Shown here one piece after another: positions 1 to 34,222 of a stretch of DNA of 34,222 nt. Both the position numbers and the translations under genes were made by a program. A model generated the notes under the pieces. The model was not told where the DNA came from. It saw only the letters and a list, made by a program, of their open reading frames with translations, and did not search any database. Origin of the DNA: Clostridia bacterium (GTDB taxonomy: Bacteria; Bacillota; Clostridia; Oscillospirales; CAG-272); the NCBI GenBank assembly GCA_017936565.1, contig JAGBFG010000032.1:1-34222 (forward strand), given 5' to 3'. Numbering within the stretch: position 1 is the stretch's first letter; each line of letters begins with the position of its first letter.

Positions 1-328
1 CTTGCAAATACCGTATACACTGATTAAAACAGCCGCAAAAGGATGCATCGTCCGTGTCATAAATATTGCCGACGACGGCGCCTTCATTCGGTAAAACCTC
101 AAGGGTGATAAGGTCTGCCTTTTCTTTTCCGTCGTCCATATTCATCACCGCACGCTTGACATTTCCCTTGCCATAGCCATCGGGCGTCAAACAGCCGCCG
201 GGAATCCCGCGATTGACAACCGTCATACCCGAAAGCGCCGCCACAACGGGAACGTACTCTCCCTGCTCAACGCTTGTCATCGAGGTCCCATAAGCATACC
301 AAAGCTTGCCGTTCCATTGGTTGTTCAT
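1..328 (-). CDS. SGNH/GDSL-family hydrolase, N-terminal part (runs off the left edge)
   Basis: The first 109 codons of a minus-strand gene are present. The ATG is at 326-328, preceded by an AAAGGAAA ribosome binding site at about 338-345. The start resembles the SGNH hydrolase fold: a block I-like 'YAYGTSMTS' near residues 12-20, where the Ser of GTS would be the nucleophile; a block II-like Gly in 'NRGIPGG'; and a block III-like Asn in 'LEVLPNEG'. SGNH enzymes are esterases or deacylases, often acting on acylated carbohydrates. There is no signal peptide, so the product is probably cytoplasmic. The catalytic Asp/His block lies outside the window, so the active site is not fully verified and the substrate is unknown. 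Confidence 0.72.
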   Translation of the reverse strand, partial: MNNQWNGKLWYAYGTSMTSVEQGEYVPVVAALSGMTVVNRGIPGGCLTPDGYGKGNVKRAVMNMDDGKEKADLITLEVLPNEGAVVGNIYDTDDASFCGCFNQCIRYLQ

Positions 329-385
329 TTTTATGTTTTTCCTTTCGTATAGGTCTTGGGTTTCATTCAAAAATTTATTTTATCC

Positions 386-547
386 TTAACCGTTTTCCTT
401 TGCGGTGGTGATGGGTGCGATGAGCAATTTGCGGATTTTTCTGCATTTTGCAAACATATCCTTGTATTCTTCTTCGGTTATCATATGCATAGCCTTAAAC
501 AAACCGAGCCAATAATCCGTTTCGTAGCATTCTTTAAGCGCAAACTC
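386..547 (-). pseudogene. 5'-truncated four-helix-bundle (S23 / 23S rRNA intervening-sequence) protein remnant
   Basis: On the minus strand, 53 codons ending in TAA (386-388) read like the C-terminal half of an S23-type four-helix-bundle protein: 'LKECYETDYWLGL', then 'ITEEEYKDMFAKC', then 'KLLIAPITTAKENG'. Members of this family are usually about 115-125 residues. Here the frame is closed by an in-frame TAG at 548-550, just before the first conserved helix, with no start codon or ribosome binding site. The truncation lies about 15 bases from the first hairpin of the palindromic array. I infer that the 5' half was lost and that the remnant is not expressed as a functional protein. The family assignment is from pattern memory. 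Confidence 0.6.
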
Positions 548-563
548 CTAAGTAGAATGATTT

Positions 564-725
564 GACACTTCGTGTCATGAATTGAAACTGCGTTTCATGA
601 TTTCTCGCGCACTCGCGCTCCATGAAATGAATTGCGCGTCCAACCTTATGCGCCCGCAGGCGCAATTCATGGCGAAGCCAATTCATGAGTGCAACGCACT
701 CAATTCATGCGCTTGCGCAATTCAT
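564..725. repeat. Array of small palindromic hairpins spaced by ATGAATT/AATTCAT
   Basis: At least six short hairpins follow one another: GACAC-ttc-GTGTC (564-576), GAAAC-tgc-GTTTC (584-596), GCGC-actc-GCGC (607-618), an 11-bp stem ATGAATTGCGC/GCGCAATTCAT (627-637 with 660-670) that competes with GCGCC-cgca-GGCGC (650-663), GGC-gaa-GCC (671-679), GAGTG-caacg-CACTC (687-701) and GCGC-tt-GCGC (709-718). Most are separated by ATGAATT on the left side and by its complement AATTCAT on the right side, so the whole block is roughly palindromic. It overlaps the last codons of rlmD and may also act as its transcription terminator. Confidence 0.8.
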
Positions 726-2100
726 TGTCGAGTCGTCGTTTGAGACAAACGACACTCTCGACGTGTCCTGTACGAGGAAACAAATCAACGGGAGTAACGG
801 GAGAAAGGGAGTAGCCGTTTTGGGTAAGGTAGGCGCAATCGCGGGCGAGGGTATCGGGATTGCAGGAGATATAGACGATTTTTGGGGGAACAAGGTCCTT
901 TGCAAGATAGGAAAGCAGCTCCGCTGAGCAGCCCTTGCGGGGTGGGTCAAGCAAAACGATATCGGGAGCGTATGCTTCGCCCTTCTCTTTTTTAACGGCA
1001 TCAAGAAGCGAGCAAGCACAGCCGGCGTCCGCACAGAAGAAGGACGCGTGGGCGATGCCGTTTTTTTTCGCGTTTTCCTTGGCGCGCTCAACGGCGGAAG
1101 CGACAATTTCCACTCCTACAAGCTCCCTGACGCTATCCGCCATAGAAAGCCCGATGCTTCCAACCCCTGCATACAAATCCAAGAGAGATTCATCCCCACG
1201 AAGCGCGGCAAGGCGCTTTGCCTCGGCATACAGTATTTCGGCGGCATCGTGATTGACCTGATAAAAGGAAGCGGGAGAGAGAGAAAGCTTGACACCCGCC
1301 AAGGTGTCCTCTAAAAAAGGAGAACCGTACAAAAGACGGTATTCGTCCGAGCAGATGACATTGGTGCGTTCTTTATTGATATTGAGATACAAGCCCACGA
1401 CCTCGGGATGCTTCTTTTTCAAAAGGGCTTCTAATTCCTTGGCATACGGCAGGGCTCTCTCTTTTATCACCAAGGTAAGCAAAACCTCTTTTTTGACGGA
1501 TGCGCGCAAATAGATATGCCGCAAAAGCCCTGTATGGCTTTCTTCCTCATAGGGTCTTATATGATACGTGTGACAAAAATCAAGGAGTGTGCGCAAAATA
1601 GGGGAAAAGGACTCGTCCTGCAAGGGACAGTCAACAGCCGACACCAAGCGGTGACTTTTAGGGGCAAAAAAGCCGATAGCCACTTCCCCGTTTTTATCGG
1701 GCGCAACGGCAAACTGTGCCTTGTTGCGATAATGGGTCGTTTTCCCTGTGGAAAGAAGGGGGGTGATTTGCGCATCGGGCAAGCCCGCCTTTATAAAGGC
1801 ATAGCGCACGGCTTCCTCTTTCCATTTCTTTTCCCGTTCATACGTAATAGCGGAATAGGCGCACCCGCCGCAAGCCTTTGCCTGACAAAAGGGGGATTCC
1901 AAACGAAAGGGCGAGGGAGAAAGCAGGCGCTCGATTTTCGCCACCGCATAATTTTTGCGCACCAGAATGATGCGCATTTGCACCTCGTCTCCGTCTGCCG
2001 CTCCCGAAACAAAGACGACCTGCCCTTCGACCTTGGCAATACCAAAGCCTAAATTATTCAATCCTTCAATTTTGGCTGTATAAAGATCGTTTTTTTTCAA
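700..2100 (-). CDS. rlmD: 23S rRNA (uracil-C5)-methyltransferase, RlmCD/TrmA family
   Basis: This S-adenosylmethionine-dependent enzyme forms 5-methyluridine in 23S rRNA. The N-terminus is a TRAM-like RNA-binding domain. It is followed by an iron-sulfur cysteine cluster ('FCQAKACGGC' plus a later 'VDCPLQ'), the SAM motif 'LLDLYAGVGSIGL' and the catalytic-Cys motif 'YISCNPDTLARD'. I chose the TTG at 2098-2100 (466 residues): it has an AAAGGA site nine bases upstream and begins right at the TRAM domain. The frame is open further upstream to 2235, but that stretch contains the promoter. The last residues, 'NELRKRMN', are encoded by the palindromic repeat array and are not a normal family tail. 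The gene is divergent from nhaC. Confidence 0.93.
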   Translation of the reverse strand: MKKNDLYTAKIEGLNNLGFGIAKVEGQVVFVSGAADGDEVQMRIILVRKNYAVAKIERLLSPSPFRLESPFCQAKACGGCAYSAITYEREKKWKEEAVRYAFIKAGLPDAQITPLLSTGKTTHYRNKAQFAVAPDKNGEVAIGFFAPKSHRLVSAVDCPLQDESFSPILRTLLDFCHTYHIRPYEEESHTGLLRHIYLRASVKKEVLLTLVIKERALPYAKELEALLKKKHPEVVGLYLNINKERTNVICSDEYRLLYGSPFLEDTLAGVKLSLSPASFYQVNHDAAEILYAEAKRLAALRGDESLLDLYAGVGSIGLSMADSVRELVGVEIVASAVERAKENAKKNGIAHASFFCADAGCACSLLDAVKKEKGEAYAPDIVLLDPPRKGCSAELLSYLAKDLVPPKIVYISCNPDTLARDCAYLTQNGYSLSPVTPVDLFPRTGHVESVVCLKRRLDNELRKRMN

Positions 2101-2149
2101 GGCTTCGGTTCCTTTCCCACGGCATTTTGTTTTCTGATAATCCATAGTT

Positions 2150-2178
2150 ATCATAGCATATTTTTTTAGGTTGTGCAA
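2150..2178 (-). promoter_or_regulatory. rlmD promoter
   Basis: On the minus strand, TTGCAC (2173-2178) and TATGAT (2150-2155) are separated by 17 bp, with an extended -10 TG. It is nearly identical to the divergent nhaC promoter. Confidence 0.75.
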
Positions 2179-2229
2179 TATCTTTTTCTGCTTTATAGGG
2201 TATATTTTGATATATTTTGGCAAAGACAC

Positions 2230-2258
2230 TTGCACAAAAGCGAAAAATATGCTATACT
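2230..2258 (+). promoter_or_regulatory. nhaC promoter
   Basis: TTGCAC (2230-2235) and TATACT (2253-2258) are separated by 17 bp, with an extended -10 TG. The start codon lies about 50 bases downstream. Confidence 0.8.
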
Positions 2259-2310
2259 TCTCGGGAAGAGTCTTTTATCGCAAATTCAACCTTGAAGGGA
2301 AATAAAACCG

Positions 2311-3624
2311 ATGGAAAAACGAAACGGCTGGGCGCTTTTGCCCATCGGCATCTTTTTGATGCTGTATCTTGGACTTGGCATTACCTTTGAATATATTATG
2401 AAAATTCCTATGGGCTTTTACAAGGTGCCTATTGTGGTTATTTTCCTTTGTGTTCTCTTTTTTGCCACGGCGCAGAACAAGAGCCTTTCCTTTGACAAAA
2501 AATTAAAGATTATGGGAGAGGGCGTTGGGGATAAAAACATCGTGACGATGCTCTTGATTTTCCTCTTGGCCGGCATTTTTGTGGGTGTTGTGGGAAGAAG
2601 CAGCGCCGAGAGCGTTGCCTACTTTTTCCTGTCGGTTATTCCGCCGCGCTTTTCCGTTCTGGTGCTGTTTTTGGTGAGCTGCTTTGTTTCCACCGCTATG
2701 GGAACCTCGGTTGGCACCATTACGCTGCTTGCGCCTATTGCCGTTGCGGTTTCCACGGCTACGGGCTTTGCTCTGCCTCTTTGTGTCGGAACGGTTGTCG
2801 GTGGAGCGATGTTCGGGGACAATCTCTCCTTTATTTCGGACACGACCATCGCCGCTTGCGGTGGGCAGGGGTGCGCTATGAAGGACAAATTCCGCACCAA
2901 TTTTGCTATTGTTGTTCCCGCCGCGCTTATCACTATCCTTGTTATTCTTCTTTTCTCCCTAAATGCCGATATCAAGCCTATGGAAAATATGTCCTACAAT
3001 CTTTGGCAAATCATCCCTTACGTACTGGTGCTTGTTGGCGGTATTGTCGGTATCAACGTTTTTTTTGTGCTCGGCATTGGTATTGTCACAGGCAGCATTA
3101 TTATGCTGGCAAGCGGCGTAACCTCATTCCCCGATTTATTGGCTTCTATGGGGAATGGTGCTTACGGAATGTTTGAGACCTCTATGGTGGCAATTCTTGT
3201 TGCCGCCCTTTGCGCTTTGATTCGGGAAAACGGCGGCTTTGAGGCGTTGCTTTTCGCCATTAAGCGCATTTTCCGCGGCAAAAAGGCAGGTCAGCTTGGT
3301 ATGGGGCTTTTGGTGGGGGCGATGGACATTGCCACAGCCAACAATACCGTTGCCATTGTAATAGCAAATCCCATTGCTAAGGAAATGGCGGAAACCTACG
3401 GTGTTTCTCCCAAAAAAACCGCTTCCATTCTTGACACCTTCTCTTGTATTTTCCAAGGTGTTCTCCCCTACGGCGCGCAAATGCTCGTTGCTATTTCAGC
3501 CGTTTCGCAAATGGGAAAGTCGATTTCCGCCTTTGAGATTATTCCCTTTTTGTTCTACCCCTTCCTGCTTTTACTTTCCTCGCTATTCTTTATGTTCCTT
3601 GTTCCCGAAAAGAAGAAGGATTAA
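2311..3624 (+). CDS. nhaC: NhaC-family Na+/H+ antiporter
   Basis: A 437-residue, strongly hydrophobic integral membrane protein, with about 11-12 membrane segments judged by eye. The stretch 'GGAMFGDNLSFISDTTIAA', about residue 165-183, is characteristic of the NhaC family, which exchanges cytoplasmic Na+ for external protons. A second conserved-looking segment, 'MDIATANNTVAIVIANPIAKEM', contains polar residues inside a membrane region, as expected for an ion path. The AAGGGAAA ribosome binding site precedes the ATG at 2311. The gene is a single transcription unit with its own promoter and a strong terminator. Some NhaC relatives exchange organic acids (malate/lactate) as well, so the exact cargo is not proven. 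Confidence 0.88.
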   Translation: MEKRNGWALLPIGIFLMLYLGLGITFEYIMKIPMGFYKVPIVVIFLCVLFFATAQNKSLSFDKKLKIMGEGVGDKNIVTMLLIFLLAGIFVGVVGRSSAESVAYFFLSVIPPRFSVLVLFLVSCFVSTAMGTSVGTITLLAPIAVAVSTATGFALPLCVGTVVGGAMFGDNLSFISDTTIAACGGQGCAMKDKFRTNFAIVVPAALITILVILLFSLNADIKPMENMSYNLWQIIPYVLVLVGGIVGINVFFVLGIGIVTGSIIMLASGVTSFPDLLASMGNGAYGMFETSMVAILVAALCALIRENGGFEALLFAIKRIFRGKKAGQLGMGLLVGAMDIATANNTVAIVIANPIAKEMAETYGVSPKKTASILDTFSCIFQGVLPYGAQMLVAISAVSQMGKSISAFEIIPFLFYPFLLLLSSLFFMFLVPEKKKD

Positions 3625-3639
3625 AAAGGCAAGCAAAGC

Positions 3640-3683
3640 AAATGCCCCGAGGCCGTTATTTTTGGCTCTTCGGGGCATTTTTT
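3640..3683. terminator. Bidirectional terminator between nhaC and the MFS-GH2 gene
   Basis: The stem AAATGCCCCGA pairs with TCGGGGCATTT and is followed by a T run on the plus strand; A residues on the left side allow weaker use by the convergent minus-strand gene. Confidence 0.85.
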
Positions 3684-3691
3684 ATCGGATT

Positions 3692-6685
3692 TTATTTCAG
3701 CCCATCCTGAAAGGCAGTTTGCAAGGCTTGCGCGATTTCTCTCATTTCTTCGGGGGAAACCTTCAAGATTTGTCTGTCATATGTGAAAAGTCCGTTTGTT
3801 TCCTCTTCAACGTCGCTGACCTGCGTTAAGACAGTCGCGCACAGTCCCTCTCTCACGGCAGGGACTATCTGCTCTTCATATAGAGCACGGGTGGCTTTGC
3901 GGAAGAGCTCTTCCGTCTTCAAAAATTTATAGCCGTAGGTTTTGCTGATGCGGAAGGAATGGGCGGGGATTTTGTAGGAATATCCGCCAAACTCGGAAAG
4001 CACCAAGGGCTTATCGGATTTTTTAAGCTTCACTTTTTTGAAATAGACGTGCTTGCTTTCCACGTCGCTTTGGCTTTCCTTAAACCAGCCTGAGGTGGCA
4101 TCCCAAACTCTTGTGGGGTCTTGGGCTTTTAATTCGCTGTAAATTCTATCCGCCTCATACTGTCCCCAGCCCTCATTGAAAATGGTGTAATACACAACAG
4201 AGGGGTGATTATACAGAAGCGCAACGGTTTCGCGGTTATGCTGCTCAAAAAAGGCGCGGCGTGATTTTGTGGGCTTATGAGAAAAGCCCTTTTGTATACC
4301 GAGCGTGGGAAGCAGAGTATCTATCCCGAAGTGATACGGACCGCTGTTGACCATATCCTGAAAAACAAGCATACCGTACTTATCGCAATAATAATAGAAC
4401 ACCGCAGGCTCAATTTTGATATGCTTGCGAAGGGTATTGAAACCGCATTCCTTCATTTTCAGAATATCGCACAGATACCCCTTCGGCGTTGCGGGAAGGT
4501 AAATGCCATCGCTGTAATAGCCCTGGTCCAAGAGCCCGTGGAAGAAGAAGGGCTCGCCGTTCAGACAAATATATGAACGGTCCTTCACTCTTTTTATATC
4601 TACCGTTCTCAGGGCAAAATAGGACTCAACCGTATCCTCGCCGTCGGAAAGCGTAAAGGTATAGAGATAGGGGTCCTCGGGCGTCCAAGAATGAAGGACT
4701 TTGGGAGAGAGGGTAATGGTATCTCCCTCATAAGCAAAGTGCTCTTCCCCGTCCTCTGTATGAAGGATGAGGGTTTTGGCGCTCTTTCCACCTACCGTCT
4801 TAATGGTGACAGAGGAAAGAGAGGGGGTTATTTTCAGGCTTTCTATATACTGACTCGGCACGCTTTCAAGCCACACAGGCTGCCAGATACCCGAAATGGC
4901 GGTGTACCACATACCGCTGCTTTTGCGGCTTTGCTTGCCATAGGGCAGGTCCGTGTCAAGTCTGTCCTCTACCTCTACTGAGAGCGTGTTTTCCCCCTCG
5001 TGTATGGCGGCGGTAATATCAAGGGAAAAGGGCAGATAACCCCCGATATGAGAGCCGACGGGAGTACCGTTGACAAGGACGCGCGCCTTTTGGTCAACCG
5101 CGCCAAAGTGAAGCAGGATTTTTCCCCTATTGAAATTTTCGGGCAAGGAAAAGGCGCGTTTGTAAATATATTTTTCCTTTTTTCCCAAGGTACAGGCAAT
5201 GCCTGAAAGACGGGACTCGGGCGGAAAGGGCACGCGAATTTGTCCAACGAAAGCCTTTTCGTTCTCGTTTTGTACAAAAAGCGACCATTCTCCGCAAAGG
5301 GAGAGATAGGACTCTCTTTTCATTTGCGGGCGGGGATAATCCTCCCACGAGGAAGAGGTATCCTCCTCAAAGGGTGTTTTCAGAGTCTTGTGCGTGTGCT
5401 GTCCCCTGTCCTTGAAAAAGATGACAAGAAAGGTTGTCAAAGCAGCCAACAGCGCTACTATAAGGGCGGCTACGAAAATGGATTGGTTGGGAAGAAATGA
5501 GGTTGTTCCGTCAGAGTTGACAATGACTTCCGCATCCGCAAGCACCGTCTTTCCAATGTAAGGACCGATAATTCCGGGGAACAGCACTTGGGAAAAAATC
5601 CTGATTCCCTGCAATCTTCCCGCTTCTCCCTTTGGGGTCAGGTCGCGAATTCTCGCACCGAACACCGCCGAGGCAGACAAAAAGCCGCACATCATAAACA
5701 AAGAGCCAAAGAAAACGGGCAGCTTGGTTTGGGTGGTAGCTAAAAGGACGTAGCCAAGGCAGAGGGAAAACAGAGAGATAAACACCGAAAAGGGATATCC
5801 CTTTTTATCATAGACTCTGCCCCAAAGGGCTGTGACGACAGATGCAAGAATCACAGCAGGCGCCATAATGAAGACATAATCCGCCATGCCCAAGGAAGCC
5901 TCATAATAAATGATGAGATAGGGCATAAAAATCTGAATAGAGATATGGAAGAGGACAAAGCAAAGCAAGCAAAGATAAAGGGCGGGGTTGCGCTTGACGG
6001 TGGAAGGCAGAAAGCCATGCAAAACGGTTCTCATATATCCGTCCTCGGATTTTTTCACGGGCGCGTCCTTTATGATAAAAAAGCCCAAGGCACCGACAAC
6101 CAGAACCACAACGCCGATGATAACGAAAATAAGAGTCCAAGAGGACGCCTTGTCCAAATCAAAAGCCATAAAGCCGCCGAACACCGCAAGGATGGACACC
6201 AAGGGCATCATCGCATTAATGCCCTCAGCAGCGCCGCGGTTGGTTTCGTCGGTGCTATCAGTCAGCCACGCGTTAAAGGCGGCATCGTTGGCAGAGGAGC
6301 CAAAGAAGGTCATTAAGCAATCGAAGGTAATCACCAAGCCCACGCCAAGCGTGGCGGCAGAAATGGTGGCGGGGACAAACGGGGCAAGCCAATCCAATCG
6401 GATAAAGGAAAAGCACAGAATAGAAATGCCCCAAAGGATGTATCCGCCGCAAATAAAGAGCTTTCTCTTCCCTATTTTATCCGAAAGAGCGCCAACGAAA
6501 ACGGTGGTCAGCGTGGCAGCGACAGCACTCGCGGCAACCATAGCGGAGATTTGAGAGGCGCTTGCGTGAAACATCTTGTAAATAAAGACGTTGAGATACA
6601 TATTTTCAACTGTCCACGCGACCTGTCCCATAAAGCTGAACAATACCAGGGCGCACCAGAATTTACCCGAGAGCTTTGTTTTCAT
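3692..6685 (-). CDS. MFS transporter fused to a GH2 glycoside hydrolase
   Basis: One uninterrupted 997-codon frame. Residues 1-425 form an MFS permease: about 12 hydrophobic segments, a motif A-like 'GALSDKIGKRK' at 65-75 and a charged half-way loop at about 206-232. A polar linker (426-449) leads into a glycoside hydrolase family 2 protein: sugar-binding sandwich from about 455, an immunoglobulin-like domain, and a TIM barrel from about 765. Glu838 in 'FNEGW' fits the acid/base and Glu898 in 'LSEFGG' the nucleophile. With an even number of membrane segments the hydrolase would face the cytoplasm, so a glycoside could be imported and cleaved by one polypeptide. The ATG at 6685 has a GGAAGGGA site upstream. 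The GH2 part (about 550 residues) is near the usual length of short GH2 enzymes. Substrate unknown; beta-glucuronide or beta-galactoside-like sugars are possible. Confidence 0.88.
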   Translation of the reverse strand: MKTKLSGKFWCALVLFSFMGQVAWTVENMYLNVFIYKMFHASASQISAMVAASAVAATLTTVFVGALSDKIGKRKLFICGGYILWGISILCFSFIRLDWLAPFVPATISAATLGVGLVITFDCLMTFFGSSANDAAFNAWLTDSTDETNRGAAEGINAMMPLVSILAVFGGFMAFDLDKASSWTLIFVIIGVVVLVVGALGFFIIKDAPVKKSEDGYMRTVLHGFLPSTVKRNPALYLCLLCFVLFHISIQIFMPYLIIYYEASLGMADYVFIMAPAVILASVVTALWGRVYDKKGYPFSVFISLFSLCLGYVLLATTQTKLPVFFGSLFMMCGFLSASAVFGARIRDLTPKGEAGRLQGIRIFSQVLFPGIIGPYIGKTVLADAEVIVNSDGTTSFLPNQSIFVAALIVALLAALTTFLVIFFKDRGQHTHKTLKTPFEEDTSSSWEDYPRPQMKRESYLSLCGEWSLFVQNENEKAFVGQIRVPFPPESRLSGIACTLGKKEKYIYKRAFSLPENFNRGKILLHFGAVDQKARVLVNGTPVGSHIGGYLPFSLDITAAIHEGENTLSVEVEDRLDTDLPYGKQSRKSSGMWYTAISGIWQPVWLESVPSQYIESLKITPSLSSVTIKTVGGKSAKTLILHTEDGEEHFAYEGDTITLSPKVLHSWTPEDPYLYTFTLSDGEDTVESYFALRTVDIKRVKDRSYICLNGEPFFFHGLLDQGYYSDGIYLPATPKGYLCDILKMKECGFNTLRKHIKIEPAVFYYYCDKYGMLVFQDMVNSGPYHFGIDTLLPTLGIQKGFSHKPTKSRRAFFEQHNRETVALLYNHPSVVYYTIFNEGWGQYEADRIYSELKAQDPTRVWDATSGWFKESQSDVESKHVYFKKVKLKKSDKPLVLSEFGGYSYKIPAHSFRISKTYGYKFLKTEELFRKATRALYEEQIVPAVREGLCATVLTQVSDVEEETNGLFTYDRQILKVSPEEMREIAQALQTAFQDGLK

Positions 6686-6741
6686 CGTGTTTTTCCCTTC
6701 CTATGGCATAGCGAGGATTTTTTGACCGCTTATTTTTTCCT

Positions 6742-6770
6742 ATTATACTTCATTTTTATAAAAAAAGCAA
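6742..6770 (-). promoter_or_regulatory. Promoter of the MFS-GH2 gene
   Basis: On the minus strand, TTGCTT (6765-6770) and TATAAT (6742-6747) are 17 bp apart, about 57 bases before the ATG. Confidence 0.75.
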
Positions 6771-6787
6771 GCCCCCACCTTTTGCAC

Positions 6788-6817
6788 AAAAAAACGAGCT
6801 GGCGATGATGCGCCAGC
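6788..6817 (-). terminator. Terminator of the amino-acid ABC operon
   Basis: A perfect 7-bp stem GCTGGCG/CGCCAGC (6798-6804, 6811-6817) is followed, on the minus strand, by a run of seven T after CTCG. Confidence 0.85.
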
Positions 6818-6832
6818 CCTGTAAATTGTAGC

Positions 6833-7741
6833 TTATAAAACCTTTTGTAAAAATTGCTGCAAGCGGGGATTTTGGGGATTTTCAAAGATATCCTTGGGCG
6901 TTCCCTCCTCGGCGATAACGCCGTCCGCCATAAACAGCACTCTGTCGGCAACCTCACGGGCAAAGCCCATCTCGTGCGTCACCACGACCATAGTCATTCC
7001 CTCTTTTGCCAAGTCCTTCATCAAGTCCAAAACCTCGCCGACCATTTCAGGGTCAAGGGCAGAGGTGGGCTCGTCAAACAGAATGACCTCGGGATTCATT
7101 ACAAGAGCGCGCACAATCGCCACTCTTTGCTTCTGACCGCCCGAAAGCTTGGAAGGATATTCGTCCCTCTTATCCGCAAGACCGATTCTCTCTAAAAGAG
7201 ACATAGCCCTTGCTTCCGCCTCTTCCTTGGAGAGAAGCTTTAACTCCACGGGAGCTAAAATAAGGTTTTGGATAACCGTCAGATTGTTGAAGAGATTGAA
7301 ATGCTGGAACACCATTCCCATTCTGCTACGGGCCTTATTGATGTCCTCGCGATACTGGGATTCGATGTCGCGAAGAAGCGTTTTATACGCTTTACCCTCG
7401 CGAGAGGTCAGCAAATCCTTTTCCTTGATTTCCCGAATGATGTCTTCCTTGGCTCTTTCGGGATGCTCCGCTTGCATTTTCCCGAAGGTGCGGGATGCCT
7501 CTATCACGTCAAAATGCAAATACGGGTCGGGCGGGGTTAAAAGACTGTCTTCAAGCCACACCTCGCCATAGGTAGGCTCTTCGAGCAAATTCATACAGCG
7601 AAGGAAGGTGCTTTTTCCGCCGCCTGAGGGACCAATGATAACCACCTGCTCTCCCTTTTGGATTTCGCAGGAAGCGCCCTTCAAAACCTTGATTTCGCCC
7701 TTGGGTCCGAAATTCTTATAAATATTCTTAACGCTTATCAC
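6833..7741 (-). CDS. Polar amino-acid ABC transporter ATP-binding protein with an internal insertion
   Basis: The ATPase of an amino-acid importer (GlnQ/HisP-like). Visible motifs are Walker A 'GPSGGGKS' (37-44), Q-loop Gln146 in 'MVFQHFNLF', signature 'LSGGQ' (199-203), Walker B 'ILFDEP' (220-225) and H-loop His256. The protein has 302 residues, while GlnQ-like ATPases are normally about 240-250. The excess sits between 'EDSLLT' and 'DINKARSR', about residues 70-132, which in relatives is a short link between Walker A and the Q-loop. The insertion is charged and predicted by eye to be largely helical. The start overlaps the permease gene by 14 bases, so translation is probably coupled. It is the last gene of the operon, followed by a strong terminator. 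Confidence 0.9.
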
Positions 7742-8423
7742 TTGCGCGCATCCTCCTTTCTATCAGCTTAATCAAGCCGGTCACCAAAAGAACAAGAATG
7801 AGGTAGGTAGCGGCAAGCATTAAATACGGGAAGATATACTCAAAGGTACTGTCGCCGATGCTCTTGAATGCCTTTGTCAGGTCCGTAACGGCGATAAAGC
7901 TAACCACCGAGGTTTCCTTCAAAAGCGCGATAAACTCGTTACCAAGGGTGGGAACGACGTTTTTGACTGCCTGAGGCAGAACGATTTTCATCATTGTTTG
8001 TCCATAGGTCAACCCCAAGGCGCGACCTGCCTCCGTTTGCCCGATATCCACAGACAAAATACCGCCGCGCATAATCTCGGACACATAAGCGCCCGAATTC
8101 AAGCCGAAAATCAAAACGGCTTCTATAACCGAGTCAATATTGATGCCTGCGGCAGGAAAAATGACGAAATGAATCAACAGTAGCTGAACGACCATTGGCG
8201 TTCCACGAAAGACGGCGATATACACGTCTGCTACGCGGGAAAGAAATTTAATAAAGCGGTTGGTTTTGGGCAATATCTGGCAGGTAGCCAAAAGACAACC
8301 AACAACTAAGCCTATTAAAAGCCCAAACACCGCTATAATAGCGGTGTTTTTCAGGCCAATCAGGAAGTTTTTATAGGCTTCAAGTTCAATAAACTGTCTA
8401 TAAAAGGTATTCCAAGCTGTCAT
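7728..8423 (-). CDS. Polar amino-acid ABC transporter permease
   Basis: A 231-residue membrane protein of the HisM/GlnP family, the usual length, with about five membrane segments. The stretch '[21 protein letters not shown]' is the family's EAA loop, which contacts the ATPase. The ATG at 8421-8423 lies two bases after the stop of the binding-protein gene. No good ribosome binding site is seen, so translation probably depends on re-initiation from the upstream gene. As these permeases form dimers, this single permease gene can supply the whole channel. Confidence 0.9.
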
Positions 8424-8425
8424 TA

Positions 8426-9289
8426 TTACTTATTGTTGCTCTTTGCAATCATAATAGCGGGCTGCTTATCCAGAATAACAGCATTGATTTTGCCGTTAGC
8501 CAAATCACGTACTGCCAAAGCGCCTGTGGTGTAGCCGTCGGTGGTCAGGTTGGTGAAGCCATCGTAGCCGAAGTCGGCGTTACCTGCGGAGTACATATAG
8601 CCCGTGGTGCCGTTCTGCGCGCCAACCTTAAAGGTCTTGTCTTGCGCTTGGAGCTTTGCGACGATATCGTCAGCAGATTTGCAATCGGCAAAAACAGTGT
8701 CGTCCTCGCGAACGATAAGCACCTGAGCAGACTCGTAATAGGGAGTGGTGAAGTCAATCTTCTTCAAGCGCTCCTCATTTACAGTCATACCTGCCATACC
8801 GATGTCGGCAAGGCCTGCGTCAACAGACTCGATAACGGAGTCAAACTCCATATCGTAGATGTAAAGAGTTTTACCGAGCTTTTCTGCCAAAAGGGAAGCA
8901 ATCTTCATATCAACGCCTGTCAGCTTGTTGCCCTCGTAGTACTCAAAGGGAGGGAAATAAGCGTTGGTTGCTACAACGAGATAATTGTCCTTTTCAGCAC
9001 CCGTAGGAGCGGTGGAGATGGGGTTCTCGTACACAAAGGTAGCGGTGCCGTCAAAGAAGGAGTTGATGATGGTGGCAAGCTCGCCGCTTTCCTTCAAGTC
9101 AGCCAAAAGCTCGTTGGCGGCTTCTTTCAGGGCGGTGTTTTCCTTGTCAATGGCAAAGGCATATTCCTCGGCGGTCAATTCATACGCCTCGAAAACCTTT
9201 ACGTTTGCCTTCGCGCCGCAAGCGGAGAAGACGACAAGAGAAGCTGCAAGCATCACAATGGATAAAGTAAGTGCTAAAATCTTTTTCAT
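8426..9289 (-). CDS. Amino-acid ABC substrate-binding lipoprotein with apparently permuted domain order
   Basis: A 287-residue periplasmic-type binding protein of the SBP_bac_3 family, anchored outside the membrane. The ATG at 9287-9289 has a GGAGG site eight bases upstream; a lipoprotein signal ends at Cys24 ('FSAC'). Residues 103-200 ('LVVATNAYFPPFEYYEG', 'DIGMAGMTVNEERLKKIDFT') are the normal beginning of such a protein. However, the helical tail that normally ends the family ('EEYAFAIDKENTALKEAANE', about 35-82) is at the N-terminus, and the protein stops soon after 'AVILDKQPAIMIAKS', where the tail would follow. This is best explained by a circular permutation. It is first in the operon, before permease and ATPase. 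Confidence 0.88.
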   Translation of the reverse strand: MKKILALTLSIVMLAASLVVFSACGAKANVKVFEAYELTAEEYAFAIDKENTALKEAANELLADLKESGELATIINSFFDGTATFVYENPISTAPTGAEKDNYLVVATNAYFPPFEYYEGNKLTGVDMKIASLLAEKLGKTLYIYDMEFDSVIESVDAGLADIGMAGMTVNEERLKKIDFTTPYYESAQVLIVREDDTVFADCKSADDIVAKLQAQDKTFKVGAQNGTTGYMYSAGNADFGYDGFTNLTTDGYTTGALAVRDLANGKINAVILDKQPAIMIAKSNNK

Positions 9290-9328
9290 TTTGATGTCCT
9301 CCAAAATAGTTTTTTATAAAGATACATC

Positions 9329-9357
9329 ATTATACCGCATAAAAAAACAAATGTCAA
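9329..9357 (-). promoter_or_regulatory. Promoter of the amino-acid ABC operon
   Basis: On the minus strand, consensus TTGACA (9352-9357) and TATAAT (9329-9334) are 17 bp apart; this is the best promoter in the window. The spacer contains one copy of the octamer TTTTATGC. Confidence 0.9.
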
Positions 9358-9401
9358 GAGAAAAATGCATTTTTTTCATTTTCAATGAAATATTTTTCTA
9401 T

Positions 9402-9440
9402 TTTTATGCAGAAAATATTGCATAAAATGAATTTTTATGC
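9402..9440. promoter_or_regulatory. Candidate operator: alternating TTTTATGC / GCATAAAA half-sites
   Basis: Three octamers lie upstream of the -35 box: TTTTATGC at 9402-9409, its complement GCATAAAA at 9420-9427 and TTTTATGC at 9433-9440; a further GCATAAAA is in the promoter spacer at 9337-9344. The core resembles arginine-repressor boxes (TGNATWWWWATNCA) with mismatches, so an ArgR/AhrC-type regulator is a possibility, not a demonstrated one. Confidence 0.45.
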
Positions 9441-9459
9441 GTTTTTTGCGGATGAATAC

Positions 9460-10470
9460 TCAATGCAAATCACAACACGCCAAAACAAGCCGATACAGCG
9501 AAAGCTCATAGTCATAGGTGTAGGGATTTTCCTTTTCTCCCCTGACGTAGGCGGCAAAGGAACGGAGCATTTCTCTGAATCTATCATAGGGCGGGGTGTT
9601 CTGATGCTCTCCGCGGTGCCCCCACGCTTCCTCGCGGTAGGTGGTTACCTCGCTACGAAGACCAAAGGGGAACTCGCTTTCAACACCGACCTCCAAGGGC
9701 TTGATTTCCACCGTTTGCTTGGTGCCCGTGACGACAAGCTGGCGTCTGATAAAGCCGCCGTATTCCACGTCGGTGGTTTTCACAAAGGAAGTGCCGTGGG
9801 GGTATTCTAAGACTGCCATACCGTAGTCATATGTATCAATGCCGTTCTTCCCTGTGGGCTTGGAGAGAGGAATGACCTTCTCGGGGGTGCCCTGTATAAG
9901 ACAAACCAAGTCAATCAAATGACAACCGAGGAAGAAGAGCATACCGCCCTTGCCAAACGCGCCAAGCCATTCGCGCCAATCGTCCCCGTGCAGACAGCTC
10001 ATCTGGGCCTCGACGCTGACAATATCGCCAAGCTCCCCATTTCTGACACGGGAAAGCAGATCCTTGACTGCGGGATTGTACCGATACATATAGCCTGTAT
10101 GGAAAACCGTTTTGTTTTTCTTGACAATGGAAATCAATTCCTCAAACTCGGAAAGAGAAAGGCCGCCAGGCTTTTCCATATGGATATGCTTTTTGGCTTT
10201 GGCGGCGGCTATGGCGTATTTGGTCAGATAGATCTCCTCTGTTTCAATGCAAACCGCCTCAATAGACTCGTCAGCCAAAATTTCCTCTACCGTCATTTCG
10301 GGAACGTTCTCGAAAATCTTTTCGCAATCCTTGAATTTTTCCTTTTCGTTTTCGGGCAGAGCATATCCCACAAACTCAAACACATCGGGGTTTGTGAGAA
10401 TAGTTTTGGCAACAGCCGCGCCGTGACTGCATATGCTGGTGCCTATCTGTGCCACTCTGATTTTTCTCAT
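9460..10470 (-). CDS. Gfo/Idh/MocA-family NAD(P)-dependent oxidoreductase
   Basis: A 336-residue oxidoreductase of the sugar/inositol dehydrogenase type. The N-terminal Rossmann strand is 'KIRVAQIGTS', and the family motif 'HMEKPGGLS' (EKP at 99-101) marks the cofactor/substrate pocket. The C-terminal half is the usual beta-sheet substrate domain. I start at the ATG 10468-10470, four bases after the stop of the preceding gene; its AGGAAGG site is formed by the last codons of that gene. The longer frame upstream simply overlaps the neighbour. Together with the preceding dehydrogenase it probably oxidises or epimerises a sugar or polyol derivative. Substrate unknown. Confidence 0.9.
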   Translation of the reverse strand: MRKIRVAQIGTSICSHGAAVAKTILTNPDVFEFVGYALPENEKEKFKDCEKIFENVPEMTVEEILADESIEAVCIETEEIYLTKYAIAAAKAKKHIHMEKPGGLSLSEFEELISIVKKNKTVFHTGYMYRYNPAVKDLLSRVRNGELGDIVSVEAQMSCLHGDDWREWLGAFGKGGMLFFLGCHLIDLVCLIQGTPEKVIPLSKPTGKNGIDTYDYGMAVLEYPHGTSFVKTTDVEYGGFIRRQLVVTGTKQTVEIKPLEVGVESEFPFGLRSEVTTYREEAWGHRGEHQNTPPYDRFREMLRSFAAYVRGEKENPYTYDYELSLYRLVLACCDLH

Positions 10471-10474
10471 CGCT

Positions 10475-11503
10475 TCAATTTCCTTCCTCGCATAAGCTCC
10501 AATCAAACTGCACCATGGGGAATGCCTTTTCATTGGCTAAACGGGTATACACCTCGGGGGCTTCTTTGGGGGAGTGGGTTTCCTCTATCAGCTGCGCGAA
10601 GGAAAGACGCCCGCTCTTAACCAAGCGGTAAATGGCTTGCATATCCGCCCTCTCCGTCCACCATCCGTTCGAGGAGTCCACCTGCGGTCTTGCCATGGTG
10701 TGCGCGCCGACAAGGGTGATGCCGGGGGCGTGCACCTTTTTGTAATAGTCGATATTGAAATCGGAGGTGCGGGTGCAGCCAAGAAGCGCCACTCTGCCGA
10801 AATACTGCATACAGTCAAGCACCATATCAAGCGCTCTGCAATTTCCCGTCACCTCAATGGCGACGTTGATACCGCCGTAGCTTGCGCGGCGCACGTTTGC
10901 CTCAAAGTCCTCAGCGAAGGGGTCAAAGGCATAGTCCGCGCCGATTTTCAGCGCCAGCTCTCTTTTTTCGGGAATGGGGTCAACCGCTACGATAACGGAA
11001 GCGCCTGCCGCGCGCAAAAGCTGAATGGCGGTAAGTCCTAAAACGCCAAGTCCCATAACCAGAGCCGTTTCGCCCATTTCCAAGCGGGTTTTACGGATTG
11101 CCGCCAAGGGGAAGGACGCAATGGGCCAGATGGCTGCCTCGGAAAGAGAGATGCTCTCATCAATCACTGTCAGATTTTTTTCGGGAACGATATTGTAGTT
11201 GGTGTGAATGGTCCAAATGGATGCCACACGGTCACCGACCTTCACGCGCGTTACACCCTCACCAACCGCCTCAACAATGCCTGCTGTACTATATCCAAGG
11301 CAACGAGGATAGGTAGCAATTCCGTCCTCGTGACGATTGGGAGATACCGTTTCCTTGCCGATGAGGTTTGCCCGCTCGGTGCCGCTGCTGACGGTGGAAT
11401 ACAAGGTTTTAACCAAAACCATTCCTGCCTGCAATTCTCCTATTTGCTCGGTTTGAAGCTCAGCCTTTAAGGGCGCGGTGAACACGATTTTCTTTCTTTC
11501 CAT
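10475..11503 (-). CDS. Medium-chain dehydrogenase/reductase (zinc-ADH-like, lacking the catalytic-zinc Cys)
   Basis: A 342-residue MDR-superfamily protein with a GroES-like N-terminal domain and a Rossmann domain ('GLGVLG' at 151-156). The position that normally carries the catalytic-zinc Cys ('CGTD') reads 'SSGTER' (about 39-44), and no structural-zinc Cys cluster is seen, so a classical zinc alcohol dehydrogenase mechanism is unlikely. The 'SSGTER' signature resembles the MDR half of so-called bi-domain oxidoreductases, whose second half is a Gfo/Idh domain like the next gene. The ATG at 11501-11503 has a GAAAGGGA site. It is divergent from an AraC regulator that may control it. Confidence 0.88.
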   Translation of the reverse strand: MERKKIVFTAPLKAELQTEQIGELQAGMVLVKTLYSTVSSGTERANLIGKETVSPNRHEDGIATYPRCLGYSTAGIVEAVGEGVTRVKVGDRVASIWTIHTNYNIVPEKNLTVIDESISLSEAAIWPIASFPLAAIRKTRLEMGETALVMGLGVLGLTAIQLLRAAGASVIVAVDPIPEKRELALKIGADYAFDPFAEDFEANVRRASYGGINVAIEVTGNCRALDMVLDCMQYFGRVALLGCTRTSDFNIDYYKKVHAPGITLVGAHTMARPQVDSSNGWWTERADMQAIYRLVKSGRLSFAQLIEETHSPKEAPEVYTRLANEKAFPMVQFDWSLCEEGN

Positions 11504-11555
11504 TTTTATATCCCTTTCTTTTTTTGTTTTTGGGGTAAAATTTCTCGCCATTTTC

Positions 11556-11584
11556 ATTTTACTATCTTGACAGTTAAAAGTAAA
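11556..11584 (-). promoter_or_regulatory. Candidate promoter of the MDR/Gfo-Idh operon
   Basis: On the minus strand, TTTACT (11579-11584) and TAAAAT (11556-11561) are 17 bp apart. It overlaps the divergent AraC promoter, so the two would compete or be co-regulated. Confidence 0.5.
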
Positions 11585-11595
11585 TATGATATTCT
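11567..11595 (+). promoter_or_regulatory. Promoter of the AraC-family gene at 11660
   Basis: TTGACA (11567-11572) and TATTCT (11590-11595) are 17 bp apart, about 65 bases before the start codon. Confidence 0.7.
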
Positions 11596-11659
11596 ATGTG
11601 AAAAGAGGTAATTTTCTCTTATTTTTGTTCTGTTATATCGGTGAAAGGGAGAATTTTCT

Positions 11660-12409
11660 ATGACTGATGCCATTTTTTCAAACGGTTTTGCATTCGCGAA
11701 ATACAAAAGAGGAAAATACAGCTATACCGACAACAGGGGCGGTACAGACGCGCATTTTTTTGCTTATATGGTGCAAGGAAGCTGTCGTATTATCACCGAA
11801 AAAGAGGACGTATATATCAAGGCAGGTGATTTTTTCTACATTCCCAAGGACTGCGCCTATCAATCTGTTTGGGAAGATGAGCGAGAGGTTGTTTTTTACT
11901 CTCTGCGTTTCCTTTGCCTACCTGTTTTTAACCGTCAAAGCTACCCTTGCCAAGCCATTCCTTTTGATGAGGAAGCCTATTCCTCTTTACAAAAAATCAA
12001 TTTCTCTTCTCGCCTATGCGCCAAGGATATCGGGTATTTTTACACCCTTGCGGCAAGGCTTTTGCTTTTTATGCGTGCCATTCCGAAAAGCAAGGGCGAA
12101 GAGATTATGGACATAGTTACCCTACTGCTTCACGAAGACCCGCACGCATCCCCCGCCTTGCTGGCGGAGAAATGCCACATTTGCGAGTCGTCTTTGTACC
12201 GCATTTTCGCGCAAAACAACCGCTCGCTTCTTGGGGTCCGTCAGAATGTGATATTGGAAAAGGCAAAAACCCTGCTGATTACAACCGATAAATCCATTGA
12301 AGACATCAGCGCTTCTCTTGGCTTCAGCTCCTCTTCCTATTTTCGCAAGCTCTTTAAGAAAAAGTTTTCTCTCACGCCAAGAGCTTTGAGAAAGAGCCAA
12401 GGCATTTAG
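11660..12409 (+). CDS. AraC-family transcriptional regulator
   Basis: A 249-residue regulator. The N-terminal part (about 1-130) is a cupin-like sensor ('YIKAGDFFYIPKDCAYQSVW'). The C-terminal part (about 155-245) contains two helix-turn-helix units, ending in the AraC signature-like 'IEDISASLGFSSSSYFRKLFKKKFSLTP'-type region. An AAAGGGAG site precedes the ATG. It is transcribed away from the MDR/Gfo-Idh operon across a shared 156-bp region with overlapping promoters, the standard layout for a local activator responding to the pathway's sugar-like ligand. The effector is unknown. Confidence 0.9.
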   Translation: MTDAIFSNGFAFAKYKRGKYSYTDNRGGTDAHFFAYMVQGSCRIITEKEDVYIKAGDFFYIPKDCAYQSVWEDEREVVFYSLRFLCLPVFNRQSYPCQAIPFDEEAYSSLQKINFSSRLCAKDIGYFYTLAARLLLFMRAIPKSKGEEIMDIVTLLLHEDPHASPALLAEKCHICESSLYRIFAQNNRSLLGVRQNVILEKAKTLLITTDKSIEDISASLGFSSSSYFRKLFKKKFSLTPRALRKSQGI

Positions 12410-12441
12410 CGTGTTACCCTTAACGGAGAAAACGCAGCCAA

Positions 12442-12500
12442 ATCCGTCTTCAACGGATGAAATCCATCTTTTGTTGATGAAATCCTGCTTCGCAGGAAAT
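12442..12500. repeat. Tandem mini-hairpins linked by GATGAAATCC
   Basis: Three small hairpins follow each other: ATCCG-tcttcaa-CGGAT (12442-12458), ATC-ttttgtt-GAT, and TCCTGC-ttc-GCAGGA (12483-12497). They are linked by direct copies of GATGAAATCC. The design, short stems with an ATGAA-type linker, resembles the array at 564-725 although the sequences differ. Confidence 0.65.
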
Positions 12501-12504
12501 AGAA

Positions 12505-12535
12505 AAAGCGCAAGGCGATAAATGCCTTGCGCTTT
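12505..12535. terminator. Terminator between the AraC and lipoprotein genes
   Basis: A perfect 12-bp stem AAAGCGCAAGGC/GCCTTGCGCTTT with a 7-nt loop. A run of five T follows on the minus strand, so it mainly ends the lipoprotein gene; it may also stop the AraC transcript. Confidence 0.85.
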
Positions 12536-12564
12536 CGCGTTAAAAAGACCAACTGTCTTTTATA

Positions 12565-14019
12565 TTATTTTTCAAGACCGAAGCTAAGCTCCGTGCCAAC
12601 GGTATCCACGGGAACGTTTTGCAGGTTGATAGCGCCATCGGCCACCATACCAATCAAAGTGCCTTCGTCGTGAGTCAGCTGCAGCTGAACGCCCATCGTG
12701 ACGGCAATGGTAAAGGTGCCGCTAAGAGAGGTGGAGTCCTCGCCGTCCTTTTTCACGGTCAAGGTATAGCTACCGTCTGCCAAGAGATTCAAGGTGACTT
12801 CATAGAGGGGATCGGTTTCCTCTTTGCTTTCTGCGTTAGAGGCGGTAAAGGTGCCCTGCATAGAGTCGTGATAGAAGGTCAATGCGGTGGGCATACCGCC
12901 TGTGGGCATAGAAGCGGTCAATACGTAGTTTGCCAAAGCTCCTGTAACGGGAGTGGGATTGGTAACCTCTTCGTAATCGGTTTCACCCATCACGTGAGTG
13001 GGAGTCAAGGTGATAGCGCCATCTACAACCGCGAAGGTACCCTTTTCGGCATACGCGCTGTTAGCCATAGCGGAAGCAATCGTGCAGGAATAGGTGTATC
13101 TGCCGACCTTATCCAGGGTCAAGGTTGCGGTGACGGTCATACCGCCCATAGCCATAGTAACCTTCTTGGCGGAATATTCACCTGCGTAAGCAGAGGTCAC
13201 GGCGAAATCCAAGGTTGTTTCCGTTCTGGAAGAAGCCATAGCGGAGCCCTTCACAGCAACGGTAATCTGACCGTCTGCCAAGGAGCCTACCACGGGAGTC
13301 TTGTCAGAAGCGTCCAAATACTCGCCTGCCATATTGGTCTGCTTGTCGGGCGTCATCGTGAAGACACCGTTCTCCAAGGAGAAGGTACCAATCTCGATGA
13401 AGGAATAGGGGGTCCCGCCCATAGTGAAGGTGGAGAGGAACTCGTAGCCGTTGCCTGCTTTCAGGACAAGAGAGTAATTGTAAGTAACAGCAGAGCCCAT
13501 AGCCGTTTTGGTGTAGCTGCCGACATACTCGCCGCAAACAGCCTCGTTTTTCAAGGTCAAGGCCTTCACGGGATTATTTTCGTCATCGCTGGCAATGGTA
13601 GCCGAGCCAATGGGAACGTTGGTGGAGAACACCAAATTTCCGTTTGCAACAGTGAAGGTTGCCATTTTGGGATTTTCGTTGGTGGAGTCGCTATACACGA
13701 AAACGAAGGTGCCGTTGTTTTCGGTCACTTGTCCGTTGCCCTTGTCAACGCTGAAATCGCGCTTGGTAGAAATCTGGAATTTCTCATCAGCGGTAAGACG
13801 AATATACCAGGTTAAGGGCATACCGTAATCGGCGCCGTTCAAGGCATAGTCGCCTGCCAAGGCAACCACAGCGGGATTGGCAGAGGTGGTACCGCCACCC
13901 GTTTCGCCGCCGGTTTCGCCGCCGCCCGTTTGATTACCGCCGCCGTTACAGCCAACGAGCAGCACGGAGCAAAGCATCACGAAGCACAAAAGAAGAGATA
14001 ACAGTTTCAAAAGTTTCAT
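12565..14019 (-). CDS. Lipoprotein with about four internal repeats
   Basis: A 484-residue surface lipoprotein. The ATG at 14017-14019 has a GGAGG site eight bases upstream; the signal peptide ends at Cys24 ('LVGC'), followed by a Gly/Thr-rich flexible linker (about 25-50). The rest contains about four divergent units of 90-115 residues, each beginning 'AGDY', 'CGEY', 'AGEY' or 'QGTF' and continuing with a 'LxLxxxGxYxxx' strand and a 'GTFxxxxGxxxxTP' strand. This suggests beta-rich lipocalin-like or adhesin-like modules, with few Cys and no recognisable catalytic motif. I do not recognise a function; an outer-surface binding role is an inference from the architecture. Monocistronic, with a strong promoter and terminator. 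Confidence 0.85.
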   Translation of the reverse strand: MKLLKLLSLLLCFVMLCSVLLVGCNGGGNQTGGGETGGETGGGTTSANPAVVALAGDYALNGADYGMPLTWYIRLTADEKFQISTKRDFSVDKGNGQVTENNGTFVFVYSDSTNENPKMATFTVANGNLVFSTNVPIGSATIASDDENNPVKALTLKNEAVCGEYVGSYTKTAMGSAVTYNYSLVLKAGNGYEFLSTFTMGGTPYSFIEIGTFSLENGVFTMTPDKQTNMAGEYLDASDKTPVVGSLADGQITVAVKGSAMASSRTETTLDFAVTSAYAGEYSAKKVTMAMGGMTVTATLTLDKVGRYTYSCTIASAMANSAYAEKGTFAVVDGAITLTPTHVMGETDYEEVTNPTPVTGALANYVLTASMPTGGMPTALTFYHDSMQGTFTASNAESKEETDPLYEVTLNLLADGSYTLTVKKDGEDSTSLSGTFTIAVTMGVQLQLTHDEGTLIGMVADGAINLQNVPVDTVGTELSFGLEK

Positions 14020-14074
14020 TGTTTTTCCTCCAAGGTCATATTTTTGGTATTTGGTATATTTTTTCTTATTTAAT

Positions 14075-14103
14075 AGTATAACGCTTTTTTTCGCGCTTGT
14101 CAA
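14075..14103 (-). promoter_or_regulatory. Promoter of the repeat lipoprotein
   Basis: On the minus strand, TTGACA (14098-14103) and TATACT (14075-14080) are 17 bp apart. Confidence 0.85.
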
Positions 14104-14171
14104 TGCTTTTTTTCTTAATTCGTCCGTAAAAGACATATTTTTCCTTTTTTCGTTTTATTCAATAAAATAGG

Positions 14172-14200
14172 TTGACTTTCGCATAGTGATGTGGTATAAT
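14172..14200 (+). promoter_or_regulatory. Promoter of the gene at 14288 and possibly of the peptide ABC operon
   Basis: TTGACT (14172-14177) and TATAAT (14195-14200) are 17 bp apart, with an extended -10 TG. No other convincing promoter was found before the binding-protein gene at 15055. Confidence 0.82.
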
Positions 14201-14287
14201 GCAATTATGCAAGAGATGGCACTTCTTTCCTTTCCATAAGAACAGAAAAGGATGTCACGGCAAAAAACTTGTTTTCAAGGAGATAAA

Positions 14288-14944
14288 ATGATGAGATCCG
14301 CAGAACTTTTCTTTAACTGGGCATTCAGAACCAGAGCGCAGACCGTTCAAAACCTTTACGACGGGAAGGAAATGAGCAAGGAAAAGGTTTTCCTTAGCTT
14401 TTGCTCGCACGACCCTGCTCTTGTTTCCTACGGCCCCGCCGGCTTGAACGCCAGCATTAAGGGTATTGGCTTTATGCCCAAGCCCGAGTACTTAGAGGAG
14501 ACCTTAGAGGCATATATCAACCACATCAAGACATATGACCCCGAGGACAAGACCTATTCTATGAGAGGTCTGGCTGTTTTGCTGAAATATATGTACAGCC
14601 CCGAGGCGCAGAGCCGCGTTGACTTTACCTGCATTGGAAGCCTTGAAATGGCAAAGGACCACAGCTACATCAACTACAAGGCAAATCCCCAGGCAACCGT
14701 GCTGTTCTATCAGCCCCCTATGATTTCCTATGAGCTTCGCGGTCAGATGGAAATTCACGACGAAAACGATTCGGGCAAGCGCGAAATTTATCAGCAATTC
14801 ATCAATGCGCAGCACGACGTTTACCATGCGCCCAATATGGAGCGCTGGCTCACCCGCCCTGCCTACGTCTTCCGCATTGAAGAGGTTTATGACAACAGCG
14901 CGACAAGAGAAGGCTTCGGCGCTAAAATGCAATTCCCGATTTAA
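14288..14944 (+). CDS. Conserved-looking protein of unknown function, possibly FMN-binding split-barrel fold
   Basis: A 218-residue soluble protein with no signal peptide or membrane segment. An AAGGAG site precedes two adjacent ATGs (14288 and 14291); either may be used. The middle and C-terminal part ('NYKANPQATVLFYQPP', 'YELRGQMEIHDEND', 'RPAYVFRIEEVYD') loosely resembles the pyridoxamine 5'-phosphate oxidase-like flavin-binding barrel, where a 'NP-VtV' strand and a 'G-aei' strand are common. This is a weak similarity and the N-terminal 100 residues are not typical. It precedes the peptide ABC operon by 110 bases on the same strand and may be co-transcribed with it. Function not recognised. 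Confidence 0.8.
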   Translation: MMRSAELFFNWAFRTRAQTVQNLYDGKEMSKEKVFLSFCSHDPALVSYGPAGLNASIKGIGFMPKPEYLEETLEAYINHIKTYDPEDKTYSMRGLAVLLKYMYSPEAQSRVDFTCIGSLEMAKDHSYINYKANPQATVLFYQPPMISYELRGQMEIHDENDSGKREIYQQFINAQHDVYHAPNMERWLTRPAYVFRIEEVYDNSATREGFGAKMQFPI

Positions 14945-14970
14945 TGAAGGCAGCATAATCTTTTGCCCTA

Positions 14971-15002
14971 AGCGCAATGGTATCAAAACGGTATCATTGC
15001 GC
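14971..15002 (+). terminator. Weak terminator or attenuator hairpin before the peptide ABC operon
   Basis: A 9-bp stem AGCGCAATG/CATTGCGCT with a 14-nt loop is followed only by TTTAT. It could let a part of transcription continue into the next gene. Confidence 0.4.
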
Positions 15003-15054
15003 TTTATGGGTTGCCGCAAGGCACAAGATTTCCAAAGAAGGACAGGTTTTCACT

Positions 15055-16917
15055 ATGCAACATTTCTTCAAACGCGCCATTTCCCTGCTTTGCCTTTTGG
15101 CAATTCTCACGGTTTCCTTCGTGAGCTGCGGGGCTGGCGGAAACAAAGAACGGATGAACGATACCACCGACACGCTGTATGTCGGTCACGTGGGCACGTC
15201 ATTCCCCACCTCATATATGCCCTGGCAATCCCGTGACGGCATAGCGCCCACGCTTTCCAGTATGATTTACAGCACCCTTTTTTCTTACGATGAAAACACC
15301 GCGTCTTATGAGCCTTCCTTGGCAAAGGAATGGTATTATATCGCTCCTGACGGCACACCTCTTCTGACCGAGAACGGAGAGACGGACTATGACGCGATTG
15401 AATATTATTACGGCAATAGCGGCTCTTACATTCCCGTCAAAATCATTTTGCACGAAAACGCCACTTGGAGTGACGGAACGCCCGTCACGGCAGAGGATAT
15501 TTATTTTACCTTGGACTTGTGTGCGGACAGCTCCCGCTCCAACCACGCGGGCGCTTTGGCTTGGGTTTCCGATTTGGAGCATCGCTATACAAGCGGTATT
15601 ATGACAAAGCAAGGCATTTTCACCGCTGAGCATCCCGGAAAATACACCTTCACCGAGGAAGAAGAGGATACCGTCGTATATTTGCACACCTCAAAGGTGC
15701 TTGGCGCTATCGCTTCCCTCTTTACGACCATTCTGATACTGCCAAGGCATTTATGGCAGCCTGTCATTTCCACCGATATGCCCGCCAACTCCACCGAGCC
15801 GAACGAGGCCTTGCGCAGCTTATATCAAAATCCCGTGGGATGCGGCCCGTTTACGCTTGAGCAGGAAAGCTCCAATGCGCAGGTAATCGTTCTGAACCGT
15901 CGGGAAGATTATCATATGAAGGACGGGGACGAATTACTCTACAAGGTAGACAGAATCAAGTTTATTTTGTATCAGGAGCAAAACGTTGCTATCTTCTCCA
16001 TTCTGAACGGCTATATAGATGTGCTTGATTCCTCTATCAGCCCCAACTACCGCACCTTGTTTGAAAAAGAGGACGATATGCAGGTGTTGGAAGCGGGCAA
16101 CTCCTTTGTCAACACCCTGGTTCTGAACCTCAATCCCCCCACGTCCGAGCAAAACGAAATGCGGGCGCTTTTGGGGAACGTGGAGTTCAGAAAGGCGCTG
16201 GCTTTGGCTATCAACCAAAGGGAGCTCATACAGAACGTACAAAGCGGAGCGGCAAGCACATACAGCTCAGGGCTTGTTTCATCTTCTATGGTGGATATTT
16301 ACGAGCCGAGCGCCGACAGAATGCAGGGAGACGTTGCCGAAAGGCTGAAAGAGGCAAATCGGCTGCTTGATGCCATTGTTCCCGACAAAGATGAAAAGGG
16401 CTACCGTTTGCTTAATGGAAAACGCGTTTCCTTTGATATTTTGACCTCTCCCGGTGAGCAGGATTTGGTTAGCTTCTTACAGGTGCAGTTTCAAAAGACT
16501 GGCATTGACGTGAAGTTTGCCGCGCAAGGCAGCTCTCCCGAAAATACCTATTTTTACAGCGGAAAGTTTGATATGGCTACCCAAGGGGTAAGCATTACCC
16601 CCTCTACTGCGGACATTATGCTGAAATCTCATTTTGTCACGATGGGCAAGTCCTCTAATTACGGCAGACTGAATAACGCACAGCTGACCGCCAAGATTGA
16701 AGAAATGCGCAAGACGCTGAACAGAAACACAAAATATGACCTTTTGAAGGAAATACAGGTTTTGATTGCCGAGCAGTATTACAAAATTCCGCTTTACAGC
16801 AGCAACGTTATTTCCGTGGCAAGAACTGACCGCTATACAGGTTGGATTTCTGTGGAAGGCGGAACTGCCTTCACCACCGAGAGCTTGCAAAACCTTCAAA
16901 GGGTAAACGCAAAATAA
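15055..16917 (+). CDS. Oligopeptide-type ABC substrate-binding lipoprotein (SBP_bac_5 family)
   Basis: A 620-residue extracellular binding protein. The ATG at 15055-15057 is preceded by AAGGA, and a lipoprotein signal ends at Cys25 ('FVSC'). Family landmarks are 'EPSLAKEWYY' early in the mature protein, 'ATWSDGTPVTAEDIYFTLD' (the conserved WsDG-P-ta-Dv segment), 'NPVGCGPFTLE' and 'VEFRKALALAINQREL'. At 620 residues it is somewhat longer than typical members (about 500-560). The permeases and ATPases follow directly, so it should deliver peptides or a related substrate to that transporter; some members of this family bind nickel or oligosaccharides instead. Confidence 0.93.
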   Translation: MQHFFKRAISLLCLLAILTVSFVSCGAGGNKERMNDTTDTLYVGHVGTSFPTSYMPWQSRDGIAPTLSSMIYSTLFSYDENTASYEPSLAKEWYYIAPDGTPLLTENGETDYDAIEYYYGNSGSYIPVKIILHENATWSDGTPVTAEDIYFTLDLCADSSRSNHAGALAWVSDLEHRYTSGIMTKQGIFTAEHPGKYTFTEEEEDTVVYLHTSKVLGAIASLFTTILILPRHLWQPVISTDMPANSTEPNEALRSLYQNPVGCGPFTLEQESSNAQVIVLNRREDYHMKDGDELLYKVDRIKFILYQEQNVAIFSILNGYIDVLDSSISPNYRTLFEKEDDMQVLEAGNSFVNTLVLNLNPPTSEQNEMRALLGNVEFRKALALAINQRELIQNVQSGAASTYSSGLVSSSMVDIYEPSADRMQGDVAERLKEANRLLDAIVPDKDEKGYRLLNGKRVSFDILTSPGEQDLVSFLQVQFQKTGIDVKFAAQGSSPENTYFYSGKFDMATQGVSITPSTADIMLKSHFVTMGKSSNYGRLNNAQLTAKIEEMRKTLNRNTKYDLLKEIQVLIAEQYYKIPLYSSNVISVARTDRYTGWISVEGGTAFTTESLQNLQRVNAK

Positions 16918-16983
16918 ACCGCGCATAACTAAAATTTCCAAGAAAGGAAAAGAAAGCTTGCCAAGCAAGTTTTGACTGAAACC

Positions 16984-17982
16984 ATGCAAAAAAGTTATGT
17001 CATCAAGCGTATTTTATATACGGTGCTGATTTTCTTTGTTGTCTTAACGCTGAACTTCTTTATCCCGCGCATTGGCGTTGAAGACCCCGCCGAGCGCTAC
17101 TATCCCCCGCAGGGCAATATGAGCGACGATGCTTATGAGGCGGTAAAGGAGCTGACCAGAAAGCAATACGGCTTTGACGTTTCTACCGCCGAGCAATATA
17201 TCCGCTATGTTTCCGATTTGTTTCACGGCGATTTGGATACATCCTTCAAGTCGGGCTCACCCAAGGTTGCCGATTTGATTTTCGAGCGTATTCCTTGGAC
17301 GCTGGTGCTTTCTTTAAGCACAATGCTCATTGGCGCGATTTTAGGTATTTCCTTTGGCGCCTTTGCGGCTTGGCGGCGAGGGCGCTGGCCGGATTTGATT
17401 TTGATGAACGCCTCTACCTTTACCACCGCGCTTCCCTCTTTCTTTATCGCGTTGATTCTGGTTCTCTATATGGGCTTTGAATGGGAATGGTTCCCAGCCT
17501 ACACCGACCCCAATATGGTAGCTGGCTTTGACTGGTCCTGGGAAGCCATTGGCCGTGTGTTTTACAATGCGGCGCTTCCTATTTTCAGTATGGCTATCGG
17601 CAGTATTGTCAGCTATGCACAAACAACCCGAAACAGCGTGATTGCCGTGTCGGGCGAGGACTTCATTTTAACGGCGAGAGCCAAGGGGCTTTCCAATTCC
17701 ACGGTGCTTTACAAGCACACGCTGCGCAACGCCGTTTTGCCCATTGTGACGAGCCTTGGTATGAGCGTCAGCGGTTTGATTGGCGGCGCGGTTGTTATTG
17801 AGCAGATTTTTAACTGGAACGGTATGGGAACTCTGTTTTTAGAGGCAAACAATACCAACGACTATCCCTTGATGATGGGCATTATGCTCTTTCTCTCCAC
17901 CTTCGCCTTGGTTGCTAACCTTGTGACCGACCTTTGTTACAGCTTGCTCGACCCGCGTGTAACCGTTGGGGACAAACGCTGA
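16984..17982 (+). CDS. oppB: Oligopeptide/dipeptide ABC transporter permease, OppB/DppB type
   Basis: A 332-residue membrane protein beginning 'MQKSYVIKRILYTVLIFF', typical of OppB/DppB. The conserved EAA loop is 'DFILTARAKGLSNSTVLYKH' with 'LRNAVLPIVTSLG' after it, and the C-terminus 'LCYSLLDPRVTVGDK' is the family's usual end. I use the ATG at 16984; a TTG twelve bases upstream is possible. The nearest good ribosome binding site (AAGGAAA, about 16945) is unusually far away, so the start is less certain than the gene. The external loop after the first helix (about 30-95) is long, as in other members. Confidence 0.92.
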   Translation: MQKSYVIKRILYTVLIFFVVLTLNFFIPRIGVEDPAERYYPPQGNMSDDAYEAVKELTRKQYGFDVSTAEQYIRYVSDLFHGDLDTSFKSGSPKVADLIFERIPWTLVLSLSTMLIGAILGISFGAFAAWRRGRWPDLILMNASTFTTALPSFFIALILVLYMGFEWEWFPAYTDPNMVAGFDWSWEAIGRVFYNAALPIFSMAIGSIVSYAQTTRNSVIAVSGEDFILTARAKGLSNSTVLYKHTLRNAVLPIVTSLGMSVSGLIGGAVVIEQIFNWNGMGTLFLEANNTNDYPLMMGIMLFLSTFALVANLVTDLCYSLLDPRVTVGDKR

Positions 17983-18011
17983 CAGAGAGAACAAAGGAAA
18001 GGAAGAATAAA

Positions 18012-19064
18012 ATGGAAAACTTTTGGAAAAAGGCGGGCAAGGGCATAAAGGCCTTTGGAATAGCCTCTTGGAAGAAAATCAAAAAGGCCATCCTTGGCTT
18101 CGGCGATTTTATCAAAAAGCTCTGGATGCGTCCCAAAGGACGTGTGGGACTTATTTTGTTGGCGCTTCTCTTTATTTGCGCCGTTTTCGCGCCCGTGATT
18201 GCTCCGTTTGACCCCTATGACGTGACACAGCGCGCCGCAAAGGGATTAAGTCCCTCTTGGGAACACCCCTTGGGCACTACCATCACCACAGGACAAGACA
18301 TTTTCAGTATGCTGATTTACGGCTCGCGCGTTTCTCTGTCCATTGGCTTGATAACAGGCATTTTAACCGCCTTTATCGGCGCTTTTATGGGCATTCTGGC
18401 AGGATACATCGGCTCTTGGGTCGATACCGTTATTATGCGCGTGGTGGACGTTATGCTTGTCATTCCTACCCTGCCCTTAACCATTGTGCTTACCAACCTC
18501 TTTGGCAAGAGCTATGGAATGATTATCTTTATTTTCACTCTGTTTGGTTGGACGGGACTCTCGCGCGTGGTGCGCTCGCAAACCCTTGTGTTAAAGAACA
18601 GCAACTACGTAAAAGCAGCAGAGCTGGCGGGGGCTAGCCGCATGCATATTATGATGCGGCATATTCTGCCCGGCGTTTCGCACCTGCTCATTATGTCCAC
18701 TGCCTTAACCAGCGCCGGTATTATGGTGGCTGAGGCGGGGCTGAGCTTTCTCGGTCTTGGCGACCCGACGGCTATCAGTTGGGGCAAAATGCTTGCCGAG
18801 GTACAAAGCGGCGGCGCGATGCTGTTTGGTCATTGGTGGTGGATCATCGCCCCCGGTATCGGTATTTTCCTGGCGGTGTTTGCCTTTATGCGTATCGGCG
18901 TTGCGATGGAAGAGGTATTCAACCCCCGTATGAAGCAGACCAGCAGCGTATACAAAATCTTCAAAAACTTAAACGGTGCTTACATCGAAGAGGTTTTTGA
19001 CTCTATGGACGAAAAAGAAAAGCTCGGCTACATCGAAGAAAAGGAGCGTGTGCGGCATGAATGA
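18012..19064 (+). CDS. oppC: Oligopeptide/dipeptide ABC transporter permease, OppC/DppC type
   Basis: A 350-residue permease partner of the preceding gene. A cytoplasmic N-terminal extension of about 45 Lys-rich residues precedes the first membrane segment ('VGLILLALLFICAVFAPVIAPFDPYD', the family's hallmark start). 'HPLGTTITTGQDIFSMLIYGSR' and the EAA loop 'YVKAAELAGASRMHIMMRHI' are also typical. The ATG at 18012 has a good GGAAG site. The C-terminus has an extra tail of about 45 residues, rich in Glu and Lys, that ordinary OppC proteins lack. The stop overlaps the next gene by eight bases. Confidence 0.93.
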   Translation: MENFWKKAGKGIKAFGIASWKKIKKAILGFGDFIKKLWMRPKGRVGLILLALLFICAVFAPVIAPFDPYDVTQRAAKGLSPSWEHPLGTTITTGQDIFSMLIYGSRVSLSIGLITGILTAFIGAFMGILAGYIGSWVDTVIMRVVDVMLVIPTLPLTIVLTNLFGKSYGMIIFIFTLFGWTGLSRVVRSQTLVLKNSNYVKAAELAGASRMHIMMRHILPGVSHLLIMSTALTSAGIMVAEAGLSFLGLGDPTAISWGKMLAEVQSGGAMLFGHWWWIIAPGIGIFLAVFAFMRIGVAMEEVFNPRMKQTSSVYKIFKNLNGAYIEEVFDSMDEKEKLGYIEEKERVRHE

Positions 19065-20085
19065 CGAAAAGAAAATCTCTTCCCCTGACACAACCGAACA
19101 AGAAAACACGCTCACCTTGCGCAATTTGAAGGTTATTTTTCCAAACGAAGCCGGTGTTATCCGAGCGGTTGAAGGCATTGACCTTGATATTAAGCCCGGT
19201 GAATGCGTTGCCCTGGTGGGTGAATCGGGCTGCGGAAAAAGCATGACCTCCTTGGCAATTATGAAGCTATTAAGCTCCCCGCCCGCTATGATACGAGTGG
19301 ACGAATTAAAATTAAACGGCGAGGATTTAACGCTTCTTTCCGAGCAAAAAATGCAATCCATCAGAGGCAGTCAGATGTCTATGATTTTCCAAGACGCTAT
19401 GACCGCCTTAAACCCTGTTATGACCGTTGGCCGTCAGTTAGACGAAATCTTTATGCGCCACAGCAATATGAAGCGCAAGGAAGCCAAGGAGCACAGCATC
19501 AAGGCTTTGGCAATGGTGGGTGTTCCCTCTCCTGAGCTGCGGTATAAGGATTTTCCCCATCAGCTTTCGGGCGGTATGCGCCAAAGAGTGCTGATCGCGA
19601 TGGCATTTGCCTGCCAACCCAAGCTCATCATAGCAGACGAGCCGACAACCGCCTTGGATGTGACCATTCAAGCGCAGGTTTTGGAGCTTTTGTCGGATAT
19701 GCAACGCAAGCACAATACTTCTCTTTTGCTGATTACGCACGATTTGAGCATCGTTGCCAATATGGCAGACCGCATTTACGTGATGTATTCGGGCAAGATT
19801 GTGGAAACGGCAAACGCCTACGAGCTGTTCAAAAAGCCCTTGCATCCCTATACAGAGGGGCTGCTTGGCGCTATTCCCCGTCTTTCCGATGACCACCACG
19901 AGTTCATTCAGATTCCCGACTCAGTGCCGCATCCGATGTTCAAGCCCCAGGGCTGTTATTTCCACCCTCGCTGTCGGTATGCCACCGAGGAATGCAAATG
20001 CGATATGCCACCCTTGCGAGAAATCGCGCCCGGGCACTGTGTGCGCTGCTTTCACCCCTTGTCCGAAAAGGGCGAAGATAAATAA
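19057..20085 (+). CDS. oppD: Oligopeptide ABC transporter ATP-binding protein, OppD type
   Basis: A 342-residue ATPase with Walker A 'GESGCGKS', signature 'LSGGMRQR', Walker B '[12 protein letters not shown]' and an H-loop in 'LLITHDLSI'. The C-terminal oligopeptide-transport domain carries four Cys ('[10 protein letters not shown]', 'EECKC', 'HCVRC'), a pattern associated with an iron-sulfur cluster in OppD/DppD proteins. The ATG at 19057 lies inside the end of the preceding gene with an AAGGAG site ten bases before it, so translation is coupled. It would pair with the OppF-type ATPase to drive the importer. Confidence 0.95.
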
Positions 20086-20132
20086 GCAGACCTACTTGCC
20101 CCTCGATACATATAAGAAAGGTGTCCTTTGTT

Positions 20133-21164
20133 ATGGCTGATATACAAAACAATCCCCCTCTTGCCCAAGAGGTTGATGAAAAGGGCAATCTGCCCCTTGT
20201 TTCCGTCAGAAATTTGTCTGTGCATTTTCCTGTGGGCGGCGGGTTTCTTTTCGGTAAGAAAAAGACCGTCAAGGCCGTTTCTGACATTTCCTTGGATATT
20301 TACCCGGGAGAGACCTACGGTCTTGTTGGTGAGTCGGGGTGCGGAAAAAGCACCCTGGCAAACACCATGCTCGGAATGATCACGCCCACCGAGGGTACGG
20401 TATACTTCAAAGGAAAAGATTTGTTTGGCGTTGACAAAAAGACCTTCACGGAAATGCGCCGCGGTATGCAAATGATTTTCCAAGACCCCTATTCCTCTCT
20501 CAATCCCCGCTTTGACGTGTTGCAGATTATCGGCGAGCCGTTAAAGATTCGCGGCGGCTATACCGATGAGGAGATTGAAGCAAGAGTGCTTGAGCTTTTG
20601 CGCTTGGTGGGTCTGTCGGATAAAGACCTTCACCGCCATCCATCCGATTTTTCGGGCGGGCAGCGGCAAAGAATCGGTATCGCCCGCGCCATTATTCTCA
20701 ACCCTGATTTTTTGGTTTGTGACGAGCCTGTTTCCGCGCTTGACGTTTCTGTTCACGCGCAAATTCTCAACCTTTTGATGAAGCTGCAAAAGGAAATCGG
20801 GATGACCTATCTTTTCATTTCTCATAATCTGGCGGTGGTGAAAACCATTTGCACCCATATGACCGTTATGTATTTGGGCAAGATGATGGAGAGCGGAAAA
20901 ACCGAGAGCATCTATAAAAATCCTATGCACCCCTATACCCAAGCCCTGCTTTCCGCGGTGCTTGACATTGACGTGGACAACAAGAAGGAGCGAACCATCT
21001 TGAAGGGGGATATTCCCAGCCCCATTGACCCGCCCATCGGCTGCCGTTTTTGTCAGCGCTGTCCCAAGGCGATGGAAAAGTGCAAGTACATTCAACCCGA
21101 AACCGTTGAGGTGGAGCCCGGGCACTTTGTTGCCTGCCATCTCTGTTCAGGGGAAAGGGTATAA
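20133..21164 (+). CDS. oppF: Oligopeptide ABC transporter ATP-binding protein, OppF type
   Basis: A 343-residue ATPase. Walker A 'GESGCGKST', Q-loop in 'QMIFQDPYSSLNPRF' (the OppF/DppF hallmark), signature 'FSGGQRQR' and Walker B 'FLVCDEPVSALD' are all present. The C-terminus has the oligopeptide domain with Cys-rich segments ('GCRFCQRCPKAMEKC'). The ATG at 20133 has AAAGGTG upstream. It is separated from oppD by 47 bases and followed after two bases by a small membrane-protein gene. Confidence 0.95.
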   Translation: MADIQNNPPLAQEVDEKGNLPLVSVRNLSVHFPVGGGFLFGKKKTVKAVSDISLDIYPGETYGLVGESGCGKSTLANTMLGMITPTEGTVYFKGKDLFGVDKKTFTEMRRGMQMIFQDPYSSLNPRFDVLQIIGEPLKIRGGYTDEEIEARVLELLRLVGLSDKDLHRHPSDFSGGQRQRIGIARAIILNPDFLVCDEPVSALDVSVHAQILNLLMKLQKEIGMTYLFISHNLAVVKTICTHMTVMYLGKMMESGKTESIYKNPMHPYTQALLSAVLDIDVDNKKERTILKGDIPSPIDPPIGCRFCQRCPKAMEKCKYIQPETVEVEPGHFVACHLCSGERV

Positions 21165-21166
21165 AA

Positions 21167-21562
21167 ATGCCGCTGAACAAAGAACAAAAGGTAAATTTCA
21201 CTCTTTTTCTTTTGGCTATACTCGTCACCTTTTCGATGCTGGCGCTGTTGCAGCTTGTGTCTTCCCTTCTCTTTGTCATCGTTCTGCTTTTGATGCACGG
21301 GGGTGTGGTGCTGTTTATTGTCAGCAAAAAGAGATTTCAGAGAGCAAGCGTTGCCGTTAAGCCCTTTTACAAGAGAGAATATATCATGCTTGCCCTGTAT
21401 TTGCCCATTCTGGCATACAAGATTTTAGGCAAGCTTGGGCTTTACACCGTCAACGAGTGCCTTAAAATGTGGGTTGTTCTTGTTTTGACAGGGCTTTGCC
21501 TTGTAGGAAGCGCCATAAACGCCCTATATCTTTTTCGGCATCTGAAAAAATCGGCTTTATAA
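21167..21562 (+). CDS. Small membrane protein of unknown function at the end of the peptide ABC operon
   Basis: A 131-residue basic membrane protein with about four hydrophobic segments (roughly 12-30, 32-52, 70-90 and 101-122). An AAAGGG site precedes the ATG, which starts two bases after the oppF stop, and a strong terminator follows, so it belongs to the operon. It has no catalytic motif that I recognise and is not one of the five usual transporter subunits. It may be an accessory or regulatory membrane factor, but that rests only on position. Confidence 0.82.
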   Translation: MPLNKEQKVNFTLFLLAILVTFSMLALLQLVSSLLFVIVLLLMHGGVVLFIVSKKRFQRASVAVKPFYKREYIMLALYLPILAYKILGKLGLYTVNECLKMWVVLVLTGLCLVGSAINALYLFRHLKKSAL

Positions 21563-21568
21563 AATTGT

Positions 21569-21600
21569 AAGCGGTACCTTGAAACAGGTACCGCTTTTTT
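21569..21600 (+). terminator. Terminator of the peptide ABC operon
   Basis: A perfect 10-bp stem AAGCGGTACC/GGTACCGCTT with an 8-nt loop is followed by TTTT. Confidence 0.92.
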
Positions 21601-21616
21601 CAAATATAAAGAATGA

Positions 21617-22876
21617 TTAAGGGGAAGCCTTTTTGCCGATACGGCGCTTCGCAAGGCGATAAATCGGAAAGATAAGACAGGCAAGCGTGCAAAAGCCGAG
21701 CAGCACGTAAAAGACGGCGTTCCAGCCCCAATTTTCTGCCACAAAGCCAATACCGTAGGAGCTGATAGCGCTACCCACATAACAAAATCCGTCCAAGACG
21801 CCCGCATAAAGCCCTGAATTGCCTCGGCTTCGCATAAACAAGGGGAAGACGGCAGTAATGAGGTTGTTAAGGCTTGCCGCCAAAAAATTGACCGCAACCA
21901 AGAGGACAAGCAAAAGCAACGCCTCTTTGACGGTAAGGGAGCCGATAATTCCTAAAATCAGCACGCCTATAATGAAAAAGACAAAGCCGCAATGAGAAAC
22001 ATAGTCGGGAATTTTTTTATGTAAGAACAACGCCGCTGGGTTTGCAAATATCGCCACGACAAGCAAAAGCAGGGTAAGAAAAATCGAAAGTGAGTCGGGC
22101 ATCATATACTCTTCCTTTAAGATAGAAGGAACCCAAGTGGTGAGTCCGTCCTTGACGAGATTCACGCCCACCGCGCAAAAGCACAGAGAGGAAAACAAGA
22201 GGGCAAAGGTCTTGCCGTTTGTTTTACTTTCTTTCGTGGGAAGCGAGGCTTGAAGGACATTCTCTTCCCCGTCTTGCCTCACCTTTTCGCTTTTTGCCCA
22301 AGACGTCGCCCTACCGTAGAGAAAAAGCCAGACAAGCGAAACCGTTATATCCGCAAAGGCGGCTGTGAAAAAGGCGAGCTTAAAGCGCCCAAAAATCGCA
22401 TAGAGAGAGCTTAGTCCGTAAATGAGGAGCGTGCCGCTGGCAACCGTCGTTCCCATCACGAAGCTGGATTTTCCCAAATCCTTTTTGGGTAAGGATTCTG
22501 ACAAAAGGCGTATCAGGCTCGGCCACAAAAGCGACAAGGTAAAGCCGTTGACCAGCCACAGCCACTTAATGAAACCGAAGCTTTGACTGACGGCAACAGC
22601 CAGATTAAAAACGCCCGACAAAAACAAGCTTCCAAACACAACCCATTTGACGTTGTATTTTTTGCACATCATGCCGTTTATCACTTGCCCTATTCCATAA
22701 GAAAAGAAGAAAAAGGTCGGCACAAGCCCCGCTTCTGATTTTGTGACACCGTAAAAATCGACAATTTGCGTGATATTGGCAGAATAGTTTACTTTGCCAA
22801 GATAGGATGAGGCGTATAACAGCCAGCAAAGAAAAATCAAAAGTCCCGTACCGTTACGCTTACGTAGGTTTTCCAT
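21617..22876 (-). CDS. MFS transporter, organophosphate:phosphate antiporter (GlpT/UhpT-like)
   Basis: A 419-residue MFS permease with about 12 membrane segments. The N-terminus 'WLLYASSYLGKVNYSANI' and 'FFFSYGIGQVINGMM' match the GlpT/UhpT/PgtP style, which exchanges sugar phosphates or glycerol 3-phosphate for phosphate. A long cytoplasmic loop (about 190-220) separates the halves. The ATG at 22876 has a GGAAGG site. It is divergent from a BNR-propeller gene across 175 bp with two good promoters, which suggests a joint carbohydrate role. The exact cargo cannot be read from sequence. Confidence 0.82.
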   Translation of the reverse strand: MENLRKRNGTGLLIFLCWLLYASSYLGKVNYSANITQIVDFYGVTKSEAGLVPTFFFFSYGIGQVINGMMCKKYNVKWVVFGSLFLSGVFNLAVAVSQSFGFIKWLWLVNGFTLSLLWPSLIRLLSESLPKKDLGKSSFVMGTTVASGTLLIYGLSSLYAIFGRFKLAFFTAAFADITVSLVWLFLYGRATSWAKSEKVRQDGEENVLQASLPTKESKTNGKTFALLFSSLCFCAVGVNLVKDGLTTWVPSILKEEYMMPDSLSIFLTLLLLVVAIFANPAALFLHKKIPDYVSHCGFVFFIIGVLILGIIGSLTVKEALLLLVLLVAVNFLAASLNNLITAVFPLFMRSRGNSGLYAGVLDGFCYVGSAISSYGIGFVAENWGWNAVFYVLLGFCTLACLIFPIYRLAKRRIGKKASP

Positions 22877-22920
22877 TTGTTTTTCTTCCTTTCCGAAGAC
22901 TAAAAAGAAATGACAGTCAC

Positions 22921-22949
22921 ATTATACTCCGCTTCGCGACAAAAAGCAA
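22921..22949 (-). promoter_or_regulatory. Promoter of the OPA-type transporter gene
   Basis: On the minus strand, TTGCTT (22944-22949) and TATAAT (22921-22926) are 17 bp apart. Confidence 0.75.
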
Positions 22950-22970
22950 GAGAAAAAAACGTTTTTTCAC

Positions 22971-22999
22971 TTGCAAAATCCACGTTTTTGTGTTATTCT
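22971..22999 (+). promoter_or_regulatory. Promoter of the BNR-propeller gene
   Basis: TTGCAA (22971-22976) and TATTCT (22994-22999) are 17 bp apart. The GTG start codon is about 53 bases downstream. Confidence 0.7.
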
Positions 23000-23051
23000 A
23001 TGGAAAGTAAAAGAAAATACGTTCCAGCAACAAAAAAGAAAGGGGATAACC

Positions 23052-24110
23052 GTGCATACCAGCAAAATCATTCACGGCAAGGTTCGTGACATTTCGTTAA
23101 GCGACCCTATTTTATACATTGATAACGAGGCAAGAGGAAGAAGCGGTCATATGGGACATCCCATTCTCAACCTCGGGGGCGGAAAAATCATGGATTTCAA
23201 TTCCAACGTTTCCGCTGTGCGCTGTGACGGGCATTCTGGCTTTGGCTTTATGGAATACCGTCTTTCCGAGGATTATGGGGAAACCTTTGGGGATTTTCAT
23301 ATTGTTCCTTACAGCTACCAGACCTTGCTTGACGGGCTGTATTCCGCCATCATTGAAACTGCCGTCGTATGTGATGACGGCTCTATCGTCGCCTTTTGCA
23401 ATTTATTTTCTCAATCGGATATAGGCTGCTGTATGCCCTTTCAAAGGCCCACCTATATTCGCTCGACTGACGGTGGGGAAACCTGGGAAGAGGCAAGAGG
23501 TCTTTCGGGTTTTGAGGGCAGAGTGTACGCCTCTCGCTACCACGAGGGTGTCATTTACGTGCTGCAATTCTGCAACAGCGACTTTTTGGGAAAGGATGAG
23601 GAGCATCTTTATCGCCTCTTCATCAGCCGCGACAACGGTCTTTCCTTCCAAGAGCTTTGCGTTGTGCCGTTTGCTTCTACCCTTCAAAGAGGCTATTGCA
23701 ATTTTATTTTTGACCAACAGGGGCGCCTGATAGTCTACGCCTACAACGCCGAAAAGGAAGAGAAAATGGACTATATCATCAGCGAAGACCTTGGAAAAAC
23801 GTTTGGCGAGAGCGGCGTCTGCTATCTTGCAAGGAAAATCCGCAATCCGCAAATCGCTCTCTTTGACGGGCAATTCATTCTGCACGGCAGAGAGGCGGAT
23901 AAGATAAACGCTCTTGTGCTATACACCTCATCTGACGGCATCCACTGGGATGAGGGCACACGGATTGTAGACATTCATCCTGCCATTTCCTTTTATTCCA
24001 ACAACGCCGTTATTGAAAAGGACGGTAAAAGCCGCCTTCTTTTGCAATATTCTCAAACCTACAAGGAAAGCTGCTGCGTCAATATCTATCATATGTGGAT
24101 AGATAACTGA
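23052..24110 (+). CDS. Sialidase-like BNR/Asp-box beta-propeller protein
   Basis: A 352-residue protein with Asp-box motifs of the sialidase propeller: 'SEDYGETF', 'STDGGETW', 'SRDNGLSF', 'SEDLGKTF', and a weaker 'SSDGIHWD'. These mark a six-bladed propeller as in exo-sialidases (GH33) and related enzymes. I start at the GTG at 23052, which has an AAAGGGG site and begins the conserved part; the frame upstream overlaps the promoter. There is no signal peptide, so it should act in the cytoplasm, unlike most sialidases. The Arg triad and Tyr/Glu nucleophile pair were not identified by eye, so catalytic activity is unproven. It may process a sugar imported by the divergent transporter. Confidence 0.82.
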   Translation: MHTSKIIHGKVRDISLSDPILYIDNEARGRSGHMGHPILNLGGGKIMDFNSNVSAVRCDGHSGFGFMEYRLSEDYGETFGDFHIVPYSYQTLLDGLYSAIIETAVVCDDGSIVAFCNLFSQSDIGCCMPFQRPTYIRSTDGGETWEEARGLSGFEGRVYASRYHEGVIYVLQFCNSDFLGKDEEHLYRLFISRDNGLSFQELCVVPFASTLQRGYCNFIFDQQGRLIVYAYNAEKEEKMDYIISEDLGKTFGESGVCYLARKIRNPQIALFDGQFILHGREADKINALVLYTSSDGIHWDEGTRIVDIHPAISFYSNNAVIEKDGKSRLLLQYSQTYKESCCVNIYHMWIDN

Positions 24111-24121
24111 TGCGATAAAGC

Positions 24122-24172
24122 AAAAACCGTTAGCGTGTTTCTCCGTTCAAAACGGCACGCCAACGGTTTTTT
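24122..24172. terminator. Bidirectional terminator between the propeller and GH39-like genes
   Basis: A long stem AAAAACCGTT-a-GCGTG / CACGC-c-AACGGTTTTT encloses a second small hairpin CCGTT-caaa-ACGG. It has T runs on both strands. Confidence 0.9.
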
Positions 24173-24181
24173 CTATAAGGC

Positions 24182-25531
24182 TTAATACACGAACAAAACC
24201 GTTTCATACGGCTTTATCTTATATATCTCGCCTTGTATATCTGTTTTTTCTAAATATTTGTCCTCGGAAATGGTATAGGCTTCCTTGATCTTTATTCCGG
24301 ATATTTTTATTTCATCCTCTGTGTCTTTGTTGCTTGTGACAAGAAGCTTACCAACGCCGTCCTTATAAGCGGACAAGGCATAAACACTGTCACCCTTCAC
24401 GGCGCATTCCACCTGATTTTCAAGAACGTACAGCTCGCCGAACGCCTTGAAGCCGTAAAAGGTATAGAAGGGCTTGTAGGTCAAGGGGTTGAAAAGCCCC
24501 GCATAGTCGCCAATGCCGAGCTGGGCATCGTAGAAGCACATCATATCCATTTTCATATTCTGCATCACCAGAAGCATCGCTGTGGCGTGCGCGCAGGCTT
24601 GTAGGCTTGCCTTTTCCGAATTTTTGGGCGTTGTATTCCATTCATTCAAATGAATTTCAACGTGGGAATGACCTACCTTTTCAAGATACTTTTCGGCATA
24701 CGTTTGTCTTTTTATATTGTTTTCAAGGCTTGCGTAGCTGTGGTGGGAGAAAAAGTCAAACGGCAGGTTTTCCTTTACCACCATATCGATAAAGCCGTCA
24801 AAGAAATCAAGAAAATACTGGGTTCTCAATTCCCAATCGGTAGACGCTTCCTTCAACGCCATACCCGCTTGGAAGGATGCAACGTCCTTTATGCTGTCTG
24901 CCAGATAAAAGCCCGAATGCCCGTAGCCGCCGATTTTAATGGTGTTTCCAAAGCATTTACGCAGGTGCTTTGAGGTGACACGGTAAAGGTCGTAGAAGTC
25001 CTCTGCCGTTCCCGTCCACATCATATTTTCCGTTTTCTTTTCGGGGCGTCCGTTGTCGGGCTCGTTCCAGATTTCCCAATATTTGATGTCGTAGAAAAAG
25101 CCGTTTGCCCATCCCTCGTTATAATGGCGAATGATGTGCTCGCAAATTCTCGCCCACTTTTCAAAGTCCTTGGGGGGAACGGTTCTGTACGCCTTAATGG
25201 AATTGAAATTCTCTATGGTAACGCCCAAACGGTATACAGGGGGGCAGTTGTGCTCCATCAAGCCCTTGATTAAAATGTCGGTCCAAGTAAAATCATAATT
25301 TTCGGGGTTGGTTTCGTCGGCATCAAAGTCACGGAAGATGTTGGGAATATCCACCCACATATTTCCGCCGAACCAACCGCCAACATCATGCAATCTCGAA
25401 TACGGGATGTGCGCTTCACTCAAATAAAAAAAGTATCCTGTATTTATGCCCTTCAGGGGGGGCTGTCCGACACCGTGCATTGGCTTGATTTTACCGATGA
25501 CCTTTTCCTTGTTTACCGCAACAGTTGTCAT
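24182..25531 (-). CDS. GH39-like clan GH-A glycoside hydrolase
   Basis: A 449-residue cytoplasmic hydrolase, with no signal peptide. It has a TIM-barrel layout: Glu157 in 'YWEIWNEPD' fits the acid/base and Glu297 in 'EIHLNEWN' the nucleophile, as in GH39 (beta-xylosidase / alpha-L-iduronidase) and related clan GH-A families. A small beta-sandwich follows after about 375 ('GDSVYALSAYKDGVGKLLVTS'). The ATG at 25529-25531 has an AAAGGA site and its own promoter. The substrate could be a xyloside, an arabinoside or a uronic-acid glycoside. It is convergent with the propeller gene, so the two share a neighbourhood but not a transcript. Confidence 0.87.
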   Translation of the reverse strand: MTTVAVNKEKVIGKIKPMHGVGQPPLKGINTGYFFYLSEAHIPYSRLHDVGGWFGGNMWVDIPNIFRDFDADETNPENYDFTWTDILIKGLMEHNCPPVYRLGVTIENFNSIKAYRTVPPKDFEKWARICEHIIRHYNEGWANGFFYDIKYWEIWNEPDNGRPEKKTENMMWTGTAEDFYDLYRVTSKHLRKCFGNTIKIGGYGHSGFYLADSIKDVASFQAGMALKEASTDWELRTQYFLDFFDGFIDMVVKENLPFDFFSHHSYASLENNIKRQTYAEKYLEKVGHSHVEIHLNEWNTTPKNSEKASLQACAHATAMLLVMQNMKMDMMCFYDAQLGIGDYAGLFNPLTYKPFYTFYGFKAFGELYVLENQVECAVKGDSVYALSAYKDGVGKLLVTSNKDTEDEIKISGIKIKEAYTISEDKYLEKTDIQGEIYKIKPYETVLFVY

Positions 25532-25562
25532 ATGAAAAGATCCTTTCTCGCTTATTGCTTGA

Positions 25563-25591
25563 AGTATAGCATATGTTTTTTGAAAAGTCAA
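25563..25591 (-). promoter_or_regulatory. Promoter of the GH39-like gene
   Basis: On the minus strand, TTGACT (25586-25591) and TATACT (25563-25568) are 17 bp apart, with an extended -10 TG. Confidence 0.85.
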
Positions 25592-25609
25592 TCGCTTTTT
25601 ATTTATGAG

Positions 25610-25639
25610 AAATGTGCTGCCTCAAAAGGCAGCACATTT
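25610..25639 (-). terminator. Hairpin terminator after the malic enzyme gene
   Basis: A perfect 13-bp stem AAATGTGCTGCCT/AGGCAGCACATTT with a 4-nt loop lies eleven bases after the stop codon at 25650. The T tract on the minus strand is short (TTT), so strength is uncertain. Confidence 0.75.
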
Positions 25640-25649
25640 TGCGTTTTTC

Positions 25650-26822
25650 TTATATTCTTGCCACGCCCGTTTTGACGGCAGCGTCATAGACAGCCTTTGC
25701 CACGGCTTTTCCGACTCGCTCATCAAACGCCTTGGGAATGATATATTCCTTGCAAAGCTCTTCTTCGCTAACGAGAGAGGCAATGGCGTATGCCGCCGCT
25801 TTTTTCATTTCCTCGTTTATTTCGCGCGCTCTTGCGTCAAGCGCGCCACGGAATATGCCGGGGAACGCCAGCACGTTGTTTATCTGATTGTTAAAATCGC
25901 TTCTACCTGTGCCGACGACTGCCGCCCCTGCCTTAATAGCAAGCTCGGGTGAGATTTCCGGAACGGGATTTGCCATCGGGAAAACCACAGCTCCCTTTGC
26001 CATAGATGCTATCATTTCTTCGCTCACAATGTTGGGCGCGGAAACGCCGATAAACACGTCAGCTCCCTTCATAGCATCCGCAAGAGATCCGTCAAGCCTA
26101 TCCTTGTTCGTCTGTTTTGCCAGTTCAGCTTGGGGCGCGGTCATTCCTGCCTTGCCCTCAAAGAGCGTTCCCGCCTTGTCGCAAACGGTGATGCTTTGCG
26201 CACCCATACCAAGAAGGAAACGGGCAATGGCAATGCCTGCGCTTCCCGCGCCGTTGATGACAATTTTTGCGGTGGAAAGCTCCTTTTTTACAACCTTTAA
26301 GGCGTTTAAGAGCGCCGCGCCCAAAACGATAGCGGTTCCGTGCTGGTCGTCATGGAAAACGGGAATGTCGCACACCTCTTTGAGCCGTCTTTCCACCTCA
26401 AAGCAACGGGGCGCGGATATGTCTTCCAGATTGATGCCGCCAAAGCTTCCCGAAATAAGAGAAACGGTACGCACAAGCTCGTCAACGTCCTTGGTTTTTA
26501 CGCAAAGCGGGATGGCGTCAACATCGCCGAACGCCTTAAACAAAAGCGCCTTGCCTTCCATAACAGGCATTCCCGCAACAGGACCGATATCCCCAAGCCC
26601 CAGAACCGCCGTTCCGTCTGTAATGACCGCAACGGTATTCCATCTGCGTGTCAGCTCGAATGACTTTCCCTCGTCCTTTTGTATTGCAAGACAGGGCGCT
26701 GCCACTCCGGGCGTGTATGCAAGCGAGAGGTCCTCCTTGCTTTTGACCTCAACTCTCGCCGTTACCTCTATCTTGCCGCCCCACTCATAATGCTTTTTCA
26801 GGGATTCTTCCGCATAATTCAT
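25650..26822 (-). CDS. NAD(P)-dependent malic enzyme
   Basis: A 390-residue enzyme that oxidatively decarboxylates malate to pyruvate and CO2. Motifs: 'AYTPGVAAPC' near residue 35, 'DGTAVLGLGDIGP', 'FHDDQHGTAIV' (metal/substrate region) and the Rossmann segment 'INGAGSAGIAIARFLL'. The length is that of short bacterial malic enzymes without a phosphotransacetylase domain. The ATG at 26820-26822 has a GGGAGG site and begins four bases after the stop of the preceding dehydrogenase, so the two are co-transcribed and probably translationally coupled. Together they would handle malate or a related 2-hydroxyacid. Confidence 0.96.
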   Translation of the reverse strand: MNYAEESLKKHYEWGGKIEVTARVEVKSKEDLSLAYTPGVAAPCLAIQKDEGKSFELTRRWNTVAVITDGTAVLGLGDIGPVAGMPVMEGKALLFKAFGDVDAIPLCVKTKDVDELVRTVSLISGSFGGINLEDISAPRCFEVERRLKEVCDIPVFHDDQHGTAIVLGAALLNALKVVKKELSTAKIVINGAGSAGIAIARFLLGMGAQSITVCDKAGTLFEGKAGMTAPQAELAKQTNKDRLDGSLADAMKGADVFIGVSAPNIVSEEMIASMAKGAVVFPMANPVPEISPELAIKAGAAVVGTGRSDFNNQINNVLAFPGIFRGALDARAREINEEMKKAAAYAIASLVSEEELCKEYIIPKAFDERVGKAVAKAVYDAAVKTGVARI

Positions 26823-26826
26823 TGTC

Positions 26827-27939
26827 TTATTCCTCCCAAGGGAACACGTACTGTGTGAGCCCAAGCTCGTTTCTTACCTTTACCATTTCCGCCTGAACGG
26901 ACTCGTTGATCGGCACGCCCGCTTCCTTACGGGAGAGCCAAATCTCGTATTCTTTCTCACCTGCGGTATAAATTCTCTCTGCTCCAGGCGCTTTTTTCGA
27001 CGCTCTTATCGCGCGCAGAATGTCGCCTGCCTTCTTGCGGCAAACGTCCTCGCCCATAAAATGCTCGGTATCAATCGCGATAAAGAAATGCCCAAGATGG
27101 TAGGGACGGATATTGCCGTTTTCGTCCTTTCCGTCAAGATCCTTGCCGTACATACCGTCCTGCAACACGGCAGAAAGCATTTCAACGACCAAAGCAAAGC
27201 CGTAGCCCTTGTAGCCGCCAAGCGCTTCGCCGATGCCGCCGAGCGTTGTCAGAGCGGCGCTTCCCTCTCTTATCTTTCTAAGCGCAACGCCGGCATCCCC
27301 TTCGACTGCGTTTCCGTCACTGTCAATAATGGTTCCGGGATGGACAGGCTCGCCTATTCTTTCATAATACTCGACCTTACCGTTTTGCGTGATGGACGTC
27401 GCGCAGTCAAAAATAAAGTCAAATGCCTCGTCTGTCGGTATGCCGACTGTATAGGGGTTGGTACCGAACATCCCCTCAACGCCAAAGGTCGGGGCAACCG
27501 AGGGGCGCGCATTTGTGCCCGTCATACCGATACAGCCTGCCTTTGTTGCCATAGTGGCGTAATATCCCGCAATCCCGTAATGGCAAGAATTACGGACGGC
27601 GACCATGCCCATACCGTATTCCTTTGCCTTTGCGATAGCCAGGCTCATCGCCTTGTGTCCTATCACCTGCCCCATACCGTGATGCCCGTCAACGACGGCG
27701 GTAGTCGGCGTTTCCTTGATGATTTCAAAGTTGGTCACGGGCTGCTGAATGCCCGCCTTTATTCTGTCTATATACACGGGCTTGAAGCGGTTGCAGCCGT
27801 GCGATTCTATTCCTCTCTTGTCGCTTTCAAGCAGAACGTCGGCGCAGATTTCAGCATCCTCGCGCGGAACGCCCGCACCCACGAAAGCATCGGTAATAAA
27901 AGCGTAAGCAGTTTTCCAGTCAAGATTCATTTTTGGCAT
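26827..27939 (-). CDS. Malate/L-lactate dehydrogenase, Ldh_2 family
   Basis: A 370-residue NAD(P)-dependent 2-hydroxyacid dehydrogenase of the Ldh_2 fold, unrelated to classical LDH. Diagnostic segments: 'ESHGCNRF' (about 46-53), 'VRNSCHYGIAGYYA' with the active-site His, 'FGTNPYTVGIPT' and 'GYKGYGFALVVEML'. Relatives oxidise malate, sulfolactate, ureidoglycolate or 2,3-diketogulonate-type compounds. The ATG at 27939 has an AAGGAG site eight bases upstream. It is first in an operon with malic enzyme and divergent from a DeoR regulator, which suggests inducible use of malate or a malate-like acid. Confidence 0.93.
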   Translation of the reverse strand: MPKMNLDWKTAYAFITDAFVGAGVPREDAEICADVLLESDKRGIESHGCNRFKPVYIDRIKAGIQQPVTNFEIIKETPTTAVVDGHHGMGQVIGHKAMSLAIAKAKEYGMGMVAVRNSCHYGIAGYYATMATKAGCIGMTGTNARPSVAPTFGVEGMFGTNPYTVGIPTDEAFDFIFDCATSITQNGKVEYYERIGEPVHPGTIIDSDGNAVEGDAGVALRKIREGSAALTTLGGIGEALGGYKGYGFALVVEMLSAVLQDGMYGKDLDGKDENGNIRPYHLGHFFIAIDTEHFMGEDVCRKKAGDILRAIRASKKAPGAERIYTAGEKEYEIWLSRKEAGVPINESVQAEMVKVRNELGLTQYVFPWEE

Positions 27940-27978
27940 AATATTTTCTCCTTTTGCTTGATTTTACCATCTATCTAT

Positions 27979-28007
27979 GTTATAATACATTTGATTGAAA
28001 TTGTCAA
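27979..28007 (-). promoter_or_regulatory. Promoter of the Ldh_2/malic enzyme operon
   Basis: On the minus strand, TTGACA (28002-28007) and TATAAC (27979-27984) are 17 bp apart. It lies 15 bases from the palindrome at 28023. Confidence 0.82.
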
Positions 28008-28022
28008 CAACGATGGCAAAAG

Positions 28023-28050
28023 TTGAGCGATACGCTCAAAAAATGATAAT
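28023..28050 (+). promoter_or_regulatory. DeoR-gene promoter with overlapping 17-bp palindrome (candidate operator)
   Basis: The palindrome TTGAGCG-ATA-CGCTCAA occupies 28023-28039. Its left end can serve as a -35 box (TTGAGC) with GATAAT at 28045-28050, 16 bp away. A repressor bound here would block its own promoter and sit just upstream of the divergent dehydrogenase promoter. Confidence 0.6.
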
Positions 28051-28096
28051 GTTCAAGATGTTTTATGAGCAAACAATCAGAAAAGAGGGCATACAA

Positions 28097-28837
28097 ATGG
28101 GCTTTAAGGAAAGAGAAACGGCGATTCTTGAATATCTGCGCAAGCACAAGGGGGCAACCGTTTTGGAACTTTGCGCGGCGCTTTTTGTCAGCGAGCCGAC
28201 AATGCGGCGGGACCTTGCGAAGCTGAATGAGGCGGGAAAAATCATCCGTACCCACGGCGGCGCGGTTCACAGAAGCGAGCTGGGAGAAAATCTGCCTCTG
28301 CCAATGCGTGAAAAGGAAAATCCCGGAGCCAAGACAGTCATCGGCAAAAAATGCCTTGACCTGATAAACGACGGAGACACCGTTATGGTGGACGGCTCTT
28401 CCACGGCGCTGGCGCTTTTGCAGGAGCTTGGCGATAAAAAATCTGTTGTGGTGATAACGAACAGCGCCAAGGCGCCCCTCGTTCTTGCCAATAAAAACAT
28501 CAAAACCTTTGTGACGGGCGGCGAGCTTGCCTCGGATACGTACGTATACGTTGGCGGCTATGCGGAGTTCTTTTTGCGCAAGTTCAATGCGGACATCTGC
28601 TTCTTTTCCGTCAGAACCCTCACAAGCGATGGGATGCTCACAGACAACGCCATAGAGGAAAATTCCGTGCGCAAGGTAATGATGTCGCAGTCCAAGAAAA
28701 AGGTTTTAATGCTTGATTCAGGAAAGCTTGGCGAGCCTTGTATGAGCAATCTTTGCACCGTGAACGACGTTGACCTTATCGTCAGCGAGCGCGATATTTC
28801 CGAGGGCTTCAAGGCGTGTAAGGAAAAATTTATTTGA
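28097..28837 (+). CDS. DeoR-family transcriptional regulator
   Basis: A 246-residue regulator. The N-terminal winged helix-turn-helix includes 'LELCAALFVSEPTMRRDLAKLN' (about 22-43) and 'IIRTHGGAV', the DeoR signature. The C-terminal sensor is the sugar-phosphate-isomerase-like DeoRC domain ('GDTVMVDGSSTALALLQEL', 'VITNSAKAPLVLANK', 'VYVGGYAE'). I chose the ATG at 28097 because of its AGAGGG site and the position of the first helix; the open frame upstream runs through the candidate operator. Family members usually repress and respond to a phosphorylated sugar or related metabolite. It faces the Ldh_2/malic enzyme operon. Confidence 0.92.
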   Translation: MGFKERETAILEYLRKHKGATVLELCAALFVSEPTMRRDLAKLNEAGKIIRTHGGAVHRSELGENLPLPMREKENPGAKTVIGKKCLDLINDGDTVMVDGSSTALALLQELGDKKSVVVITNSAKAPLVLANKNIKTFVTGGELASDTYVYVGGYAEFFLRKFNADICFFSVRTLTSDGMLTDNAIEENSVRKVMMSQSKKKVLMLDSGKLGEPCMSNLCTVNDVDLIVSERDISEGFKACKEKFI

Positions 28838-28907
28838 CTCGCTCCTTCCCTTGAAAAAGCCCTTCACTATTGCTTATTATTTGCCGAAGCAGAGGGATTT
28901 AGTAAAA

Positions 28908-28996
28908 AGTGAAGAGGAAAAAAGCCACCCAATCGGGTGGCTTTTTGTGTGTTTGTCGATTAAATTAGATGATGTTTCTCTTTTGTTACGATCATA
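28908..28996. repeat. Repeat element, short copy (terminator-like, with conserved 3' flank)
   Basis: AGTGAAGAG, the hairpin AAAAAAGCCACCC-aatc-GGGTGGCTTTTT (28918-28946), then a flank with TTTGTCGATTAAATTAGATG and GTTAC..CATA. The long copy at 31451-31655 shares the hairpin and flank. Confidence 0.7.
28918..28946. terminator. Bidirectional terminator between deoR-type and pnuC-type genes
   Basis: A perfect 7-bp GC-rich stem GCCACCC/GGGTGGC with a 4-nt loop is flanked by A6 and T5, so it works in both directions. Confidence 0.9.
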
Positions 28997-29033
28997 GCCC
29001 GCATTCTTTTGCGCCAAAGGCGCAAAAAGGACA

Positions 29034-29711
29034 TTATTGGCGTGTTGCATTCCGATATTGGCGTGTCCAATTAACTGCCGCCTGCAAGGTGCGGTATAAA
29101 TTATAGACCGAAATAATGACGTAATTAAGACTTGCAGGGTTTTGAACCGTGATGATGATCCACAACGCAAGAGAAGCCCCACCGTTGATTAGACTGATGT
29201 ATTGCGAATCCACATAGCGAAAAGCCGAGAGGAAGGTGCAAGCTATCCCGAGTGTAAAGATAAGAGTGTCCACGAGCGGTAGCGTTGCATTCGCAAAGAA
29301 CCGTGACAGACCAAAATAAACAACAGCCCACATCACAAGAATTATCAAAACCGTAAGGGAAAGCTTGCCCTTGCCAAGCACCTTTAATGGTGTCTTTTTG
29401 CCTTCGGCATTCTTTTTCCAATTAAAGAAGGAAAAGATCTGCACTGGGGCAGAGATTAAACATGCGCAAATGGCGGAAAAATAGATGCCGTCCATTGTAT
29501 AGGACAGACCGTAAAGGAGTGCGTTAAGTCCCCCGACCAAAAACGCTCTACGGTCAGCCACCACGAGAAGTACCTGAACAAACAGAGAAATCAGCGTGGG
29601 CAGTGTTTTGATAAAGGATTGTTTATTGATAACGGAAACCGTAATGATCATCGCCGCTATTAAGATCAAAAGCAGATAGCTTTTGAGAAACTCTTTTACC
29701 TTCGTCTTCAT
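29034..29711 (-). CDS. pnuC: PnuC-family transporter (nicotinamide riboside or related vitamin)
   Basis: A 225-residue membrane protein with about seven hydrophobic segments, the size of PnuC proteins. 'QIFSFFNWKKN' resembles the conserved Trp-Arg/Lys-Asn region, and 'SQYISLINGGASLALWIIITV' with the terminal 'VISVYNLYRTLQAAVNW' fits the family's last helices. PnuC-type proteins take up nicotinamide riboside; paralogues carry thiamine or riboflavin. The ATG at 29709-29711 has an AGGAG site seven bases upstream. The 5' leader of about 75 bases contains a small ATGCA/TGCAT hairpin but no riboswitch I can recognise. Cargo is therefore open. Confidence 0.78.
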   Translation of the reverse strand: MKTKVKEFLKSYLLLILIAAMIITVSVINKQSFIKTLPTLISLFVQVLLVVADRRAFLVGGLNALLYGLSYTMDGIYFSAICACLISAPVQIFSFFNWKKNAEGKKTPLKVLGKGKLSLTVLIILVMWAVVYFGLSRFFANATLPLVDTLIFTLGIACTFLSAFRYVDSQYISLINGGASLALWIIITVQNPASLNYVIISVYNLYRTLQAAVNWTRQYRNATRQ

Positions 29712-29792
29712 GACACAACTCCTATACGTCTTTTTGCCTGTATGCAACCGTTTGCTGCATTTCAGCCTTTAACGCCTTTTGCTTGCGCGTCT

Positions 29793-29821
29793 ATTATAAG
29801 AGAGGCGAAGTCTTTTTTCAA
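29793..29821 (-). promoter_or_regulatory. Promoter of the pnuC-type gene
   Basis: On the minus strand, TTGAAA (29816-29821) and TATAAT (29793-29798) are 17 bp apart. Confidence 0.75.
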
Positions 29822-29873
29822 GACTATTTCTGGGACAGTTTTTGAAAAAAATGTCCTTTTTTTAGAGTTTCAC

Positions 29874-29902
29874 TTGCGCTCTTTAAAAATATGCGTTATA
29901 AT
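29874..29902 (+). promoter_or_regulatory. Promoter of the AraC-family gene at 29934
   Basis: TTGCGC (29874-29879) and TATAAT (29897-29902) are 17 bp apart, about 30 bases before the start codon. Confidence 0.75.
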
Positions 29903-29933
29903 GCTTATATACTTTTCTTGGAAAGGACAGGTT

Positions 29934-30806
29934 ATGAAAGAGCTCGTTTTGCGGTTCGACTTATCGGACATACGGCTTTCGGTCATCTTATTTCAGGATG
30001 CCTTTTGTATAAAATCTCAGAAAAATTCCGCTTTGTCACTCACCAATCTTCGATTTTTACACCAGCACTCCTTTTTTGAGGTGTTTTTTATAAAGCAAGG
30101 CGCTTTTTCGGTTGTAACCGAGCAAAGCACCGTAAGGGGCAAACAATCCTTATTGATCGTCCCACCTTTTGTAAACCATTACACCGAGGGAACGGATTTT
30201 GAAGCGTACGCCATGTATTTTTCGCTTGAACACCTGCAAAACAGCCCTGATCTCTTGTATAATGAGGTCATTCAAAGGCTCTCCAAGGGAATCACGCAGC
30301 TTCCGCTGACAGAGGATCTGTTCTTTTATATAGACCACATCGCGCAAGGTCTTGCAAACAAACAGCCCGCGGAAAACATACAGTATTTTTTGCCGCTATT
30401 GTTTTTGGATATTTTTTCTCCTATGAAGCGGCAAGGCTCAAATCCTGCCTCGCAGATAGGAAAAAGGTCAAAACATATCAACATCATTGAGTCTTATATT
30501 TCGGCGCATTATTGTGAGGAGCTACATCTGTCGGATATTGCCGACGCGCTGTATCTTTGCGCAAAGCAAGTCTCGCGCATCATTCGCAAGGAATATAGCT
30601 GCTCCTTCTCGGAATTGGTGACACGTTACCGCCTAAACGCGGCATGTATGCTATTGAAGCATACCACCATCAGCATAAGAAAGGTGGCGAGCAACGTGGG
30701 CTTTCGTGACCGTGAAAATTACTTTTTTATGCTGTTCCGAAAGCAATACGGCGTCACACCGACACAATACCGTAAGAACATACACCAAACCCAACTGTCT
30801 TTCTGA
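29934..30806 (+). CDS. AraC-family transcriptional regulator
   Basis: A 290-residue regulator with a cupin-like N-terminal sensor ('HQHSFFEVFFIKQGAFSVV', 'LLIVPPFVNHYTEG', about residues 43-90) and a C-terminal AraC DNA-binding domain (about 190-285; 'LHLSDIADALYLCAKQVSRIIRKEY', then 'SIRKVASNVGFRDRENYFFMLFRKQYGVTP'). The ATG at 29934 has an AAAGGAC site. A longer frame upstream overlaps the promoter and is not used. It is divergent from the pnuC-type gene; control of that gene is possible but AraC proteins of this layout more often sense carbohydrates. Confidence 0.9.
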   Translation: MKELVLRFDLSDIRLSVILFQDAFCIKSQKNSALSLTNLRFLHQHSFFEVFFIKQGAFSVVTEQSTVRGKQSLLIVPPFVNHYTEGTDFEAYAMYFSLEHLQNSPDLLYNEVIQRLSKGITQLPLTEDLFFYIDHIAQGLANKQPAENIQYFLPLLFLDIFSPMKRQGSNPASQIGKRSKHINIIESYISAHYCEELHLSDIADALYLCAKQVSRIIRKEYSCSFSELVTRYRLNAACMLLKHTTISIRKVASNVGFRDRENYFFMLFRKQYGVTPTQYRKNIHQTQLSF

Positions 30807-30870
30807 AACGGTGCTTTTTCTCTGTGTTCACTATTTCCTCACAATTCTCTATTACCTCAAAGGCGGCTGC

Positions 30871-31371
30871 TCACCGCTTTACCATTGAAATAATGCCGCA
30901 AGCAATCTTGTTGCCCGCGTTTCCGGATGGCTGAGTGGTGAAATCGTCGGGTCTGTCGTGAATGATCACCGTTTTGCCAACAACCTCATTTACGGTGAAT
31001 CTATCGGTAAGGACGGCAAGAAATGCGCGATTTCCCACACCAAAAAGAGGCGGCAGATCTCCCGCGTGATGCGGATGAGGACAGCCCTTGGGATTATAAT
31101 GCGTTCCCGCGTTGGCAAACGGATCCGTCTCGTTTCCGCTGCAACTCGAACCGCCGTGGATATGGAAAGCAAAAACATTGCTTTGGCACGGCTCAGCTGA
31201 AACGGGAAGCCCGAAAATGTCTGCCACGATTAAAACGCCGCTCGCCGCTTGATAAAATTTGACCGTCCCTTGTATACTGCTTCTTTCCTCGTTTGTGCCC
31301 ATCACCGCCACAGCATCGGGCAGTCTTCGCAGTATAGAATACAAATTCATTTCGTTTCTCTTGTAGTGCAT
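30871..31371 (-). CDS. Cu/Zn-type superoxide dismutase family protein
   Basis: A 166-residue protein with the Cu/Zn superoxide dismutase layout. The metal ligands can all be placed: His70 and His72 ('FHIHGG'), bridging His91 ('THYNP'), His99, His102 and Asp105 ('HHAGDLP') and His138 ('IIHDRPDDF'). Cys77 and Cys158 could form the family's disulfide. There is no signal peptide, so it appears cytoplasmic, whereas most bacterial Cu/Zn enzymes are exported. The ATG at 31369-31371 has an AGAGG site; a second ATG seven codons later is possible. It would convert superoxide to hydrogen peroxide and oxygen. Confidence 0.88.
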   Translation of the reverse strand: MHYKRNEMNLYSILRRLPDAVAVMGTNEERSSIQGTVKFYQAASGVLIVADIFGLPVSAEPCQSNVFAFHIHGGSSCSGNETDPFANAGTHYNPKGCPHPHHAGDLPPLFGVGNRAFLAVLTDRFTVNEVVGKTVIIHDRPDDFTTQPSGNAGNKIACGIISMVKR

Positions 31372-31450
31372 ATCAACCTCTCAAACCGTAATATTTTTTG
31401 TTGTACCGTTACATATTATGCCGCAAGCCCCTTGCCTGCCCGCGATAAGT

Positions 31451-31655
31451 AGTAAAAAAGCCACCCAACTCGGTCTGCACTTTGTTTTGGAAATATTCCG
31501 TTTCCGCTTGCGGAACGCGGTTGTTTGGACCGCGAGGAATATTTCGGAACGTCGTAAATTGAATTTCAATTTACCGCTAACTGTGCACGCCGTTGGGTGG
31601 CTTTTTGTATTTGTTGACTGAATTAGATGGCTTCGTCTAATTCGTTACAGGCATA
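31451..31655. repeat. Repeat element, long structured copy with multi-branched fold
   Basis: The outer stem AAAAAGCCACCCAA (31455-31468) pairs with TTGGGTGGCTTTTT (31593-31606) and continues inward through CGG/CCG and TGCAC/GTGCA. Inside are GAAATATTCC/GGAATATTTC enclosing two hairpins (TTCCGC-tt-GCGGAA and CGCGGT-tgtttgg-ACCGCG), and a separate hairpin GTAAATTGA-att-TCAATTTAC. The 3' flank (TTTGTTGACTGAATTAGATG, GTTAC..CATA) matches the short copy at 28908-28996 and carries another hairpin GAATTAGA/TCTAATTC. On the minus strand it can terminate the transcript coming from 33710. Confidence 0.75.
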
Positions 31656-31721
31656 TAAACATAATTTAGGTTTTATTTGTCATAATATTCTTCAACTATA
31701 GCCTCATTTTCGTTAAAAAAC

Positions 31722-31750
31722 TTGATTTGTCTATAAAAATGTGATATACT
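31722..31750 (+). promoter_or_regulatory. Orphan promoter
   Basis: TTGATT (31722-31727) and TATACT (31745-31750) are 17 bp apart. No gene follows on this strand for more than 2 kb, so it may drive a small RNA or be a relic. Confidence 0.55.
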
Positions 31751-31756
31751 ATATTA

Positions 31757-31925
31757 AACAAACTTGATAGATAAAAAGGCACCTGCATTTTATATTATAT
31801 GGGGATGCAATACCCATTTTGTCTTTTACATAGTGGATTTAATAAAAATACAAATTCGGCTTGTAAAAGGCAGGGTGTTCTTGTTGTATTCAAGTCGGTT
31901 TAGCAACTTGAAGTTTATGTTTTTC
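31757..31925 (+). ncRNA. Possible small RNA from the orphan promoter
   Basis: The predicted transcript contains hairpins ATGGG/CCCAT (31799-31817) and TTCAAGT/ACTTGAA (31889-31912). The latter is followed, after GTTTATG, by TTTTT, a weak terminator. It ends just before the 3' end of the convergent membrane-protein gene and could be antisense to its transcript. No known RNA family was recognised. Confidence 0.25.
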
Positions 31926-31940
31926 TGCGTTGGCTTCAGG

Positions 31941-32360
31941 TTAAACCGCTATCACTTTTTCGTTGCCACTTGAATAGATTGTAAACGGATAGTTGCTTTT
32001 ATATCGGAGCATATGTGGCTTAGGTGAAATTGCGGTAGGCGAGCATTGTTGGCCGAATTTCGAAATTCGCTTTTTAACCTTTTTGACAGCGAATGACTCG
32101 GGAAGCGCAAACCATTTTCTCGCTGTATTGTTACAGTGTAATAGTGCCAATTGAATGTCTATTACCATCAGAAACGCAAGGTTCTTAAAAACATATATAA
32201 AAAGAGCAATTACCAAAGCTGCGCTTACAACAATTTGAATTGTCAGATGAACAAAATCCAAATTGGTAACGATAATAATTGGGGCGATAAATCCGCCGAG
32301 CACTACCACATAAACAAAAATTCTGCACAATAATGCGTTTTTTAATTGTGGAAATCTCAA
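31941..32360 (-). CDS. Small membrane protein of unknown function
   Basis: A 139-residue protein starting at a TTG (32358-32360) with a strong CGGAGG site eight bases upstream. Two hydrophobic helices (about 11-32 and 37-62) are followed by a third, weaker one (about 62-75) and a polar basic tail with 'SPTAISPKPHMLRYKSNYPF'. It ends abruptly and may be a truncated version of a longer protein. Codon composition is more AT-rich than the neighbours. It follows the FAD-oxidoreductase gene by 42 bases on the same strand and may be its operon partner. No function recognised. Confidence 0.6.
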   Translation of the reverse strand: MRFPQLKNALLCRIFVYVVVLGGFIAPIIIVTNLDFVHLTIQIVVSAALVIALFIYVFKNLAFLMVIDIQLALLHCNNTARKWFALPESFAVKKVKKRISKFGQQCSPTAISPKPHMLRYKSNYPFTIYSSGNEKVIAV

Positions 32361-32402
32361 GCTCGAGACCTCCGTTTTGACTTCTTTTTATTAGATTTTA
32401 GG

Positions 32403-33710
32403 CTACAAAACAAAGTTTTGTTTACATATCCGCTGTTTTAGCTGCTCGACAGGCAAATCATATACGGGTGCACCGGTGATACAGTGCAGATCGGCAATCA
32501 AACCGGCTGCTTCGCCGATGCTCATAGCGGTTGCTTGAACGCGAATCGAGGCATACGGCTCTTTTTCCGATGAAATGCACCGCCCCGCCGCAATGAGATT
32601 GTCAAAGCCCTTCGCGACCATGGATTCGTACGGAACGTAACAGTTTCCTTTGAGTGAAAGTAGTTTTTGTCCCGCGCCCATTGCTGAGTGTATATCCATC
32701 GGATGCGCGCAATGCGCTACTGCGCAACGAGGGACGGCTTCACCCCCGAAATCCTTTAGCGTGATCGTATGAACCCCTTCAATATGTCTGGTTTCACGAA
32801 CCCCGGCATTCACGGCAGAGGACACGATCTCGCAGTTTTTAAACTCGGGATACTTTTCTCTCAGCAATTCAACAATACGGAATATATCTTCCCGCAGCGC
32901 ACACTCGGCTTTTGTAAAGTCCTCTCTGTCCGTCGCGTTTGCATTGGCGCGTGTGATATTAACAGCAAGAGAATTTCCCATCAAAAGCGCGTTGAACCAC
33001 GGACCGCCAAATTGGCGCACCTTCCCTTTTTCAACACATTCCAACAGATACCTTCGGATTTCGGCATTGCACGACGGCTTTCCGTCCTTGCCGTTGTGAT
33101 GAATGCAATCCCTCAAAAGCTCGGTAGAGGTATCCACACCGGTGATGATAAAGCATAAAGAGACAGGCTGCAGCTCCTCGGTTTGCTGTAGCATCGGAAC
33201 GCCTGCCATATAGCATAGATTCCCATCGCCTGTGGCATCAATAAAGCATTGTCCTCGAATCGCTTCCGTTCCGTTTTTGCTTTCAATGATGGCGTGAGTC
33301 ACTCGTTGTTTTTCGACGATGCAATCTGAAAGATAGCAGTTTGTATAAAGCGATACGCCGCTTTCCATCGCCATTTGCTGCGCGACCAATTTATAATATT
33401 CAAGATTGACAGAAACATGCCCCTTGGGCAGCTCAACCTGCGCCGCACCGAGCTTTTCCAACCGTTGCACAAGCTCCCATGCGATTCCTCCGACAACACG
33501 CTTGCCTTGAAAATAGAATCCACTAATAGGAACAACGTATCCGCCCGTCGCGGTTCCGCCAAGGAATCCGTATCGCTCTATCAATGCGGTCTTTTTCCCG
33601 CACCTTGCCGCAGAAATCGCGGCAACCAGCCCAGCAGGCCCGCCCCCGCATACGACCACGTCGTACTCGCCAACCACCGAAATGTTTTTTTGCACAGAAA
33701 CGGCTTTCAT
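32403..33710 (-). CDS. FAD-dependent oxidoreductase (FAD_oxidored family)
   Basis: A 435-residue flavoprotein. The dinucleotide-binding motif is 'VVVCGGGPAGLVAAISAARCG' (G22-x-G-x-x-G27), followed by 'ALIERYGFLGGTATGGYV', which is characteristic of this family, then 'FIDATGDGNLCYMAG' and the C-terminal FAD motif 'NLIAAGRCIS' with 'VQATAMSIGEAAG'. I chose the ATG at 33708-33710 because of its AAAGGA site eight bases upstream; the longer open frame would run through the promoter. Substrate unknown; relatives occur in gene clusters for catabolism of sugars and organic acids. Possibly co-transcribed with the small membrane protein. Confidence 0.9.
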   Translation of the reverse strand: MKAVSVQKNISVVGEYDVVVCGGGPAGLVAAISAARCGKKTALIERYGFLGGTATGGYVVPISGFYFQGKRVVGGIAWELVQRLEKLGAAQVELPKGHVSVNLEYYKLVAQQMAMESGVSLYTNCYLSDCIVEKQRVTHAIIESKNGTEAIRGQCFIDATGDGNLCYMAGVPMLQQTEELQPVSLCFIITGVDTSTELLRDCIHHNGKDGKPSCNAEIRRYLLECVEKGKVRQFGGPWFNALLMGNSLAVNITRANANATDREDFTKAECALREDIFRIVELLREKYPEFKNCEIVSSAVNAGVRETRHIEGVHTITLKDFGGEAVPRCAVAHCAHPMDIHSAMGAGQKLLSLKGNCYVPYESMVAKGFDNLIAAGRCISSEKEPYASIRVQATAMSIGEAAGLIADLHCITGAPVYDLPVEQLKQRICKQNFVL

Positions 33711-33747
33711 ACTTACCATCCTTTCGTTTTGATAATTTGATAATTCA

Positions 33748-33776
33748 ATTATAGCATTAATCCATTTGCATTTCAA
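33748..33776 (-). promoter_or_regulatory. Promoter of the FAD-oxidoreductase gene
   Basis: On the minus strand, TTGAAA (33771-33776) and TATAAT (33748-33753) are 17 bp apart, with an extended -10 TG. Confidence 0.82.
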
Positions 33777-33928
33777 CCATAAAATTTCCGAAGTTTTAGT
33801 GAAGAGTAAAAAAGTTATCCCTAAGGACAAGTCGCATAGTCCTCGTCTCAACTTGGGGCGCGGCTTATCTGAGCAAAATATGCATTTTAAAACCATATAA
33901 GGTCGGCTCTTTTTTTGCTATTAAACGA

Positions 33929-33957
33929 TTGAAAAATTCATAAAAATATGGTATAAT
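33929..33957 (+). promoter_or_regulatory. Promoter of the Crp/Fnr-type gene
   Basis: TTGAAA (33929-33934) and TATAAT (33952-33957) are 17 bp apart, with an extended -10 TG. Confidence 0.82.
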
Positions 33958-33988
33958 ACAAAAAAGTCATTTGAAAGGAGTCGAAGCC

Positions 33989-34222
33989 ATGCCACTTGAA
34001 AATTTCTACGAAACATATTTTCCGTTCTGGAGTGTGCTTGCCGAGGCGGACAAGCAGCTACTTTGCGAAAACACGGCAGAAAAGCACTTCGACCGCTCCC
34101 AACCCGTTCACGACAATATGGGATGCACGGGGCTTTTCATCGTGCGCTCGGGCAGGCTTCGTCTTTATATGCTTTCCGAGGACGGCAAAGAGATCACCCT
34201 CTACCGCCTCTCGCCGGGTGAC
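33989..34222 (+). CDS. Crp/Fnr-family transcriptional regulator, N-terminal part (runs off the right edge)
   Basis: The first 78 codons are present. The ATG at 33989 has a GAAAGGAG site. The segment 'FWSVLAEADKQLLCENTAEKHF' followed by 'GLFIVRSGRLRLYMLSEDGKE' and 'ITLYRLSPGD' is the beginning of a cyclic-nucleotide-binding-type sensor domain as in Crp/Fnr regulators. The DNA-binding helix-turn-helix lies outside the window, so the subfamily and ligand (cAMP-like, haem, iron-sulfur or redox) cannot be told. Confidence 0.87.
   Translation, partial: MPLENFYETYFPFWSVLAEADKQLLCENTAEKHFDRSQPVHDNMGCTGLFIVRSGRLRLYMLSEDGKEITLYRLSPGD

Follow-up and report, generated by a model that had tools for sequence, protein, structure and literature searches.

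A conserved fusion of an MFS permease and a furanosidase-type GH2 glycoside hydrolase in one gene of Clostridia

The window, a 34,222-nucleotide stretch from a Clostridia bacterium, carries one gene in which an MFS permease is continuous with a GH2 glycoside hydrolase. This is a genuine conserved MFS-GH2 fusion, and it recurs in 40 further distinct loci, giving 41 with the window counted (44 before duplicate removal). The fusion recurrently unites a probable sugar permease with the glycosidase that would be expected to cut what the permease carries.

Results

Architecture of the fused gene

The gene and its parts are as follows.

3692..6685, minus strand: fused MFS permease-GH2 gene, 997 residues, ATG to TAA
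5417..6685, minus strand: MFS permease module, residues 1-423 (MFS_1 at 111 bits; hydropathy; loop charges)
5339..5416, minus strand: joining stretch, residues 424-449, similar to the leader (TPFE...SW..YPRP) at the N terminus of free-standing GH2 relatives
3695..5338, minus strand: GH2 module, residues 450-997, group III (furanosidase-type), from Pfam and profile comparison

The 997-codon frame free of stops that an initial annotation had reported for 3692..6685 is borne out, with the addition of its strand, which had not been given: the open frame lies on the minus strand, and translation of the plus strand from 3692 meets several stops. In Pfam, MFS_1 matched residues 15-375 at 111.3 bits against a curated cut-off of 33.4, covering model positions 3-347 of 347; this full-length match agrees with the permease previously placed over residues 1-425, a module bounded here at 1-423. 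Glyco_hydro_2_N (residues 505-610) and Glyco_hydro_2_C (residues 700-866, model positions 3-163 of 302) both exceeded their curated cut-offs and, together with a catalytic Glu pair, identify the second module as GH2. The domain search that had been proposed as a check returned MFS_1, GH2_N and GH2_C in all 35 fused proteins scanned.

Hydropathy analysis of the permease module gave 11 peaks over 1.3, and a twelfth segment (TM11, about residues 361-381) and the helix borders were placed by hand. K+R values were 2.9, 3.9, 1.2, 4.1, 2.1, 2.7 and 4.3 for the presumed inside segments and 0.9, 0.0, 0.7, 0.6, 0.9 and 1.1 for the presumed outside segments. These loop charges agree with a cytoplasmic location of both permease ends and support GH2 on the cytoplasmic side, as the initial annotation had held. 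At E 0.001 the window protein was not matched by PF13347 (GPH/MFS_2 sugar cation symporters, LacS, MelB), a family that weakly matched 2/35 fused proteins. The best solved relative of the MFS module was AmpG (E 8.5e-7, profile positions 123-329 only), and none was close. The MFS half is a membrane transporter, probably with a sugar as its cargo.

The linker between the modules is confirmed at about 26 residues (24 had been counted), but it looks like the old N-terminal leader of GH2 and not like a newly made tether. Across the 35 fused proteins this joint (about residues 424-449) varied from 20 to 67 residues in aligned length and had the lowest conservation of the protein. An in-frame ribosome-binding motif with a start (spacing 4-11) was found inside the joint in none of the 40 fused genes scored (L057 unscored). 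A second, free GH2 product is thus not indicated, and internal re-initiation as its source is unsupported.

The GH2 module resembles group III furanosidases

In profile comparisons the GH2 module scored 547 bits with 7sf2, 497 with the Streptomyces beta-D-galactofuranosidase 9j6n and 372 with 7xyr, vs 153 for the next chain, 5c70. The module is therefore nearer to the structures of group III than to other GH2 chains, with the GH2_18 structure scoring above the GH2_19 structure (497 vs 372 bits); judging by these scores, 7sf2 would also belong to group III. Alignments to 7sf2 and 9j6n ran over almost the whole length of the module, and among chains whose name gives an activity the nearest is a beta-D-galactofuranosidase. 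Speaking against this kinship, the best NCBIfam match of the module is beta-glucuronidase, although its 108 bits fall short of the cut-off (544). Beta-glucuronidase is also the label that depositors gave to 7xyr. The active-site residues considered are listed below.

4172..4174, minus strand: Glu838, predicted acid/base (FNEGWGQY), aligned with NEGWGQ of the Streptomyces galactofuranosidase
3992..3994, minus strand: Glu898, predicted nucleophile (SEFGGY), from sequence position and alignment
4355..4357, minus strand: Asp777 (QDM), from its invariance in the aligned fused proteins
3824..3826, minus strand: Thr954, which may be the Thr that replaces Trp at the -1 subsite in group III, from alignment to 7sf2, 9j6n and 7xyr

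All four residues were invariant in the 35/35 aligned fused proteins, the window among them, and the two Glu stand at the positions (838 and 898) already named as candidate catalytic residues. Counting back from E464 of Streptomyces ORF1110, Asp777 would equal D423, reported as one of the two positions at which a change to Ala hurt activity most (PMC4560423). The Trp-to-Thr change at the -1 subsite is described as a group III trait (PMC12243196), and Thr954, which aligns with the Thr of 7sf2, 9j6n and 7xyr, would be the Thr meant there. A simple hydropathy test found no hydrophobic N-terminal stretch in 30/35 GH2-only relatives; the enzyme type therefore looks cytosolic here.

Because the GH2 module groups with group III furanosidases, galactofuranosides appear likelier cargo than ordinary beta-glycosides. 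The beta-glycosides suggested earlier should accordingly read furanosides, most likely beta-D-galactofuranosides (group III kinship; PMC12243196, PMC4560423). Among 15 genomes with full-length matches, the galactokinase signature was present in 12/15 (order background, 124/147) and arabinose isomerase (AraA) in 1/15 (22/147), many of the genomes being incomplete. Neither showed enrichment over the order background as evidence on the substrate, and in these partly incomplete genomes the counts argue only that galactose is usable and that L-arabinose mostly is not by the AraA route. Within the flanks covered and the neighbours scanned, fused genes showed no recurrent companion gene for galactofuranose or arabinose.

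Expression signals and gene neighbourhood

The following signals flank the gene.

6695..6702, minus strand: AGGAAGGG, ribosome-binding-site-like, 9 nt before the ATG, by eye
6742..6770, minus strand: promoter-like TTGCTT-17-TATAAT, perfect -10 and weak -35, by eye, unlisted by the scanner
6796..6819, minus strand: hairpin resembling an intrinsic terminator, lying between the upstream ABC ATPase gene (6833-7741) and the fusion gene
3641..3679, minus strand: downstream terminator-like hairpin with an imperfect T-rich tail, by eye (the scanner gave a weaker one at 3634-3649)

The fusion gene looks monocistronic. No widely recurring neighbour was found, a result based mostly on the loci with longer flanks since some had only about 1.5 kb; the largest neighbour cluster touching fused loci was a MATE family, present at 5 fused loci, 1 pair locus and 1 GH2-only locus, with two of its members scanned.

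Distribution and evolution

The bacteria carrying fused genes comprise dozens of relatives, many from animal guts. One is the strain Acetatifactor muris DSM 23669, in which the fusion lies on a 157-kb contig. In the genus sample 6/69 were fused, the window included, with one more cut by a contig end; the fusion is held by a minority of relatives, and most do without it. Among relatives a graded series runs from separate genes through abutting MFS-GH2 genes to fusions. In 13/14 pair loci the stop-to-stop frames of MFS and GH2 overlap (11) or lie one stop codon apart (2), and in L031 and L048 a lone in-frame stop at the joint is followed immediately by ATG. The initial annotation had offered two ways in which its proposal could fail: absence of the fusion from every related genome, which is contradicted by the fused relatives, and a stop in the linker of relatives, which does occur in L031, L048 and other two-gene forms, but beside many uninterrupted relatives. 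A 932-residue open frame (G645) that seemed to offer another MFS fusion partner was rejected, because a stop closes its MFS gene and the very next base opens a gene that by eye looks SGNH-like. Plasmid records contained matches, 0/102 of which covered 80% of the query.

Monophyly of all the fused rows was rejected for the GH2 tree (AU p 1e-74; a quick tree method with some long branches), and fusion or fission has therefore recurred. The fused label changed 14 times on the GH2 tree and 13 times on the MFS tree. The MFS modules of L061 and L074 fell outside the main clade of the MFS tree, where long-branch joins were flagged, and may represent an independent fusion. MFS and GH2 distances across 52 loci were correlated (r 0.835; 0/2000 permutations as high), which may reflect only shared ancestry. 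In six close pairs of relatives, the window lying outside these pairs, omega was 0.036-0.168 for MFS and 0.103-0.259 for GH2, and both modules are under purifying selection there.

Discussion

We consider it reasonably probable that the fusion works by itself as a unit of uptake and cleavage, an importer to which a cytosolic furanosidase is tethered. The 12-helix MFS half would import a small glycoside containing a furanose, with a beta-D-galactofuranoside as the most likely cargo and an alpha-L-arabinofuranoside as the alternative, and the GH2 half, about 26 residues from the last helix, would cleave it at the cytoplasmic face, so that the product builds up in the cell. Galactofuranose freed in the cell becomes ordinary galactose and follows the Leloir route, which would be the fate of the product here. 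The gene would have originated when the stop separating abutting MFS and GH2 genes was lost, with the old GH2 leader kept as the joint, more than once or with repeated splitting. The direction of import, the substrate, a substrate common to both halves and any kinetic gain from tethering are the inferred part of this reading. For gut Clostridia, the unit would suggest a way of using galactofuranose (or arabinofuranose) that takes a single gene.

A stronger version, in which GH2 docks under the cytoplasmic opening of the permease, takes substrate directly from it and pulls transport by hydrolysis, strikes us as rather unlikely; if true, it would amount to group-translocation-like uptake with a glycosidase in place of the phosphotransferase, in a portable one-gene unit. 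Nearly even in our estimate is a reading compatible with the importer but lacking any handover, in which fusion serves co-expression only, fixing a 1:1 ratio and a membrane location for two proteins that act on one sugar while being kinetically equal to the adjacent two-gene form. The frequent switching between the fused, adjacent and separate states suggests that being fused is not essential and is not strongly favoured, and the joint, at 20 to 67 residues, is the least conserved part; however, the fusion was found repeatedly, both modules are constrained in the six close pairs, and none of 40 joints holds a ribosome-binding motif and start in frame. Nearly the same modules occur in nature fused, adjacent and separate, which offers a ready comparison of whether tethering an enzyme to a transporter speeds uptake or prevents leakage. 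In LacS, a IIA domain regulates the permease, and a GH2 part acting as a sensor or gate of the permease instead of a working enzyme can be imagined. A sugar permease that carries a soluble domain of the EIIA type provides a precedent (PMC8990778), and in some GH2_19 relatives the NE motif is replaced (PMC12243196), but E838, E898 and D777 are invariant in 35/35, as expected of an enzyme, and we regard such a role as improbable.

Plant arabinofuranosides are abundant in the herbivore gut, and record titles name herbivore gut samples as the source of many loci. An alpha-L-arabinofuranoside from plant arabinoxylan or pectin is accordingly a possible, though clearly less likely, substrate; both activities are reported in GH2 group III (PMC12243196). 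Against it, the nearest activity-named chain is a beta-D-galactofuranosidase, ORF1110 from the same Streptomyces strain is reported to cleave Galf and not Araf (PMC4560423), and AraA occurred in only 1/15 genomes, although many were incomplete and the background was low (22/147). Two genes could in principle have been joined by an error of assembly or sequencing: the genome containing the window is fragmented and 85% complete, and the lone in-frame stops of L031 and L048 fall at the joint; the same fusion in 40 other distinct loci, A. muris DSM 23669 included, nevertheless rules this out for practical purposes.

Among the matches listed from the open-access literature we found no description of an MFS-GH or other transporter-hydrolase fusion, subscription papers and preprints lying outside that scope, and the main text of a 2025 GH2 survey contains no mention of "MFS", "transporter" or "fusion" (PMC12243196). 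The secretion analysis of that survey filtered out proteins with transmembrane segments (PMC12243196), and MFS-GH2 forms would therefore drop from view there. The window fusion shares a Thr at the presumed -1 Trp position with group III GH2_18 and GH2_19 (Streptomyces JHA19 beta-D-galactofuranosidase 9J6M/9J6N; 7XYR; by score 7SF2), whereas those chains are free proteins, with about 80% of GH2_18 secreted. PTS group translocation couples sugar uptake to chemical change, as the fusion would; in contrast, no EIIA or other EII domain was found in the window protein by Pfam and NCBIfam scans, and hydrolysis would replace phosphorylation. The Streptococcus thermophilus lactose transporter, which we take to be of the LacS type, likewise joins a sugar permease to a soluble domain. 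It combines EIIA and MFS domains and is encoded next to a GH2 (PMC8990778), so that, unlike in the window fusion, the added domain is PTS EIIA and GH2 is a separate gene. LplT-Aas, an MFS lysophospholipid flippase and a cytosolic acyltransferase encoded by adjacent genes in many bacteria and by one ORF in some (PMC11416262), also pairs an MFS transporter with a cytosolic enzyme for its cargo, adjacent or fused. The same paper calls the fused homologues uncharacterised and notes that expression of LplT was disrupted when E. coli Aas was artificially fused to its C terminus (PMC11416262); LplT-Aas differs from the window fusion in serving lipid remodelling, with another cargo and another enzyme.

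Gene structure and flanking regions

The 997-codon frame that the initial annotation had described at 3692..6685 is present on the minus strand, the plus strand from 3692 being interrupted by several stops. Its features are as follows (Pfam matches all above cut-off).

6685 down to 3692, minus strand: fused MFS-GH2 gene, 997-codon frame
Residues 15-375: MFS_1
Residues 505-610: Glyco_hydro_2_N
Residues 700-866: Glyco_hydro_2_C

By eye, AGGAAGGG was found nine bases 5′ of the ATG. Also by eye, a TATAAT box was seen upstream, paired with a weak -35 element; it is missing from the promoter scanner's list. A terminator-like hairpin lies between the fused gene and the ABC ATPase gene upstream of it (6833-7741), and a second hairpin lies 3′ of the fused gene. 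Because of its own promoter-like box and the hairpins on both sides, the gene looks monocistronic.

Elsewhere in the window, positions 21617-25591 hold a second MFS permease (minus strand, 419 aa) divergent from a protein with sialidase-like BNR/Asp-box repeats (plus strand, 379 aa), the next gene encoding a GH39-like protein (minus strand, 469 aa); this stretch is a possible small glycan locus on the same contig. An oligopeptide-type ABC transporter (14977-21164; SBP_bac_5, two permeases, and two oligo_HPY ATPases in the same direction) was also observed. In addition, the frames of a GFO/IDH/MocA oxidoreductase and a zinc alcohol dehydrogenase share about 60 bases (9460-11557), with an AraC-type regulator next to them (11660-12409).

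Distribution of the fusion

A set of 102 loci, including the best 80 of 558 confirmed in a scan of species genomes, comprised 44 fused loci, 14 adjacent MFS-GH2 pairs, 36 GH2-only loci, 7 MFS-only loci, and 1 other, counts that are not prevalences since the loci were chosen by similarity to the fused protein. L008, classed as GH2-only, is a fused gene truncated by the contig end, its open frame beginning within the last helix. After duplicate removal (L087 duplicates L011), the tree set drawn from these 102 loci held 41 fused loci with the window's own, 13 pairs, and 35 GH2-only loci. An assembly artefact as the origin of the fusion is ruled out by the 40 other distinct fused loci. Among the best 80 of 558, fused loci were hosted by metagenome-assembled genomes of Oscillospiraceae, Lachnospiraceae, and other Clostridia, one Treponemataceae metagenome-assembled genome, one unplaced bacterium, and the named strain Acetatifactor muris DSM 23669.

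The genus, order, and phylum samples are less biased; all three contain the window's own genome. The initial annotation had considered that every related genome might lack the fusion; an uninterrupted full-length fusion was found in 6 of 69 genus genomes, the window included, with one more (G032) cut at a contig end. For the order the count was 9/295, not counting G572, which is truncated by a contig end, and for the phylum 1/398, with at most two candidates scored per listed genome in these two samples and report limits of 1e-100 (genus and order) and 1e-60 (phylum). Counted from the table, both genes were side by side in 10/295 order genomes (in one of these, G597, a single in-frame stop lies at the joint) and present but apart in 9/295.

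In the window's genus, a member of a protein cluster, the one scanned representative of which is Rce1-like (CAAX-protease type), often lies upstream of free-standing GH2 (seven loci: L012, L013, L014, L017, L020, L021, and L022), and a protein of ~190 aa with no Pfam match (one scanned) lies 3′ of it in L014, L017, L018, L019, and L021. These neighbors are a different, recurring context of unfused GH2.

Origin of the fusion and the joint

The stop-to-stop frames of MFS and GH2 overlap by 1 to 134 bases in 11 of the 14 pair loci, and the MFS frame is broken in L086. In the remaining two, L031 and L048 (the G597 locus), the frames are one stop codon apart, a single frame being kept with a lone stop followed directly by ATG. 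A stop in the linker of relatives, which the initial annotation had considered, occurs in these two loci and in other two-gene forms, and the linker is uninterrupted in the fused ones. Stand-alone GH2 proteins have a leader of the type RLC-L-TPFE...W-YPRP. Among rows in which the pattern found the PRP motif (4 fused, 15 GH2-only, and 2 paired rows were unscored), TP[FYW] occurred within 30 residues before it in 23/37 fused, 18/20 GH2-only, and 5/11 paired rows. Because fused proteins carry a similar leader directly after the last helix, the "linker" (residues 424-449) is best read as the former GH2 N-terminus. An in-frame start with a ribosome-binding motif inside the joint was found in 0/40 fused genes.

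Mapping the fused state onto the GH2 tree takes 14 changes, at least 6 of them forced by well-supported branches, and a single clade of all fused rows was rejected (AU p 1.3e-74); the MFS tree was concordant (13 changes, at least 6 forced). MFS and GH2 distances, with L057 and L086 omitted, were correlated (r 0.835 for the 52 loci with fused or paired genes, r 0.693 for 43 core loci), with 0/2000 permutations as high in either case, although shared species history could also cause this correlation. Purifying selection acts on both halves in six close pairs, the window/L023 pair not among them (omega 0.036-0.168 for MFS and 0.103-0.259 for GH2, some dS near saturation). The fused loci L061 and L074 may derive from a separate fusion event involving a different MFS: on the MFS tree their permease halves group outside the main clade, and on the GH2 tree their hydrolase halves form a long branch inside the family.

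Predicted activity of the two modules

The closest solved chain to the window's GH2 module is 7sf2 (E 7e-98), followed by the Streptomyces JHA19 beta-D-galactofuranosidase 9j6n/9j6m (about 1e-85) and 7xyr (E 2e-53), labeled beta-glucuronidase by its depositors. A profile of 30 GH2 modules gave the same order (547, 497, and 372 bits), the next chain, the glucuronidase 5c70, reaching only 153 bits; the best NCBIfam match, also beta-glucuronidase, scored 108 bits, far below its cut-off of 544. 9J6M has been placed in GH2_18 and the uncharacterized 7XYR in GH2_19, which together form group III, to which furanosidase activities are specific and which has Thr at the position of the -1 Trp of other groups (Lebreton et al. 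2025, PMC12243196). T954 aligns with the Thr of 7sf2, 9j6n, and 7xyr and is invariant in 35/35 fused proteins. ORF1110 of strain JHA19 cleaves galactofuranose, not arabinofuranose, and its D423A and E464A changes had the most drastic effect (PMC4560423); changing E464, the assigned acid/base, cut kcat/KM 56- to about 3000-fold (PMC11084152). Both candidate catalytic Glu residues named initially, E838 and E898, are present in the window protein. E838 matches E464 of ORF1110 through its NEGWGQ context and D777 matches D423 by counting, both invariant in 35/35. 9j6m may be either ORF1110 itself or its neighbor.

The MFS module has no close solved relative, its best match being AmpG 9c3f (E 8.5e-7), with LmrP next. 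The window's module did not match the GPH model MFS_2, and 2/35 fused proteins matched it weakly. In some genomes, stand-alone copies of this MFS subfamily have carbohydrate-related genes close by: a GH95 family gene at a distance of two genes (L133), a beta-helix protein as direct neighbor (L136), or an SGNH/GDSL-like hydrolase gene (motifs by eye) starting with no bases between (L155, 2308-5097, minus strand), the last being another candidate transporter-enzyme pair. Other copies adjoin unrelated genes (MatE in L131, DcuC in L134, and AAA ATPase in L097); a sugar is weakly supported as the putative cargo.

Sugar-use genes were sought in 15 genomes, several of them incomplete, whose full-length match was uninterrupted (14) or held one stop (G597). 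A galactokinase signature was found in 12 and L-arabinose isomerase in 1. Neither was enriched, since the order background was similar (124/147 and 22/147). These counts say only that galactose would be usable, and L-arabinose mostly not by the isomerase route, in these genomes.

Topology

Mean Lys+Arg per segment alternated over 35 fused proteins (1.2-4.3 on presumed inside and 0.0-1.1 on presumed outside segments, with helix borders placed by hand), the segment after helix 12 being the most positive (4.3). Given 12 helices, the GH2 module is predicted to be cytoplasmic. No 12-residue N-terminal stretch exceeded 0.92 on the hydropathy scale in 30/35 GH2-only rows. Five exceeded 1.2 (L008, L071, L081, L069, and L089): L008 is the cut fusion, and L071 and L081 have starts far upstream of the motif. 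L079, L080, and L089 are cut at the contig start, their N-termini lying outside the sequence.

Proposed function and known parallels

In the most economical reading, the importer would bring in its cargo and the tethered furanosidase would cut it at the exit. The fusion would provide equal stoichiometry and membrane placement, and, since the flank scan found no widely recurring neighbor of fused genes, one-gene mobility. Direct handover of the cargo to the enzyme may be a further effect. The joint is variable, and fused and two-gene forms interchange readily; both points suggest that the benefit is modest.

A described permease-hydrolase fusion was not found among the open-access papers searched, and the words "MFS," "transporter," and "fusion" are absent from the main text of PMC12243196. 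The MFS-GH2 fusion is filed here among transporter-enzyme fusions. In the lactose transporter of Streptococcus thermophilus, an EIIA domain is attached, whereas the GH2 enzyme is encoded beside it as a separate protein (PMC8990778). The closest logic is that of LplT-Aas, an MFS transporter and a cytosolic enzyme for its cargo, encoded by adjacent genes in many bacteria and by one open reading frame in some (PMC11416262).
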